Part shown: in pieces, positions 1 to 56,815 of the stretch | Numbering within the stretch: position 1 is the first letter of the stretch | Layout of the letters: each line of letters starts with the position of its first letter | From: Prolixibacteraceae bacterium | GTDB lineage: Bacteria; Bacteroidota; Bacteroidia; Bacteroidales; Prolixibacteraceae | Direction: 5' to 3' | Length of the DNA: 56,815 nucleotides | Assembly (NCBI GenBank): GCA_016930365.1 | Contig: JAFGGY010000181.1 | Location: forward strand, 1 to 56,815 | Position numbers and translations under genes: made by a program | The notes under the pieces: generated by a model | What the model was told of the DNA's origin: nothing | The model's input: the letters and a program-made list of their open reading frames with translations, nothing else | Database searches by the model: none

Positions 1-757
1 TACCCATTCGCATATTTATTCCGAAGATTTTAACGGTGAAGTTGATGAAGTGGTAAGAAGAGCCTTCGAAGCTGGTGTTGATAAAATTTTACTGCCCAAC
101 ATCGATAGTTCGTCAATAAAAATGATGATGGATTTGTCGGCTCGTTACCCCGAGGCATTATTTCCGATGATGGGCATACATCCAACATCGGTAAAGGAAG
201 ATTACGAAGATGAGCTTGAGGTAATAAGTTATTGGCTTCGGAAAGAACGTTTTTTCGGCATTGGTGAAATAGGTATCGATTTTTATTGGGACAATACTTT
301 TCGAACAGAACAGGAATTTGTATTCCGAAAGCAGCTGCAATTGGCTCAGGAGTACGAATTGCCGGTTTCGATTCATACACGTGATTCGTTCGATACTGCC
401 TTCCGAATTGTAGAGGAAGAGTTGCAGAATGGTAGTCTTAGTGGTGTGTTTCATTGTTTTACCGGTACGGTCGGGCAGGCACAAAAAGTACTGTCGAAAG
501 GATTAAAAATTGGAGTTGGAGGCATCGTAACCTTTAAGAATGCCGGCATCGATCGAATGATTGAGCAGCTGAGCCTGAAGGACATTGTAATCGAAACCGA
601 TTCGCCTTACCTGGCTCCCAGCCCTATGCGTGGTAAGCAAAACGAAAGTTCATACCTGGTTTATATTGTGGAAAAACTTGCCGACATTTTTCATACCACC
701 GGGGATGAAGTAAAAAGAGTAACGACGCAAACCGCACAAGAAATCTTCAGAATATAG
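1..757 (+). CDS. tatD: TatD family metal-dependent hydrolase (5' truncated by window edge)
   Basis: The reading frame is open from base 2 and lacks its first few codons. It begins with THSH, the HxH metal-binding pair that opens TatD proteins. Further family residues are visible: the Glu in GEIGID, the His in VSIHTRD, the His in FHCFTG and the Asp in IETDSPYL, which together make the two-metal site of the TIM-barrel fold. TatD-family enzymes are cytosolic Mg-dependent nucleases (3'-5' exonuclease activity in the E. coli member). A GTG inside the frame at 50 is not the start, because the HxH motif lies upstream of it. ansA follows 93 bp later with its own promoter-like box. The family call is firm; the substrate is not shown by sequence. 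Confidence 0.93.
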   Translation, partial: THSHIYSEDFNGEVDEVVRRAFEAGVDKILLPNIDSSSIKMMMDLSARYPEALFPMMGIHPTSVKEDYEDELEVISYWLRKERFFGIGEIGIDFYWDNTFRTEQEFVFRKQLQLAQEYELPVSIHTRDSFDTAFRIVEEELQNGSLSGVFHCFTGTVGQAQKVLSKGLKIGVGGIVTFKNAGIDRMIEQLSLKDIVIETDSPYLAPSPMRGKQNESSYLVYIVEKLADIFHTTGDEVKRVTTQTAQEIFRI

Positions 758-813
758 TTTATGGTACGGGTGTATTTTTAGCTAAACACGACCGGGGCTA
801 TCGCTAAAAATTG

Positions 814-821
814 TACATTTG
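814..821 (+). promoter_or_regulatory. Bacteroidota -7 promoter box before ansA
   Basis: TACATTTG matches the Bacteroidota TAnnTTTG box and lies 30 bp before the ansA ATG. No clear -33 TTTG is visible at the usual distance, so this rests on the -7 box alone. Confidence 0.45.
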
Positions 822-850
822 GCTACCTTTTCAAGCAACGATAAAGCTCA

Positions 851-1876
851 ATGCAAACATCGATTTTAATTATATACACCGGAGGAACCATTGGTATGGT
901 TCAACGTCCCGAAGATGGTTCGCTTTCGCCGGTTAATTTCGACGAGCTGTTGAAAGAAGTACCTATGTTGAATAAATTTGGCTTCTTAATCGATTCGGTA
1001 TCGTTCGACCCGGTTCTCGATTCTTCGAATATTACACCCGAAATATGGTACGATTTGGCTGGTGTAATCGAAAAAAATTATCAAAAGTACGACGGATTTG
1101 TTGTCTTGCACGGCACCGATACCATGGCTTACAGCGCTTCGGCTTTAAGTTTTATGTTCGAAAACCTCGATAAACCAGTAGTTTTTACTGGCTCGCAATT
1201 GCCCATTGGAACTTTACGTACCGATGGCAAAGAAAACCTGATTACGGCTGTTGAAATTGCTGCAGCAAAAATTAATGGTAAAGCAATAGTGCCGGAGGTG
1301 TGCATATATTTCGATTCGAAGCTGTATCGTGGAAATCGTACTTCGAAGGTTGATTCGCAGCAGTTCAGGGCTTTTGATTCAAAAAATTACCCGCCACTGG
1401 CAAGGGCAGGTGTCGAAATAAGCTATAATACCGAATATGTGAACTATACCACAAATAAAGGTGTGTTTTCAGTCAATTACAAACTCAACACCAATGTGGT
1501 GTTGTTAAAAATATTCCCGGGTATTCGCGAGTCAGTGCTCGAATCGATAATTGGAATCGAAGGGTTACAAGGCATTGTGCTCGAATCGTATGGCTCGGGA
1601 AATGTGCCTCAGCTTGAATGGTTTACCCGACTGATAAAAAAGGCTGTTGACAAAGGCATTGTTGTACTCAATATCAGCCAGTGCGCCGGAGGCAAGGTTG
1701 AGCAGGGGCGTTACGAAACCAGTGTAGATATGAAAAAGATTGGCGTAATAAGTGGTTTCGATATGACCAGCGAAGCCGCAATTACCAAAATGATGTTCTT
1801 ATTAGGGCACGAACTTCAGCTTTCTGAGGTCGGGAGGTATCTATCGCAAAACCTAAAAGGAGAAATAACGGCTTAG
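851..1876 (+). CDS. ansA: Type I (cytosolic) L-asparaginase
   Basis: A 341-residue protein that hydrolyses L-asparagine to aspartate and ammonia. The N-terminal YTGGTIGM carries the first catalytic Thr, and HGTDTMAYSASAL (about residue 87) carries the second Thr-Asp pair; both are signatures of the asparaginase/glutaminase family. There is no signal peptide, and the length fits type I cytosolic enzymes. It follows tatD on the same strand. The ATG at 851 is preferred because the glycine-rich catalytic loop begins about ten residues later, as usual in the family. Confidence in the function is high. Confidence 0.95.
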   Translation: MQTSILIIYTGGTIGMVQRPEDGSLSPVNFDELLKEVPMLNKFGFLIDSVSFDPVLDSSNITPEIWYDLAGVIEKNYQKYDGFVVLHGTDTMAYSASALSFMFENLDKPVVFTGSQLPIGTLRTDGKENLITAVEIAAAKINGKAIVPEVCIYFDSKLYRGNRTSKVDSQQFRAFDSKNYPPLARAGVEISYNTEYVNYTTNKGVFSVNYKLNTNVVLLKIFPGIRESVLESIIGIEGLQGIVLESYGSGNVPQLEWFTRLIKKAVDKGIVVLNISQCAGGKVEQGRYETSVDMKKIGVISGFDMTSEAAITKMMFLLGHELQLSEVGRYLSQNLKGEITA

Positions 1877-2049
1877 GTTTGCTTATTCTTTATTTTTTTT
1901 TGTATTTTTCACCCCTCAAAAAACGCTTGTAATAAATATATGCGAAATGATGCTTGTTTCTCAGTTTATTAAGGGCGTTATTGTTTAGTCGTTCTGCGAG
2001 GTATTGAATGAATTAGAAGAGAAGGATGCGTTGCATAAAAAAAAACGAT

Positions 2050-2087
2050 ACAGAATAGGTGTTTAAGAACATATTCTGTGTTTTTTA
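2050..2087 (+). terminator. Possible intrinsic terminator upstream of tRNA-Ser
   Basis: ACAGAATA (2050-2057) pairs with TATTCTGT (2072-2079) around a 14-base loop and is followed by six T residues. It could end the ansA transcript. The loop is large and the stem AT-rich, so the call is tentative. The remaining 1877-2049 shows no gene. Confidence 0.4.
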
Positions 2088-2107
2088 CGTGATAATGTAC
2101 GATTTTT

Positions 2108-2194
2108 GGAGAGGTGCAGGAGTGGCTGAACTGGCACGCCTGGAAAGCGTGTGTACCTGGAAGGGTACCGAGGGTTCGAATCCCTCTCTCTCCG
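2108..2194 (+). tRNA. tRNA-Ser (anticodon GGA)
   Basis: An 87-nt class II tRNA. The acceptor GGAGAGG (2108-2114) pairs with TCTCTCC (2187-2193), with one G-U pair. The anticodon stem CACGC/GCGTG (2135-2139 / 2147-2151) encloses CTGGAAA with anticodon GGA at 2142-2144. A long variable arm follows, then the T arm GAGGG-TTCGAAT-CCCTC. The discriminator base is G. A complete CCA is not encoded: CA follows the discriminator, so the tail must be completed by nucleotidyltransferase. Confidence 0.97.
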
Positions 2195-2267
2195 CAATAT
2201 AGGTTGAATGTTTTTTTACATAAATAAAATAAATCAGAATAATTGTTGAATAAATTTAAAAATCATC

Positions 2268-3086
2268 ATGAAAAAATTATTTGCGTTAATAGCTGTTCTT
2301 ACGATATTCATGTTTGGAATGTCGGTAAATGTTGTTGCTCAGGACGAAGCTGAAGTTGCTACCGAAGAGGTTGCCGAAGCTGCTGATTCAACGACTTATG
2401 ATTTATACGAAGACACAGTGGAAGAAGAAGCTCTTAAAGTAGAAAGTGGGCTCTCACTTCACAGTCAGTTGAAACAAAAATTTATTGAAGGTGGACCTTC
2501 TTTTATGGCCACCGTACTTATTGCCTTAATTCTTGGTTTAGCTTTGGCTATCGAGCGTATTATTTACTTAAACCTTGCTTCAACGAATACCAAAAAATTG
2601 TTGGCAAAAGTTGAAGACGCTCTGGCTAACGGTGGTGTTGAAGAAGCTAAAGAAGTATGCCGCAATACTCGTGGTCCTGTTGCAAGTATCTTTTACCAGG
2701 GGCTTGACCGTTACGACGATGGCGTTGACGTTGTTGAAAAGTCAGTAGTTTCATACGGTAGTGTACAAGCCGGATTACTTGAAAAAGGTTTGAGCTGGAT
2801 AGCCCTGTTTATTGCGTTGGCTCCTATGCTTGGATTTATGGGTACTGTAATTGGTATGATTGGTGCATTCGACGCTATTGAGGTTGCTGGTGATATCAGC
2901 CCGTCGTTGGTTGCCGGTGGTATTAAAGTAGCTTTGATTACAACCGTATTTGGTTTGATTGTAGCGATTGTATTACAGATTTTCTATAACTATTGTGTTG
3001 CAAAAATTGACAGTATTGTAAACAGCATGGAAGATGCTTCTATTTCATTGCTTGATTTGGTTGTAAAACACAGTGCTAAAAAATAA
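2268..3086 (+). CDS. exbB: MotA/TolQ/ExbB proton channel family protein
   Basis: A 272-residue inner-membrane protein. A hydrophobic N-terminus with a likely cleavage after VVAQ (about residue 25) is followed by an acidic stretch (25-55), then three membrane segments near 78-100, 172-197 and 213-240. LAPMLGFMGTVIGMI in the second segment is the family hallmark. ExbB forms the pentameric channel that, with ExbD, uses the proton gradient to energise TonB or a similar envelope machine. The N-terminal signal-like extension is common in Bacteroidota ExbB proteins. The gene opens a four-gene block with tight spacing to 4643. Family assignment is firm; which partner it energises is not visible. Confidence 0.93.
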   Translation: MKKLFALIAVLTIFMFGMSVNVVAQDEAEVATEEVAEAADSTTYDLYEDTVEEEALKVESGLSLHSQLKQKFIEGGPSFMATVLIALILGLALAIERIIYLNLASTNTKKLLAKVEDALANGGVEEAKEVCRNTRGPVASIFYQGLDRYDDGVDVVEKSVVSYGSVQAGLLEKGLSWIALFIALAPMLGFMGTVIGMIGAFDAIEVAGDISPSLVAGGIKVALITTVFGLIVAIVLQIFYNYCVAKIDSIVNSMEDASISLLDLVVKHSAKK

Positions 3087-3094
3087 TTAAACTA

Positions 3095-3559
3095 ATGGAT
3101 AAATCACGTAAAATTACTACGATAGTACTTTGGGTATTAATGATCATATCTATAGCTTTTTTTGTTTACATGTTCGTGTCTATAGATAGTGAAACAGACC
3201 CAAGTGCAAAAGCAGTTGAGTTAATAACTTTAAATATTAATTGGGCCATCATTTTATTTGCCATTGGTGCAGTTATTATTTTGGTTTTTTCTCTACTGCA
3301 AGTGTTTGGCGATAAGTCTAAGCTTATTAATTCAGCTGTATTTTTAGTTTTATTTGCTGCTATTATAGGAATTGGATATGCCTTGGCTTCAAGCGATATT
3401 CCAAATTTCTTTGGCGTTGATAAGTTTATTGCAAATGGTACTGTTAACGAAACAATCTCTCGTTGGATTGGTACAGGTTTGCATGTAACTTATATTCTTT
3501 TGGGGGGTGCATTCCTTTCAATTATTGGATTTAGTACCGTCAAATTATTTAAACGATAG
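3095..3559 (+). CDS. Small four-TM membrane protein in the exbBD block
   Basis: A 154-residue protein with four predicted membrane segments (about 8-28, 48-68, 78-97 and 128-150) and almost no soluble domain. I do not recognise a characterised family. It starts 8 bp after exbB and precedes two exbD genes, so co-expression with the Exb machinery is very likely. The position suggests an accessory subunit or assembly factor, but that is inference from context only. The composition is strongly hydrophobic with aromatic residues at membrane borders. Confidence 0.8.
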   Translation: MDKSRKITTIVLWVLMIISIAFFVYMFVSIDSETDPSAKAVELITLNINWAIILFAIGAVIILVFSLLQVFGDKSKLINSAVFLVLFAAIIGIGYALASSDIPNFFGVDKFIANGTVNETISRWIGTGLHVTYILLGGAFLSIIGFSTVKLFKR

Positions 3560-3595
3560 AGTAGCGATGTTTTATAACATCTAAAATTAATAATT

Positions 3596-4177
3596 ATGCC
3601 AAAAAAATTACCTGAGTATAATGCTTCCTCGTTGGCCGACATCGCTTTCATGCTACTGATGTTCTTCCTGGTTGTTACAACCATGGACGTTGATAGTGGA
3701 CTGGAGCGTCGTTTACCTCAATGGATCGATCCTGAAGATATTGAGGATACTCCGCCAATTAAGGAACGTAACGTTTTTGTTGTTCTCGTCGATCGTAACA
3801 ATCGTTTGATGGTCGAGGGCGAACTTACACGGGTAGAAGACTTAAAGGATAAAACCAAAGAATTTCTTACAAACCCTGCAAATGATGTAAATTTGCCGGA
3901 AAAAGAGGTGAAGGAAATACCTTTCTTCGGACCTTACGAGGTGTTGACCAAGAGCTCTGTAATATCGTTGCAAAACGATGTCGGTACAACTTATGGTACC
4001 TACATTGCTGTTCAAAACGAATTGCTTGCAGCAATTAATGAGTTGCGCGATGACTTGTCGAAGAAAAAATTTGGTAAAGCATTCAATGATCTCAATTCCG
4101 ATCAGCAAGATGCTGTTAAGGAAATCTATCCGCAAAAGATATCAGAAGCTGAACCTAGAAAAATAGGAGGACGATAG
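3596..4177 (+). CDS. exbD: ExbD/TolR family protein (first copy)
   Basis: A 193-residue protein with one N-terminal membrane segment. SLADIAFMLLMFFLVVTTMD (about residues 12-31) contains the conserved transmembrane Asp needed for proton coupling in ExbD/TolR. The rest is a periplasmic domain, longer than the usual 135-150 residues and with a charged C-terminal part. It partners ExbB encoded at 2268. The next exbD begins one base after the stop codon. Two non-identical ExbD proteins per block are usual in Bacteroidota and may form a mixed dimer (inference). Confidence 0.92.
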   Translation: MPKKLPEYNASSLADIAFMLLMFFLVVTTMDVDSGLERRLPQWIDPEDIEDTPPIKERNVFVVLVDRNNRLMVEGELTRVEDLKDKTKEFLTNPANDVNLPEKEVKEIPFFGPYEVLTKSSVISLQNDVGTTYGTYIAVQNELLAAINELRDDLSKKKFGKAFNDLNSDQQDAVKEIYPQKISEAEPRKIGGR

Positions 4178-4178
4178 T

Positions 4179-4643
4179 ATGTCAAAATTTAGAAAAAGTG
4201 ATAATAAAGAAACTCCTGCTATTTCAACAGCATCATTACCTGATATTGTGTTTATGTTGTTATTCTTTATCATGGTTTCAACAACCATGCGCGAAACAAC
4301 AATGAAAGTTCGGGTTTCATTACCTGAAGCTACAGAAATATCTAAACTCGAGAAAAAATCGCTCGTTAGTTATATTTATGTGGGGCCTCCACAGCAACAA
4401 TTTGTTTCACAAATGGGTAGTGAGCCTCGTATTCAGCTTAACGACGACTTTAAAGATGTTAAAGATATAATCGACTATGTTGAGTCTGAACGTCAGTCGT
4501 TGGAAGAGCAAGAGCAAAAACAAATGATTGTATCGCTTAAAGTGGATGAATATACCAAAATGGGTATTGTTACTGACATAAAGCAGGAATTGCGAAAAGC
4601 AGCAGCATTGCACATTAACTATTCAACTAAAAAAGGAAAATAG
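4179..4643 (+). CDS. exbD: ExbD/TolR family protein (second copy)
   Basis: A 154-residue paralogue of the preceding ExbD, with the same N-terminal membrane segment and Asp (SLPDIVFMLLFFIMVSTTM, about residues 19-37) and a shorter periplasmic domain. Translation is probably coupled to the first exbD, since only one base separates them. It closes the block; a hairpin terminator follows. The two copies share the membrane anchor but differ in their periplasmic part, which suggests different contacts. Confidence 0.92.
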   Translation: MSKFRKSDNKETPAISTASLPDIVFMLLFFIMVSTTMRETTMKVRVSLPEATEISKLEKKSLVSYIYVGPPQQQFVSQMGSEPRIQLNDDFKDVKDIIDYVESERQSLEEQEQKQMIVSLKVDEYTKMGIVTDIKQELRKAAALHINYSTKKGK

Positions 4644-4670
4644 AATAAATTTGTTTTTATGATATTATTT

Positions 4671-4703
4671 AGGGCAATCGTAATACGGTTGCCCTATTTT
4701 ATT
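4671..4703. terminator. Terminator between converging exbD and glgB
   Basis: AGGGCAATCG (4671-4680) pairs with CGGTTGCCCT (4686-4695), with one G-U pair, and a T-rich tract follows on the plus strand. It lies in the 58-bp gap between converging genes and ends the exb block. Confidence 0.75.
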
Positions 4704-6708
4704 ATCTAATTTTTTGAAATCCTTCTCGCTTGAGTACAAAGGCTGTGCGCGAAGGGATATATAAGCGCAAATAATGCTGCTTGGTGTCCGATGGTATGGT
4801 GTAATAATTTATTTGTTCATCGATACGGTCGAAGCCTCCAAGGTGTCCGGCGTCGGTGTTTAGTACAATCTTAAACTTATTGGCGTCCATTGGGATGCCA
4901 TAGTCGGGAAACGATTGGCTGGGATTAAAATTGAAAACAAACAGGAAGTTGCCCCTGGAATAAGCGATTACCTGGTCGGTTTTATTTTCCCATATTTTCC
5001 AAACCTCCGGTATTGATAACAGGTTCGATTCGGATATGAGATCTATCATTTCCTTGTCGAAGTCTTTTAGCCAATGATATTTTAGTTCAACATTGTCTGA
5101 AATGCTCCATAGCCTGCGTGCATGTTTGTACGACCAATGATTTCCTTCTCTTGGAAAGTCAATCCATTCGGGATGCCCAAATTCGTTGCCCATAAAGTTT
5201 AGGTAAGCGCCACCTGCACAACTGGCAGTAATCAAACGTATCATTTTGTGCAGTGCTATGCCCCGGTCAACAGCTAAGTTGGGCTGATCCTTGCGCATGC
5301 TGAAATACATTTCTTTGTCGATAAGTCTGAAAATGATGGTTTTGTCGCCAACAAGAGCTTGGTCGTGACTCTCGGCATAGCTCACCACTTTTTCATCGTC
5401 GCGATGGGCGGTCATGTTATGAAATATCTCACCAACCTCCCAATTTTCATCCTTTTTTTCTTTTATGGTTTTTATCCAGTAATCTGGAACACCCATGCTC
5501 ATTCGATAGTCGAACCCGAGGCCTCCATCGCTTATTTGCGCGGCTAAACCGGGTAATCCACTCATGTCTTCGGCTATTGAAAGTGCAAGTGGGTTTACCT
5601 CGTGAATGAGTTTATTGGCCATAATAAAATACGAAATAGCTTCGTAATCAAGGTTCGGCGTAAAATAATCGTCGTAGCCATTAAATGCTTTTCCAAGCCC
5701 ATGGTCGAGATACAGCATGCTGGTTACGCCATCGAAACGAAAACCGTCGAATTTGTATTCTTCGAGCCAGTATTTAAGGTTCGATAGCAAAAAGTGCAGA
5801 ACTTCGTTTTTACCGTAATTAAAGCAGTACGAGTCCCATGCCGGGTGTAGGCCTCGTCCACCGTCGTGAAAAAACTGGTATTGCGTACCATCGTATCGAC
5901 CCAGACCTTCTACCTCGTTTTTTACTGCATGCGAGTGGATAAGATCCATAATAACAGCTATACCCATTTGGTGGGCTTCGTCGATTAGTCTTTTTAGGTC
6001 TTCGGGAGTGCCAAAGCGCGACGAAACAGCAAAAAAACTTGACACATGATATCCGAAACTTCCATAATATGGATGTTCGGGAATAGCCATGAGTTGCAGT
6101 ACATTATATCCGGCTTTATTTATACGTGGAAGTATTTCTTCTCTGAAAGAATTAAAAGTATGCACTTTTTCGGTTTCGCCCGACATGCCAATATGTGCTT
6201 CATAAATGAGGGGGGCAGAGTCTTTGCGTTTAAACGTAGAAATTTGCCAATTATATGGGTTGTCAGGAAACCATACTTGGGCGTTAAATATTTTGGTTTC
6301 AGAGTCTTGTATAACTCGCGTTGCCCAAGCGGGAATACGCTTGCCTTCGCCTCCTTCCCATTCTATTTGCAAGGCATAAAGGTCTTTGTGTTTCAGCTGC
6401 TTTTGGTCGAGAACAAGCTCCCACACTCCCTTGCTAATTTGTACGAACGCATAGTCAGAATTCTTGCTCCAATGACAAAAATCTCCAATAAGATAGATGT
6501 TTGTTGCATTGGGTGCCCACTCCCGAATGTGCCATTTGTTGCCGTTCTGATGCAATCCAAAGTAGTGATGCCCCATGGCAAAATCGTAAAGCGATTTGTT
6601 GCCGGTAAGTTCGATTTCTTTTTCGTCCGATTGTAAACACCATTCAAGTATCGAATTGGAAAAGGGTTTTAGCCATGGGTCGTTATCAATTAAGCGTAAG
6701 TTCTTCAT
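4702..6708 (-). CDS. glgB: 1,4-alpha-glucan branching enzyme (GH13)
   Basis: A 668-residue cytosolic enzyme that cuts alpha-1,4 glucan chains and rejoins them by alpha-1,6 links during glycogen synthesis. An N-terminal CBM48-like domain (about 45-150, with HIREWAPNATNIYLIGDF) precedes the GH13 barrel. Catalytic landmarks are FDGFRFDGVTSMLY (nucleophile Asp), SIAEDMSG (acid/base Glu) and AESHDQALVGDK (third carboxylate). GNEFGHPEWIDFPREGN and the overall length resemble the eukaryotic-type branching enzymes common in Bacteroidota more than E. coli GlgB. It lies 66 bp downstream of kdsB on the same strand and may be co-transcribed with it. Confidence 0.92.
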   Translation of the reverse strand: MKNLRLIDNDPWLKPFSNSILEWCLQSDEKEIELTGNKSLYDFAMGHHYFGLHQNGNKWHIREWAPNATNIYLIGDFCHWSKNSDYAFVQISKGVWELVLDQKQLKHKDLYALQIEWEGGEGKRIPAWATRVIQDSETKIFNAQVWFPDNPYNWQISTFKRKDSAPLIYEAHIGMSGETEKVHTFNSFREEILPRINKAGYNVLQLMAIPEHPYYGSFGYHVSSFFAVSSRFGTPEDLKRLIDEAHQMGIAVIMDLIHSHAVKNEVEGLGRYDGTQYQFFHDGGRGLHPAWDSYCFNYGKNEVLHFLLSNLKYWLEEYKFDGFRFDGVTSMLYLDHGLGKAFNGYDDYFTPNLDYEAISYFIMANKLIHEVNPLALSIAEDMSGLPGLAAQISDGGLGFDYRMSMGVPDYWIKTIKEKKDENWEVGEIFHNMTAHRDDEKVVSYAESHDQALVGDKTIIFRLIDKEMYFSMRKDQPNLAVDRGIALHKMIRLITASCAGGAYLNFMGNEFGHPEWIDFPREGNHWSYKHARRLWSISDNVELKYHWLKDFDKEMIDLISESNLLSIPEVWKIWENKTDQVIAYSRGNFLFVFNFNPSQSFPDYGIPMDANKFKIVLNTDAGHLGGFDRIDEQINYYTIPSDTKQHYLRLYIPSRTAFVLKREGFQKIR

Positions 6709-6774
6709 ATCTGATAATAATTTTTCTAAATTATGAAAATCTTTCGACTTCCGTTAGGCTCAAAACAAATTACT

Positions 6775-7533
6775 TTAACCAATATTTTTTTGCTTTTCAA
6801 GAATGCGTAAAACCCGTTGAAGATCTTCAGGCGTATCGATGCCAATATTTACTTCGTTAGTGTGTGCAACTTTTATTTTGTACCCATTTTCGAGCCAGCG
6901 TAACTGTTCAAGTTTTTCGGCTAATTCTAAAGGTGTTTGGCTTAACTTGGCTAATGCTGCAAGAGTTTTGGCCCGATAAGCATAAAGCCCCAGATGCAGG
7001 CGGTAAGGCTGTTTATTTAACCATTCTTTTTTGTCGATATCGCGCTGAAAAGGAATGGTTTGACGGCTAAAATACATGGCGCGATGGTTGATATCGCAAA
7101 CCACTTTAACTTTGTTGATATCGAAAAGTGTTTCGTATGTCGAAATGGTGGTTGACAGGGTCGCAATATCGGTTTGGTTATCGTCGAAACAGTCCAGCAG
7201 GCTTTTGATTTGATTTTCGATAAAAAAAGGTTCGTCGCCCTGGATGTTTACCACGATATCAAAATCAATTGTTTCTTTTATAATTTGAGCGGCTTCGGCA
7301 CAGCGATCGGTGCCACTTTGATGCTCGGGAGAAGTCATTACTACATTGCCTCCAAATGATTTTACGGTATCGGCAATTCGTTGGTCGTCGGTGGCAACTG
7401 CCGCATAATCAAACAGTGCTTTGCTGCGTTCATATACGTGTTGTACCATGGGTTTGTTGCCGATTATGGCAAGCGGTTTGCCCGGAAAGCGAGTCGATGC
7501 ATAACGAGCCGGTATAATTGCGATAGCTATCAT
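6775..7533 (-). CDS. kdsB: 3-deoxy-manno-octulosonate cytidylyltransferase (CMP-KDO synthetase)
   Basis: A 252-residue cytosolic enzyme that activates KDO with CTP to CMP-KDO for LPS inner-core synthesis. The N-terminal IIPARYASTRFPGKPL is the nucleotide-binding signature. NIQGDEPF (about residue 97) and the C-terminal GIDTPEDLQRV are also typical. The length matches the family (about 245-255). It is the first gene of a minus-strand pair with glgB, downstream of a TATCTTTG box. A KDO enzyme implies an LPS-bearing Gram-negative outer membrane. Confidence 0.95.
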   Translation of the reverse strand: MIAIAIIPARYASTRFPGKPLAIIGNKPMVQHVYERSKALFDYAAVATDDQRIADTVKSFGGNVVMTSPEHQSGTDRCAEAAQIIKETIDFDIVVNIQGDEPFFIENQIKSLLDCFDDNQTDIATLSTTISTYETLFDINKVKVVCDINHRAMYFSRQTIPFQRDIDKKEWLNKQPYRLHLGLYAYRAKTLAALAKLSQTPLELAEKLEQLRWLENGYKIKVAHTNEVNIGIDTPEDLQRVLRILEKQKNIG

Positions 7534-7569
7534 TGAATTGAGTATGTAGTGAGTTTATTGATTTAACAA

Positions 7570-7577
7570 CAAAGATA
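7570..7577 (-). promoter_or_regulatory. Bacteroidota -7 box for kdsB
   Basis: On the minus strand this reads TATCTTTG, an exact TAnnTTTG match, about 37 bp before the kdsB ATG. No convincing -33 element is seen. Confidence 0.45.
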
Positions 7578-7668
7578 ATTAAATGTTGTAATGCACGGAT
7601 GGACTGTAGTAATAATGGTTTTTCGATTTTTTTAACGAACAAGAATTATAAATAGTACGGTAAAATTG

Positions 7669-7676
7669 TAACTTTG
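7669..7676 (+). promoter_or_regulatory. Bacteroidota -7 box for the sigma-54 activator operon
   Basis: TAACTTTG matches TAnnTTTG. It overlaps an in-frame TTG at 7674 that could otherwise be read as a start. A transcript starting just after this box cannot use that TTG, which supports the ATG at 7719. Confidence 0.55.
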
Positions 7677-7718
7677 TCAGTTAAATCGGAAAAAATAGCA
7701 TGTAACACGAAATGTAAT

Positions 7719-8981
7719 ATGGTCGACACTCAGGATATTAAACAACGGTTTGGGATTATTGGTAGTTCGGCAGCTCTAAACCGAGCCATCGAGGTTGCGG
7801 TACAGGTTGCTCCAACCGATTTGTCGGTTTTGATTACCGGCGAAAGCGGGGTGGGTAAGGAGGTATTTCCGCAAATTATTCATCAGTTCTCGGCTCGAAA
7901 GCATGGTAAATACATTGCTGTAAACTGCGGAGCAATACCCGAAGGAACAATCGATTCGGAACTTTTTGGCCATCTAAAAGGTTCGTTTACCGGAGCACTA
8001 TCCGACCGGAAAGGGTATTTTGAAGTAGCCGATGGTGGTACCATTTTTTTGGATGAAGTGGGCGAATTGCCCCTGGCTACACAAGTTCGTTTGTTACGTG
8101 TTCTTGAGGCTGGAGAATTTATAAAAGTTGGTTCTTCACAAGTTCTGAAAACGAATGTGCGGGTGGTTGCTGCTACCAATGTTGATATTCAGAAAGCTAT
8201 TGGCGAAGGCAAATTTCGCGAAGATTTATTTTACCGTTTGAATACTGTGCCGGTGGTCGTTCCTCCTTTGCGCGAAAGGAAGGAAGACATTAACTTGTTG
8301 TTTCGAAAATTTGCACACGATTTTGCCGAGCGATATCGGATGCCAACCATTCGGCTCGACGACGATGCAAAGCATGTGTTGAATACTTTTCAGTGGCCCG
8401 GCAACATCAGACAATTGAAAAATGTGGCCGAACAAATTTCGGTTATCGAAGAAGAACGTGTAATCGATGGTGCTACCATGCGTGCTTATTTGCCACATTT
8501 TCACGAACATCAGCTACCTGCCTTGTATAAGCAAACCGATGAAAATACCTTTGCCTCAGAACGGGAGATTCTTTACAAGGTTTTGTTCGATATGAAAAAA
8601 GACATGACCGATTTGAAGAAACTGGTATTCGATTTGATGCAAAATAACACCTCAGAAAATCAGGTTAAAACTGATAATGCCCGGATTATAAGTAAGTTGT
8701 ATGCCGAGGATAAGGACGATTTCAAAGTAGATGATATAACGAATCCAGACGATGAATATACGCATGTTCCACTGGTTCACACATCTAAAATCGACGAGTC
8801 GCATCACATTGAGGATACCGAAGAATATGTAGAGGAATCGCTTTCGCTTGAAAAAAATGAAAAGGATTTGATCGAAAAGGCACTCGAAAAATACAATGGC
8901 AAACGCAAAAATGCAGCAAAAGAACTCGGCATTTCTGAACGAACCTTGTACCGCAAAATAAAAGAATACAACATTGGTTAA
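7719..8981 (+). CDS. Sigma-54 interaction domain (AAA+) regulator with Fis-type HTH
   Basis: A 420-residue bacterial enhancer-binding protein. The AAA+ domain starts almost at once, with no receiver or sensor domain. GESGVGKE is Walker A, GSFTGA is the sigma-54 contact loop (a variant of GAFTGA), and IFLDEVGEL is Walker B. An acidic linker of roughly 110 residues (about 255-375) leads to a Fis-type helix-turn-helix at the end (NAAKELGISERTLYRKIKEY). It would remodel RNA polymerase-sigma-54 at target promoters. It heads a tight operon with lptE, a TPR-like gene and secG. Its targets are unknown; with no sensory domain, control is probably by level or by a partner (inference). Confidence 0.9.
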   Translation: MVDTQDIKQRFGIIGSSAALNRAIEVAVQVAPTDLSVLITGESGVGKEVFPQIIHQFSARKHGKYIAVNCGAIPEGTIDSELFGHLKGSFTGALSDRKGYFEVADGGTIFLDEVGELPLATQVRLLRVLEAGEFIKVGSSQVLKTNVRVVAATNVDIQKAIGEGKFREDLFYRLNTVPVVVPPLRERKEDINLLFRKFAHDFAERYRMPTIRLDDDAKHVLNTFQWPGNIRQLKNVAEQISVIEEERVIDGATMRAYLPHFHEHQLPALYKQTDENTFASEREILYKVLFDMKKDMTDLKKLVFDLMQNNTSENQVKTDNARIISKLYAEDKDDFKVDDITNPDDEYTHVPLVHTSKIDESHHIEDTEEYVEESLSLEKNEKDLIEKALEKYNGKRKNAAKELGISERTLYRKIKEYNIG

Positions 8982-9000
8982 GCTCTATAATATCAGGAAT

Positions 9001-9504
9001 ATGAAACGCAAAAGCATTATTATATTATCGTTGATTACCGTGTTAAGCGCCTGCTCTATGAAATATTCTTTTACCGGCGCATCCATTTCTCCATCGGTGA
9101 AAACATACACAATTTACGATTTTCCGAATCGGGCACGCACTATAAATCCTACGCTAAGCGACTATTTTGTTGAACAGTTGCGCGATAAATTTACCCGACA
9201 AACAAGTCTCGATTATCAAAACGATGGTGGTGATCTGGAGTTCGAAGGATCGATAACTGGTTACGATATTAAACCAATCTCGGTTCAGGAAGGCGATATT
9301 ACAACACAGAACCGGTTAACAATAACGTTAAATGTTACGTTTAGAAACAACCAGGATCCTGAACAAAACTTTGAGACAGATTTTTCAGCATTTTCCGATT
9401 TTAGCAGCGAATTTAATATCGCCGACGTAGAAGACGAATTGGTTGAAACCATTGTGAAACAAATTATCGATGATATTTACAACAAATCGGTCGCAAACTG
9501 GTAA
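9001..9504 (+). CDS. lptE: LptE-like LPS assembly lipoprotein
   Basis: A 167-residue lipoprotein. The N-terminus MKRKSIIILSLITVLSAC carries a lipobox (LSAC, Cys18). The body resembles the Bacteroidota LptE family (YSFTGASISPSVKTYTI near the start). LptE plugs the LptD barrel and helps place LPS in the outer leaflet. The ATG at 9001 is chosen over an in-frame start at 8974 because it gives a proper signal peptide. It follows the sigma-54 activator and precedes a TPR-like gene and secG, a gene order I associate with this phylum. Family call is good; experimental function is inferred. Confidence 0.85.
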   Translation: MKRKSIIILSLITVLSACSMKYSFTGASISPSVKTYTIYDFPNRARTINPTLSDYFVEQLRDKFTRQTSLDYQNDGGDLEFEGSITGYDIKPISVQEGDITTQNRLTITLNVTFRNNQDPEQNFETDFSAFSDFSSEFNIADVEDELVETIVKQIIDDIYNKSVANW

Positions 9505-9507
9505 AAT

Positions 9508-10137
9508 GTGAAAGAAGAACAGTTTTTATATTATATGGAGCATCCCGAATTGTTGGATGAAAACTCGTTGAATCGCTTAGAAGAAATGGTTGAGAAGTAC
9601 CCCTATTTCCCGATCGTTCGAATGCTATATCTTCGAAATTTAAAAAATATTTTTAGCCATAAATTTGAAGAAGAACTTCAGCGGCATGCTATTTTCATAC
9701 CCGATCGAAAACTACTATATATGTTTATTCATGGTAGTAGCCCCGATGGTGTGCCCGAAATTAATCGTTCTGAACTGGATGATGTTTCGAAAACCATTGC
9801 ACAGAATTCGACCATTTTCGACGTTGAAAGAGAATATGGTTCTTTGCGGGTTGTATCGAAAGAGACCGATTTGATTGACAGGTTTATTCAGTCGAATCCA
9901 ACAATTATTCCGAAAGACAAGCCGGTTGCCGAAGGACGGATTAGTAAGAAAAGCCAAAAAAACCCATTGGACGAAGGCTTGATAACCGAAACGCTGGCAG
10001 ATATTTATGAAAAACAAGGGCTTTTTTATGAAGCATTGGCTGCTTATGAAAAATTAAGTTTGAAATTCCCGGAAAAAAATAGTTACTTTGCCAGTCGAAT
10101 TGAAAAAATTAAAAAATTAATATCTAAAGACTCATAA
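9508..10137 (+). CDS. Hypothetical protein with C-terminal TPR-like repeat
   Basis: A 209-residue protein without signal peptide, starting at a GTG three bases after the lptE stop. The overlapping ATG at 9506 is in another frame and meets a stop immediately, so GTG is the only sensible start. The C-terminal part (about 155-205, LADIYEKQGLFYEALAAYEK and the following helix) fits one tetratricopeptide-like helix pair. The N-terminal half is charged and of no family I recognise. Its place between lptE and secG implies co-expression with envelope biogenesis genes. Confidence 0.8.
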   Translation: MKEEQFLYYMEHPELLDENSLNRLEEMVEKYPYFPIVRMLYLRNLKNIFSHKFEEELQRHAIFIPDRKLLYMFIHGSSPDGVPEINRSELDDVSKTIAQNSTIFDVEREYGSLRVVSKETDLIDRFIQSNPTIIPKDKPVAEGRISKKSQKNPLDEGLITETLADIYEKQGLFYEALAAYEKLSLKFPEKNSYFASRIEKIKKLISKDS

Positions 10138-10138
10138 A

Positions 10139-10504
10139 ATGTATACGCTTGCAATTGTACTCATTTTTATTGTTTGCCTTTTGTTGGTTCTTATTGTGTT
10201 GGTACAAGAATCAAAAGGTGGTGGTTTGGCATCAAGCTTTTCGGGCAATAACCAGATAATGGGCGTACGCCGTACGACCGACTTTTTGGAGAAAGCAACG
10301 TGGTGGCTGGCCGGATTGCTTCTGTTTTTTTGTATTTTCGCAAGTGCGAGTATCGACCGCGAAGAAATTCAACAGGATTCAGTGATAGGAGAGCAAATTC
10401 AGAATGCGGTTGACCCAAGTGCCGTACCGAACTTTCCAACTTCGCCACAAGATGTTGAATCAGTTGGTGGAGCTGAAGAAACTCCGCTTCCGGATGGAGA
10501 ATAA
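10139..10504 (+). CDS. secG: Preprotein translocase subunit SecG
   Basis: A 121-residue inner-membrane protein with two membrane segments (about 4-24 and 53-72). VLVQESKGGGLASSFSG, with the glycine-rich loop after the first segment, is the SecG hallmark. The tail (about 80-121) is acidic and longer than in E. coli, as usual in Bacteroidota. It assists SecYE during export. It starts one base after the preceding stop and ends the operon before a strong hairpin terminator. Confidence 0.93.
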   Translation: MYTLAIVLIFIVCLLLVLIVLVQESKGGGLASSFSGNNQIMGVRRTTDFLEKATWWLAGLLLFFCIFASASIDREEIQQDSVIGEQIQNAVDPSAVPNFPTSPQDVESVGGAEETPLPDGE

Positions 10505-10525
10505 TTAAAAGGAAATAAAAAATTG

Positions 10526-10558
10526 AAATGTCAGTCTTTAAGACTGACATTTTTTTTT
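10526..10558 (+). terminator. Intrinsic terminator after secG
   Basis: AAATGTCAGTC (10526-10536) and GACTGACATTT (10542-10552) form an 11-bp stem with a short loop, followed by a run of T to 10558. The 10559-10788 stretch before groES shows no gene and no CIRCE element. Confidence 0.9.
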
Positions 10559-10788
10559 GTTCTTTTTATGAATATGCAATTTACTTAAAGTCAGTTCGTG
10601 ACATTCTGTCTGAATTTGACTTATGTGTTGAAATAGCAGTGTTGTAGGTTGTTAGGTGGTATGTGTGGTAAGAGTGAGCTCCTATGTAAAGGTCGATAGT
10701 ATTCATTTTGGCAGAAAATCGATTTGGCACAAATTCTGATTAGGGGAAAGCCGTTAATTTGAATTAATAACTTAAAAATAGAAAAGAA

Positions 10789-11067
10789 ATGTCAGAATTA
10801 AAAGGTAGAATACTTGCAGGAAAAGTATTGGTAGAGCCAATGCCTGCTGAAGAAAAAACCGCCAGTGGTATTATTATTCCCGATTCGGCAAAAGAAAAGC
10901 CGCAAGTTGCCAAAGTTGTTTTGGTTGGAGAGGCGAAAAAAGATGAGCCAATGGAAGTAAAAGTAGGTGATACCGTTTATTATGGCAAGTATGCCGGAAC
11001 CGAACTGAATATCGACGGTTCAGATTATCTGTTAATTTCACAAAGCGATGTATTGTACATTGCCTAA
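10789..11067 (+). CDS. groS: Co-chaperonin GroES
   Basis: A 92-residue co-chaperonin forming the heptameric lid of GroEL. Typical features are GRILAGKVLVEPMPAEEKTA at the start, the mobile loop around SGIIIPDSAKEKP, and the C-terminal LLISQSDVLYIA. The length matches the family (about 90-97). groEL follows after 27 bp, so the two form the standard operon. No CIRCE repeat was found upstream, so HrcA control is not supported here. Confidence 0.97.
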   Translation: MSELKGRILAGKVLVEPMPAEEKTASGIIIPDSAKEKPQVAKVVLVGEAKKDEPMEVKVGDTVYYGKYAGTELNIDGSDYLLISQSDVLYIA

Positions 11068-11082
11068 ATTTTAAACGTTTAA

Positions 11083-12735
<1,653 letters not shown>

Positions 12736-12754
12736 AAATTGAACTGAATTATAT

Positions 12755-12788
12755 AAAAAAGCCCTGTTAAAAACAGGGCTTTTTTTAT
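12755..12788 (+). terminator. Intrinsic terminator after groEL
   Basis: AAAAAAGCCCTGTT (12755-12768) pairs with AACAGGGCTTTTTT (12772-12785) and runs into T residues. It ends the groES-groEL operon. Confidence 0.93.
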
Positions 12789-12957
12789 TTTACTCAAAGA
12801 ATGATGTTGTTTACTAAGTTTTTTTTGCTGTTCACACAAAAGTTTTGATTGTGTCTGAAAAAATTTACACTTTCAAATTCTGAAATAAATGTTTCTTATT
12901 TGGGAATTAACAATAAATGAAGGATTCCATTTATTTGTGATATTTTTTTTAAAAAAA

Positions 12958-13064
12958 GTTGCTCTTAACAAGTTAGTAATTTTTCTCCCATGGTTTTCCC
13001 CACAGGCAACTTGACCTATAAACAAACAGCATGAGCAACACCCCGCGTTCGCGGGGTTTTTTTT
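12958..13064 (+). ncRNA. Candidate small structured RNA ending in an intrinsic terminator
   Basis: A GC-rich terminator hairpin (CCCCGCG-TT-CGCGGGG, 13041-13056) with an eight-T tract points along the plus strand, although the groEL transcript already ended near 12788 and the next gene is on the minus strand. Upstream bases can fold: GTTGCTC (12958-12964) pairs with GAGCAAC (13033-13039), and CAAGTT (12969-12974) with AACTTG (13008-13013). No ORF worth calling lies inside and no family (4.5S, 6S, tmRNA) was recognised. No exact TAnnTTTG box was found. It may instead be a fail-safe terminator for read-through from groEL. The rest of 12789-12957 shows no gene. Confidence 0.35.
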
Positions 13065-13074
13065 GCTCAATTTT

Positions 13075-14970
13075 TCACCAGAATAACAGGTTGTTGTTCC
13101 GTAGTTTGTTTATGAGTTCAGCCAGGCTGAGGTTGATACGGGGTATTCGTACCCGCCTGATTGTTTCTTTTGGCTCCTGCTTTTGCGACGAATATATCTC
13201 GTCAATTAGGGTGTTGTATCGTTCGGTTAGCACGTTTCGCTTAAGCTTGAGGGTGGGCGACATTTCGCCGGTTTCGGGCGACCATTCTTCGTTAATCAGT
13301 CGGTAGCGTTTCACAGCTTCAAATTCGCCAAGGGTTTTGTTAATTTCGTTCACATCTTTACGAATAGCAGCCTTTACCTCGGACAATTGGATTAGTTCGC
13401 TTTTCGATTTATTGTATTGAAGGCCTTTTTGTTTAAGCCAATCCTTGATATACGAAAAGGCAGGGACAATAATGGCTGATGCAAACTTTTCGTTTTCGCC
13501 AACCACCATAGCCTGTTCAATAAAGAACGATTCTTTCAGTTTGTTTTCAATCATTTGAGGGGCAATGTATTTTCCACCCGAGAGTTTAAAAATTTCTTTT
13601 TTACGATCGGTTATTTTTAGGTATTTATCTTCAATCAGTACTCCAATGTCGCCGGTGTGAAAATAGCCTTCTCCGTCGATTACCTGTTTGGTGCGTTCGG
13701 AGTCTTTGTAGTATCCCATCATTACGTTTGGGCCTTTGCAGGTAATTTCGCCATCGTCGGCAATTTTTAAGTCAACACCCGGAAGTACAGGACCTACAGT
13801 TCCAATTCTGATTTCATTTTTTACAGGGTTGCTAACGGCAATAACCGGCGATGTTTCGGTTAATCCATAACCCTCGAGAGTCATAATATGGGCTACTCCC
13901 AAAACTTTGCCAATTCGAGGCTGCAAGGCTGCACCGCCCGAAACAATAATCTTAATGTTTCCACCCAGGGCTTCGCGCCATTTTGTATAAATAAGTTTGT
14001 CGGCTATTTTGCGTTTTTGATGGTAGAACCAGCTGAATTTTTTGCCGTAATCGAATTTGTCGCCCAAACTAACAGCCCAGAAAAAGATTGTTTTTTTGAT
14101 GCCCTTAAGTTCTTTTCCTTTGTTGATTAGTCCATCGTATATCCGTTCGAGAAGCCGTGGAACGGTGTTGAACATATCGGGTTTTACTTCCTTAAGAGCA
14201 GGCAATATCTGGGCAAGGTTTCCCACATAATAAATACTCATTCCTTTAAATTGGAAATGGTAGTTCATGCTACGCTCGTAAACGTGGCACAGGGGTAAAA
14301 AACTCAAGGCAATAGATTCTTGCCCGAGGTGATGGTTTTGCGAATGCTGGGTGAAATTCGAAACCAGGTTGCGGTGCGAAAGCATAACGCCCTTAGGAAG
14401 ACCAGTTGTGCCCGATGTATAAATAATTGTAGCCAGTTCATCTTCGGTAATGGATTCCTTAATTTCGGAAAGTTGATGTTGCATTGACGATTCTTTGCCT
14501 TCGTCGGCTAATTGTTTCCAGCTTCTAACACCGTGTATGTCTTCAAAAGAGAATATTCCTTCGAGCGTGTCAATTTCGGTTACCAAGAGCTCAATTTTTT
14601 CATACAGTTTTTGGTCGCCCACAAAAACGTACTTTGCCTCGCAATGCTGCAAAATATATTTGTAATCGCTGATGCTTATCGTGGGATATATCGGAACATG
14701 CACCATTCCTGCCTGTGCCAGTCCTAAATCAACAAAATTCCATTCGGGTCTGTTTACTGTAACTGTTGCTACTTTGTCGCCTTTTTTAAGCCCCAGATTC
14801 AGTAAGCCTAAGCTAATGTTGTTGGTGTTTTCGATGTATTCGGCAGCTGTGTAGGTATACCAGCCCGATGTGTTTTTTCCGCCAAGAGCTATTTTTTTCC
14901 CGGCGTAGTGGGTTGCGTAAAGATTGAGCAAATCAAATGTGCGCTTCACCACGTGGTTAGCCATTTCCAT
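13075..14970 (-). CDS. fadD: Long-chain acyl-CoA synthetase (AMP-binding)
   Basis: A 631-residue ANL-superfamily enzyme that activates fatty acids to acyl-CoA via acyl-AMP. YTSGTTGLPKGVMLSH is the P-loop-like motif A1, EGYGLTETSP the central motif, and YFHTGDIG plus DRKKEIFKLSGGKYI the hinge and C-terminal motifs. Length and order match the FadD/FAA group. There is no signal peptide. It stands alone on the minus strand: the plus-strand terminator lies beyond its 3' end and a repeat copy lies upstream. Substrate chain length cannot be read from sequence. Confidence 0.92.
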   Translation of the reverse strand: MEMANHVVKRTFDLLNLYATHYAGKKIALGGKNTSGWYTYTAAEYIENTNNISLGLLNLGLKKGDKVATVTVNRPEWNFVDLGLAQAGMVHVPIYPTISISDYKYILQHCEAKYVFVGDQKLYEKIELLVTEIDTLEGIFSFEDIHGVRSWKQLADEGKESSMQHQLSEIKESITEDELATIIYTSGTTGLPKGVMLSHRNLVSNFTQHSQNHHLGQESIALSFLPLCHVYERSMNYHFQFKGMSIYYVGNLAQILPALKEVKPDMFNTVPRLLERIYDGLINKGKELKGIKKTIFFWAVSLGDKFDYGKKFSWFYHQKRKIADKLIYTKWREALGGNIKIIVSGGAALQPRIGKVLGVAHIMTLEGYGLTETSPVIAVSNPVKNEIRIGTVGPVLPGVDLKIADDGEITCKGPNVMMGYYKDSERTKQVIDGEGYFHTGDIGVLIEDKYLKITDRKKEIFKLSGGKYIAPQMIENKLKESFFIEQAMVVGENEKFASAIIVPAFSYIKDWLKQKGLQYNKSKSELIQLSEVKAAIRKDVNEINKTLGEFEAVKRYRLINEEWSPETGEMSPTLKLKRNVLTERYNTLIDEIYSSQKQEPKETIRRVRIPRINLSLAELINKLRNNNLLFW

Positions 14971-15171
14971 AACAAATAATCCTTAAAATATATTTCCAAA
15001 TTTTCCAGAAAACTAAAATAGAAACTTTTAGCGAGAATGGTGTGAAAAAAGCCATGGAATACAGTTGTGTTGGATTCGCGTGGTGTAAATATCAGAAAAA
15101 CAGATGGTAAGCCTGGGATTGCGTATTTTTATTTTCGACCTGTTTCGATATATATTTGAATTATTATGAAG

Positions 15172-15290
15172 TATGAAACGAGCATGTAAAACGATCGCAT
15201 CCAAGAGGATGATTAAATACATGCGAGTTCCCCCGAAAAATCGGGGCAGGCATACGATACCATAAAAACAAACAATTTAATCGTATGAAA
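15172..15290 (+). repeat. Dispersed multi-hairpin repeat, copy A
   Basis: A 119-bp element almost identical to the reverse complement of 37521-37643. It folds into nested or serial stems: GCATGT/ACATGC (15182-15187 / 15219-15224) enclosing CATCC/GGATG (15198-15202 / 15207-15211); CCCCGA/TCGGGG (15231-15236 / 15241-15246) with an AAAA loop; CATACGAT/ATCGTATG (15251-15258 / 15280-15287). Its right end abuts the stop codon of the Spy-like gene at 15291. Versus copy B it has a small difference after the GGATG stem and lacks one base after GGCAGGC. No transposase is nearby. It could be a REP/MITE-type element or a structured RNA element. The rest of 14971-15171 shows no gene. Confidence 0.85.
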
Positions 15291-15833
15291 TTATCGGTTG
15301 CGACGGTTTTGCCAATTACGTAATCCACGATTATTCTGATTTTGAGGATGAATAGCTTGTTCGCTACTGAGCATACTTTCAAAAATCAGAGCGAGTTGTT
15401 TTTGTTGCTCTGGGTTAAGCTCTTGCTGAAGCTGGTAATAATACGCAAAAGTTGTTTTTTTTAATTCACTGTGTTTTTCACCTAAAAGAATTGCAAGACT
15501 GTCGAGTGTTTGTTTGTCGGGCTGAGAACTTTTCATTGCCATAGCCATTTTGGCACGAATCGTATTGAGTTCGTTTACAATTTGGTTAGCATTTTGGTGA
15601 TAGGCACGTCTGTAGGTTCTGAACTTTTGTTGTTGGTTGATGTCGAGGTTTAGGGTGTCGCGAAAGAAACGTCCGATTTGTTGGTCGGGAATGCTAATTG
15701 CTTCGGTATCGCTTGCTAAAGTTGCTTGTTGCTCGCTTTTCAGATGACTGCGAAAGGTAGCAATCGTAGCAATGTTGATGCCCAGTAATAAAACAACCAG
15801 CGATATTAATATTGTTTTTGTAGTGGGTTTCAT
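15291..15833 (-). CDS. Membrane-anchored Spy/CnrX-like periplasmic sensor
   Basis: A 180-residue protein with one N-terminal hydrophobic segment (about 7-28) that lacks an obvious cleavage site, so it probably stays anchored with its body in the periplasm. The body is helical and charged and has an LTxxQ-like motif (LNPEQQKQL, about 138-146), as in Spy/CpxP/ZraP/CnrX proteins. Its start overlaps the stop of the anti-sigma gene by four bases (ATGA), so the two are translationally coupled and share the ECF-type promoter at 16274-16299. A role in sensing envelope or metal stress and passing it to the anti-sigma factor is inferred by analogy with CnrX. No metal-binding His cluster is evident. Confidence 0.82.
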   Translation of the reverse strand: MKPTTKTILISLVVLLLGINIATIATFRSHLKSEQQATLASDTEAISIPDQQIGRFFRDTLNLDINQQQKFRTYRRAYHQNANQIVNELNTIRAKMAMAMKSSQPDKQTLDSLAILLGEKHSELKKTTFAYYYQLQQELNPEQQKQLALIFESMLSSEQAIHPQNQNNRGLRNWQNRRNR

Positions 15834-16249
15834 TGTTCGTTGTCGTTTAAAAGTTGGTATTCAAGGCGTTCGATTTTTGTATCGTCGAACAGGTAAGCCA
15901 TTGTATAGGTTTGTTCGCTTGAATCGGTTGGAATGGTTGCCCTACCAACGGCAACACCAATAATAATTCCAATTACAAGAACGGCTGTTATCCATGCGGT
16001 TTGAAGTGCCCGATTGGGACGAAGAACCATTGTGGCTGATTGTCGTGCCTGAATGCGGGTGTACAAAAACGGTTTCACCCGGGTTTCTTTTTCTGCATCG
16101 ACAAGCGAAAGGGTGCTGCGCAGGTACTGCAATTTTTGCATGCAGCCGCTGCACTGTTCAAGATGAACTTCGACGTTTTGCTTTTCGGCTATCGAAAGTT
16201 CGTTCTCGAGGTAGGGCATTAATTGCTTTTCTATGCGACGACAATCCAT
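15830..16249 (-). CDS. Zinc-finger (zf-HC2) transmembrane anti-sigma factor
   Basis: A 139-residue protein. The N-terminal cytoplasmic domain carries HLEQCSGC, the HxxxCxxC motif of zinc-binding anti-sigma domains that hold ECF sigma factors. A single membrane segment follows at about 85-103 (AWITAVLVIGIIIGVAVG), then a short periplasmic tail. The start at 16249 (MDCRRIEKQL) is chosen over an in-frame ATG at 16321 because that one lies upstream of the promoter motif at 16274-16299. The ECF sigma gene is divergent at 16425 and is its probable target. The gene is coupled to the Spy-like gene downstream. Confidence 0.9.
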   Translation of the reverse strand: MDCRRIEKQLMPYLENELSIAEKQNVEVHLEQCSGCMQKLQYLRSTLSLVDAEKETRVKPFLYTRIQARQSATMVLRPNRALQTAWITAVLVIGIIIGVAVGRATIPTDSSEQTYTMAYLFDDTKIERLEYQLLNDNEQ

Positions 16250-16273
16250 TGTTTTGTTTTTTTTTGAAAGTAT

Positions 16274-16299
16274 GACACCTAATATAATGAAAACTTGCG
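16274..16299 (-). promoter_or_regulatory. ECF-type promoter for anti-sigma/Spy operon (motif copy 1)
   Basis: On the minus strand: CGCAAGTTTT, an 11-bp spacer, then GTGTC. The same two blocks with the same spacing occur at 16340-16365 and 17057-17082. It lies 25 bp before the anti-sigma ATG at 16249. The layout (a -35 block and a short -10 block) fits ECF sigma recognition. Confidence 0.8.
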
Positions 16300-16339
16300 C
16301 CTGAAACTTGTTTTTTTTCAAAATCGTTGTTTTTTCTTT

Positions 16340-16365
16340 CGCAAGTTTTTGTATGCTTTGGTGTC
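16340..16365 (+). promoter_or_regulatory. ECF-type promoter for the sigma gene (motif copy 2)
   Basis: CGCAAGTTTT (16340-16349), 11-bp spacer, GTGTC (16361-16365), 59 bp before the sigma ATG at 16425. It is divergent from copy 1, with 40 bp between the -35 blocks. It implies positive autoregulation of the sigma factor. Confidence 0.8.
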
Positions 16366-16424
16366 AAAATGTTATAAATTGGACGTTTTACGATTAGTAA
16401 ACTTCGTAGATTATTTTTAACTAC

Positions 16425-16988
16425 ATGAACGATAATCTGATAAAAAGACTCAAGCAAAACGACGAACGTGCTTTTCGAGAGTTGGTTGACGAATATCAGC
16501 AAATGGTTTTTTCTGTTTGCCTGGGCATCGTTCACAGTTCCGATGATGCCGACGATGTGGTTCAGGAGGTTTTTATCGATGCTTTTCGGTCGGTGCATAA
16601 ATTCCGTGCCGATTCAAAAATATCAACCTGGCTGTATCGGATTGCCGTAAATAAATCGTTGAATTTTATTCGCGACAATAAGCGACGAAGATTTTTTCAA
16701 TCGATTGGAGCTGTCGATTCTCCCGATATTGCCGACGAACAGCACCAAAGTGAAATGCCCTATCATTCGATGGTTGAGAAAGAACGCGCCGAAATTTTGC
16801 ATAAGGCGGTGGATGCCCTTCCGGCAAAACAGCGTACAGCTTTTGTGCTTAGTAAGTACGAAGATTTGTCGTATGCCGAAATTGCCGAAGTTATGAATAC
16901 TTCTATCGCATCGGTTGAGTCGTTGTTGTTCAGGGCAAAGCAAAATCTTCAAAAGAAATTATTGAATTGCTATAAAAAAAAGTGTTAG
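16425..16988 (+). CDS. ECF-family RNA polymerase sigma factor
   Basis: A 187-residue sigma-70-like factor with only regions 2 and 4. Region 2 is at about 20-85 (DDADDVVQEVFIDAFRSV for core binding, STWLYRIAVNKSLNFIRD for -10 recognition). Region 4 is at about 128-180 (LPAKQRTAFVLSKYEDLSYA, then a helix-turn-helix with SIASVESLLFRAKQNL). The divergent neighbour is its probable anti-sigma factor. The CGCAAGTTTT-N11-GTGTC promoter in front of this gene, in front of the anti-sigma operon and in front of the next gene suggests that it drives all three. The inducing signal is unknown but probably at the envelope. Confidence 0.93.
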   Translation: MNDNLIKRLKQNDERAFRELVDEYQQMVFSVCLGIVHSSDDADDVVQEVFIDAFRSVHKFRADSKISTWLYRIAVNKSLNFIRDNKRRRFFQSIGAVDSPDIADEQHQSEMPYHSMVEKERAEILHKAVDALPAKQRTAFVLSKYEDLSYAEIAEVMNTSIASVESLLFRAKQNLQKKLLNCYKKKC

Positions 16989-17056
16989 TAAACTGCCAGT
17001 CTGTTAGTTCTTTAAGTGAGTAACTCAATTTTGATTCAGATAAAGTTAAAAATAAG

Positions 17057-17082
17057 CGCAAGTTTTTTTTGTGGAGTGTGTC
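17057..17082 (+). promoter_or_regulatory. ECF-type promoter for the second Spy-like gene (motif copy 3)
   Basis: CGCAAGTTTT (17057-17066), 11-bp spacer, GTGTC (17078-17082), 43 bp before the ATG at 17126. It is the third occurrence with unchanged spacing. Confidence 0.8.
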
Positions 17083-17125
17083 CTATCATCAAAAGTTTGT
17101 TTTTAACCATTTAATATTTGAAATC

Positions 17126-17641
17126 ATGAAAACACAAATTTTATCAAAGTCATTATTCGTATTGTTTATAGCAGGATTTTTAACAACATCGGCTTTTGCT
17201 TACAATGGTAGGGGTCGTAATGTTGCTAATACACCACAAGATGCATCCATGATTTGTTTGCAGCAGCTTCCGAATTTAACACCCGAACAAAGCGAGCAAA
17301 TTGCAGCTCTTTATGAAGCACATCAGGCCGAGATGCTGGCCTTGCGAACCGAACGTCGTTCAACGGTTGATTTTGCCGAAAAGGATGCTGTACGTGCCGA
17401 GATGGACGAGTTGGTGAAAAAACATCGCGAAGATGTTAAAGCATTGCTTACCGACGAACAGATTGTTGTTTACAATCAATTATACCGGAACGATGCGTAT
17501 GGGAACCAGCGAATGGGGATGGCCGGAAGGCGAGGAGCAAGAAAAGTGGGGGTAGGAGTAAGTAATTTTAATGGACAACGAAACGCCACCATACGAGGAA
17601 CCCGGCGTGGAGGAAACAGTCGTGGCTACGGATGGCGTTAA
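17126..17641 (+). CDS. Periplasmic Spy/CpxP-like protein
   Basis: A 171-residue exported protein. The signal peptide ends near residue 25 (TSAFA). The mature part has an LTPEQSEQI motif (about 51-59, the LTxxQ signature) within a charged helical region, and a second LTDEQIVVYNQLY near 112. The C-terminal 45 residues are rich in Gly and Arg (AGRRGARK, RGTRRGGNSRG), likely disordered and strongly basic. Spy-like proteins act as periplasmic chaperones or metal-responsive proteins. The start at 17126 is preferred because it follows promoter copy 3; an upstream in-frame ATG at 17069 lies inside that promoter. This is probably an effector of the adjacent sigma factor. Confidence 0.85.
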   Translation: MKTQILSKSLFVLFIAGFLTTSAFAYNGRGRNVANTPQDASMICLQQLPNLTPEQSEQIAALYEAHQAEMLALRTERRSTVDFAEKDAVRAEMDELVKKHREDVKALLTDEQIVVYNQLYRNDAYGNQRMGMAGRRGARKVGVGVSNFNGQRNATIRGTRRGGNSRGYGWR

Positions 17642-17683
17642 TGTGGTAAAGTGGCCGATGAAAGGTTATTTTCAACATAATAG

Positions 17684-17713
17684 AAGCAAGAGCTGTTGAA
17701 GTTCTTGCTTTTA
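17684..17713 (+). terminator. Intrinsic terminator after the Spy-like gene
   Basis: AAGCAAGA (17684-17691) pairs with TCTTGCTT (17703-17710) and leads into a T-rich stretch, 43 bp after the stop codon. Confidence 0.65.
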
Positions 17714-17793
17714 TTATTTGCTTAAAATGCAAATAGTTGGCACAATAAAAACATTTTTATTACTTCTTGTTTAAAATCGAATGTTTTGTTGAA

Positions 17794-18318
17794 TTATGAA
17801 TTAATCCACTTTTGTAATAAGTATTCATCTTCCCAGCCAAACGGGGTGCGTATCCATTTGGTTTTTGTTCCTGTTATTTGATAACCGGCCTTTTCGAAAA
17901 GTTTTAAACTGGCACGATTTGTTGCCGATATATTGGCATAAAGCTGGGCTAATCCCAGTTCGTTGCGAGCATATAGCTCCATTGTTTCGAGCGCATTCAA
18001 TGCCAGTCCTTTACGGCGTTCGTTGGTTTCGTATATCATAATGCCTATGCCGGCACGCGAGTGGTAAGGCTCAAAGTCGAAAAGCTCGATGGTGCCTGCT
18101 GCCTCTTTTTTTTCATTTTCAATAATTAGCCGCAGTTCTTTGCTTTCCCACACATCGCGGTGCGAAGCTTCGATGTAGCGTTGCAGGTTGTGTTTCGAAA
18201 TAGGAGCATGGAGATTGCTCACATGCCAACTTTCGAGCGTATTTTCCCATTTGTAAAGCATTTCGACGTCGGCTGGTTCGAGTGCCCTCAGTGTGATGTT
18301 GTTGTATTCGATGTTCAT
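17794..18318 (-). CDS. GNAT family N-acetyltransferase
   Basis: A 174-residue acetyltransferase of the RimJ/RimL-like branch. It opens with ITLRALEPADVEMLYKWEN. The acetyl-CoA site is seen as ERRKGLALNALETM (about 100-113), and the C-terminal ANISATNRASLKLFEKAGY (about 128-146) is the usual GNAT ending. Its ATG shares one base with the stop codon of the glycosyltransferase gene (TAATG), so translation is coupled. It is the last gene of the minus-strand run from 23882. The substrate is unknown. Confidence 0.88.
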   Translation of the reverse strand: MNIEYNNITLRALEPADVEMLYKWENTLESWHVSNLHAPISKHNLQRYIEASHRDVWESKELRLIIENEKKEAAGTIELFDFEPYHSRAGIGIMIYETNERRKGLALNALETMELYARNELGLAQLYANISATNRASLKLFEKAGYQITGTKTKWIRTPFGWEDEYLLQKWINS

Positions 18319-20273
18319 TACCGACCTAATTTAGTGAACGATTTAAAAACAATTTCAATATCTTTTATCACTTTATAGTCGCGGGCGTACAATACATTTA
18401 GACGTTCAATAACATCGGTTTCGGGTTTGTCGATATCGAGGGTTTCGGTGCAGGTTAATATGCCTTTTTGAATTATGGGTAAACCCAGGTAGAGCTCGGT
18501 ATTTACAGGGTGATAACCAACCCAGCTGTATTGCCTCGATAAAACCCGGAAAATGTTTCTGAAAAAACCACTTTTGTTCGTTACAAACCACACAGCTATA
18601 AAATTGAAAATAAGCAATCCAAAAGCAAAAACAACATCAAACAGTCGTTTGTTGCGTCGATTTTTTTCGCGGGTAATGGCATTTACATTCACCACGTACA
18701 AATCGCCGGCTGTTTCGATCGAGTTGCTACCGATAATCGATACACTGGCTGGTGGAGCAATTTTATATTCAATATTGAAATCAGTAAGCAGCATCATGGT
18801 TTGTATAACCAATTGAGAACTAATATCATTGGCACAGAATATCAGTTCTTCGATGTGGTTTATGCGAATAATTTCGCGAACCTGGTAAATGGAGCCCAAA
18901 TAGCGCTCAGATCGCGGTTTTCGTTTGGGCGAAATGTAGCCCACCATGTTGGTTTGGATGCCGGTTTTTCGGAGCATATCGCGTACGCGTTTGCTTTCTT
19001 GTTTAAGACCGATAATGGCCACTCGTTTAGGTTTACGGCTTCCGAGCCTGAATTTTTTACCACCGGCGAAATGAAGTACAATTCTTTCGGAAAGCAGAAT
19101 GAAAGAAGCCATAATCGCTCCCATAAGTATTATGGCTCTCGAAAATCGTAAACTGTTGGGGAGCAGCGAATAAACTACTAAAATAAAAATGGTGCCGTAA
19201 GCAAGTCCGCGAAGTATTTTCAGTAAACTTACCGGACGTTCGTAACCGCCGGAATAGTATAGCGATGTAAGCCACGAGAGTATATAGGCCGGCACAATGT
19301 ACCGAATAAGCGAATCGGGGTAGTAACCGGGTTCGTAGCGGAAATTTTCCCAGTAGGGAAGCAGTACGAGAAACCCCAGCCAAATGGTTAAAAAATCGAG
19401 TGCCGGCAGCCAAAGTTTTTTGAAAAGCCTATGGGCAGCTGCAATTAGCGCCCTAAAATAAATAGCCAGGTGAATAAAAAGTGAAAACAATCCGGCATAT
19501 TGTTTCGAAAAATGTTTTCGGGCAAAAATTATCATTGCATTGTAAAACATGCGTACATAATTCAAGCTTCCTTTTTTTGTGCTCTCGCCTTTGTAGTGGA
19601 TTATGGTTGTTTCGGGGAAATAGTAGTTTTTATAACCGCTTTGGGTTATTCGATACGACAGGTCGATGTCTTCGCCATACATAAAAAAATCTTCGTCGAG
19701 AAGGCCTGAAATATCGATTGCTTTGCGTCGTATAAACATGAAAGCACCAGCCAGAACGTCAACTTCGTGTATCTCATCGTTGCTTAGATACGACAGGTGG
19801 TATTTTCCAAATTTTCTCGATTTTTTAAATAGAGTGGATAGACCGAACATTTTATAAAAGGCAACCCAGGGAGTAGGTAATCCTCGTTTCGATTCGGGCA
19901 GAAATTTTCCGCATCCGTCAATCATTTTTACCCCTAAAGCTCCGGCTTCGGGGTGCGAATCCATAAAATCGATGATTTTTTCGAACGAATCTTCTTCGAC
20001 AACCGTATCGGGGTTAAGCAGTAAAACATACTGCCCGGTTGATTGGCGTATGGCCTGGTTGTTGGCAGTCGAAAAGCCCATATTGCGTTTATTGGCAATA
20101 AGTTTCACTTGTGGAAACTTGTGTATGAGCATACCAATTGAACCATCAACCGAATTGTTATCGACTACAAAAACTTCGGTATCGATGTTTTTAGTCGCTT
20201 TTACGACCGAGTGCAGGCACTGTTCGAGAAAGTGCTTCACATTGTAATTTACGATAACAATTGAAAGCTTCAT
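18318..20273 (-). CDS. GT2 glycosyltransferase fused to a degenerate polyprenyl sugar-phosphotransferase-like half
   Basis: A 651-residue membrane protein. Residues 1-235 are a GT-A family 2 glycosyltransferase (SIVIVNYNVKHFLEQCL; NPDTVVEED; FMYGEDIDLSYRI). Residues about 260-400 hold several membrane segments. Residues about 415-535 resemble the Rossmann-like CoA-binding region of WbaP/WcaJ proteins (KRVAIIGLK), followed by KRLFDVVFAFGLLIFNF, the usual entry to the sugar-phosphotransferase domain. The catalytic block that should follow (the KFRSM-type loop and acidic dyad) is missing; only SWVGYHPVNTELYLG remains. The second half is therefore probably non-catalytic. Its neighbours are a HAD protein and GNAT. 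A role in a cell-surface glycan is inferred. Confidence 0.82.
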   Translation of the reverse strand: MKLSIVIVNYNVKHFLEQCLHSVVKATKNIDTEVFVVDNNSVDGSIGMLIHKFPQVKLIANKRNMGFSTANNQAIRQSTGQYVLLLNPDTVVEEDSFEKIIDFMDSHPEAGALGVKMIDGCGKFLPESKRGLPTPWVAFYKMFGLSTLFKKSRKFGKYHLSYLSNDEIHEVDVLAGAFMFIRRKAIDISGLLDEDFFMYGEDIDLSYRITQSGYKNYYFPETTIIHYKGESTKKGSLNYVRMFYNAMIIFARKHFSKQYAGLFSLFIHLAIYFRALIAAAHRLFKKLWLPALDFLTIWLGFLVLLPYWENFRYEPGYYPDSLIRYIVPAYILSWLTSLYYSGGYERPVSLLKILRGLAYGTIFILVVYSLLPNSLRFSRAIILMGAIMASFILLSERIVLHFAGGKKFRLGSRKPKRVAIIGLKQESKRVRDMLRKTGIQTNMVGYISPKRKPRSERYLGSIYQVREIIRINHIEELIFCANDISSQLVIQTMMLLTDFNIEYKIAPPASVSIIGSNSIETAGDLYVVNVNAITREKNRRNKRLFDVVFAFGLLIFNFIAVWFVTNKSGFFRNIFRVLSRQYSWVGYHPVNTELYLGLPIIQKGILTCTETLDIDKPETDVIERLNVLYARDYKVIKDIEIVFKSFTKLGR

Positions 20274-20284
20274 TCTAAATTATG

Positions 20285-20677
20285 CTATTTGCGTTTCCAG
20301 AAAGGTTTGCGTTTTATAAGCCTTTTTGCGTTTTCCAAGTCCTCGGGATGCAACATTTGATATATTTCGCCCCACGATTTAATGCCGCCCAGGTTGCGGT
20401 CGTCGATATAACAGTCGCAGTCGATTTTACGACTCTTTTTGGGGTCGTATTCTTCTTCAGGATAATTGTTGTTAATGGCGTAAAATTCGAGGCCGTGACG
20501 GCGGCAAAATTCAACGGCTTCGTCGAGGGTTTTACCCGACCGGTAAGTCCAGAGTATTAGCAAATGCCCTTTTTCCTGAAGCATTTTCAGGGTTTGAAAA
20601 GCAAAGGGGCGTACCCGTCCAATTTCGGGATATTTGTGTTCAACAATAGTTCCGTCAAAGTCGATTGCTATCTTCAT
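20285..20677 (-). CDS. Small HAD-superfamily hydrolase-like protein
   Basis: A 130-residue protein opening with MKIAIDFDGTIVEHKYP, the DxDGT nucleophile motif of HAD phosphatases. LILWTYRSGK (about 40-49) is the second motif (Thr), and DCYIDDRNLGG (about 87-97) gives the acidic motif. With no cap domain it resembles the small BT_0820-like hydrolases of Bacteroidota. It is cytosolic and its substrate is unknown. It lies 11 bp before the glycosyltransferase gene and 15 bp after recR on the same strand, so all are likely co-transcribed. Confidence 0.83.
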   Translation of the reverse strand: MKIAIDFDGTIVEHKYPEIGRVRPFAFQTLKMLQEKGHLLILWTYRSGKTLDEAVEFCRRHGLEFYAINNNYPEEEYDPKKSRKIDCDCYIDDRNLGGIKSWGEIYQMLHPEDLENAKRLIKRKPFWKRK

Positions 20678-20692
20678 AATCGTTTTGTTATT

Positions 20693-21319
20693 TTAATGCA
20701 CTAAGGTATCAGAATAATTGATTCGATTCACAATTGAGCGGCCTAAAGTAAGTTCGTCGGTGTATTCAAGTTCGCCTCCAATCGAAATGCCACGGGCAAT
20801 GGTTGTAACTTTCACTTCGATATTTTTAAGTTTTTTGTAAATGTAGAAGTTGGTTGTGTCGCCTTCCATCGTGGTACTGAGGGCTAAAATAACCTCGCTG
20901 GTATTGTTTTGCTTTACCCGTTCAACCAGCGAGTCGATTTCGAGTTCGCCGGGACCAACACCGTCCATGGGCGAAATTACTCCGCCAAGTACATGGTAAC
21001 GCCCGTTAAACTGGTGTGTATTTTCGATTGAAAGTACATCGCGGATGGTTTCGACCACGCATATTACCGAATCGGTGCGCGCTGGGTTGCTGCAAATGGT
21101 GCAGGTATCGGTGTCTGAAATGTTGTGGCAAATTTTGCAGTGTTTTATTTCTTTCCGAAGTTGAATAATTGCATTTCCGAAGCTTTCGACCTCGGTTTTA
21201 TCCTGCCGCAAAAGATGAAGCACCAGGCGCAAGGCTGTTTTGCGGCCGATGCCCGGAAGTTTGGCAAATTCTTCAACCGCTTTTTCAAGTAATTTCGATG
21301 GATATCTATCGTTTAACAT
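20693..21319 (-). CDS. recR: Recombination protein RecR
   Basis: A 208-residue recombination mediator that works with RecO/RecF to load RecA at gaps. The N-terminal helix-hairpin-helix [17 protein letters not shown], the zinc finger [16 protein letters not shown] (about 57-72) and the Toprim domain beginning [15 protein letters not shown] are all visible. The length is standard. It is followed closely by the HAD and glycosyltransferase genes. Confidence 0.96.
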
Positions 21320-21405
21320 GCATTATAAGTTAAGCCTGTAAAGGAAGGAAATAAAGCCGAAAAAAGCAATTGAGGTGTTGTCCGTTAAACTGACGAAACT
21401 TTTTC

Positions 21406-22200
21406 TCACTCTTTGATGCACCGAACCGAGAACCCAAGATCTTTTTTTGCGCCCATTACTCCGGTGCCCTGCTTGCTGTATGCCAGGCTTCCGGCCCAGG
21501 CGTGGTCGGTATTTTCGGCATCGCTAGTCCACCAATAACCTATTTCGTTGATGGATGAGAAACCGTTGTAGGTTAAAAAGCCACCGGGTAAAAGCGATAA
21601 TTTCGATTTATTATTGTTGCTCGGATTATTGCCAACCGAGTTTTCAATTTCTGATTTAACCCACATGCATGGCGATGCAATATCTTTAGCTACATAAAAC
21701 AGCGTGTCGTTATCGTAAGGATTATCTTCAAGATTTTCGTAAGCTTCGTAGCTTGAGTTGAGTGTACGACCAACAATTTTGCTCATTTCTATCCATTCGT
21801 TTTTTGTTGGAAGTCGCCAACCTTCGGGGCAGGCATTCTGAGCCGATTCAAAATTGTATAAAACCCCAAGTTGGTTGTAATATTGAGAACTTATGGCTTC
21901 GTTTACATCGCTGCCGGTGTACTCGTAAACATAGTAACACGGTTCGGAGGCTTTGAGTGTACTGTGCGAGCTAAGTTTGGGCAGGTACTTCAAATTCTCG
22001 GCCATCCACACCTGATGTCCCAATTCGATGGTGCGGTATTTCGTTGAATCGCGTTTATCGAGAAACATTTCGTAGCTGTCGCTGCTACCATAGCATGATT
22101 CTTCGTTGTATTCAAGGCCGGGATCAATTTCTTCGGTACACGAAAAAAAGAGCAAAATTGCTATTAATGCCAGCCATGTTTTATTTGCTGAATAATGCAT
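21406..22200 (-). CDS. FISUMP-domain lipoprotein
   Basis: A 264-residue surface lipoprotein. The signal peptide ends at a lipobox-like LLFFSC (Cys21). From about residue 55 the protein follows the Fibrobacter succinogenes major paralogous domain pattern: TIELGHQVWMAENLKYLP near the start, CPEGWRLPTKNEWIEMSK in the middle, and GYWWTSDAENTDHAW and GFSVRCIKE at the end. The function of this domain is not established. The gene starts 17 bp after the S41 protease gene and is probably co-transcribed with it; recR lies 86 bp further on. Confidence 0.87.
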   Translation of the reverse strand: MHYSANKTWLALIAILLFFSCTEEIDPGLEYNEESCYGSSDSYEMFLDKRDSTKYRTIELGHQVWMAENLKYLPKLSSHSTLKASEPCYYVYEYTGSDVNEAISSQYYNQLGVLYNFESAQNACPEGWRLPTKNEWIEMSKIVGRTLNSSYEAYENLEDNPYDNDTLFYVAKDIASPCMWVKSEIENSVGNNPSNNNKSKLSLLPGGFLTYNGFSSINEIGYWWTSDAENTDHAWAGSLAYSKQGTGVMGAKKDLGFSVRCIKE

Positions 22201-22217
22201 AAGCTTAACTTTTTGGT

Positions 22218-23882
22218 TTACTCAGGCGAGCTGAGAATTTTAATGTATTCAGACGGGTTCGATAATAATTTGAGCGCCCTGGCAATGGTTTTATCTTCAT
22301 TGATGGTTGCTTTAGCGGTTCCCGTTTGATAATAGTATCTCGAAACAATTTCTGATTTCAAAAGACTTGAAATTTCTTCTCTGAATTTTTTTAAATCGCG
22401 GTCGAGATCGAGTTCAAGCTTGGTTTTAAGTGCTTCAAATTGTTCGTTGGCCAATTCGTAATACTTTTCCTCTTCGGCCTGTTCCCTGAGTTCTTCGAGC
22501 ATTTGTTGTGTGCGCGAAGTATAGTTGAATGAGCCGTCTTCAACAAAATTAATAAAATCGGTATATATTTCATCAGAAATTTCAAATTCTTCGGCTTGTG
22601 CAATGGTGTTATTTTCAGCTGCAAACTTCGTTGCAAAGTCGAATATTTTGAATTGCTGAATAAGTTTGATTGATAAATTGCTGATTTTTTCGTTTTCAAC
22701 TTCAATATCGGGTCGAACGCCACCACCATCGTAAACTTTTCGTCCGTTGCGAGTTTCAAATTCGCTGATTAAGGAGTCGGGCACATGCCCAACGCTTCCA
22801 TCTTCGTTACGATTCGAGTAGTCGAGTGCCTGTATGCACCTACCACTTGGTATATAATATTTTGCGGTGGTTACTTTTAATTTAGCGTTGTAACTCAGGT
22901 CGCGGGTGGTTTGCACAAGGCCTTTTCCAAAAGTACGATCTCCCAGTACAACGCCCCTGTCGAGATCTTGGATAGTGCCCGATACAATTTCGGATGCCGA
23001 TGCCGATCCCCGATTTACCAGCACGGCTAGTGGCATTAGCGTGTCAACCGGGTTGCCGGTGGTTTTGTAGCTTTTATCCCATTGCGAAACTTTACCTTTT
23101 GTACTAACTACTTCCTGGTCTTTCCCGATAAATAAGTTGGCAATATTAACCGATTCCATGAGTAAACCACCCGGGTTTCCGCGTAAATCGAGAATTAATT
23201 GTTCAGCTCCTTTTACGTCTTTTAGTTCGAGCAATGCTTTTTTTACTTTTTCGCCACAATCTTTCGTGAAATTGTTTAAACGTATATAGCCTGTTTTATC
23301 GTCGAGCATTCCGTAGTAGCTTATTGGGTCGATGGATATTTTTTCGCGTATAATGTCAAAGGTAAGAGCTTTTTTTTCGCCGTACCGTTGTACTTTAACT
23401 TTTACGGGTTCATCGGCTGCGCCTTTTAGCAAATTGCTTACATCGTCGGTGTTGAGATTTTCAACACTTTTACCGGCAACTTCGAGAAAAATATCGCCTG
23501 CTTTTAACCCTGCTTTTTGAGCCGGAAATCCTTCGTAGGGTTCCGAAACGACAATGTTTTTGCCATGTTTCGAAATTAATGCGCCTATTCCGCCATATTC
23601 GCCGGTGGTCATAAACCTGAAATCTTCAATGTCGCTTTCGGGTATGTAAGTAGTATATGGGTCAAGCGATTCGAGCATTTCGTCGATGCTGGTTTTAACC
23701 AGTTTGCCGGGGTCAACGTCGTCAACATAAAAAGTATTTAGCTCTCTGAAAAGCGTATAGTAGATGTCCAGATTTTTTGCAATTTCAAAATTTTTGTTAT
23801 CCGTATTGTTCAGGCTTGTAAATAGGAATCCCGAAAGAATGAGGGTAAGTACCACAATAAGCGCGTTTCTTTTAATCTTCAT
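22218..23882 (-). CDS. ctpA: S41 family C-terminal processing peptidase
   Basis: A 554-residue periplasmic serine protease. The N-terminal hydrophobic segment (about 8-25) is a signal or anchor. A PDZ domain lies at about 85-170 (GEYGGIGALISKHGKNIVV; FPAQKAGLKAGDIFLEVAGK). The peptidase domain carries RGSASASEIVSG with the catalytic Ser, and FGKGLVQTTRDL with the Lys of the Ser-Lys dyad. A helical C-terminal extension (about 410-554) is typical of the Bacteroidota members. It probably trims periplasmic proteins. A TATTTTTG box lies 58 bp upstream. Confidence 0.93.
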   Translation of the reverse strand: MKIKRNALIVVLTLILSGFLFTSLNNTDNKNFEIAKNLDIYYTLFRELNTFYVDDVDPGKLVKTSIDEMLESLDPYTTYIPESDIEDFRFMTTGEYGGIGALISKHGKNIVVSEPYEGFPAQKAGLKAGDIFLEVAGKSVENLNTDDVSNLLKGAADEPVKVKVQRYGEKKALTFDIIREKISIDPISYYGMLDDKTGYIRLNNFTKDCGEKVKKALLELKDVKGAEQLILDLRGNPGGLLMESVNIANLFIGKDQEVVSTKGKVSQWDKSYKTTGNPVDTLMPLAVLVNRGSASASEIVSGTIQDLDRGVVLGDRTFGKGLVQTTRDLSYNAKLKVTTAKYYIPSGRCIQALDYSNRNEDGSVGHVPDSLISEFETRNGRKVYDGGGVRPDIEVENEKISNLSIKLIQQFKIFDFATKFAAENNTIAQAEEFEISDEIYTDFINFVEDGSFNYTSRTQQMLEELREQAEEEKYYELANEQFEALKTKLELDLDRDLKKFREEISSLLKSEIVSRYYYQTGTAKATINEDKTIARALKLLSNPSEYIKILSSPE

Positions 23883-23939
23883 CTATAATTGATTTTATGA
23901 ATTAACACCACAAAAACCTTTAAGGGTTTATCGAATGAG

Positions 23940-23947
23940 CAAAAATA
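23940..23947 (-). promoter_or_regulatory. Bacteroidota -7 box for the S41 protease operon
   Basis: Minus-strand TATTTTTG, an exact TAnnTTTG match, in the divergent gap between the protease and TonB receptor genes. No clear -33 block was found. Confidence 0.45.
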
Positions 23948-24123
23948 ACAATTCAGACGGTGGAACGTTTTAAAAATGTATTAAAGTTTGTAAAAATAGC
24001 TTCGTACACATGTCATATTTCTTCAAATTGAAAAAATAGTTTCTCATTTGTTATGCTCTTTTCGTTCAACTTATTACATTTATCGCATAAGTTACACAAA
24101 ATTACAAAAAAGTAACACGATAA

Positions 24124-26160
24124 ATGATTGAACTAAAAGAAATGAACCTGAAAGCTTTAGCAATGGCTGTTTTTTGTATCATGTTATGTGCTAAAATAAC
24201 TTGTGCGGCAACATCCGATACAATTAAAATTGATGAAGTAGTAGTAACAGGAACCAAAACAAAGCGTGCATTAAAAGAAGTGCCTGCACGAATTAACATT
24301 ATCAGCTCACAAATGATTGAGGAAATACCGGTTATGCAAACCGATGATTTGCTGCGCTTCACGACGGGAGTGAATATCAACCGTTCAACGGGTATTTACT
24401 CGCAACGTCCAATGATTACACTTCGCGGTTTATCTGGCGATGAGCAAGCCCGTACCCTGGTGCTGATGAATGGAATACCGATGAACACCTCGGATGAAGG
24501 CGGTGTGAATTGGAACCGGATTAACCACAACGACATCGAGCAGATTGAAGTTTTTAAAGGCCCAGGCTCATCACTATACGGCAACAATGCAATGGGGGGC
24601 GTTATCAATATCATCACCAAAAAACCAAAAAAAGATAAAGAAGCTTATGCTTCAATATCGTACGGAACACTTAATACGGTTAGACAAGATCTGGGGCTTA
24701 GGTTGAAAAATGAAAACGGATATTATGCTGTTTTATCGCAATATTATCTAAAAAGCGATGGATACATTAACCTGCCTGAAGAAGACCGAACAGCGTTTGA
24801 TATTGCCCGTTCACTTGAAGAAACCGGCTTGTCGGCAAGGGTTGGCAACGAACAAAACCCATGGCTCCGCTGGGAACTTCAATACGACATTTTCAGGGAC
24901 AAACGTGGCGAAGGGTACCAAATTTACACCCCATCGGGTTGCTACCGTAATTTCGATACCAACTTTTTGCGGGGCATCTTAAACGGCGGCAATACAAAAA
25001 CACAATATAACTTCAACATATTTTACCAATTGGAGCATTACTACGATGTGAATGAACGATTACGTAGCAATTCTTATTCACGCTACGATGTCGATTCGTA
25101 CCGTAAAGACTATGGCGCTTTGTTTTCAGTATCGCATAAGCTGATTGATGGCAACACGTTAACGACCGGCTTGGAAGTGAAACAGGGCAGCATTGCCGGT
25201 GGCGATTATTATCAAACCGCCCCTTATGACACCATTTATAACGAAGGAAAAACACGAACGTATGCCGGGTATATACAGGATGAATACACATTTTGGGACG
25301 AAAGAATAACCATGGTTGCCGGGTTGCGTTTTGACCATGTGCAATTTTTTGATGGTCATTATGACACTACCGACCCCTGGAATACCACTCCTGAACTAAC
25401 AGACAATAGTTGGAATTCATTTTCGCCACGCCTTGGGTTTCGCTTCAATTTTGTTGAAAATATGAGTGCATATATAAACTACTCGCATGGTTTCAGGGCA
25501 TCGATACTTGATGACCTTACCCGCACCGGATGGATGTGGGTTGGCCCAAAATACGCAAACCCCGACCTCGGGCCTGAGTCGCTCGATAATTTTGAAGCCG
25601 GCATTGATTACAGCCTTAATAAAAAACTCGATATTTCGGCTACGGCCTGGCTTTCAAAGGGCGACGACTTTTTATATTACGTAAGTACGGGCGACAGCCT
25701 GTGGGGACGCCCAATTTCGATTCGCGAAAATGTAACCGGTATCACCTCGCACGGGCTTGAGGTGGAAGCGAAATACCGTCCAACATCCAGTATCAACCTG
25801 GGGGCAGGTTATACTTTTTCGCAGTCAAACATCGACCAATTCGATGAACGACCCGAGTTGGAAGGCAAGGCACTTAAATATGCACCCGAACATGTTGCTT
25901 CGTTTGTTGCCATGTGGATAAACAACCTGGCAAACGTTTCGATAACCGGCCAATACAAGGGGCAGCAATTTACAGACGATACCAATACCCAAACCATTGA
26001 AAGTTATACAACTTTTGATGTAATGATTTCAAAATCGATTGGAAAAAACCTTACGTTGTCGGTTGATGTACGTGACATAATGAACAACAAACATCTCGAA
26101 ACAGCTGAATATTTGTCGCCTGGCAGGCTCGTTTCGCTCAAAGCAAGTATTAAATTATAA
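24124..26160 (+). CDS. TonB-dependent outer-membrane receptor
   Basis: A receptor of up to 678 residues. The signal peptide is near the N-terminus; an in-frame ATG at 24142 (MNLKALAMAV) gives a better signal peptide than 24124. A TonB box-like DEVVVTGTK follows, then the plug domain (RINIISSQMIEEIPVMQTDD, GNNAMGGVINIITKKP) and the 22-strand barrel ending in the aromatic-poor SLKASIKL. There is no N-terminal carboxypeptidase-like domain, unlike SusC proteins; this points to a siderophore/cobalamin-type receptor. It starts an operon with a binding protein and FecCD permease. The ligand is not identified. Confidence 0.93.
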   Translation: MIELKEMNLKALAMAVFCIMLCAKITCAATSDTIKIDEVVVTGTKTKRALKEVPARINIISSQMIEEIPVMQTDDLLRFTTGVNINRSTGIYSQRPMITLRGLSGDEQARTLVLMNGIPMNTSDEGGVNWNRINHNDIEQIEVFKGPGSSLYGNNAMGGVINIITKKPKKDKEAYASISYGTLNTVRQDLGLRLKNENGYYAVLSQYYLKSDGYINLPEEDRTAFDIARSLEETGLSARVGNEQNPWLRWELQYDIFRDKRGEGYQIYTPSGCYRNFDTNFLRGILNGGNTKTQYNFNIFYQLEHYYDVNERLRSNSYSRYDVDSYRKDYGALFSVSHKLIDGNTLTTGLEVKQGSIAGGDYYQTAPYDTIYNEGKTRTYAGYIQDEYTFWDERITMVAGLRFDHVQFFDGHYDTTDPWNTTPELTDNSWNSFSPRLGFRFNFVENMSAYINYSHGFRASILDDLTRTGWMWVGPKYANPDLGPESLDNFEAGIDYSLNKKLDISATAWLSKGDDFLYYVSTGDSLWGRPISIRENVTGITSHGLEVEAKYRPTSSINLGAGYTFSQSNIDQFDERPELEGKALKYAPEHVASFVAMWINNLANVSITGQYKGQQFTDDTNTQTIESYTTFDVMISKSIGKNLTLSVDVRDIMNNKHLETAEYLSPGRLVSLKASIKL

Positions 26161-26162
26161 CA

Positions 26163-27251
26163 ATGAAGAAAACTATTCTCATATTATGTGTTTTAATGCA
26201 AGTGCTGTTTTTAGCTTGCAAGCACCAGCAAAACCAAAATGCAGCAAATACCCGCACATTTACCGACATGCTGGGCCGGCAGGTTCAACTGCCCGACACC
26301 CTGAACCGCATTGTTGGCGTGCGAGCCAGTGCCCTCCGTATGTTGCTGTACATGGATGCTGCCGATAAAATTGTTGGCATTGAGGATATTGAACACCGCA
26401 ATGAGCGTCCTTACATTCTGGCTCATCCTGAACTACTGAAACTACCAACCATTGGCCCTATGATGGGGGGCGATGCCGAGTTGATTTTAAAAGTCAGGCC
26501 AGAAGCTATTTTTATAACTTACGCTACCATAGAAGATGCCGACCGGCTACAAAAACAAACCGGTATCCCGGTTGTGGCTATCGATGCAACCGAATTTGGA
26601 ATTGCACGCGATACCTTGTTTTCTACATTCAGGATGCTTGGAAAAATATTACATAAAGAAGCCCGTGCCGATTCGCTGGTACATTTTATCAACCACAATA
26701 TAGAGGAATTAGATCAACGTACGAATGACTTACCCGAAACGGAAAAACCCACTGCCTATATTGGTGGCGTACCATACAGTGGGGCTCATGGCATCACTTC
26801 AACCCAACCCTACTACCCGCCTTTTATGTTCTTAAATGCCAAAAACGTAGCTGCCGAAGTGAAGGACGAAAGCTATTCTCATGTGCGTGGTACTTACATA
26901 GATAAAGAACAGCTGTTGCTGTGGAACCCCGGGTATATTTTTATTGACAATTCGGGTTTATTACTAACAAAAAACGACCTTGCATCGGGTAGCTCGTTGC
27001 AGGAAAGCCTCAATGCCATTCAAAATGGACAAACCCATGTGGTAATGCCCTATAACAATTATGCCACCAACTACGAATTGGTGCTGGCCAATGCCTGGTA
27101 TATCGGGAAAGTACTTTATCCCGAACAGTTTGCAGACATCAACATTAAAGAAAAAACCAATGAAATAACCCAACAGTTTTTGGGCGCAAAGCTATACGAT
27201 AGCTTGACATCACAAACCCCGATTTTTGAACCAATAAACCTGTTAAAATGA
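26163..27251 (+). CDS. ABC transporter substrate-binding lipoprotein (FepB/BtuF class)
   Basis: A 362-residue lipoprotein with a lipobox FLAC at Cys19. The mature part is a cluster A-II (Peripla_BP_2) binding protein: FTDMLGRQVQLPDTLNRIVG opens the first lobe, RPEAIFITYA lies before the linking helix, and the second lobe contains NPGYIFIDNSG. Proteins of this class bind Fe-siderophores, haem or corrinoids. The gene begins two bases after the receptor stop, and its own stop overlaps the permease ATG (ATGA). The ligand cannot be read from the sequence. Confidence 0.92.
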   Translation: MKKTILILCVLMQVLFLACKHQQNQNAANTRTFTDMLGRQVQLPDTLNRIVGVRASALRMLLYMDAADKIVGIEDIEHRNERPYILAHPELLKLPTIGPMMGGDAELILKVRPEAIFITYATIEDADRLQKQTGIPVVAIDATEFGIARDTLFSTFRMLGKILHKEARADSLVHFINHNIEELDQRTNDLPETEKPTAYIGGVPYSGAHGITSTQPYYPPFMFLNAKNVAAEVKDESYSHVRGTYIDKEQLLLWNPGYIFIDNSGLLLTKNDLASGSSLQESLNAIQNGQTHVVMPYNNYATNYELVLANAWYIGKVLYPEQFADINIKEKTNEITQQFLGAKLYDSLTSQTPIFEPINLLK

Positions 27252-28306
27252 CCGAAAAAATTGTAGCACAATACAAAAAGTTTATTCGCCGGCGGGTTTG
27301 GTTTATGGTACTTACCGTATTATTGCTCATCGGCTTTGCTGTTCTGGCTTTGGTTTCAGGTTCGGCCGACACCTCATTTTCGTCGTTGCTGAGGGTTATT
27401 AGTGGAAACGGCGAGCCATTTTCATCGCAAATTATACTTTCGATACGGCTGCCACGGGTTATCGGGGCAGTATTGGCCGGAACTGCACTGGCTGTTTCAG
27501 GTGCCGTTATACAAAGCTTGTTAAAAAACCCGCTGGCATCGCCGTTTACCCTTGGCATATCGGGTGCGGCAGCTTTTGGGGCCGCTTTCGCCATTATTTT
27601 TCTGGGGGCAGGTAGTGGCTATAGTGGGCCGGCCGATGCAGCTATTGTTGACAACCCATACGTGGTCACCCTTTCAGCATTTATCTGGAGTTTGGTGAGC
27701 GTGTTGGTCATCTTGTTTTTATCGAAATACAAAGGTGCGACCCCCGAGGTTATTATCCTGTCGGGCATCATCATTTCATCACTTTTTGGCGCCGGCATAT
27801 CGGCCATGCAATATTTTTCGGACGATGTGCAACTGGCAGCCATCGTGTTCTGGACCTTTGGTGACATGGGGCGGGCTACCTGGCGCGAAACCATTATTAT
27901 GTCAGCTGTTTTGGTACCGGTGATGGCATTTTTTCTGCAACAAAGCTGGAATTATAAATCGTTGCAATCGGGCGACGAATATGCCCGCAGCCTCGGGGTA
28001 AACGTAACCCGTGTGCGGCTTACCGGCATGGTGGCAGCATCGCTGGCTACGGCGGTGGTGGTATCGTTTTTCGGGGTGATTGCCTTCGTTGGGCTGGTTG
28101 TACCACACATTGTCAGGCGCATAATAGGCTCCGACGAACACTTTGTGATTCCGGCCTCTGCCCTGTTTGGCGGCGCATTTCTGTTGCTCAGCGACACACT
28201 GGCCCGTACAGCCCTGGCACCTGTGATTATGCCCGTAGGCATACTTACTTCGTTTATCGGTGCCCCATTGTTTTTGTTTTTGCTAATTCGGGGGATGAAA
28301 CGATAA
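27248..28306 (+). CDS. FecCD-family ABC transporter permease
   Basis: A 352-residue inner-membrane permease with about ten membrane segments. RLPRVIGAVLAGTALAVSG is the family signature near the N-terminus, and GVIAFVGLVVPHIVRR near residue 275 is the coupling-helix region that contacts the ATPase. It overlaps the binding-protein gene by four bases. The partner ATPase is not adjacent: a chemotaxis receptor gene on the other strand lies between (28334-29437). Confidence 0.94.
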   Translation: MTEKIVAQYKKFIRRRVWFMVLTVLLLIGFAVLALVSGSADTSFSSLLRVISGNGEPFSSQIILSIRLPRVIGAVLAGTALAVSGAVIQSLLKNPLASPFTLGISGAAAFGAAFAIIFLGAGSGYSGPADAAIVDNPYVVTLSAFIWSLVSVLVILFLSKYKGATPEVIILSGIIISSLFGAGISAMQYFSDDVQLAAIVFWTFGDMGRATWRETIIMSAVLVPVMAFFLQQSWNYKSLQSGDEYARSLGVNVTRVRLTGMVAASLATAVVVSFFGVIAFVGLVVPHIVRRIIGSDEHFVIPASALFGGAFLLLSDTLARTALAPVIMPVGILTSFIGAPLFLFLLIRGMKR

Positions 28307-28333
28307 AGTTATTAGCACGGAAAATTCGAAAAA

Positions 28334-29437
28334 TTACAATTTGAAAAATGATATGGTTTTGTTTAACGAGTCAGCCTGAGCTGCAAGTTCTTCTGCGCTG
28401 GCAGCCATTTCTTCTGAAGTTGTAGCGTTTTGTTGTGTGATATTATTTAAATATTGACTTGATTCATTGACTTGCTTAATTCCGGTTGATTGTTCAATGC
28501 TCGATTTAGAAATATCTTGTGAAATAGAAACAGACTCCAGTATTTGGGGTAACATGTCAGCAATTTTCTGTTCGGCCAATTTTCCCAGATGGGAACTTTT
28601 TAAAGAAATTTCTATAACTTCACTTGCTAACTCTTTTGTTTGCGATGCTAATCTTTTAACTTCGTCGGCAACAACTGCAAAACCTCGGCCTTCTTCCCCT
28701 GCTCGCGCTGCTTCAACGGCAGCATTTAATGCCAGTAAGTTTGTTTGGAAAGCAATACTGTTTACCATCGAAAGCTTTTCTGTAATATGATTGTACGCTT
28801 TAATTGCTTCGCGAGTACTGGCAACAACTTCAGTTACTGCTTTTTCAGTTTCAATTGCAATTATGCCTGATTTTGCAACTTTTTCGATACTAATCTGAAG
28901 CATGCTATCTATATCTTCAGTTGTTGCAGATAGTTCTTCGATTGAAGATGCTTGTTCAGAAGCACTTTGCGAAAGACTTTCGGAAGTGCTACTTAGTTGT
29001 TGGCTACTTAAGCTAAGTGTGTCTGAGTGCGATTTTATTTCAGACGTAATATTTCTTAGGTTTTTAATCAAATTTGAAGTTGATATTTGAATCATTTTAA
29101 CTTCGCCTTTCACATTCAGATTCTTTATCGTAAAATCCAGGGTTCCTTTTGAAAGGTCGTCAATTTGTTGCGCAATACTTTTAAGGGGGAAGGCTACTTT
29201 TTTACGTATTAACAACACATAACCCAAAAGAGTAATATAAACAACTGGCACAGCCCAAAATAAGTGTGAAGTACCTTTTTGTCCAACGATATTGAAGCAC
29301 AACCCCGATATTATTGCAATAAATAATGTGCTAAATGCAACGGATGATGCGATGGTGTTCTTTAGAAAAATACGTACCAGTATTATGGAAACGATTATTG
29401 ATGCAGAAGCCACTAGGACAATTGATAGAATTCTCAT
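28334..29437 (-). CDS. Methyl-accepting chemotaxis protein without periplasmic sensor
   Basis: A 367-residue receptor. Three hydrophobic segments fill residues 4-78 with almost no loop between them, so there is no classical periplasmic ligand domain. A HAMP-like stretch follows (about 83-135). The signalling domain has the conserved hairpin tip [20 protein letters not shown] and [15 protein letters not shown], which bind CheA/CheW in known systems. No che genes or motility genes are in the window. It is inserted, in reverse, between the permease and ATPase genes of one transporter, and its base composition is more AT-rich than theirs. Function as a chemotaxis or other signalling receptor is inferred. 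Confidence 0.9.
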
Positions 29438-29853
29438 ATTAAATGGATAATGTGTTAATTTAAATGAGGGTGTATTTGTATATACAACGATTACAAATGT
29501 ATAAAAAATATGATAATTTTTTTAAGAAAGTTAATCTTAGAAAAAATGTTGATTATTTTAAAAATGCATACTCAAAATGAGGACTGTTAATATCAACAGT
29601 ACGTTAGATTTTAGTACCCCAGCCGCTGTGCGGTATATTCAAAAAACTAACGCTTGTGAGTTAAATAAAAGACATGAGACTTTGTTTGTAATAAATTAAA
29701 TGTCAGCAACATAGGTAATTAAATCAATAAAACACAAATGTCTCATTATTGACAACTTAAAAAACAACAACGAACAATTGAATATAGAAATGTATATTTA
29801 AACTATACAAGAAAAAATGCGAATCAAGGTGTCTTTTTGTATATTTACACCCT
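29438..29853. other. 416-bp intergenic region between divergent MCP and ABC ATPase genes
   Basis: No gene was found. On the minus strand CAAATGTA at 29494-29501 reads TACATTTG, a good -7 box for the MCP gene. ACTGTT/AACAGT (29583-29600) forms a short inverted repeat. Just before the ATPase ATG, GGTGT and ACACC flank a TATATTTA box (29831-29851), which could be an operator. All of these are weak, single-copy signals. Confidence 0.4.
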
Positions 29854-30615
29854 ATGAAAATTTCCATTTCAAACATATCATTTAGCTACAACGGCACACC
29901 AACCCTTAGCAATATTGGTTTCGATATTGAAAAAGGTGACCTTGTTGCCCTGGTGGGACCCAACGGCTCGGGGAAAAGTACACTCATAAAATGTATGAAT
30001 GGCATTTTAAAACCACATCAGGGCACGATTCTTATTAACGAAAAAACGCTTAGCGACTACACCCCCGGTGAACTGGCACAGGAAATAGCCTACATCCCAC
30101 AAAACGAAAACCGCAATGCCAGCATGAATGTCTTCGATATGGTTTTGCTGGGGCGCAAACCTTATATCAACTGGAAACCATCGGAACACGATTTACAAAT
30201 TACTGCCGAAATAATCGATGCACTGCACATCGGTCAATTATCGATGCGTCCGTTTAACAAGCTTAGCGGGGGCCAGCAACAGACCGTTTACATTGCCCGT
30301 GCCCTGGCACAGGAACCCGATATATTGCTGCTCGACGAGCCTACATCGAACCTCGACATGCAACACCAACTGGAGGTGTTGGAACTATTAAAAAATTTCA
30401 CCCAAAAAGGGCTTACCGTTATTATTGCCCTACACGATATAAACCTGGCTGCCCGCTATGCCAACAAAATGATGATGCTAAAGTCGGGGCGCGTATTTGC
30501 TGCCGGGACAACCGAAATTATAAACGAACCTAACATCGAGAATCTTTTTGGCATTAAAGTGAAAATTATAAAAGACGACGGGGATTTGTTTGTGATTCCA
30601 AAAGGATTGAAATAA
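29854..30615 (+). CDS. ABC transporter ATP-binding protein (FecE/BtuD class)
   Basis: A 253-residue ATPase. VGPNGSGKSTLIKCMNG is Walker A (about 35), LSGGQQQTVYIARALAQ the ABC signature, ILLLDEPTSNLD Walker B, and the switch His lies in IIALHDINLAARY. The domain fits iron-chelate/cobalamin importers and is the expected partner of the FecCD permease ending at 28306. It is now about 1.5 kb away, with its own upstream region. Its codon use (many GCC/CTG/CCC codons) resembles the permease rather than the gene in between. Confidence 0.94.
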   Translation: MKISISNISFSYNGTPTLSNIGFDIEKGDLVALVGPNGSGKSTLIKCMNGILKPHQGTILINEKTLSDYTPGELAQEIAYIPQNENRNASMNVFDMVLLGRKPYINWKPSEHDLQITAEIIDALHIGQLSMRPFNKLSGGQQQTVYIARALAQEPDILLLDEPTSNLDMQHQLEVLELLKNFTQKGLTVIIALHDINLAARYANKMMMLKSGRVFAAGTTEIINEPNIENLFGIKVKIIKDDGDLFVIPKGLK

Positions 30616-30681
30616 GAAAAAACAAGCATGGTATCACAATTTGTTGCAACTTTTGAAATTATTCATTGAGTTTAAAATCGT

Positions 30682-30689
30682 TAAATTTG
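30682..30689 (+). promoter_or_regulatory. Bacteroidota -7 box before the CotH lipoprotein gene
   Basis: TAAATTTG matches TAnnTTTG and lies 50 bp before the ATG at 30740. No -33 block at the normal spacing. Confidence 0.4.
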
Positions 30690-30739
30690 TGTGAAAATGT
30701 AATTTAGTGCCATTTCAATTAACATGTTAAAATATAACA

Positions 30740-31912
30740 ATGTACACCAGACTCATAAAACAAGTTTCAATTATATTTTTATTGTTTTGTATTTCATGTT
30801 CAAATAACAAATTCCCTGAGCTCAATATCATTGTTGACGAACCCATTGGATGGGACAACAAACAATTTTGCCGTGTAGTTTACACCAATCGCTGGGAGCA
30901 CGACACACTTGATGCCGGAATAAAGTGCAGGGGCGGCATGTCGAGCAAATACTTCAAACACTCCTATTCGCTTGAGTTAGATAAAAAATATGATTTACTT
31001 GATATAAACCATGACGATGACTGGATAGTAAACGCAAATTATATTGACAAAACATTTATGCGCCATAAAATAAGCTACGATATTTTCAGGGAAATGAACA
31101 AGAAAAAAAACGTTGCTGCAAAATGTGGATATCTAAACGTATTCTTAAATGGAAGGTATAATGGGTTATATGTTTTAATGGAAGAAGTTAACGGGAAAAT
31201 GGTAGGACTGGATAAAAACGATTCACTATCGATGCTATTCAAAGATCCACCTGTTTTTTATGATGAAAAATTATCTTATGTACAAGATCCATCAAACTAT
31301 TATCATCAAAAGTACCCTAAGCTTCACGAGAAAGACCATTCAGCTTATATTGAAAAATTTATCGATTTTATTTTTAATTCTGATGATGATTTATTTGCTA
31401 AAAACATAAGTAACTGGATAGATATCGACAATGTTATTGATTGGCACATACTTCTGTTATATACAAACAACTCTGATGGAATTATGAAGAATTTTTTGCT
31501 CTATAAAATAGACAGCAATACCCCATTCAGGATAGCATTGTGGGATTACGACCATTCTTTTGGTCGGGATGGTGATAATGAGATGAATATGATGGAGAAT
31601 GAGCTTAACTGCAAAAGGTCAATCTTATTAAAAAGATTAATGGAAATTGAAGCGTTAAACTATAATGAAAAGTTAAGCAAGCGATGGAAATCATTAAGGG
31701 AAGATAATATCATTTCAGTTAAGTGTTTTGAAAAACACATTAAACGAAATCATAAGATAATTAAAGACCAAGTTGAAAGAAATTTTGAGAAATGGCCGGT
31801 CAACGAAAAATGGTATTACGATGATAACAACTATCACAAAGAATTAGATTTGATGCGCCAGTTTGTAAATCTGAGAATAAAACAACTTGATGAGCGTTTC
31901 TCGTATAATTAG
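30740..31912 (+). CDS. CotH kinase family lipoprotein (first of three)
   Basis: A 390-residue lipoprotein with lipobox CISC (Cys20). The CotH fold is shown by KCRGGMSSKYFKHSYSLEL (about 62-80), NVFLNGRYNGLYVLMEEVNG (about 133-152) and WDYDHSFGRDGD (about 268-279). The last contains DxDxxxG, the motif associated with metal and ATP in characterised CotH protein kinases. Such kinases phosphorylate spore-coat or secreted proteins; the substrate here is unknown. The gene sits between the ABC ATPase and TsaA-FmdE genes, is AT-rich relative to both, and probably entered the locus later. It is related to, but shorter than, the protein at 55197-56723. Confidence 0.86.
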   Translation: MYTRLIKQVSIIFLLFCISCSNNKFPELNIIVDEPIGWDNKQFCRVVYTNRWEHDTLDAGIKCRGGMSSKYFKHSYSLELDKKYDLLDINHDDDWIVNANYIDKTFMRHKISYDIFREMNKKKNVAAKCGYLNVFLNGRYNGLYVLMEEVNGKMVGLDKNDSLSMLFKDPPVFYDEKLSYVQDPSNYYHQKYPKLHEKDHSAYIEKFIDFIFNSDDDLFAKNISNWIDIDNVIDWHILLLYTNNSDGIMKNFLLYKIDSNTPFRIALWDYDHSFGRDGDNEMNMMENELNCKRSILLKRLMEIEALNYNEKLSKRWKSLREDNIISVKCFEKHIKRNHKIIKDQVERNFEKWPVNEKWYYDDNNYHKELDLMRQFVNLRIKQLDERFSYN

Positions 31913-31938
31913 TTCCACTTAGAAAGAAAAAATATACA

Positions 31939-33042
31939 ATGTACACAATAGACATGAACCCAATCGGCATTGTCAAAAATAATTTTGATAAACCCGCACC
32001 TTTTAACGACATCAAAGCGCAACCCAGCACCATTGTTATATACGATGAATATGCCGAAGCGCTTACGAATATCGATGAAGTAATATACCTCGATATTGTG
32101 TTTAACTTCCATCTTTCACACAACGACAAGTTGGCACATACGACATATTTTGGCGATTTTCGTGGGGTTTTTGCCTCACGCAGCCCGTTTCGCCCCAACC
32201 TTATCGGGGTAACAAGGGTGAAGCTTGTCCGGCGCGAAGGAAACCATCTGCTGGTTGAAGGCCTCGATGCCATTAACAACAGCCCGGTGCTCGACATTAA
32301 AAGCAGCGATACTTCACATTTGGCCGATAACGACGATACACTCGGTCAGCAGCGCGAATTGTTAAAAAAACGCCCCCGCATGGAAATCGAAAAGCTTATT
32401 GCCCAAAACGATATGGAAGGCCTGATGATAAAAGCAGCCCAGATTCACGGGCATTTTTGTCCGGGACTTGCCATGGGCATTATGGCTGCAACACAAGCCA
32501 TGCGCGAGCTCAAAGCACAATCCGACGGCATGGAAGACCTGCTGGCCATTACCGAAACCAACAACTGCATGGCCGATGGCATCCAGTTTGTTACCGGTTG
32601 TACCTTTGGCAACAATGCACTTATTTTTAACGATGTGGGCAAAAATGCGTTTACGCTTACTCATCGCAATGGAAAAGGAATTAGGATTGTTGCCAAACCC
32701 GGAAACCAGGCAACGATAAACGATGCTTCTCCCGATTTTAAGAATTTATATCAAAAAGTGGTTGCTGAACAAAACCACGATGAGCAATTGATTGCCCAAT
32801 ACAAAAAAGTATCGTTAAACCGTTCGTTTGGTACGCTTCAAATTCCTTTCGATATGCTTTTTACAATGCAGCAGGTTGATGCCGAAATACCAAGCTATGC
32901 GCCCATGTTCGAGAGTGTGGTGTGCAGTAATTGCGGCGAAAGCGTTATGAGTTCGCGTGCCATAAAAAACAACGACGGCTATAGGTGTTATTCTTGTAAC
33001 AACTCAACCATTCGGTTTTTAGATGGGCATGGAATTCATTAA
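31939..33042 (+). CDS. TsaA/TrmO-like domain fused to FmdE domain and zinc ribbon
   Basis: A 367-residue fusion. Residues 1-125 are a TsaA (UPF0066/TrmO) domain: PIGIVKNNF at the start and FASRSPFRPNLIG (about 78-90), the SAM-binding signature of tRNA m6t6A methyltransferases. Residues about 160-265 are an FmdE domain, with HGHFCPGLAMG (about 170-180), TETNNCMADG and TGCTFGN. The C-terminus has CSNCG and CYSC (about 329-353), a zinc ribbon typical of FmdE proteins. FmdE relatives are not catalytically defined. The gene lies with the iron/corrinoid-type import genes, so a role in metal or cofactor handling is inferred. Its stop codon overlaps that of the converging giant gene. Confidence 0.88.
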   Translation: MYTIDMNPIGIVKNNFDKPAPFNDIKAQPSTIVIYDEYAEALTNIDEVIYLDIVFNFHLSHNDKLAHTTYFGDFRGVFASRSPFRPNLIGVTRVKLVRREGNHLLVEGLDAINNSPVLDIKSSDTSHLADNDDTLGQQRELLKKRPRMEIEKLIAQNDMEGLMIKAAQIHGHFCPGLAMGIMAATQAMRELKAQSDGMEDLLAITETNNCMADGIQFVTGCTFGNNALIFNDVGKNAFTLTHRNGKGIRIVAKPGNQATINDASPDFKNLYQKVVAEQNHDEQLIAQYKKVSLNRSFGTLQIPFDMLFTMQQVDAEIPSYAPMFESVVCSNCGESVMSSRAIKNNDGYRCYSCNNSTIRFLDGHGIH

Positions 33043-36000
33043 TGCTTAATGAAAACCGAAGACTGAAGTCCCGATTTTACCAGATATAAGCCATTTGGCA
33101 GTTGCGAAATAGTTATCTCGCATCGATTTTCAGTAACGTTTTGTGAATAAACACATTCTCCGGTAAGGTTATAAATCATAATTGGAGCTGTAGGGGTTTT
33201 TCGGCCTTCTATCCTAATAGTTTCGGAGGCCGGGTTAGGATAAACCTTTAATGCCGTTTCGCTTTCGAAATGCTTTGTTGATGAAACCATTAGGCTTATA
33301 TCTTCAATTATCCAGTTGCTTCCGAAGTGGTTGTCAACATTATACGAATTGAGAACGATACCTGTTGTCGAATTTCCGAGTATGGGCCAGGGGTTTTTGT
33401 TGTTGTATTTTACACCATCGATAAGAATGCCGGTTTCAGATTCGAGCAGTATAGTTTCGCCTTCATCGGCCAGTTTGCCACTGCTCCATTGGTATAGGTT
33501 TTTAGGTTTATTGTCCCAGTATGGATGTAGAATATCTGCTGTGAGGTAGGCTCTTTCGCCTGCATTAATTGTTGTGCCTGTTGGAAACTCAAAAGTTACG
33601 CCCCGGGTAATTTTCATTCCAGTCAAATCGATTTCTGTATTTGACGGATTATAAATAGAAAAGAACTCCGGAAGGTCGGTTTGCTCAGATGTTGAGTAGA
33701 ATATTCTGTCGATGATAAGTTTTGGGCTTATGCCGGGTGTTGGCAATGTAATACCCATATTCATGCCATTGGATGCGGCTGTAATTGCCGGTGAGGCATT
33801 CGTTAAACCAAAGTTGTAAAAAGTTGGATTATCGAATATGGGGTTGGCAAGCAGGTTGTTGTATTCGTTTGGTAAGCTGTCGTTATCCGACAAACTGTAA
33901 CGAACGGTTAAGGTCGAATTATCATCGCATAAAAGGGTCGATTCGTAACTGTTTGACAAAATGGAGTTTTGTACCACAACATTGGCACCAGCACGACCCG
34001 GGTTTTTCTCGTAAGTGGCTATCGAAATGTTGTTTCCATAGTACGTACAATGGTCTATTGTAACCCGGCTCGAGTCTTTTAACCCGGCTCCAAGATTGCA
34101 GGCTGTGAAAATTGAATTTCGTACTGTAGCCGTCGATTGTTGTCCTACCGATACGCCTTTATCGGTAATGTTATATACAAAAATGCTGTCGATAAGCACA
34201 TTTTGCGATTGTTCGCCAATATCGATGGCATCGCTGTTGCTCCCGTGGAAGTCGTGTATTGTTGAGTTTTTAATGATTCCGTTTTCAACATCGTCGTAAT
34301 CAATGGCATCGGTGTCGGACTGGTTGTTGCCTGTAAACCGGCAGTTATCGATAAATCCTTTCCCATATTTCACATTAATTAAATCGCCTGTAATTGCCGA
34401 GTGCAGATACGAATTGGTAAGCCTGATGTCGGAGTATCTTCCGGCAATGGGGTTTCCGTGTACATTTTCAATGGTTGTGCTATCGATTACAACAATGGAG
34501 TGATAAGCCGAAATGGCCGCTGTTTCGCGTATGGGATGTTTTCCACTCGAGGCATCTTCGATAAGCACATTACTAAAATATGAAGTATCGGCAACACCTA
34601 CAATGTTAATAATTCCCCAGGGTTCACCGTTGTTTTGCGGGTTCGCTTTGAAAATAACCGGATGCCCGTTGGTGCCTTTTGCCACAATGGAGCCATTGGC
34701 GGTAATAGTTCCGTTTTCGGGCATCCATATTTCAACGTCTTCTTCAATAATTAATTTGCCGGTTGATGTAATTTCAACGTCTTGTTGAACTAAGTATGGC
34801 GAGCACTCTTTCGTGAGAATATGTTCCGAAGTAATATTTGACGGCACGATACAAGCCCCGGTTTGTTCAAAAATCGCAGTAATTTGCAATTCTTCTTTGG
34901 TAGTAATGTTAATTGTCGGATTGGTCGAGATTAAATTTTCTGTTTCTGCAATAATTGCCGAAAGTTCAAGGTCGAAACTGATGTCGCTGCTGGTTTCCTC
35001 TGTTTGATGTATTTCAACAGCAAGTAAGTTCTCTCCATTTTTTAAATAGTTTGCCGAAATGCTGAATTGTTTAAACGACGATTCATTGCTAATGCCTTTA
35101 GATGCGGTAGTTTTGAAGTCGATTATTCCATCGGGCATGTTGGCTCTCAATATTTCTTCGTTGTTAAGATAAACAACTGCACCATCGTCGTATTTAAGGT
35201 TCAGAATAAGGTTTTGAAAATTGGCATCGTAAACAGTAAAAGTTTTTCTGAAGTATGTGGTTATATGCTTATTGTTGCCATCATTGCCAAAGCTAACGAT
35301 GGTGTTTTCATCACCGTCGCCATAACCGAGTTCGGCTTGTCCTTCCGGCCAGTTTTCATCGTTATAAGTGAAGTCTTTCCAGCTAAGGTCTAAATCAGAG
35401 CCACTATCGTTGTATTTCCAATGCGATTTCTTTTCAACCAGGTTTATTTTTTCAGATTGCGACCATCCAACAAACCTGTACCCGGGCAGGGCATCTGCTT
35501 TTAATTCAACATTTTCGTTGGCAGGGTATTTACCAGTGCAATTTTCAATAGGTATTTTCAATCCGTTAAAATGAATATGGCCTGCATTCTCGGGATAGGT
35601 TGATACCACAAGAGGAATGCTCTTTTCAAAACCATATTGGGTTAAATCGTCTAAAATATGCGAAGTTCGGGTATTTATAAAGTCTTTGAGATCTTGTACC
35701 TCTTCGAGCCAATAGTCGTACGATCTGAGCGGTTGTCCGTAATTGTCAATTGCCGTAGTTCCCTCCCAGCGTTCTACGTGTTTAGGTATTTCGTCTTGTA
35801 TCGAATTTTTATGCCTTTCGATAAGTGGAATGATACGTCCGGGATGAAAAGTTGTGAACAAATGATCGGCAGTTCTTTTGCCCAGGTAGTGAATGTATTC
35901 GGGGTTTTCGGCCAATTCTTTTAGGGGCCATGCGTCTTGTTTGATATAGAAATCCAGCAGGTGATCGTCGACATTGAAAAATCCACGGTCAATGTCCATT

Positions 36001-37526
36001 AGTATCCAGCGCCACTTTCCGGTTGATTTTTGCCTCCATGCCATCACATTATGGCCGATGGATGTATTTCCACTCCACAGTTCGGTAATAACCAAATCGG
36101 TAAAGTTTTCAATGTCCATTTCGTTTTCAACAGCAAGCCAATTTTCGGCATTGGTAAGGTTGTTTTTTGTTATATCAATAAGTTTGTTGTAAGCAGCCAG
36201 TGCTTCTTCGCCACCTTCTTCGGCATATTCCTCGTATTCTACCATGTATATGTCGTTTTCGGGTATGTCGAAGTTCTGCATTACATAATCGTCGTTTATT
36301 TTTTCCCTGATGTTATGAATTCCCATGTACTCGCCATTGACGTAAACTGCGCAGGCTCTGAAGCCCGAGTTGTCTACTTGTGTATAATTGTAAGTAGCAT
36401 TTTGCGCCATGCCGTCTCTAAATAAGGTATAAGTCCAGTCGCTTCCCGAAGCCCGTAAGGCAAACGAATCGTATTTTTTCCGTTTTTTCTCAAAAATAAG
36501 TGGATAGTCGAGTTTTCCTTCACCGTATTCTTTTCTGAAATATACCCCAAGCATTTTTTGAGGTAGTTTCCAAGCATAAAGAGCATTTATTTTAACACCT
36601 GCTCTCAGGTTAAAAGCTGCACGATCGCTGCCGTCGTTTTCGAAAAGTTCAATATTTACCGGTATTTCCCATTCGGGTTTGTAATCCTGCACATAAATCC
36701 CTTTTTCTGAATCCCAGAAATTATCGGGATGTGTTGATATGGCTACAACAGGTAGCGAGCCAATTTCTTTGTTCGAGTTGATGAAATAAGTTTGAGTAAC
36801 AACGTTTCCGGGTTTTTCACCCTGTTTAAATATTCGGGCACGTACAACCGTTGTCTTACTTATATTAAGTGGCTCGATGCTAAGAGGCGAATTTTCATCG
36901 GGTTCGGCTCCATTTAGTGTATATCGCACTTCACCACCAAATTTCGATTCAATTTGTACCTCAATGGCATGGTTGTAAATTCCACCATTTAACGAAAAAT
37001 GTGGTGAGCTGTAAACAATATCAGTAAACGAATTGCCCAGATTTTGCTCACCGGGACTTGATTCAGTATAAAAAACCCAATTTTGAGCACCGTCGCTTTC
37101 GCGCCCCATCGAAATGTTGGGTTCCTGCTGCTTAAACGAAATCGAATCGATTATTTCGCCATAAGGTGAAATCAGGGCCAGTTCTTCGCCATCGGCCGAT
37201 AATTTGAACGAAGCATGAAGCCCGACATTTAATCCATCAGCCCATATTAGTTGATATCCATTGGCTTCAATCGATGTGTTTGTTTTGATTTGCCATTTGG
37301 TCGGATTCGAAAAATTATCGGTAAGAAAATAATTGTTTAGCGAAACCGGTTGGTCAGACGAATTATATATTTCAACCCAGTCGGCGCTTTCGTTGTAATC
37401 GGGGTCAACAACAGCGCCCGAATTCGAAGCCATGAATTCGTTTATTAGAATCTGTCCAAAGATTTGGTGTTGCGCAGTAAAAAAGAATAGAGTAAAAAAA
37501 AAGTATAATGTGTATGTTTTTTTCAT
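33039..37526 (-). CDS. Giant T9SS-exported lamin-tail/CotH/beta-helix protein
   Basis: A 1495-residue secreted protein. Domains in order: signal peptide (1-24); lamin-tail domain (about 25-150, INEFMASNSGAVVDPDY); chitobiase-like beta-sandwich (about 175-250, VRYTLNGAEPDENSPL); CotH domain (about 285-630, VYVNGEYMGIHNIREKI, WILMDIDRGFFN); a small InlB-like segment (about 640-690, YRFVGWSQ); galactose-binding-like domain (about 705-865); parallel beta-helix (about 930-1230); second lamin-tail domain (about 1255-1390); and a type IX sorting domain (about 1420-1495, VYPNPASETIRIEG). In the CotH part the final Gly of DxDxxxG is replaced (DIDRGFF). The start codon lies inside repeat copy B. An adhesin or cell-surface modifying role is inferred. 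Confidence 0.88.
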   Translation of the reverse strand: MKKTYTLYFFFTLFFFTAQHQIFGQILINEFMASNSGAVVDPDYNESADWVEIYNSSDQPVSLNNYFLTDNFSNPTKWQIKTNTSIEANGYQLIWADGLNVGLHASFKLSADGEELALISPYGEIIDSISFKQQEPNISMGRESDGAQNWVFYTESSPGEQNLGNSFTDIVYSSPHFSLNGGIYNHAIEVQIESKFGGEVRYTLNGAEPDENSPLSIEPLNISKTTVVRARIFKQGEKPGNVVTQTYFINSNKEIGSLPVVAISTHPDNFWDSEKGIYVQDYKPEWEIPVNIELFENDGSDRAAFNLRAGVKINALYAWKLPQKMLGVYFRKEYGEGKLDYPLIFEKKRKKYDSFALRASGSDWTYTLFRDGMAQNATYNYTQVDNSGFRACAVYVNGEYMGIHNIREKINDDYVMQNFDIPENDIYMVEYEEYAEEGGEEALAAYNKLIDITKNNLTNAENWLAVENEMDIENFTDLVITELWSGNTSIGHNVMAWRQKSTGKWRWILMDIDRGFFNVDDHLLDFYIKQDAWPLKELAENPEYIHYLGKRTADHLFTTFHPGRIIPLIERHKNSIQDEIPKHVERWEGTTAIDNYGQPLRSYDYWLEEVQDLKDFINTRTSHILDDLTQYGFEKSIPLVVSTYPENAGHIHFNGLKIPIENCTGKYPANENVELKADALPGYRFVGWSQSEKINLVEKKSHWKYNDSGSDLDLSWKDFTYNDENWPEGQAELGYGDGDENTIVSFGNDGNNKHITTYFRKTFTVYDANFQNLILNLKYDDGAVVYLNNEEILRANMPDGIIDFKTTASKGISNESSFKQFSISANYLKNGENLLAVEIHQTEETSSDISFDLELSAIIAETENLISTNPTINITTKEELQITAIFEQTGACIVPSNITSEHILTKECSPYLVQQDVEITSTGKLIIEEDVEIWMPENGTITANGSIVAKGTNGHPVIFKANPQNNGEPWGIINIVGVADTSYFSNVLIEDASSGKHPIRETAAISAYHSIVVIDSTTIENVHGNPIAGRYSDIRLTNSYLHSAITGDLINVKYGKGFIDNCRFTGNNQSDTDAIDYDDVENGIIKNSTIHDFHGSNSDAIDIGEQSQNVLIDSIFVYNITDKGVSVGQQSTATVRNSIFTACNLGAGLKDSSRVTIDHCTYYGNNISIATYEKNPGRAGANVVVQNSILSNSYESTLLCDDNSTLTVRYSLSDNDSLPNEYNNLLANPIFDNPTFYNFGLTNASPAITAASNGMNMGITLPTPGISPKLIIDRIFYSTSEQTDLPEFFSIYNPSNTEIDLTGMKITRGVTFEFPTGTTINAGERAYLTADILHPYWDNKPKNLYQWSSGKLADEGETILLESETGILIDGVKYNNKNPWPILGNSTTGIVLNSYNVDNHFGSNWIIEDISLMVSSTKHFESETALKVYPNPASETIRIEGRKTPTAPIMIYNLTGECVYSQNVTENRCEITISQLPNGLYLVKSGLQSSVFIKH

Positions 37527-37643
37527 ACGATTAAATTGTTTGTTTTTATGGTATCGTATAGCCTGCCCCGATTTTTCGGGGGAACTCGCATGTAATAAAT
37601 TTTCATCCTCTTGGATGCGATCGTTTTACATGCTCGTTTCATA
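37521..37643 (-). repeat. Dispersed multi-hairpin repeat, copy B
   Basis: A 123-bp element, reverse complement of copy A (15172-15290), differing only by a few bases after the GGATG stem and one extra T after GGCAGGC. All stems of copy A are kept. Read on the minus strand, its last bases are ATCGTATGAAA, where ATG-AAA are the first two codons of the giant gene, so the start codon sits in the terminal stem. The remainder of the 374-bp gap (37644-37900) shows no gene; a near-match box TTTCTTTG lies before the gene at 37901. Confidence 0.85.
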
Positions 37644-37900
37644 AAAGTTTTTCCGATTTTATTTATTGTATTACTGTTCACAAAATAAGGGTTTCTTTTA
37701 TAAATCAATATTAATGAAGATGCAAAAGTTGCAATGTCGTTTTTTTTCATCGTAAAACTAATCACTTTGCTTAAGTGTTAATAAGTGTTAAAACTGAATG
37801 CTTTCAATTGCATGTTTTAATCAGTTTTTATGCTTGTTTAAGTTGTTTTCTTTGCATTAGTATATAAAACGAATGTGGAACACTTTAAAAAATAAGAGTT

Positions 37901-38365
37901 ATGAAACGAGTATTAATAATAAGCATTCTATTCTTTTTCTTTGCCTTAAATGCATCGGCAAAAAGCATTATTAAAGAAACCAACACGTTTACCATTACCA
38001 CAAACGAAGATATTCAGCAGCCGGCAGGAGAAGCTATAAATAGCTGGGTTATTGAGTATGGTGGAAACGATAGCCGGATTGAAGTATTTAAGAATACGAC
38101 CCGAAAAGGAGAGGAGTACCTTGTACGAAACGCCAGTTTCGAAGTGCGATATATCAATACCGATAAGGGATTTGGCGTAAAATGGGTAAACAACAAGCAA
38201 TCGGATGTGCCTTTTGAAATTACCAGGGTTGTAATTAACGAGCATGAAATGAAAAACCAGTCCTTGCTTTCGGCAAAACCATTAAGCGAAAAGAAAGCGC
38301 TTGACTATATTGCTTCGTTTGTGCCCTATTTGCTCAACGAAAATTACAAGCATCTTTTAAATTAG
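37901..38365 (+). CDS. Small exported protein of unknown function
   Basis: A 154-residue protein with a clear signal peptide (MKRVLIISILFFFFALNASA, cleavage near residue 20). The mature 134 residues look like a compact mixed alpha/beta domain (SWVIEYGGNDSRIEVFKN; EEYLVRNASFEVRYINTDKG) with no motif I recognise. It is predicted to be periplasmic or secreted. It stands alone between the repeat copy and a bidirectional terminator, so it is probably monocistronic. Confidence 0.8.
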   Translation: MKRVLIISILFFFFALNASAKSIIKETNTFTITTNEDIQQPAGEAINSWVIEYGGNDSRIEVFKNTTRKGEEYLVRNASFEVRYINTDKGFGVKWVNNKQSDVPFEITRVVINEHEMKNQSLLSAKPLSEKKALDYIASFVPYLLNENYKHLLN

Positions 38366-38396
38366 GGATTAATAAGAACAGATAGTGCAATTTTTC

Positions 38397-38430
38397 AAAA
38401 CCCCGCCTGATTGAAGGGCGGGGTTTTATA
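38397..38430. terminator. Bidirectional terminator between converging genes
   Basis: AAAACCCCGCC (38397-38407) pairs with GGCGGGGTTTT (38417-38427) and has T-rich tracts on both strands. It serves the small exported protein gene (+) and the homoserine dehydrogenase gene (-). Confidence 0.9.
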
Positions 38431-38433
38431 TTT

Positions 38434-39744
38434 TTAATATAGAATAGGCATTACTTTCGGTTCGCTCAGTAGCATGCCGGGGCGTTCGGTTTTAATTTTT
38501 TCGATTGCTGTTTCGATTTGTTCTAACCGACAGGGCATTGTGGCCACCGAAAAGGTTGCTTTTTCGCCCTGATGGCGGTTATGGCTAACGGTGTCGATGT
38601 TGATATCGCGTGAACCGATAGCGGTGGTGATGAAACCGGTTGTACCGGGTAAATCGGCTGTGTGAAAGGTGATGAGATAAGGAAATACAAACTGACGGGC
38701 ATCGGCAAAATTCAACGATTGTTGAGGAGCAGTATTGCGCATTTTTTCGCCATAACGGGCAATAAAAACCATGTCGGAAACAATTGACATAGCTGTTTCG
38801 CTCGAACCGGCCCCTTTGCCTACCAATATGTGCTTGCCCGAATATTTTGTATTCACCCTAACGGCATTGGTCGCACCATTAACGCCCGAAAGGAAATTGC
38901 TGTTTTTGACCATCATGGGGCGTACGGTGGCAAAAATATCGCCGTTAATTTTTTTGGCGTAGCAAATGAGTTTTATTTTGGCATCGATTTCGTTGGCAAA
39001 TTCAATGTCTTCTTTTTTAATATTTTCGATTCCGGTAATTGCCAAATCGTTCATCGAAACATCAATCCCGTAGGCCAGTTTGATAAGTAGAATAATTTTA
39101 TGTCCGGCATCTCCACCGTTAATATCCAGGGCCGGATCGGCCTCAGCATAGCCATTTTCCTGTGCCAGTTGCAGCGCATTTTCGAAGCCCAGGCCTTCGT
39201 TTTGCATGCGGCTCAGTATGTAGTTGCTGGTGCCGTTCATAATACCCGAGATGGACAAAATTTTATCGCCGGTAAAGTTCTCTTTTATGGTTTTAACAAT
39301 AGGAATTGCTCCGCACACTGCTGCTTCGAAGCCAATTTTCACTCCATGTTTTTCAGCTTCCTCAAATATATCGCAACCCCGTTCGGCCAGCAGGGCTTTA
39401 TTGGCCGTAACCAGATGTTTGCCGGCTTTAACAATCCGCATGCAGATGTCGTGTACAAAATCGCTTGTACCCCCAATGGTTTCAACTACCAGGTCGATTT
39501 CGGGCGAAGTTATAATTTGATCAATTGCCTCGGCCGCTTCGATTACTGTTAGCTTTTTACCGCCTCCGGCAAATAAATTTGGCGGTATATTAAAACGCTC
39601 CGATGCTACGTCGGGGTTTAATTCTACAATGGTTTTAAGTACCATTTCGGTATTCGAACGAAGGGCTAATTCTTTGTTCATTTCGCGGATAATGGTAGCG
39701 ACTCCACCTCCAACGGTTCCACATCCCAGTATTGCTATATTCAT
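38434..39744 (-). CDS. hom: Homoserine dehydrogenase
   Basis: A 436-residue cytosolic enzyme reducing aspartate semialdehyde to homoserine for threonine and methionine synthesis. ILGCGTVGGGVATII is the N-terminal dinucleotide-binding motif, VTANKALLAERG the next landmark, and GIMNGTSNYILSRM plus ENGYAEADPALDINGGDAGHK form the catalytic signature. A C-terminal ACT domain (about 355-430, LITFHTADLPGTTGFITTAI) implies allosteric control by threonine, as in the Gram-positive-type enzymes. It is a single gene here, not fused to aspartokinase. Confidence 0.95.
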   Translation of the reverse strand: MNIAILGCGTVGGGVATIIREMNKELALRSNTEMVLKTIVELNPDVASERFNIPPNLFAGGGKKLTVIEAAEAIDQIITSPEIDLVVETIGGTSDFVHDICMRIVKAGKHLVTANKALLAERGCDIFEEAEKHGVKIGFEAAVCGAIPIVKTIKENFTGDKILSISGIMNGTSNYILSRMQNEGLGFENALQLAQENGYAEADPALDINGGDAGHKIILLIKLAYGIDVSMNDLAITGIENIKKEDIEFANEIDAKIKLICYAKKINGDIFATVRPMMVKNSNFLSGVNGATNAVRVNTKYSGKHILVGKGAGSSETAMSIVSDMVFIARYGEKMRNTAPQQSLNFADARQFVFPYLITFHTADLPGTTGFITTAIGSRDINIDTVSHNRHQGEKATFSVATMPCRLEQIETAIEKIKTERPGMLLSEPKVMPILY

Positions 39745-39888
39745 GTTGTCTATTTTTTTCTTTTGGGTGTCGAATATAATAAAAAATGAATGTTTACTGA
39801 TAATTTGGTAGTTTATTGCTTCTTTCGATGATGGTTTTTAAGTATTTTACCGTATTCGATTTGTATAAATCATTTGTTCGATACTTCA

Positions 39889-39953
39889 TTCGTCACAGAT
39901 ATTTTCCGTTCATAAACGTAAAACGTTCGTTCGTCATAAAAAAATGGACGTTC
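39889..39953. promoter_or_regulatory. Cluster of CGTTC / TTCGTCA motifs
   Basis: Four CGTTC words (39907, 39924, 39928, 39949) and two TTCGTCA words (39889, 39930) fall within 65 bp between the homoserine dehydrogenase start and the promoter of the small peptide gene. They may be binding sites for an unknown regulator. The evidence is word repetition only. 39745-39888 shows no gene. Confidence 0.3.
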
Positions 39954-39974
39954 GTAAAAAACGAAAAAAAATAC

Positions 39975-40005
39975 TTGATTTAGCTGATATTCAGTTTTAT
40001 ATTTG
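39975..40005 (+). promoter_or_regulatory. Full Bacteroidota promoter for the 30-residue peptide gene
   Basis: TTG at 39975-39977, a 20-bp spacer, and TATATTTG at 39998-40005 match the Bacteroidota -33/-7 pattern. The ORF begins 40 bp later, at 40046. Confidence 0.7.
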
Positions 40006-40045
40006 CTGTCGATAAAACAATAGAAACCTTTTAAACCTATATACT

Positions 40046-40138
40046 ATGATTTCAGTCCTAATCGCAATCGGAATTTTTTTAATGGCAGTTGGAGTTGCTT
40101 TTTATAACGAAGCAAAAAAGTCGAACCAGACAAGATAG
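40046..40138 (+). CDS. 30-residue single-TM membrane peptide
   Basis: A short ORF, MISVLIAIGIFLMAVGVAFY then NEAKKSNQTR. Residues 2-20 form one membrane helix and the C-terminus is basic, so the tail is probably cytoplasmic. It has a good promoter (39975-40005) and its own terminator (40206-40235), giving a transcript of roughly 220 nt. No family is recognised. Such peptides often bind larger membrane complexes, but nothing here says which. The long 3' region (40139-40205) shows no further ORF. The alternative is that the transcript acts as an RNA. Confidence 0.65.
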   Translation: MISVLIAIGIFLMAVGVAFYNEAKKSNQTR

Positions 40139-40205
40139 TAAAAACATACTCTCTCTTTAACTGTATAGATTACATCATCTTGAATTTTTTCATAATTTGT
40201 GCATG

Positions 40206-40236
40206 AAAAACCTCTCTACCCGGAGGTTTTTTTTGT
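40206..40236 (+). terminator. Intrinsic terminator after the small peptide gene
   Basis: AAAAACCTC pairs with GAGGTTTTT (40206-40214 / 40223-40231), with further T residues to 40234. Confidence 0.8.
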
Positions 40237-40293
40237 AAAATACATTTCTCACGTAAGCTTCTAACCGAATTATGAAGTAAAACTCAAAATTGA

Positions 40294-40301
40294 TACTTTT
40301 G
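40294..40301 (+). promoter_or_regulatory. Bacteroidota -7 box for ispE
   Basis: TACTTTTG, an exact TAnnTTTG match, 31 bp before the ispE ATG. Confidence 0.5.
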
Positions 40302-40332
40302 CGATGTTTTATTTACCTCATCGATAACAATC

Positions 40333-41145
40333 ATGATTGTATTTCCAAATGCAAAAATCAATATTGGGTTGAACGTTTTGAGTAAGCGACCGGATGGTTT
40401 TCACAACATCGAATCGCTTTTTTATCCCATCCAGCTTTGTGATGTTCTGGAAATTGTTGAAGCTTCTGATTTTGCTTTTACGCAAAGTGGTATTTTTTTC
40501 GATGCTTGCTCGGAGGATAATTTGGTTGTAAAAGCGTTCCGCATGCTGCAAACCCGTTTTTCACTCCCCAATATTCATATACACTTACATAAGAAAATCC
40601 CGGTTGGTGCCGGGCTGGGAGGCGGTTCGTCTGATGCTGCTTATATGCTTTGCCTGTTAAACGATTTTTTCAAATTGGAATTAAGTGCAAGTCAACTTCA
40701 TACACATGCACTCGAACTCGGCAGCGATTGCCCCTTTTTTGTCGATAATATTCCTGCCATCGCCCACGGGCGAGGCGAAATTCTTACACCGTTTCATGTT
40801 AACCTGGCCCGATGGTTTTTGGTGTTGGTTAAGCCCGATATTTTTGTTTCTACTGCTGAAGCCTATGCCGGAATTACTCCGGTAATACCTTCCGAAACTC
40901 TTTTGTCGATGCTCGAACAACCAGTTCGCGATTGGAAGCAGAATGTGCATAACCAGTTCGAACAGCATGTTTTTCAACGTTATCATGAAATTGAAGTTTT
41001 GAAAACCAAAATGTACTCAAATGGTGCAGTATATGCTTCAATGTCGGGAAGCGGTTCGTCGGTTTTCGGGTTATTCCAATCAAAACCCGGTAATATCGAA
41101 GATGTATTCCGAGGTAGTTTTATTCATACCGAAGTGTTGAAATAA
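40333..41145 (+). CDS. ispE: 4-diphosphocytidyl-2-C-methyl-D-erythritol kinase
   Basis: A 270-residue GHMP kinase of the non-mevalonate (MEP) isoprenoid pathway. PNAKINIGLNVLSKRPDGFHNIESLF is split over the N-terminal substrate motif, PVGAGLGGGSSDAAYML (about 95-111) is the ATP-binding loop, and ASMSGSGSSVFGLF (about 236-249) is the C-terminal GHMP motif. The length is slightly short for the family (about 280-300) but all motifs are present. The product feeds isoprenoid synthesis, including the menaquinone side chain used by menA. Confidence 0.95.
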   Translation: MIVFPNAKINIGLNVLSKRPDGFHNIESLFYPIQLCDVLEIVEASDFAFTQSGIFFDACSEDNLVVKAFRMLQTRFSLPNIHIHLHKKIPVGAGLGGGSSDAAYMLCLLNDFFKLELSASQLHTHALELGSDCPFFVDNIPAIAHGRGEILTPFHVNLARWFLVLVKPDIFVSTAEAYAGITPVIPSETLLSMLEQPVRDWKQNVHNQFEQHVFQRYHEIEVLKTKMYSNGAVYASMSGSGSSVFGLFQSKPGNIEDVFRGSFIHTEVLK

Positions 41146-41204
41146 TTCTCTTTTCTTATCCTTGAACTGGTGTTGTATCTTTTTTGAACAATGTTGTATA
41201 ACAT

Positions 41205-41248
41205 GTTTGCCGCAAACGTTTGCGAATACGTTTGCATAAATTGTTTGC
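41205..41248. promoter_or_regulatory. LacI-type operator array upstream of the amylase
   Basis: CGCAAACGTTTGCG at 41211-41224 is a perfect 14-bp palindrome of the kind bound by LacI-family regulators. Four GTTTGC words stand at 41205, 41218, 41230 and 41243, a regular 12-13-bp spacing. The array lies 80-120 bp before the amylase start. No LacI gene is in the window. Confidence 0.65.
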
Positions 41249-41327
41249 CGGTAAAGCTTGTTTTACAGGCTTTTTGTGCCGTTAAATGAATTATATTGCA
41301 AATGTTTAATGACGAATTTTAGGGGAC

Positions 41328-44066
41328 ATGAGGAGAATTGTTTTTGTATTTTTAGCGGTAATGGTGGCGATGGTTGTAAAGGCACAAATTACAACTTCGC
41401 CCGATTTACCGGTTTCTAATCAGCCGGTTACTGTTTCTTTTAACTCAGCCGATGACGACAGGTTGAACTTTTTTACCGGCGATTTGTATGCGCATACCGG
41501 CGTATTGATTGAGGGAAAAACCAATTGGCAACACGTAATTGGAACCTGGGGGCAAAATAACATTCAACCTAAGCTTACTCATTTGGGGAATGGTATTTAC
41601 GAACTGAATATTAACCCCGATATAAATAGATTTTATGGGATTAGTGAAAATGAAGTGATTCAAAAAATGGCTTTCGTTTTTCGCTCGTCAGATGGTAGCA
41701 AACAAACCAACGACCTTTTTGTGGATGTTTATCAGCCGGGGTTAAGTGTACGTATATCTTCGCCCGAAAACAACAATATAATACATGTTTCGGATGAAAA
41801 AACCATCGAGGCAAGCTCAACCGATGCGGCAAACCTTTCAGTTTTTGTAAATGGAAACCTCCTGAAAGAAACAAACGGGACCATTATTTCTTCGTTATAC
41901 ACTTTTGCCGAAACCGGAACATACGAAATTGTAGCTCGCGCACAAACGACACAGGAAACAGCAAGCGATACCATTTATGTGGTGGTACGTGATGACGAAA
42001 CCCAAATACCGTTGCCTCACGGTTCACGAAAGGGTATCAGCTATCCCGATGATGAATCGGTGCGGCTGGTATTGTGGGCTCCCGATAAGCAATACGTTTA
42101 TCTTCTCTCGGAGCTTAGCAATTGGAAGCCCGACAATGATTACCAACTTACGAAGTACGGCGATTATTTTTGGATTGAAATTGACGGCCTCGAAAGTGGG
42201 AAAGAATATCCTTTCCAATACCTGATAGACGGAGAGCTAACCATTGCCGACCCATATACCGAAAAAATTCTTGACCCGGGGAACGACCCATATATCACAA
42301 ATGAAATCTATCCCGGGCTTATTTCGTACCCCGAAGGTAAACTCGAAGGCATTGCCTCGGTATTTCAACCCGGAAAAGAAGAATACCAATGGGAATACCC
42401 AAGCATTGAGTTGCCTGAAAAAGAAGAAATGGTCATTTACGAGATGCTTATACGCGATTTTACCGAAGAGCACACCTATGCTTCTGTTATCGAAAAGCTC
42501 GATTACCTTGAAAACCTTAACATCAACGTGCTTGAGCTAATGCCGGTAAACGAATTCGAAGGCAACCAGAGCTGGGGATATAATCCATCGTTTTATTTTG
42601 CCCCCGATAAATATTACGGACCGGCGACTCAATTAAAAAGACTTATTGACGAATGCCACAAACGCGGCATTGCCGTGGTAATCGATATGGTTCTTAACCA
42701 TAGTTTCAATTCGTGTACTTTTGCACGAATGTATTGGGAAAATGATAAAATTGCTGCCGATAATCCGTGGTACAATGTAAACTCTAATTTTAGCAACCCC
42801 GATGCACAATGGGGAAGCGATTTTAATCACGAATCGGAGGCTACCAAAGAGCTGGTTGACAGTGTGAACAGTTTCTGGATGAATGAGTATAAGGTTGATG
42901 GTTTCCGCTTCGATTTTACCAAGGGTTTCTCAAATACCCCATACGGCTCATCAAGCTGGGGCAGCAACTATGACCAGTCGCGTATCAATAACCTGAAACG
43001 CATGGCCGATGAAATATGGAAACGCAAACCAGGCGCATTGGTTATTTTGGAACATCTGGCCGATAATTCCGAAGAAAAAGAACTGGCCAAATCTGGCATG
43101 ATGCTTTGGGGAAATCTGAACCATAATTACGCCGAAGCAGCCATGGGTTACACCCAAAGCAATAATTCGGACGTGTCGTGGGGGTACTATGCCAGCCGTG
43201 GCTGGAGTGAAGCCAATTTGGTAACGTACCAGGAAAGCCATGACGAAGAGCGCATTGCCTATAAAACACTGCAATGGGGCAACGCATCGGGCACATACAA
43301 CATTAAAAACCTCGACACAACTCTCGACCGATTGAAGCTCAACGCTGTGTTTCACCTACCCATCCCCGGGCCTAAAATGATTTGGCAGTTTGGCGAGTTG
43401 GGCTACGATTACTCCATCGATTACAACGGAAGGTTGGGCGAAAAACCCATTAAATGGAACTATGTTGATAAAGCCAACCGCGTCGAATTGTTTAAAACCG
43501 TGGCTGCGTTGAACCACATCAAACAGAGCTATGATGAGTTTTCGTCTGACGAAATGGATTATTCGCTTAAAGGGGCAGTCAAAACGTATCGTTTATCAGA
43601 TGGAGACAACCACGTTGTGGCTATTGGAAACTTCGATGTAGCAGAACAAACGGTAAGTGTCAATTTTCCTAAAACCGGCAGTTGGCACAACTATTTTACC
43701 CGCGAACGATTTAATGTGAGTGCATCAACCATGGAAATAACCTTGCAGGCCGGCGAATACTTGTTGCTTACTAGTCGCGAAATGGAATATCCTGAATTCA
43801 CCATACGTTTAAACTCAGATGAGATTAAAATCAATAAAAATGCCTTTGAGATTTATCCTAACCCGGTGAATGATTACTTGTTTCTTACGGGTAATAAACT
43901 TCAAAAAGCAATTATTAGGAACATAAACGGGCAAAAATTGCAAGGTGTGTTGTTTTATGGAGACAATAAGGGCACAATATACACAGGGAGTCTTAAGAGC
44001 GGGGTGTATTTTATAAGCATTGAATCGGGAAGCGGGTCGGTAATACAGCGATTTATAAAACGATAG
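41328..44066 (+). CDS. T9SS-exported GH13 alpha-amylase family protein
   Basis: A 912-residue secreted enzyme. Signal peptide about 1-20; an N-terminal beta-sandwich (about 22-130) and an Ig-like segment (about 135-220); a CBM48/E-set domain (about 230-325, LVLWAPDKQYVYLLSELSNW); the GH13 barrel (about 365-740) with VIDMVLNHSFN, DGFRFDFTKG (nucleophile Asp), LVILEHLAD (acid/base Glu) and ESHDEER; a beta domain; and a type IX sorting domain (about 840-912, FEIYPNPVNDYLFLTG). It probably hydrolyses starch-like alpha-glucans at the cell surface. The LacI-type operators upstream suggest sugar-controlled expression. Confidence 0.92.
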   Translation: MRRIVFVFLAVMVAMVVKAQITTSPDLPVSNQPVTVSFNSADDDRLNFFTGDLYAHTGVLIEGKTNWQHVIGTWGQNNIQPKLTHLGNGIYELNINPDINRFYGISENEVIQKMAFVFRSSDGSKQTNDLFVDVYQPGLSVRISSPENNNIIHVSDEKTIEASSTDAANLSVFVNGNLLKETNGTIISSLYTFAETGTYEIVARAQTTQETASDTIYVVVRDDETQIPLPHGSRKGISYPDDESVRLVLWAPDKQYVYLLSELSNWKPDNDYQLTKYGDYFWIEIDGLESGKEYPFQYLIDGELTIADPYTEKILDPGNDPYITNEIYPGLISYPEGKLEGIASVFQPGKEEYQWEYPSIELPEKEEMVIYEMLIRDFTEEHTYASVIEKLDYLENLNINVLELMPVNEFEGNQSWGYNPSFYFAPDKYYGPATQLKRLIDECHKRGIAVVIDMVLNHSFNSCTFARMYWENDKIAADNPWYNVNSNFSNPDAQWGSDFNHESEATKELVDSVNSFWMNEYKVDGFRFDFTKGFSNTPYGSSSWGSNYDQSRINNLKRMADEIWKRKPGALVILEHLADNSEEKELAKSGMMLWGNLNHNYAEAAMGYTQSNNSDVSWGYYASRGWSEANLVTYQESHDEERIAYKTLQWGNASGTYNIKNLDTTLDRLKLNAVFHLPIPGPKMIWQFGELGYDYSIDYNGRLGEKPIKWNYVDKANRVELFKTVAALNHIKQSYDEFSSDEMDYSLKGAVKTYRLSDGDNHVVAIGNFDVAEQTVSVNFPKTGSWHNYFTRERFNVSASTMEITLQAGEYLLLTSREMEYPEFTIRLNSDEIKINKNAFEIYPNPVNDYLFLTGNKLQKAIIRNINGQKLQGVLFYGDNKGTIYTGSLKSGVYFISIESGSGSVIQRFIKR

Positions 44067-44074
44067 AAGGCCGC

Positions 44075-44980
44075 TTAAATAATATTACCCAGGCCAAAAA
44101 GAAGGGCAAAAAGAAAAGTAGCCATGGCCAGATTTTTTAGTTCATGGTTTAGTTCGCTCGGGTTTTTATGCCTGTAAATTCGTAGAATGTTGCGTATAAA
44201 AAGTGGCAGCGTGAGCAGGTAGATAAGTTGCCACCAGCTGAAAAATGTTGTGAGGGTATAAATAAGGCTTAAAAGCCAGCCGATTGACAGTAGCGAAACG
44301 TGATATTGGCGTGCAAAGCGAAGGCCATATTGTACGGCCAGCGTGTTTTTACCGGTTTCGCGGTCGGTTTCAATATCGCGCAGGTTGTTAATATTTAGCA
44401 CACCGGTGCTAAACAAGCCAATTACCGATGCCGGGTACAGCAAGTAAATGTCGAACCAGTGTGTGTGCAAAAAATACGTGCCTAAAACGCCTGCTAACCC
44501 AAAAAACACAAAAACAAATATATCGCCCAGCCCCTTATATCCGTAGGGATTTCGCCCCACGGTATATTTTATGGCGGCAATTATGGCGGCAGCACCCATA
44601 GCGAAAAACAACAGTATTTTACCCACCTTTAAACCATGCAGTCCAAAATAAATTAGCAAGGAACCCGATACAACCGATAACGCTACAAACAGCACAATCA
44701 TCCGCTTCATTTCTGAAATACTTACCATTCCGGTAACGGTAACGCGGGTAGGCCCTACGCGTTTATCGGTATCTTTTCCCGAAACGGCATCGCCATAATC
44801 GTTGGCCAGGTTCGATAAAATCTGGAGAAAAGTGATGGTTAGCAGGGTGAGAATAAAAACCGGCCAGCTAAAAGCTCCGTGCGACAGAGCCAGCAGGCTG
44901 CCCATTACCGCATTAGCCAAAGCCAAAGGCAAGGTTCGCAAGCGGAAAGCCTGTAACCAAATTTGCGTTTTTTGTTGCAT
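44075..44980 (-). CDS. menA: 1,4-dihydroxy-2-naphthoate polyprenyltransferase
   Basis: A 301-residue membrane enzyme of the UbiA family that attaches the isoprenoid tail to DHNA in menaquinone synthesis. LANDYGDAVSGKDTDKRVGP (about 60-80) holds the NDxxD-type motif, and NINNLRDIETDRETGKNT (about 196-213) the second Asp-rich motif. About eight or nine membrane segments are visible. It starts 17 bp after the menB stop, as the last gene of the run. Confidence 0.94.
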   Translation of the reverse strand: MQQKTQIWLQAFRLRTLPLALANAVMGSLLALSHGAFSWPVFILTLLTITFLQILSNLANDYGDAVSGKDTDKRVGPTRVTVTGMVSISEMKRMIVLFVALSVVSGSLLIYFGLHGLKVGKILLFFAMGAAAIIAAIKYTVGRNPYGYKGLGDIFVFVFFGLAGVLGTYFLHTHWFDIYLLYPASVIGLFSTGVLNINNLRDIETDRETGKNTLAVQYGLRFARQYHVSLLSIGWLLSLIYTLTTFFSWWQLIYLLTLPLFIRNILRIYRHKNPSELNHELKNLAMATFLFALLFGLGNII

Positions 44981-44997
44981 TCTTTTTTTTGAGTTTG

Positions 44998-45819
44998 CTA
45001 CGGAAGTTTAGGATATTTTTGAAAATCGGGTTTGCGTTTTTCGAGAAAAGCTTTTTTACCTTCCTGTGCTTCATCGGTCATGTAGTACAACATGGTTGCA
45101 TTACCGGCCAGTTCCTGTATCCCGGCTTGACCGTCGAGTTCGGCATTCAGTCCTGCCTTTATCATTCTCAGAGCCAGCGGGCTGTGTTCCATCATTTTGT
45201 GCGCCCATTCAACCACGGTATCTTCCAATTTTTCGAGCGGAACGACTTCGTTTACGAGCCCCATTTCGAGTGCTTCGTGTGCCGAATATTGTTTGCACAG
45301 AAACCAAATTTCGCGGGCTTTTTTCTGCCCAACCACACGCGCCAGGTACGATGAACCAAAACCTGCATCGAAGCTGCCTACCTTGGGGCCGGTTTGACCA
45401 AATATGGCATTTTCCGATGCGATACTCAGGTCGCAAACCACGTGTAGCACATGTCCGCCGCCAATGGCATATCCATTAACCATGGCAATAACCGGTTTCG
45501 GAATACTTCGAATAAGTTTTTGCATATCGAGAATATTTAACCTTGGCACGCCATCTTTACCAATGTATCCTGCGGTGCTTTTAACGTTTTGGTCGCCGCC
45601 GCTGCAAAAAGCCTTGTCGCCTTCGCCGGTAATAACCACCACGTTTATATCTTGGCTTTCGCGGCAATATACCATAGCTTCGCACATTTCTTTGGTGGTA
45701 TCGGGCGTAAAAGCATTCCGGTAGCGCGGGCGGTTTATGGTTATTTTCCCGATTCCTTCGAAATATTCAAATTTAATTTCTTCGTATTCTTTGATTGCCT
45801 TCCATTTACGTGATGTCAT
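44998..45819 (-). CDS. menB: 1,4-dihydroxy-2-naphthoyl-CoA synthase
   Basis: A 273-residue crotonase-family enzyme closing the second ring in menaquinone synthesis. [14 protein letters not shown] and [20 protein letters not shown] form the oxyanion/CoA site, and [21 protein letters not shown] is specific to MenB. The length is standard. With menA it shows that the organism makes menaquinone, the quinone expected for the sdhCAB complex downstream in the window. Confidence 0.96.
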
Positions 45820-45887
45820 AATCGAAAAGTTTTATTGTGTACGAATTTGAACACAAGCTTGAATAAAAAGTTTTTCTTTTTGGAGCT

Positions 45888-47195
45888 TTATTTTTTACGC
45901 ATCACAATTGAAATGGGCACCCCTTCGAAATCGAAAAATTCTCTGATTTTATTTTCGAGGTATCGTTTGTAAGGTGCTTTAACATACTGGGGTAAATTGG
46001 CGTAAAATGCAAAAACCGGGGTTGCGGTGGGCAACTGTGTTACGTATTTTATTTTAATCAGTTTGCCTTTATTGGTCGGAGGCGAAAACTTTTCGATGGC
46101 ATCGAGCATGTATTCGTTCAATTCCGAGGTTTTAACTTTTTTCTTTCGACAATTATATACCTCCATGGCTTTTTCGAAAGCTTTCAACACTCGTTGCTTG
46201 GTTATTGCCGAGGTAAATATTACCGGTACGTCGGTAAAAGGGGCAATACGCTCTTTAATGGTTTCGGTAAAGGCTTTGGTGCTGTTTTGGTCTTTTTCAA
46301 CCAAATCCCATTTGTTTACAAGAATAACCAAGCCTTTTTTATTTTTCAAAATCAGGTTGAAGATGTTTACATCCTGTGCTTCGATACCACGGGTTGCATC
46401 AATCAGCAACAAACATACGTCGGCTGCTTCAATAGCGCGTATTGAGCGCATTACCGAATAAAATTCAAGATCTTCGTGTACCTTTCCTTTTTTGCGTAGC
46501 CCGGCGGTATCGGTAAGGATAAAATCGTGCCCAAATTTGTTGTATCGGGTAAAAATCGAATCGCGTGTAGTACCGGCAATATCGGTAACGATATGGCGTT
46601 CTTCGCCAGTTATTGCGTTAATAATCGACGATTTTCCAACGTTTGGACGCCCAACAATGGCGAATCGGGGAATATCATCGTCGTTTTCAAGCTCTCTTTT
46701 TTCGGGAAAGGCATCCACCACTTTATCGAGCAGGTCGCCTGTTCCGCTACCGTTAATCGACGAGATGCAAAATATATCGCCAAGTCCGAGGTTGTAAAAT
46801 TCGTACGAATCATTAATCCGGGTATTGTTATCAACCTTGTTAACAGCAACAACTACAGGTTTGTCGATTTTTCGTAAGAGTTGTGCTATGGCATCGTCGA
46901 GGTCGGTAATGCCGCTTTCAACATCTACTACGTAAATAATTACATCGGCCTCGTCGATGGCCAGATGAACCTGTTTGCGAATTTCTTCTTCAAACACATC
47001 GTCGGAGTTGGTTACATAACCACCGGTATCGATTATGGAAAATTCATGCCCGTTCCATTCGCCTTTTCCATAGTTGCGGTCGCGTGTTACGCCCGATTCA
47101 TCATCGACAATGGCCGTACGCGATTCAACAATGCGGTTAAAAAGTGTTGATTTACCCACGTTAGGTCGGCCAACAATTGCTACTATATTGTTCAT
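45888..47195 (-). CDS. der: Ribosome-assembly GTPase Der (EngA)
   Basis: A 435-residue GTPase with two tandem G domains and a C-terminal KH-like domain. The first P-loop is [14 protein letters not shown] (about 8-21) with NKVD; the second is [14 protein letters not shown] (about 182-195) with NKWD. Der helps assemble the 50S subunit. The gene lies 31 bp downstream of era, so two ribosome GTPases are co-transcribed. Confidence 0.97.
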
Positions 47196-47226
47196 ATATT
47201 TATTTTGCTGTTAATTGTTATTTTTA

Positions 47227-48111
47227 TTAATGCATATCGTAACCAAAGCCACGCAATTTTTTTTCTTCGTCGCGCCAGTCTTTGCTTACTTTAACATACA
47301 AGTCGAGGAAAACTTTTTTGCTAAAGAATTCCTCAATATCTTTTCGGGCTTCGATGCCTACCCTTTTGATGGCTTTTCCCTGGTGTCCAATAATGATGCC
47401 CTTTTGGGTTTCGCGGTTTACATAGATAATTGCCCTTATACTCAGCATTTTCTCATCTTCTTTGAACTCTTCTACTTCAATTTCAACCGAATACGGAACC
47501 TCTTTCTGGTAGTGCAACAGTATTTTTTCGCGAATAATTTCCTGAACAAAAAAACGTTCGTTGCGGTCGGTAAGTTCGTCTTTTGGAAAAAAAGCCGGGC
47601 TTTCGGGTAATTTTTCAATAATCATGTTGAAAATGGGTTCAACATTGAATTTTTCTTTGGCCGAAACCGGAACAATCTCTGCTTCGGGCAATATTTCGTG
47701 CCATTTTTCATATAAACCGAGTACTTCCTCCTGGTTCGACAAATCGATTTTGTTTATAAGCAGGATAACAGGCGTGCCCGATTTCTGTATTTTCTCAATG
47801 TAATCGGTGTTTTTATCAAATGTTTCAATTACATCGGTTACATACAGAATCACGTCGGCATCGCCAATGGCGGTGTCAACATATTTCAGCATGTTTTCCT
47901 GTAATTTGTAATTAGGTTTCAGAATGCCCGGGGTATCGGAATATACAATTTGAAAATCGTCGCCACTAACAATACCTTTTATGCGGTGGCGGGTAGTTTG
48001 CATTTTTGATGTAATGATGGAAATTTTTTCGCCCACCAGTGCATTCATCACGGTTGATTTTCCAACGTTTGGATTGCCTATTATGTTTACAAAACCTGCT
48101 TTGTGTGTCAT
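47227..48111 (-). CDS. era: Ribosome-assembly GTPase Era
   Basis: A 294-residue GTPase. The G domain has GNPNVGKSTVMNALVG, DTPGI and NKID; the C-terminal KH domain has GHQGKAIKRVGIEARKDIE, which binds the 3' end of 16S rRNA. The length is typical. The KH domain and single G domain distinguish it from Der. Confidence 0.97.
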   Translation of the reverse strand: MTHKAGFVNIIGNPNVGKSTVMNALVGEKISIITSKMQTTRHRIKGIVSGDDFQIVYSDTPGILKPNYKLQENMLKYVDTAIGDADVILYVTDVIETFDKNTDYIEKIQKSGTPVILLINKIDLSNQEEVLGLYEKWHEILPEAEIVPVSAKEKFNVEPIFNMIIEKLPESPAFFPKDELTDRNERFFVQEIIREKILLHYQKEVPYSVEIEVEEFKEDEKMLSIRAIIYVNRETQKGIIIGHQGKAIKRVGIEARKDIEEFFSKKVFLDLYVKVSKDWRDEEKKLRGFGYDMH

Positions 48112-48149
48112 TTTTTTTTGCTTTAATTACGAATCTTATCGGAATAATA

Positions 48150-49136
48150 TCAAATAAGATTTTTCACTTTTGAATTGATATCGGCCCATTGTTCATCGTT
48201 CATGCGGGCTCCGTAAACGGTTATAACGTTGCCGGCAACCAGAGAGGCAATTTTTCCGCAGGTTTCGAGCGAATAATTGCACGAAAAACCGTATAAAAAT
48301 CCGGCTGCATACAAATCGCCTGCTCCCGTTGTATCGATGCATCTTGTACCAATGGTTTCTACTTTAATAATTTCGTTGCTGTTTTTGATAATTGAGCCGG
48401 TTTTGCCGGTTTTAACCACTACAATATCGCAGTATTCCGACAAGGCCTTGCTTGCTTCTTCGGGTTCGAAACCGGTGAAAGCCTTTGCTTCTTCCTCGTT
48501 GGCAAAAATAATGTCGATATAATCGGTGGCTATTTCTTTTAAAAAGTCGAGATTTTCTTCTACAACATTATAGCTGGCAAGGTCGAGTGCGATGGTAAGC
48601 CCGGCTTTGCGAGCCATTTCGGCTGCTTTCCGAACTAAATCGTGATTTTGAACCAGGTATCCCTCGATGTATGCAATATCGTAGCCTCTGAATAAATCTA
48701 TGGTTATTTCGTCGGGCGAAAGTTCAACTGCTGCGCCCAGATATGTAGCAAAAGTACGTTCCGAGTCGGGTGTAACCAAAGCCAGTGCAACCCCGGTTGA
48801 GGTCTTGCTATGAAACATTTGAGGTTTTACGCCAATTTTTTCGAGTTCCTGTTCGTATTTTTTACCCAGTTCGTCGGTGCCGGTTTTTCCAATAAAACCG
48901 GCTTCGGCACCTAAATAGGCTAAACCGTGTATGGTATTTGCCACCGAACCACCCGGAGCCAGTATTTGCTCGTACTTGACGGATTGTGTGTTTATATTGT
49001 TTGAAGTTTCGGCATCAACTAAGGTCATGCTGCCTTTGGGCAGGTTGTTTTTTGTAAGCAGCTCCTCATCGGTTAATTTGACTACAATGTCCATTAACGC
49101 GTTTCCTATTCCAATTATACTTTTTTTTGAGCTCAT
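48150..49136 (-). CDS. PfkB-family carbohydrate/adenosine kinase
   Basis: A 328-residue sugar kinase. APGGSVANTIHGLAYLG is the N-terminal PfkB signature, and DTTGAGDLYAAGFLYGF (about 265-281) is the C-terminal one with the catalytic Asp in GAGD. The overall layout fits adenosine/nucleoside kinases of this family; the exact sugar is uncertain. It probably heads the minus-strand run kinase-era-der-menB-menA, where all gaps are under 70 bp. A TATTTTTG box lies 90 bp upstream. Confidence 0.88.
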   Translation of the reverse strand: MSSKKSIIGIGNALMDIVVKLTDEELLTKNNLPKGSMTLVDAETSNNINTQSVKYEQILAPGGSVANTIHGLAYLGAEAGFIGKTGTDELGKKYEQELEKIGVKPQMFHSKTSTGVALALVTPDSERTFATYLGAAVELSPDEITIDLFRGYDIAYIEGYLVQNHDLVRKAAEMARKAGLTIALDLASYNVVEENLDFLKEIATDYIDIIFANEEEAKAFTGFEPEEASKALSEYCDIVVVKTGKTGSIIKNSNEIIKVETIGTRCIDTTGAGDLYAAGFLYGFSCNYSLETCGKIASLVAGNVITVYGARMNDEQWADINSKVKNLI

Positions 49137-49226
49137 AAATTAAACGTTTTAAATTTTTCCTTAAAAGAACAGACAAACACGAAAGGTTTGAAAATTCACC
49201 TTTTAAGGCATTTTACATTGAATTTG

Positions 49227-49234
49227 CAAAAATA
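49227..49234 (-). promoter_or_regulatory. Bacteroidota -7 box for the kinase-era-der-menBA run
   Basis: Minus-strand TATTTTTG, an exact TAnnTTTG match, 90 bp before the kinase ATG. No -33 block at the usual spacing. Confidence 0.45.
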
Positions 49235-49338
49235 ACAAAATGCAACAAGAAGCCGCTTTCAAAAAGGGTTCTTTAACGAATTAATTAACAATTAGATGCA
49301 GATAAGAAGTTAAATGAGTGAATAAAATCCGGTTCAGA

Positions 49339-49698
49339 CTATAAATCGGATTGGTTTAGCTCTGCCTGATTCTTTCTGGAAAGGCTTTTAACAACAAGTT
49401 TGTACGAATGATCTATCCATTTTTTGACAAAATTATCGGGTACTGTTTCGTGAATAATTATGGTGTTCCAATGTTTCTTGTTCATGTGATAACCGGGCGT
49501 TACAAATGAATACTCTTCGCGCAGTTTTATGGCGATTTCGGGATTGCATTTTACGTTTACCATTAAATCGCCTTCAAGGTCGGTTAGAGCAAACATTTTA
49601 TTTTTCACTTTAAAAACCAATGATGTCTCATCAAAGGGGAAGTCTTCGGTAGCGCCTTTTTTCGATAGACAATAGTCTCGGAGCGATTCAATATTCAT
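49339..49698 (-). CDS. MmcQ/YjbR family protein
   Basis: A 119-residue protein of the CyaY-like YjbR fold. It opens with MNIESLRDYCLSKKGATEDF, and the middle has FKVKNKMFALTDLEGD and VTPGYHMNKKHWNTI, all typical of the family. Some members bind DNA, but the role is not settled. It is cytosolic and alone, with a terminator 54 bp upstream that ends the sdh operon. Confidence 0.88.
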   Translation of the reverse strand: MNIESLRDYCLSKKGATEDFPFDETSLVFKVKNKMFALTDLEGDLMVNVKCNPEIAIKLREEYSFVTPGYHMNKKHWNTIIIHETVPDNFVKKWIDHSYKLVVKSLSRKNQAELNQSDL

Positions 49699-49751
49699 GC
49701 TTTGGTTTTTTAAAATGGCAAAATGTTTCTTGTAAAAGTAAGTAAAAAGTC

Positions 49752-49790
49752 AAAAAAAACGCCTTCTCTTTTCGGAGAAGGCGTTTTTGT
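49752..49790. terminator. Strong terminator for the sdh operon
   Basis: AAAAACGCCTTCTC pairs with GAGAAGGCGTTTTT across a five-base loop, with A/T tracts on both sides. On the minus strand it lies 24 bp after the sdhB stop. Confidence 0.9.
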
Positions 49791-49813
49791 ATTCTGAAAG
49801 ATTCAGGTATAAA

Positions 49814-50575
49814 CTATTCTGAAAATTTTGCTGCCAGGTATTCGCGGTTAAGGCGTGCAATGTGCGAAATGCTGATTGATTTTGGGCATTCAAGCTCGCA
49901 GGCACCGGTGTTGGTACATCCGCCAAATCCCAGTTCGTCCATTTTGGCTACCATGTTGCGGGCACGGCGTTTGGCTTCAACTTTGCCCTGTGGAAGTTTA
50001 GCCAATTGCGAAACTTTAGCGGCTACAAACAACATAGCCGACGAGTTTTTACAAGTAGCAACACATGCGCCGCAACCAATACACGCAGCAGCGTCCATAG
50101 CTTCTTCGGCATCGTCCTGTCCAATGGGTATGGCATTACCATCGGGGATACCACCGGTATTTACCGATACAAAGCCACCGGCTTGCTGAATTTTCTCGAA
50201 AGCAGTGCGGTCAACAATCAGGTCTTTGATTACCGGGAAAGCTCCGGCACGCCAAGGCTCAATGGTAATGGTGTCGCCTTCGTTAAATTTGCGCATATGC
50301 AACTGGCAGGTTGTAATTTCGCGGTCGGGGCCATGGGCGCGGCCGTTGATGTACAAACTACACATACCGCAAATGCCTTCGCGGCAGTCGTGGTCAAAGG
50401 CAATTGGGTCTATGCCTTCGAGTATGAGCTTATCGTTCAGTATATCGAGCATCTCGAGAAAGGAACTGCCCTGCGAGATATTTTCAATCTCGTAAGTTTC
50501 GAAGCGCCCTTTTTCCTTCGGGCTGTTTTGCCTCCAAACTTTTATGTATAATTTTTTTAATATTATATCTGCCAT
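49814..50575 (-). CDS. sdhB: Succinate dehydrogenase/fumarate reductase iron-sulfur subunit
   Basis: A 253-residue subunit that carries electrons between the flavoprotein and the membrane cytochrome. The 2Fe-2S ligands lie in CREGICGMC and TTCQ; the 4Fe-4S and 3Fe-4S ligands lie in [13 protein letters not shown] and [15 protein letters not shown]. It is separated from sdhA by 451 bp that contain a four-helix-bundle gene. In related operons these two genes are close together, so the gap is unusual. Confidence 0.96.
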
Positions 50576-50597
50576 TACTTTAGATTTTAGATGTTTA

Positions 50598-51004
50598 GAT
50601 ATGAGTACAGAGACCTCATTTTTTATTTGTCAGTGTTTGTTTGAAACTATATATCATCTTTTGAATTTCCTGAATTTGAGAGTCAATTTTCAAAAATTCT
50701 TCATCGGTTATAAAGTCTAAGTCACTTGACAAAATCATTAATGTTTCCAATTCAAAAGCACTGCCATTAGAAATATCCAGAAACCGGTTCAAGTCAGGAT
50801 TGGTATTTCTTCCGCATCCTTCAGCAATATTTGCAGGAATGGATACAGCACTTCTCCTTATTTGTGAAGTCATACCGTATAATTCTTCAGCCGGAAAATT
50901 TTTAGTTATTAGATAAATATCTTTAACTAAAAATCGTCCTTTTTGCCAAACCTTCAGGTCTTTAAATCTATGCATAACTTTCAATTTATCTCAGTACTCA
51001 AATC
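50598..51004. mobile_element. Putative insertion carrying a four-helix-bundle gene, with 16-bp inverted ends
   Basis: GATATGAGTACAGAGA (50598-50613) and TCTCAGTACTCAAATC (50989-51004) are inverted repeats matching at 14 of 16 positions and closely enclose the gene at 50616-50984. TGTTTA occurs just outside on both sides (50592-50597 and 51013-51018) and might be a target duplication. Removing the segment would bring sdhA and sdhB to a normal spacing. No transposase is encoded. Confidence 0.55.
50616..50984 (-). CDS. Four-helix-bundle (23S rRNA intervening-sequence type) protein
   Basis: A 122-residue all-helical protein. [19 protein letters not shown] at the start, [17 protein letters not shown] in the middle and [19 protein letters not shown] after it are the family pattern. 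Relatives are encoded in 23S rRNA intervening sequences, as stand-alone genes, and as Avd in diversity-generating retroelements. No reverse transcriptase or template repeat is near, so this is not a retroelement. An alternative start three codons in (MHRF) is possible. It lies between sdhA and sdhB, in the same direction, and would be co-transcribed with them. Confidence 0.9.
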
Positions 51005-51026
51005 TCTCAATCTGTTTACTAATTGT

Positions 51027-52967
51027 TTATTTGTAACTACGTTGAGTTAATTCTACATTTTCGAAAACAAGGTCTTCTTTGTTCAGAACAGGGTCTTTGT
51101 CGTCGCCTTTGTGTTCCCAGCACGATACGTAAGTGAAGTTTTTATCGTCGCGTTTTGCTTCACCTTCTTCAGTAGCAGATTCATCACGGAAGTGTCCGCC
51201 GCATGATTCGTTACGGTCGAGCGCATCCTGTGCCATTAAAATACCCATTTCGATAGCATCGGCTACGCGGCCTGCTTTTTCGAGTTCGGGATTCAGGTTG
51301 TTTAATTCACCCGGAACAAGCACATCTTTCCAAAACTCTTCCTTGAGTTTTTTAATACCATCAATGGCTTTTTTCAGACCTTCGGCATTACGGCTCATTC
51401 CTACGTAGTCCCACATATAGTGACCCAGTTGTTTGTGGAAATAATCAACTGTTTTGCTTCCTTTAATATTGAAAAGTTTTTCGAGACGGCCTGTAACGGC
51501 TTTTTCGGCTTCTTTAAATTCAGGTGCGTTGGTGTCAACCTTAGGCGTCATAATCTCGTTTGCCAGGTAATCACCAATGGTGTATGGCAAAACAAAATAT
51601 CCGTCTGCCAATCCCTGCATCAAAGCCGAAGCACCCAGCCGGTTTGCACCGTGGTCGCTGAAGTTTGCCTCTCCGATAGCGTACAACCCGGGGATGTTGG
51701 TCATCAGGTTGTAATCAACCCAAAGTCCGCCCATCGAGTAGTGAATAGCCGGGTAAATCATCATCGGCTCTTTATACGGGTCGGTATCGGTAATTTTTTC
51801 GTACATCTGGAAAAGGTTTCCATATCGGGCTTTAATTACATCGACACCCAAACGCTCGATTGAGTATTTGAAATCGAGATAAACCGCTTTACCGGTGTTG
51901 TTTACACCAAATCCGGCATCGCAGCGCTCTTTGGCTGCACGCGAAGCTACGTCGCGAGGCACCAGGTTACCATAGCTCGGGTAACGGCGTTCGAGGTAAA
52001 AGTCGCGGTCTTCTTCGGGTATATCATTTGGGCCGATTTCACCTTTTTGAAGTTTTTCGGCATCTTCTTTTTTCTTTGGAACCCATACACGTCCATCGTT
52101 ACGCAACGATTCCGACATCAGAGTCAGTTTCGATTGCTGGTCGCCATGAACCGGGATACAGGTTGGGTGAATTTGCACAAAGCAGGGATTTCCGAACCAT
52201 GCGCCTTTTTTGTAACACTGCCAAGCTGCCGAGCCATTACAGCCCATTGCGTTGGTCGAAAGGAAGAAAACGTTTCCGTAACCTCCGGTAGCTACTACTA
52301 CAGCATGAGCACCGTAGCTTTTAACTTCGCCGGTAACCATATTGCGGGTAACAATTCCTTGAGCTTTTCCGTCTTTAACAACCACGTCGAGCATTTCGTG
52401 GCGGGTGTACATTTTAACCGAACCTTTAGCAATTTGGCGGTTTAGTGCGCTGTAGGCACCTAGCAGGAGTTGCTGACCGGTTTGTCCGCGGGCATAAAAT
52501 GTACGGCTTACCAGTACACCGCCAAATGAGCGGTTAGCAAGTGTGCCACCGTATTCGCGGGCAAAAGGAACGCCTTGTGCCACACATTGGTCGATAATGA
52601 GTGGTGAAACTTCGGCTAAACGATATACGTTTGCTTCGCGCGAACGGTAGTCGCCACCTTTAATGGTATCGTAAAATAAGCGATAAACCGAGTCGTTATC
52701 GTTTTGGTAGTTTTTTGCAGCATTGATACCACCCTGTGCGGCAATAGAGTGTGCCCGACGGGGGCTGTCCTGGTAGCAAAAAGCCTGTACATTGTAGCCC
52801 AGTTCGCCAAGCGATGCGGCAGCCGAAGCTCCGGCCAAGCCGGTACCTACTACAATAACATCCAATTTTCGTTTGTTCGCAGGGCTTACAACTTTGATGT
52901 CGGACTTATGTTTCGACCATTTTTCAGCCAAAGGCCCTTGCGGTATTTTATTTTCAATTTTACTCAT
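51027..52967 (-). CDS. sdhA: Succinate dehydrogenase/fumarate reductase flavoprotein subunit
   Basis: A 646-residue catalytic subunit interconverting succinate and fumarate. [19 protein letters not shown] is the FAD-binding motif; [16 protein letters not shown] carries the His for covalent [24 protein letters not shown] and [12 protein letters not shown] are further family blocks. It follows sdhC by 18 bp. The long form fits the non-proteobacterial menaquinone-linked complexes. Confidence 0.96.
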
Positions 52968-52985
52968 AACTGTTGTTTAATCCGA

Positions 52986-53687
52986 TTAAAATTTAATCAT
53001 GAAATAGAGCGGAATTACGCTGAATCCGATGGCAAAAACCAACCCGATAATTTGGGCTACAACAAAAAAGCGTTTGCGCCATATTTGGTTGTTTAGGCCA
53101 ATAGTTTGAAACGCCGACCAAAACCCGTGAGTGATGTGCAGCCCGAGTAAAATACCTCCGGCAATGTGAATCAGCGAATAGAACAGACTTTCTTTAAAAA
53201 GCGTACTTACCAATTTATAGGCATTTTCCATTTCAACCGGGACACCGGCCTGCATTACAGTTACATGCGACAACAAAGGGTCGCCGGTAATTTTCATTTT
53301 CCACCAAAAACTGTAAATGTGAAGTCCTAAAAATACCAGGATTAAACCTCCCAGTATGAACATGTTACGCGACACCCAGGTGCTGTTAACCGATTGGTTG
53401 GTTTTGTTGTAGCCTACCGGGCGGGCTCGCATGTTTTGTATGGTAATTACAATCGACCATACAATGTGAATAACAAAACCTAGTGCAAGAACAGGTTCCA
53501 TTATTTTAATTAACGGGTTTGTCGCCATAAAATGGGCCGCCATGTTGAACAATTCTCCTTTATCGTCGAATATCAGTAACAGGTTTAGTGATAAGTGTAC
53601 GATAATAAACATTACAAGGAATAAACCGGTAATGCTCATGAAGAATTTACGGCCGATAGAAGCGCTCAAAAAACTTCCTTTGCTCAT
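52986..53687 (-). CDS. sdhC: Succinate dehydrogenase/fumarate reductase cytochrome b subunit
   Basis: A 233-residue membrane subunit with five predicted helices, fitting the single-subunit di-haem type B cytochrome of Bacteroidota. His residues suited to haem ligation lie in MFIIVHLSLN, GFVIHIVWS, VFLGLHIYSF and LIHIAGGILLGLHITHGF. It anchors SdhAB and exchanges electrons with menaquinone. It is the first gene of the operon and has a well-formed promoter upstream. Confidence 0.92.
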   Translation of the reverse strand: MSKGSFLSASIGRKFFMSITGLFLVMFIIVHLSLNLLLIFDDKGELFNMAAHFMATNPLIKIMEPVLALGFVIHIVWSIVITIQNMRARPVGYNKTNQSVNSTWVSRNMFILGGLILVFLGLHIYSFWWKMKITGDPLLSHVTVMQAGVPVEMENAYKLVSTLFKESLFYSLIHIAGGILLGLHITHGFWSAFQTIGLNNQIWRKRFFVVAQIIGLVFAIGFSVIPLYFMIKF

Positions 53688-53739
53688 AAGTAAATAGTTT
53701 ATTGTTGTTTAAGCTTTATATAAATACTAAAAAGAACCA

Positions 53740-53770
53740 CAAAAGTAGGTTTTATGGGCAATTAACGCAA
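53740..53770 (-). promoter_or_regulatory. Full Bacteroidota promoter for sdhCAB
   Basis: On the minus strand: TTG (53768-53770), 20-bp spacer, TACTTTTG (53740-53747), 53 bp before the sdhC ATG. Both blocks and the spacing match the phylum pattern. The rest of 53771-53957 shows no gene. Confidence 0.7.
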
Positions 53771-53957
53771 TAAATTAAAAGCCAAAACTTCTTATTTATA
53801 ATTAGTCTTAAAACTTTTGGAGCAAATTTTCGATAAAACACAACTAATGAACAGAAGAACAGATAATAACGAGGTTTTTAGATATGTTAAGTTCGTGTAA
53901 TGTATTGTGGTTTATGTGGTAATTAGTAATACTGATGTTTTGATGTTAATTTTTTAG

Positions 53958-53965
53958 TATTTTTG
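53958..53965 (+). promoter_or_regulatory. Bacteroidota -7 box for the lipoprotein at 53994
   Basis: TATTTTTG, an exact TAnnTTTG match, 28 bp before the ATG. Confidence 0.45.
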
Positions 53966-53993
53966 ACGAAGGGATTATTTAAACGAAGTAAAC

Positions 53994-54410
53994 ATGGTTT
54001 TGATTACACGAATGGGGGTTTTTGCGTGTTTTATTTTTTTGCTTATGGCATGTTCAGAAGACACACCCGACAGCGATGGAATTCCACAAGGCGAAATTGA
54101 GTTAACAAATAGCTCACCTCAAAGAATTAGCGATGACATTATTCTTGAACTTACGGAAGTTGCCGATACGCGTTGCCCGGTTGGGGTTGTTTGTTCATCG
54201 GCTGGGAGTGTTGAACTTTCGTTTATCGTATATCATACAGGTGGTTCGTATAATAAAACAATCAACTTCAATCCCATTAGCGAAAGTACCTGTGATACCA
54301 TCCAAAATTTAGACGTTTGTATAAAAGAGGTGCTACCATACCGGTATGTTGGTCAGGAACTTCAACTCGAAGATTACCGGGTTATTTTTGAAGTTGAAAA
54401 AGCTCAGTAA
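53994..54410 (+). CDS. Small lipoprotein of unknown function
   Basis: A 138-residue lipoprotein; the lipobox LMAC places the modified Cys at residue 20. The mature part looks like a beta-rich domain with several Cys (TRCPVGVVCSSAG, STCDTI, LDVCIKE) that could form disulfides in the periplasm. I do not recognise the family. A shorter start at the seventh codon (MGVFACF) would also give a signal peptide. The next gene has its own promoter box. Confidence 0.78.
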   Translation: MVLITRMGVFACFIFLLMACSEDTPDSDGIPQGEIELTNSSPQRISDDIILELTEVADTRCPVGVVCSSAGSVELSFIVYHTGGSYNKTINFNPISESTCDTIQNLDVCIKEVLPYRYVGQELQLEDYRVIFEVEKAQ

Positions 54411-54445
54411 GCTTTTTTACGATTTTATTTTAACAAAACTATTCC

Positions 54446-54453
54446 TATTTTTG
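54446..54453 (+). promoter_or_regulatory. Bacteroidota -7 box for the DUF2490-CotH pair
   Basis: TATTTTTG, an exact TAnnTTTG match, 48 bp before the ATG at 54502. It makes the upstream in-frame start at 54346 unlikely. CCGGTGC is repeated between box and start (54465 and 54477). Confidence 0.5.
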
Positions 54454-54501
54454 CACTCGATTAACCGGTGCTTTTCCGGTGCAAAATCTCCAAACACGAA
54501 A

Positions 54502-55188
54502 ATGGAAAAACGATTATTATACATCTTTCTGAGTGTTATGCTTTTTCCTGCTATACTTTCGGCGCAAAGCTCCAAGGTTGTAGGCGATTTCAGAGCTCGA
54601 ACAACGCTTAAGCTTGAGAAAGAACTGGTGAAAAATCTGAAAGGTTTTGCCGAATTTGAATTTGGTTTAGAGCAGGATTTATCGAAAATTGGAAAAATAC
54701 ATGGTGAGGCCGGAATTGAATTTGCACCGGCAAAATTTCTCGACCTCGAAGCCAAATATCGCTTCACCAAAAATCGTAAAAATTATAGCGTAAACTACAA
54801 ATACACGCACACTTATGCTCTTTCGGCACAGTACAACCATCGCTTCGATTTGCTGAAATGTTACCTCAGGCTTCAATTCAAAAATATCGACGACGAAGCT
54901 ATGTCGTCAACATCTATTGAAGACCTTCGAAAAATTGTTAAACCCCGGCTAAAAGCGAAGTACGACATTTGGGGTACACGCTTTTCTCCTTATGTGCTCT
55001 CTGAGCTGTACTTATCGGCTCACAAGTTTCATTTTGAACCCACCAAACTAAAAAATTGCATTGGAATTGAATATTCATTTTATAATAAAAGTGAATTGGG
55101 TGTGTATTACCGAAACGACCGTGAATTAAATAATTATCTGCCTTATATGTATCATACCATAGGTTTTAGCTATTGTATTACGTTATAA
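54502..55188 (+). CDS. DUF2490-like outer-membrane beta-barrel protein
   Basis: A 228-residue exported protein. The signal peptide ends near residue 22 (AILSAQ). The rest is alternating short strands rich in Tyr, Phe and Lys (EAKYRFTKNRKNYSVNYKY; ELGVYYRNDRELNNYLPYMY) and ends in a hydrophobic-aromatic strand (TIGFSYCITL), the pattern of DUF2490-type outer-membrane barrels. Its function is unknown. The CotH lipoprotein gene follows 8 bp later, so the two are likely made together. Confidence 0.8.
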   Translation: MEKRLLYIFLSVMLFPAILSAQSSKVVGDFRARTTLKLEKELVKNLKGFAEFEFGLEQDLSKIGKIHGEAGIEFAPAKFLDLEAKYRFTKNRKNYSVNYKYTHTYALSAQYNHRFDLLKCYLRLQFKNIDDEAMSSTSIEDLRKIVKPRLKAKYDIWGTRFSPYVLSELYLSAHKFHFEPTKLKNCIGIEYSFYNKSELGVYYRNDRELNNYLPYMYHTIGFSYCITL

Positions 55189-55196
55189 AATCGAAT

Positions 55197-56723
55197 ATGA
55201 ATCGCCTTCTCCTCATCTCTCTGTTATTGTTTATCTTTGTTACATCGTGTTATGAAGAGATGGAGTTTGCGCCTCATCCCGATGGTATTTCAGCATCTTT
55301 TAACTTAAACGGTAAACCAACTGCATGCGACTCCGAACAATTGTTTATGCTTTACCCGGTTGAACATTTTGGGAACTTTAGTGCCGTGCTTAATTGCCAG
55401 CCAAATTTTACTATTTATATAGATGGCAAATATATCGAAGATGGCGACAGCTGCCACTTTGGGGTTATTGGTAAAGAAACCGAAAGTATCATCGAAATTG
55501 TTAACCCATCGGGAAAAAAGAGCAACTACCGGCTGTTTTTTACTACGCTGCCTGTTGTAAAGTTCGAATACAATTACAAAAAGATACTGGACGAACCCAA
55601 GGGACCTTCGCGCTTTTCAATGATAACACACGATTCAGATTTTTCGGCAAAATGTTGTGGTATTGAAACCCGGGGAGGAACAGCCAACCGAAGACCTAAA
55701 AAATCGTTTGGGTTTGAATTTTGGAATAATTATGAATGCCGCGAAAGCCGGGATACCTCGCTTTTGGATATGTACACCGACGACGACTGGATACTGGATG
55801 CTGTTTACAACGACCGCTCTCGAATGCGCAACAGGGTTTCGTTTGATATTTGGGACATGATGCAACGCGATGCCCTAAGCCGGAATTGCGATGTTCTTTA
55901 CTCGTCGGTTAAAGGCAACTATGTTGAGCTGTTTTTAAATCAGGAATACCAGGGGCTGTATTGTCTTTCGGAACGTGTGGAAGGCAAAATGCTGGGTATA
56001 ACACCCGAGCGAAGTGGACAACAGGGCTATTTGTATAAGTCAGAAGGTTGGAATGATGTTACTCGCTTAAAAGAATTGCCTGATACAACTGTCGATTTTG
56101 AAAACAAATGGCACGACTGGGAGCAAAAACTACCCGACCCCGACCAGCAACTGGTGTGGAAACCTTTGTATCGGTTTGTTGATTTTATGGCTAACAGCTC
56201 CGACAAAGAGTTTTGCAGGCACGTAAACGAATACCTGGTGCTCGATCAGGTAATTGATTTTTATATTCTTATAAACCTGATATACGGAATCGATAACGTG
56301 GGGAAAAATTATATGCTGGCTTCAAGGTCGGCTCAAAGTCCTTTTTATATTCTTCCGTGGGACATGGATGCTACCTGGGGGCGTAACCATAGGGGCGATG
56401 AAACAAAACACAACGATGTGGTGAAGTTCCGTGTTTTCGAACGCTTAATGAAACTGAATCCTTCTGAATTTAAGCAACGCCTAAAAAGCAGGTACAAGAG
56501 CCTCCGTGAAGATAAACTGTCGGATAAGTCGCTGATGGCCATATTTGAAAATTACGCTAAATTGCTTGTCGAATCGGGTGCACATCAACGAAACAATTCG
56601 GTTTGGGACGAAGAAAAATCCGATATACAGCAAGAACTTGAATATATTTCGGACTGGCTTTCAATGCACAGCCAATACCTCGATAACTACATCGACACCT
56701 TAGAACTGGCCGAAACAAACTAA
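55197..56723 (+). CDS. CotH kinase family lipoprotein (third of three)
   Basis: A 508-residue lipoprotein with lipobox VTSC (Cys18). Residues about 25-115 form a separate N-terminal beta domain. The CotH domain follows: IETRGGTANRRPKKSFGFEF (about 156-175), DDDWILDAVYNDRSRMRN, YVELFLNQEYQGLYCLSERV (about 242-261) and WDMDATWGRNHRGDE (about 388-402), with an intact DxDxxxG. The start at 55197 is chosen over 55173 because it gives a clean signal peptide after the preceding stop. Kinase activity is inferred from the family, and no substrate is evident. Confidence 0.87.
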   Translation: MNRLLLISLLLFIFVTSCYEEMEFAPHPDGISASFNLNGKPTACDSEQLFMLYPVEHFGNFSAVLNCQPNFTIYIDGKYIEDGDSCHFGVIGKETESIIEIVNPSGKKSNYRLFFTTLPVVKFEYNYKKILDEPKGPSRFSMITHDSDFSAKCCGIETRGGTANRRPKKSFGFEFWNNYECRESRDTSLLDMYTDDDWILDAVYNDRSRMRNRVSFDIWDMMQRDALSRNCDVLYSSVKGNYVELFLNQEYQGLYCLSERVEGKMLGITPERSGQQGYLYKSEGWNDVTRLKELPDTTVDFENKWHDWEQKLPDPDQQLVWKPLYRFVDFMANSSDKEFCRHVNEYLVLDQVIDFYILINLIYGIDNVGKNYMLASRSAQSPFYILPWDMDATWGRNHRGDETKHNDVVKFRVFERLMKLNPSEFKQRLKSRYKSLREDKLSDKSLMAIFENYAKLLVESGAHQRNNSVWDEEKSDIQQELEYISDWLSMHSQYLDNYIDTLELAETN

Positions 56724-56730
56724 TCGCTTT

Positions 56731-56815
56731 TTATAATAATTGTCCGTCTGATCTTTTTAAATTGCTTTCAGTAAGGTGTTTAGATGAAATCAGTAGTTCG
56801 TCAATACTTTTTGAA
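56731..56815 (-). CDS. Possible 3' end of a minus-strand gene running off the window
   Basis: On the minus strand the frame is open for 27 codons from the window edge to a TAA at 56731-56733; the last residues read HLTESNLKRSDGQLL. The composition looks protein-like, and it would converge on the CotH gene with a 7-bp gap. It is too short to identify and could be chance. Confidence 0.35.
   Translation of the reverse strand, partial: SKSIDELLISSKHLTESNLKRSDGQLL

Follow-up and report, generated by a model that had tools for sequence, protein, structure and literature searches.

A conserved bipartite motif as the likely promoter of an autoregulated envelope-stress ECF sigma system in Bacteroidota

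Introduction

The CnrYXH system of Cupriavidus metallidurans combines an ECF sigma factor with a membrane anti-sigma factor and a membrane-anchored periplasmic protein of the CnrX fold, places autoregulated promoters ahead of its regulator genes, and has the efflux operon cnrCBA under the control of CnrH. These features, with autoregulation as a prediction, recur in the locus described below or, in the case of a HlyD_D23/ACR_tran/OEP efflux operon preceded by the shared motif, in its relatives. The two systems nevertheless differ in several respects: CnrY is a small anti-sigma of class II whereas the anti-sigma found here is a zinc-finger protein of class I, the DNA analysed here lacks an efflux operon and has a secreted Spy-like protein as its constant output, and CnrH and the sigma factor of this locus are distant relatives only (48 bits).

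Likewise shared with the RpoE-RseA and Spy/CpxP responses of E. coli are the pairing of an ECF sigma with a membrane anti-sigma, a predicted autoregulation, and a periplasmic output of the Spy/CpxP type, and E. coli sigma-E, together with Pseudomonas SigH, is among the nearest solved structures to the sigma factor studied here. This sigma nonetheless scores 135 bits against the RpoE equivalog (TIGR02939), below the curated cut-off of 236 bits; moreover, the locus has no RseB and its -35 and -10 elements are different. In E. coli, RpoE is not known to control Spy itself.

Within the Bacteroidales, EcfO of Bacteroides and the M0N98_03761/03760 pair of P. vulgatus also mediate ECF-type envelope or oxidative stress responses, but employ large, periplasm-spanning anti-sigma factors with an outer-membrane barrel (PMC9308784), whereas the locus described here encodes a 139-aa zf-HC2 protein and a separate CnrX-fold partner. 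Only 6% of Bacteroidota ECFs are reported to lie beside a class I anti-sigma (PMC7406223). A literature search for CAAGTTTT together with "sigma factor" returned no matching system, and the open papers searched describe no promoter for this Bacteroidota ECF lineage.

Genes of the locus

The window, meaning the whole analysed stretch of 56,815 nucleotides, belongs to the draft genome of a Prolixibacteraceae bacterium (3.3 Mb, 216 contigs, 89% complete). It contains the following genes:

15291-15833, minus strand: membrane-anchored periplasmic four-helix protein of the CnrX/Spy fold, 180 aa (Metal_resist/LTXXQ; predicted structure)
15830-16249, minus strand: membrane anti-sigma factor, 139 aa (zf-HC2, Pfam PF13490; H29-x3-C33-x2-C36)
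16425-16988, plus strand: ECF sigma factor, 187 aa (Pfam Sigma70_r2 and Sigma70_r4_2; orthologs; N80 the proposed -10 reader)
17126-17641, plus strand: secreted Spy/CpxP-like protein, 171 aa (LTXXQ, Pfam PF07813), the output gene

The sigma factor comprises sigma2 and sigma4 domains only, as is the case for ECF (group IV) proteins, and scores 114.9 bits against the sigma70-ECF model TIGR02937 (cut-off 42.9). Class I (ASDI) zinc anti-sigma factors are defined by an Hx3Cx2C motif in the N-terminal anti-sigma domain (PMC7406223), and the neighboring zf-HC2 protein carries exactly this motif, with H29, C33 and C36 each 96% conserved among 69 orthologs. For the membrane-anchored protein, a structural model (pLDDT 87) finds its best solved matches in CnrX (Z 11.1, rmsd 2.9 over 104 residues), followed by a Salmonella VirG-like protein, ZraP, Spy and CpxP, and its family profile retrieves ZraP and the VirG-like protein; the fold is a helical bundle and the Foldseek E value for the CnrX match is only 6e-3. 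H121 is invariant in this family and H30 is 76% conserved; both are candidates for counterparts of the CnrX metal ligands. Because its best structural matches are to CnrX, the protein is a probable co-sensor and the system may work as CnrYXH does, with a sigma factor held by a membrane anti-sigma and a CnrX-fold partner acting as sensor; because its anti-sigma is of class I with Hx3Cx2C, the system is not itself a member of the CnrYXH group.

Conservation of the module was assessed over the window and 80 named Bacteroidota loci: of these 81, the anti-sigma is present in 74, the membrane-anchored protein in 72 and all four genes in 55. Typically the genes all point the same way, beginning with sigma and continuing with the anti-sigma, the membrane-anchored and the secreted protein. 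The anti-sigma gene pair is inverted in the window and in its close relatives, an arrangement that divides the operon into three and so creates a need for three motif copies in the window. Sigma orthologs with one in-frame stop inside the match were seen in seven genomes (G076, G357, G220, G386, G340, G305 and G079), for which an end-of-gene stop, decay or sequence error are all possible.

Motif copies in the window and the draft genome

The initial annotation reported three exact copies of CGCAAGTTTT-N11-GTGTC, and a scan of the window recovers precisely these, at 16274-16299 (minus), 16340-16365 (plus) and 17057-17082 (plus). With up to three mismatches allowed, a single further match appears, within groEL at 12188. 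Under a dinucleotide model, 0.0002 exact matches are expected in the window and the probability of three or more is 1.6e-12; the three copies are thus far beyond chance. Among all patterns of a 10-mer, a gap of 5 to 19 and a 5-mer, this is the sole one present three times in the window. Comparison of the named loci and the window extends the consensus to CGCAAGTTTT-N11-GTGTCWWA, the conserved WWA after GTGTC being absent from the motif as originally given. The resulting predicted promoters are:

16271-16299, minus strand: anti-sigma operon promoter; -35 CGCAAGTTTT at 16290-16299, 11-bp spacer, -10 GTGTCATA at 16271-16278; 24 bases from the end of GTGTC to ATG 16249 (minus)
16340-16368, plus strand: sigma gene promoter; -35 CGCAAGTTTT at 16340-16349, spacer, -10 GTGTCAAA at 16361-16368; 59 bases from the end of GTGTC to ATG 16425 (plus)
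17057-17085, plus strand: secreted Spy-like gene promoter; -35 CGCAAGTTTT at 17057-17066, spacer, -10 GTGTCCTA at 17078-17085; 43 bases from the end of GTGTC to ATG 17126 (plus)

The gene assignments of the initial annotation were right, with starts at these three ATG codons, and longer TTG-started reading frames at 16321 and 17069, which overlap the promoters, probably do not represent real starts. In the whole draft genome the only exact matches are the three window copies; the motif is not common and unrelated to gene starts genome-wide. With a relaxed pattern, the genome yields two additional one-mismatch hits as compared with six for a reversed control. Further regulon members were sought among such mismatch hits and rejected, as the hits are at control level and the genes downstream of the sites on contigs C87 and C126 are not regulon-like. 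The detectable regulon in the organism's own genome consists of the three transcription units of the locus only. The suggestion that the motif would serve as a search key for the whole regulon consequently holds in part: the key marks three units, but its own genome yields no more than these.

Conservation of the putative promoter in relatives

Sites with at most one mismatch are present at 66 of 80 orthologous loci. The 11-bp gap first noticed in the window proves equally rigid in relatives: with gaps of 4 to 18 allowed in 61 genomes, 32 of 33 exact pairs have a gap of 11, and the 80 named loci contain 64 exact sites at gap 11 versus one at gap 12. Such a rigid spacer is required of ECF promoters (PMC6411747). 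In total, the 80 loci contain 120 sites of this quality (one mismatch at most), which lie before anti-sigma genes (59), sigma genes (43), Spy-like genes (6) and others (12). Scripted assignment accounted for 57, 42 and 6 of these, respectively, and the 15 left over were read by hand as 2 anti-sigma, 1 sigma, 6 DUF4405-type, 3 DUF2202-like, one 133-aa protein and 2 without assignment. Anti-sigma ATGs usually lie approximately 20-22 bases from the site, sigma ATGs approximately 32.

Placement of the sites follows operon structure. The CnrX-fold gene, second in its operon, has a site in front in 0 of 76 cases, while a separate site precedes the Spy-like gene in 6 of the 9 loci in which this gene stands detached versus 1 of the 47 in which it is operon-linked (p = 2e-5). 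Sites are also more alike within a locus than between loci (0 of 2000 shuffles). The motif stands before the sigma gene itself and before its orthologs, and positive autoregulation is predicted. Comparison of loci shows CGCAAGTTTT-N11-GTGTCWWA to be a putative -35/-10 pair that marks where three units begin: the sigma gene, the operon of anti-sigma and CnrX-fold protein, and the Spy-like gene when detached.

Two narrower views of the distribution were rejected. The motif is not confined to the near family, as it spans the order Bacteroidales, and orthologs outside the order are not without it: the -35 and gap are unchanged before both these orthologs and Spy-like genes, while the -10 reads NCGTC or NCATC.

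Residue 80 and the -10 element

The hallmark of early ECF surveys, AAC in the -35 and CGT in the -10, is no longer considered defining (PMC8103513); the promoters described here carry AAG and TGT, and CGT appears in the -10 of the branch with D at residue 80. Among all sigma positions, mutual information with the -10 class peaks at position 80, where N is accompanied by TG in 90 of 91 cases, D by CG in 7 of 8 and E by CA in 9 of 9. The sole N exception is N with GG (L099), some D and E sites carry at least two -35 mismatches, and several E80 loci have no recognisable site. The -35 and -10 evolve separately, and it is the -10 that tracks the sigma2 residue.

By the shared pattern W-L-Y-R-I-x-x-N-x-x-x-N, residue 80 corresponds to N92 of Mtb SigH, which contacts the -11 base pair (PMC6411747). 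The -11 position is that of the third base of GTGTC, but the clean split between N and D/E falls at position 23, one step upstream of the pair contacted by SigH N92. A code in which N, D and E at residue 80 specify TG, CG and CA may be proposed; it is only a proposal because the counts are of sequences rather than independent events. The (quick) trees force a minimum of two changes, and in them TTGTC/N lineages fall among the C-type ones. The same principle underlies the code of Todor et al. 2020 (PNAS), which, as described in a paper citing it (PMC8103513), uses the sigma2 and sigma4 residues of autoregulated ECFs to predict -10 and -35 bases.

We lean toward the view that a single orthologous ECF lineage has kept its -35 and spacer frozen while the -10 dinucleotide before TC switched among TG, CG and CA in step with residue 80 (N, D and E). 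If true, this would constitute a natural one-residue specificity switch that keeps a sigma factor and all of its promoters in register, and the pairing makes it possible to test, through one residue, how ECF specificity might change without loss of the regulon.

Which factor reads the motif

We hold with high confidence that the three sites serve an autoregulated envelope-stress ECF system as its promoters. A transcription-factor site could likewise consist of two conserved blocks at a fixed spacing, and the motif might then be the operator of a DNA-binding regulator at housekeeping promoters rather than a sigma promoter. This is improbable: the site is asymmetric, always co-oriented with its gene and a short distance from the start, GTGTCWWA with a -35 core 15 bases upstream of GTC has ECF promoter geometry, the two blocks evolve separately with the -10 linked to a sigma2 residue, and the 81 loci have no other regulator gene in common. 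Still harder to credit is that the three near-identical blocks within 800 bases arose by recent duplication or belong to an inserted repeat and play no part in regulation, a reading already contradicted by spacers and flanks that differ while both blocks stay fixed and by a pattern that is conserved throughout the order and also outside it, there with an altered -10.

Slightly less probable than the operator is a reading in which the sites are ECF promoters whose main reader is another ECF sigma, with the sigma encoded here as a target. ECF cross-talk is known, and a first-look search found up to 23 sigma-like candidates in the genome. Against this reading stands the distribution of the sigma factor. 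The exact site occurs in 29 of 392 Bacteroidales genomes, and a strict cut-off for the sigma is passed in 25 of these 29 versus 75 of the 363 without the site (Fisher p = 1e-12); in three more (G425, G312 and G313) a homologue just under the cut-off lies beside the site, such that, near-cut-off homologues included, the sigma is present in 28 of 29. The sole unexplained genome, G108, has the exact site with no sigma found. There the site (C179, 5553-5581; locus L173) precedes a gene for a 265-aa outer-membrane-like protein. The covariation of the -10 with residue 80 likewise argues for this sigma, and would tie the motif to it better than proximity does. Given spacer rigidity, orientation and distance, co-occurrence, operon logic and covariation, the motif is most likely an ECF promoter read by the sigma encoded between its copies, and the recognition function proposed for it in the initial annotation is thereby supported.

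Proposed mechanism

At rest, the sigma factor would be held by the zinc-finger membrane anti-sigma. A periplasmic signal, perhaps metal or misfolded envelope protein, might be detected with the CnrX-fold partner assisting, leading to release of sigma. In the holoenzyme, sigma4 would read CGCAAGTTTT and sigma2 would read GTGTCWWA, with N80 predicted to help in reading the TG. The expected output is more sigma (positive feedback), more anti-sigma and sensor (shut-off), and more periplasmic Spy-like protein (protection). While the circuit, an autoregulated ECF regulon, is of an ordinary kind, the lineage has an unusual promoter; what is gained for a Bacteroidota ECF lineage is a key to its promoters, together with a stress regulon and a sigma factor with its cognate anti-sigma, with added interest in the covariation of promoter and residue.

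Candidate regulon genes in relatives

In relatives, the motif is found before Spy-like genes elsewhere, OMP_b-brl_3/Plug outer-membrane proteins, multihaem cytochromes, DUF4405 membrane proteins, DUF2202 proteins, and RND efflux and OMP/TonB-type genes. These genes would point to envelope protection and to metal or redox stress. An OEP-HlyD_D23-ACR_tran efflux operon with the motif is present in two relatives, L064 and L068, and no such operon was found in the organism's own genome by genome scan nor in the window. In L064 the region is:

7745-8986, 6526-7776, 3417-6536, 1486-3333 and 571-1386, all minus strand: efflux operon region, OEP-HlyD_D23-ACR_tran behind the motif

There the efflux operon is followed by genes for a multihaem cytochrome and for a lipoprotein of 272 aa, the latter having a motif copy of its own.

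In several Prolixibacteraceae the sigma gene is immediately preceded by a motif-bearing DUF4405 membrane protein gene (L061, 649-1461, minus; L073, 2066-2956, plus; further cases at L088, L097, L101, L119, L133 and L151), which probably heads the sigma operon. Also seen were small secreted proteins that combine a D-x-D/N-x-D-G-x-C-D-x-Y repeat with a Gly/Lys-rich tail (L043, 348-665, minus; L065, 1839-2210, plus; L080, 7265-7561, plus). The motif is upstream of two of these, and that of L080 follows a motif-bearing Spy-like gene; the one protein scanned has no Pfam match.

Other genes of the window

Three further features elsewhere in the window are suggested by sequence inspection alone. A reading frame at 31939-33042 (plus) resembles a fusion of TrmO/TsaA-type and FmdE-type domains. 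Three putative CotH-type kinase-like proteins are encoded at 30740-31912, 33039-37526 and 55173-56723, the second being very large with an apparent C-terminal sorting tail. A methyl-accepting-chemotaxis-like gene at 28334-29437 (minus) lies on the opposite strand inside a predicted uptake cluster (24124-30615) of TonB receptor, binding protein, permease and ATPase.

Follow-up and report, generated by a model that had tools for sequence, protein, structure and literature searches.

Which metal or cofactor does a locus with a TonB receptor and a FecCD/FecE importer bring into the cell, and what would such a locus do with a single protein that joins a TsaA domain, an FmdE domain and a zinc ribbon? 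Both questions are raised by the window considered here, i.e., the whole 56,815-nucleotide stretch of DNA that was analysed, from a Prolixibacteraceae bacterium. FmdE was named after a methanogen operon, and the family has been assigned no function since. We propose, as the best full explanation, a nickel-acquisition locus with the TsaA-FmdE fusion as nickel-handling partner, and we put the probability of this reading at roughly 0.7. Papers cited below by PMC number are drawn on in extract.

Gene content of the locus

24091..24118, + strand: candidate NikR-like double half-site, GTTACAC-N14-GTAACAC, upstream of the TonB receptor gene (pattern chosen post hoc)
24124..26160, + strand: TonB-dependent outer-membrane receptor (PF07715, E 2.5e-25; PF00593, E 8.6e-45)
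26163..27251, + strand: Peripla_BP_2 periplasmic binding lipoprotein (PF01497, E 1.6e-21)
27248..28306, + strand: FecCD/BtuC-type permease (PF01032, E 7.4e-88), overlapping the lipoprotein gene by 4 bp
28334-29437, minus strand: methyl-accepting chemotaxis protein gene, between the permease and ATPase genes
29854..30615, + strand: FecE-type ATPase (PF00005, E 6e-35), directly after FecCD in relatives
30740-31912, + strand: CotH protein gene, between the ATPase and fusion genes
31939..33042, + strand: TsaA(TrmO_N)-FmdE-zinc-ribbon protein, 367 aa (PF01980, PF02663)
31954..32304, + strand: TsaA domain (TrmO_N match, residues 26-121, E 4.3e-22; R81, D110, K121)
32443..32862, + strand: FmdE domain (FmdE match, residues 169-308, E 2.5e-35; H170, H172, C174, C210)
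32923..32997, + strand: zinc ribbon C329-C332...C350-C353 (CxxC...CxxC near the C terminus)

Profile matches bear out the five genes that the initial annotation had placed here, with their positions and common direction; it had overlooked the minus-strand chemotaxis-receptor gene and the CotH gene that interrupt the run. The domain matches of the five genes are far above chance, and the conservation of gene linkage is far beyond it. TonB receptor, class III binding protein, FecCD permease and FecE ATPase are all present, and their order is kept in relatives, where the median gap is -4 bp between FecCD and FecE (33 pairs) and 14 bp between FecE and the fusion (27 pairs). Because the FecCD, FecE and fusion genes touch in relatives, we read the window as carrying a compact operon in interrupted form. 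The receptor gene may instead start at 24142, an ATG that is kept in the alignment with L037, the nearest relative.

The TsaA-FmdE fusion protein

That one protein holds all three modules, as originally proposed, is confirmed by its TrmO_N and FmdE matches and its C-terminal CxxC...CxxC. Residues R81, D110 and K121 align with Arg82, Asp111 and Lys122, the AdoMet ligands of AF0241 (PMC4132733), and are invariant in 39/39 fusions; the fourth ligand of AF0241, Gln22, has no conserved counterpart among them. Residues H170, H172, C174 and C210, also invariant in 39/39 fusions, align with His15, His17, Cys19 and Cys55, the Zn/Ni ligands of 2GLZ, in which the metal site shows mixed Zn/Ni occupancy (PMC2954224) and the nickel could have come from a nickel purification column. 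The FmdE domain scores 121.9 bits against a family cut-off of 22.9 (PF02663). An AlphaFold model of the fusion (mean pLDDT, 86.4; pTM, 0.64) has as its best Foldseek matches AdoMet-bound AF0241 (2nv4; TMt, 0.87) and the FmdE structure 2gvi (TMt, 0.77), the FmdE fold being matched at E 1.7e-12 (2gvi) and E 2.7e-9 (2glz). The zinc ribbon is found in 33/33 fusion proteins covering that region, and two Bacteroidota fusions (L033 and L107) are without it; one alignment of the fusion proteins took in 30 of the 39.

Linkage across bacteria and archaea

Is the association of the fusion with a metal or chelate importer general? Conserved linkage, whose absence had been named as the refuting result, is found across phyla and in both prokaryotic domains, which supports the proposed tie. 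Among 39 fusion loci, spanning Bacteroidota to Lokiarchaeota, the neighbours include FecE in 32 cases, FecCD in 27, a binding protein in 25 and NikR, a repressor that responds to nickel, in 17. These NikR genes are at most seven genes from the fusion, in loci often clipped by contig ends, and Pfam NikR_C was applied to four of the 17 calls. The loci derive from the best 80 of 100 relatives, with 82 stretches scanned; L068, L084, L100, L101 and L106 gave no FmdE open reading frame and are uncounted, even though L068 matches the fusion over its full length by tblastn, as does L069, which was counted as FmdE-only.

The fusion looked like a rare oddity in a first phylum survey, in which 2/296 genomes had a match to both domains; it occurs in 29/393 genomes of the order sample (33 matches minus four, in G359, G321, G505 and G377, that cover one domain only). 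Within these 393 same-order genomes, NikR is present in 18/29 with the fusion versus 78/364 without it (odds ratio, 6.0; p 7.9e-6), and it lies within 10 kb of the fusion in 12 of the 18 having both. Elsewhere, 31 of 38 other fusion-bearing genomes have NikR at some location. NikR was not found in 11/29 same-order and 7/38 other fusion genomes, many of these assemblies being incomplete. The locus set, the order sample and the fusion-genome sets overlap (e.g., G397 and the genome of L046) and are not independent.

Nickel genes also adjoin the fusion directly. The genes hypD-hypE-hypA-hypB lie immediately 5' of it in L042 and L059, and in Halanaerobacter jeridensis the gene order is nikR-larE-PBP-FecCD-FecE-fusion. 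Cultured carriers of the fusion include H. jeridensis DSM 23230 and Geofilum rubicundum JCM 15548. Other transporters are found beside the fusion or a stand-alone FmdE: a CbiMNQO-type ECF importer in L036 and RcnA/HoxN-like membrane proteins (weak family matches) in L043, L048, L051 and L072. SBP_bac_5/Nik-type ABC genes adjoin FmdE in L071 and in 10/38 FmdE-only loci, which were counted apart from the fusion system; stand-alone FmdE without TsaA is common.

Which metal?

The initial annotation left the cargo as a metal or cofactor, and the NikR, Hyp and Lar genes narrow this to nickel. We consider nickel very probable because of the NikR linkage, the genome's own nikR-larE-larC-larB genes and nickel-dependent epimerase, and the NikR-like half-sites before the TonB receptor gene. 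The four nikR and lar genes all score above their NCBIfam cut-offs, with nikR on a contig other than that of the fusion locus, and a LarA-type “nickel-dependent putative hexonate epimerase” scores 667 bits (cut-off, 500). A search of this assembly (88.9% complete) gave no large subunit of a [NiFe]-hydrogenase, so the nickel need of this genome rests on one LarA-type enzyme.

The half-site GTAACAC is that of delta-proteobacterial NikR (PMC545781). The pattern GTWACAC-N14-GTWACAC has its one exact match in the 3.3-Mb assembly here; allowing 1 mismatch adds 3 further places, the same number as for a control pattern. L037 has two half-sites in the same place, GTGTTAC-N14-GTGTCAC. The direct repeat occurs in 6/24 upstream regions versus 0 in 200 shuffle rounds, for a pattern picked post hoc and with the published NikR repeat being inverted; the half-site, likewise picked post hoc, occurs in 17/24 upstream regions versus a shuffled mean of 3.3. 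The published inverted NikR box was set aside, its best match in the window having 3 mismatches in 14.

Could the cargo be iron, cobalt/B12, molybdenum or tungsten instead? Several observations point that way: the nearest solved chain of the binding lipoprotein is 2etv_A, labelled “iron(III) ABC transporter, periplasmic iron-binding protein, putative” (E 5.6e-82); a more distant solved match (E 5.6e-16) is HI_1472, which we take to be a molybdate/tungstate binder; FmdE owes its name to a molybdenum enzyme operon; CbiM is present in L036; and NikR may act on cobalt too. In addition, NikR homologues in some archaea may respond to other metals (PMC3087415). Against these stand the linkage to NikR, Hyp and Lar genes, a riboswitch search, covering the window and 17 fusion loci, that yielded neither a cobalamin nor a NiCo element, and the count of zero fmd/fwd subunit genes (formylmethanofuran dehydrogenase) among the ten neighbours scanned; we judge another cargo to be improbable. 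A molybdenum/tungsten reading, taken from the FmdE name and the HI_1472 resemblance, was dropped given the NikR, Hyp and Lar genes beside the fusion, and a B12/cobalt reading by riboswitch was dropped on the riboswitch result.

What does the fusion do?

We think it likely that the fusion handles nickel and is not a tRNA enzyme. Were it a TrmO methylating t6A, it would sit in the operon by chance or would couple translation to nickel, and its TIGR00104 score of 86.3 bits (below the cut-off of 93.25), PF01980 match and kept AdoMet ligands would fit. However, its own genome has a separate TrmO with a stronger match (129.1 versus 81.6 bits for the fusion) on another branch of the tree, and the neighbours of the fusion are nickel genes, not tRNA genes; we would regard a tRNA role as very unlikely. 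In that tree, 38/39 fusions and the NikR-linked split gene of L073 form one branch (support, 99/91), and the fusions do not group with the stand-alone TrmO proteins of their phylum. At the Asn position of the RPN motif, 27/27 stand-alone TrmO proteins have N, versus a relaxation to S/G/T in 17/39 fusions. The absence of DPRxxY was dropped as an argument against tRNA work, since 27 stand-alone relatives are also without it.

In the path that we posit, the TonB receptor would, by homology, move a nickel complex over the outer membrane, the lipoprotein would bind it, and FecCD/FecE would pump it into the cytoplasm; the box and the linkage suggest that nickel-bound NikR would repress the operon. 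Based on the invariant residues and the related crystal structure, a cytosolic TsaA-FmdE dimer may take nickel at its His-x-His-x-Cys...Cys site. In the least certain step, the AdoMet-loaded TsaA barrel, most likely a class VIII methyltransferase or an AdoMet-gated partner, would act beside the FmdE site and thereby control metal hand-over; that it does so by methyl transfer is a possibility to which we give somewhat less than even odds. Nickel would then pass in this genome to nickel-pincer-nucleotide synthesis by LarB/LarC/LarE and on to the LarA-type hexonate epimerase and elsewhere, as the hyp genes beside the fusion suggest, to [NiFe]-hydrogenase.

How might the fusion act on nickel? TonB- and PBP-dependent systems usually transport complexes, and TsaA could methylate the organic ligand of nickel, or another group close to the FmdE site, thereby lowering affinity and releasing nickel. 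Consistent with such processing, the AdoMet site is kept in all 39 fusions while the RPN Asn is relaxed in 17, which would fit a change of methyl acceptor, and a ligand in Ta1109, 1.8 A away from the Cys of the metal site, gives an enzyme-like picture (PMC2954224). Yet the ECF, RcnA/HoxN-like and SBP_bac_5/Nik-type transporters near the fusion or FmdE need not share one ligand, and FmdE often occurs without TsaA; we regard chelator processing as rather doubtful. Of the original suggestion that the fusion processes, senses or inserts the metal or modifies the chelator, the link to the importer is supported; the data do not single out one of these activities, though the other transporter classes beside the fusion speak against a role tied to one chelator. 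Alternatively, the fusion could be a non-catalytic sensor or gate that binds nickel and AdoMet and throttles either the transporter or a maturation enzyme. This gating would be compatible with any transporter class, the zinc ribbon suits protein contacts, and a metallochaperone controls nickel uptake in Helicobacter pylori (PMC7840056); the strict conservation of the AdoMet ligands, however, fits binding or catalysis alike, and we rate this idea as unlikely. Since nickel transporters of other types, or hyp genes, can also adjoin the fusion, we favour a nickel-handling role after import. A further reading, offered tentatively and held to be less likely than not, makes TsaA-FmdE a novel nickel-processing enzyme of bacteria and archaea that depends on no particular transporter: its FmdE His/Cys site would take nickel from any import route, and TsaA AdoMet chemistry would free it for cofactor assembly.

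Significance and relation to known systems

The known nickel chaperones HypA/HypB, UreE and LarC act later than, or differently from, the step between importer and enzyme. If the nickel-handling reading is correct, many phyla would use an AdoMet-binding protein in that part of the nickel path, and anaerobic Bacteroidota would have a likely outer-membrane nickel route. If TsaA-FmdE were a transporter-independent enzyme, class VIII methyltransferases would gain a second function and the FmdE family its first.

TonB/FecCD nickel import is already known, as is the TsaA-FmdE fusion itself; our literature search found no paper connecting that fusion with nickel. The FmdE structures 2GLZ, 2GVI and 3D00 (PF02663) share their fold and His/His/Cys/Cys metal site with the fusion. 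According to the paper describing them, most FmdE family genes adjoin genes for metal-ion transporters, and the architectures include an FmdE-UPF0066 fusion, but the extract of it names no nickel as the transported metal and gives no function (PMC2954224); with FmdE linked to the nickel regulon of NikR, a vague remark on nearby metal transporters becomes a testable claim. TrmO/YaeB, a class VIII AdoMet methyltransferase whose beta-barrel with Arg, Asp and Lys AdoMet ligands is kept here, may have another target in archaea (PMC4132733), whereas the fusion forms a branch separate from its own genome's TrmO, is joined to FmdE and has a relaxed RPN Asn. The same domain pair was described in 2024 as FmdE-tRNA methyltransferase fusions of Methanosarcinales and Archaeoglobales, which were interpreted as perhaps a regulatory component of the Fmd complex, with a nickel context not raised in the extracted text (PMC11237513). 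Closest in transport are the Helicobacter nickel systems, FrpB4 with NiuBDE in H. pylori and NikH with CeuE/FecDE in H. mustelae, which likewise pair a TonB-dependent receptor with a NikR-tied FecCD/FecE-type ABC importer for nickel; the extract mentions no TsaA-FmdE protein there (PMC5140060), whereas here the importer and the fusion belong to one operon, in Bacteroidota and many other phyla.

Operon layout

The five genes that the initial annotation had named (TonB receptor, lipoprotein, FecCD permease, FecE ATPase, and TsaA-FmdE fusion) are all present where it had placed them, and two interrupters stand among them.

Genes of the importer row and their interrupters
24124-26160: TonB receptor
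26163-27251: Peripla_BP_2 lipoprotein
27248-28306: FecCD permease
28334-29437, minus strand: chemotaxis receptor, interrupter inside the importer row
29854-30615: FecE-type ATPase
30740-31912, plus strand: CotH protein, interrupter between the ATPase and the fusion
31939-33042, plus strand: fusion, 367 aa, with TrmO_N (TsaA), FmdE, and a C-terminal CxxC...CxxC

In the window, a compact operon is present in interrupted form, because the importer genes touch in relatives (FecCD-FecE gap, median -4 bp in 33 pairs; FecE-fusion gap, median 14 bp in 27 pairs) and because both interrupters are absent from L037, the closest locus among the best 80 of 100 relatives (87% identical across the matching stretch). 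In L037, the ATPase and fusion are separated by a PemK/MazF-like gene (PF02452), and with CotH there in the window, this gap seems to be a collecting place for insertions. A further CotH protein, a 1,495-aa LTD/CotH/beta-helix protein that carries a Por_Secre_tail sorting domain, is encoded at 33039-37526 (minus strand); its gene shares 4 bp with the end of the fusion gene, and the same neighbor is kept at another locus, L038.

Conservation of the fusion and its neighbors

A match to both domains was found in 2 of 296 genomes of the phylum sample; in the second genome (locus L033), a TonB receptor (by eye), a binding protein, and the fusion adjoin. Species-representative genomes were also scanned with the two proteins as queries, and the best 80 of 100 relatives were kept; an ORF scan placed TsaA and FmdE in one ORF at 39 loci, namely, the window, L033, and 37 of these 80. 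The loci span Bacteroidota, Balneolaceae, Bacillota, Spirochaetales, and Bipolaricaulota among bacteria and Halorhabdus, Pacearchaeota, Lokiarchaeota, Methanofastidiosia, and Methanosarcinales among archaea. Within seven genes of the fusion lie FecE (32/39), FecCD (27/39), a binding protein (25/39), TonB (10/39), NikR (17/39), HypB (4/39), HypA (3/39), HypE (3/39), and HypD (2/39), all lower bounds given that many contigs stop close to the fusion.

Nickel as the probable imported metal

The neighbor of 133 to 143 aa that recurs is NikR, with Pfam NikR_C matched by each of the four copies tested. Across 393 genomes of the window's order, the fusion occurs in 29 (by coverage) and NikR in 96; NikR is present in 18 of the 29 genomes with the fusion versus 78 of the 364 without it (odds ratio, 6.0; P = 7.9e-6, a value that exaggerates independence since the genomes are kin). 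The stronger point is distance: in 12 of those 18 genomes, NikR and the fusion lie within 10 kb. NikR also occurs somewhere in 31 of the 38 other fusion-bearing genomes, hypDEAB lies directly 5' of the fusion at two loci (L042 and L059), and larE lies within the operon of a third (L058).

In the window's own genome, FmdE is encoded once, and FecCD gives two matches above the cutoff and a third below. The genome's nikR is the first gene of a larE-larC-larB operon (nickel-pincer nucleotide) on another contig, C150 (locus L115, 9691-12950), with the half-site GTGTTAC immediately 5'. One protein of 427 aa scores 667 bits against "nickel-dependent putative hexonate epimerase"; this LarA-type epimerase gene (contig C182, locus L116, 754-2037) adjoins what appears by eye to be a PfkB sugar kinase-like gene, a hint that a sugar-acid pathway consumes the nickel. 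A search of the assembly (88.9% complete) for a [NiFe]-hydrogenase large subunit came back empty, and neither the window nor any of 17 fusion loci showed a cobalamin or NiCo riboswitch. In total, we put the probability that the importer's cargo is nickel at roughly 0.87.

Candidate NikR control region

The TonB gene is preceded, at 24091-24118, by GTTACAC-N14-GTAACAC, the sole exact match to GTWACAC-N14-GTWACAC in the assembly; allowing one mismatch adds three places, as many as the reversed control pattern yields. At the same two places, L037 has GTGTTAC-N14-GTGTCAC. GTAACAC is the NikR half-site deduced for delta-proteobacteria, there as an inverted repeat with a spacer of 13/14 (excerpted sections of PMC545781). 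Among 24 regions upstream of NikR, TonB, or binding-protein genes, half-sites occur in 17 (shuffled mean, 3.3) and direct repeats in 6 versus none in 200 shuffle rounds, the latter pattern having been chosen after viewing these same regions. Direct repeats occur in none of 10 further NikR or TonB upstream regions (L037 and L039 not among the ten); L039 shows a pair of half-sites with a 22-bp step. GTAACAC/TTAACAC direct repeats spaced by 13 to 14 bp lie upstream of TonB genes in L046, L050, L044, and L034. Such direct repeats are possibly a Bacteroidota form of the NikR operator, and the evidence for the box at 24091-24118 as a putative NikR operator is suggestive.

The fusion protein and its proposed role

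The AlphaFold model of the fusion (mean pLDDT, 86.4; pTM, 0.64) matches AdoMet-bound AF0241 (2nv4; TMt, 0.87) in its first part and the FmdE structures 2gvi (TMt, 0.77) and 2glz (TMt, 0.78) in its second. R81, D110, and K121 align to Arg82, Asp111, and Lys122 of AF0241, which are AdoMet ligands (excerpted sections of PMC4132733), and H170, H172, C174, and C210 align, via the match ends, to His15, His17, Cys19, and Cys55 of 2GLZ, a site that held Zn and Ni in the crystal (excerpted sections of PMC2954224). All seven residues are invariant in 39/39 fusions, but conservation does not extend to the fourth AdoMet ligand of AF0241, Gln22. At the Asn position of RPN, the fusions have N (22), S (14), G (2), or T (1), and stand-alone proteins have N in 27/27. 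The zinc-ribbon cysteines are kept in 33/33 fusions covering them; the ribbon is missing from L033 and L107. In a TsaA-domain tree (138 columns, 71 rows; many inner forks unresolved), 38 of the 39 fusions group with the split gene of L073 in a single branch (99/91), the L071 fusion lies elsewhere, and the genome's own TrmO falls in the other half.

Other transporters also stand beside these proteins. In L036, NikR and then the fusion are followed by CbiM/CbiQ/ATPase, and RcnA/HoxN-like proteins (weak matches only) lie beside the fusion or stand-alone FmdE in L043, L048, L051, and L072. L071 has SBP_bac_5 ABC genes, as do 10 of the 38 loci with FmdE only. Four FmdE-only loci have a separate TsaA gene next to FmdE; L073 reads NikR-FmdE-TsaA-SBP_bac_5. 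In L053 (Methanofastidiosia; 9923-11687), the fusion is directly followed by a second, stand-alone TsaA, of the type found beside SBP_bac_5 importers, and a second FecCD importer.

Because nickel is the constant element across loci while the transporter class varies, gene context favors a model in which the fusion would act at a cytosolic step after import. We posit that FmdE would take nickel and that TsaA, with AdoMet, would assist; AdoMet could serve as methyl donor, allosteric signal, or both. That the fusion is a nickel-handling protein is quite probable; methyl transfer as its chemistry is a tentative proposal.

Comparison with known systems

Rodionov 2006, the main survey of nickel transporters, could contain a note on the TsaA-FmdE protein and nickel. 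Among open-licence PMC papers listed for FmdE/TsaA/UPF0066 with nickel or NikR, no link of this protein to nickel was found. The main text of Zhang 2009 (PMC2667541) has zero mentions of FmdE, TsaA, or TonB. As for what is known, excerpted sections of the respective papers state that FmdE genes have metal-ion transporters as neighbors and that FmdE-UPF0066 fusions occur (2010; PMC2954224), that FmdE-tRNA-methyltransferase fusions were interpreted within the Fmd complex (2024; PMC11237513), and that nickel import in Helicobacter uses TonB together with FecDE-type transporters (PMC5140060).
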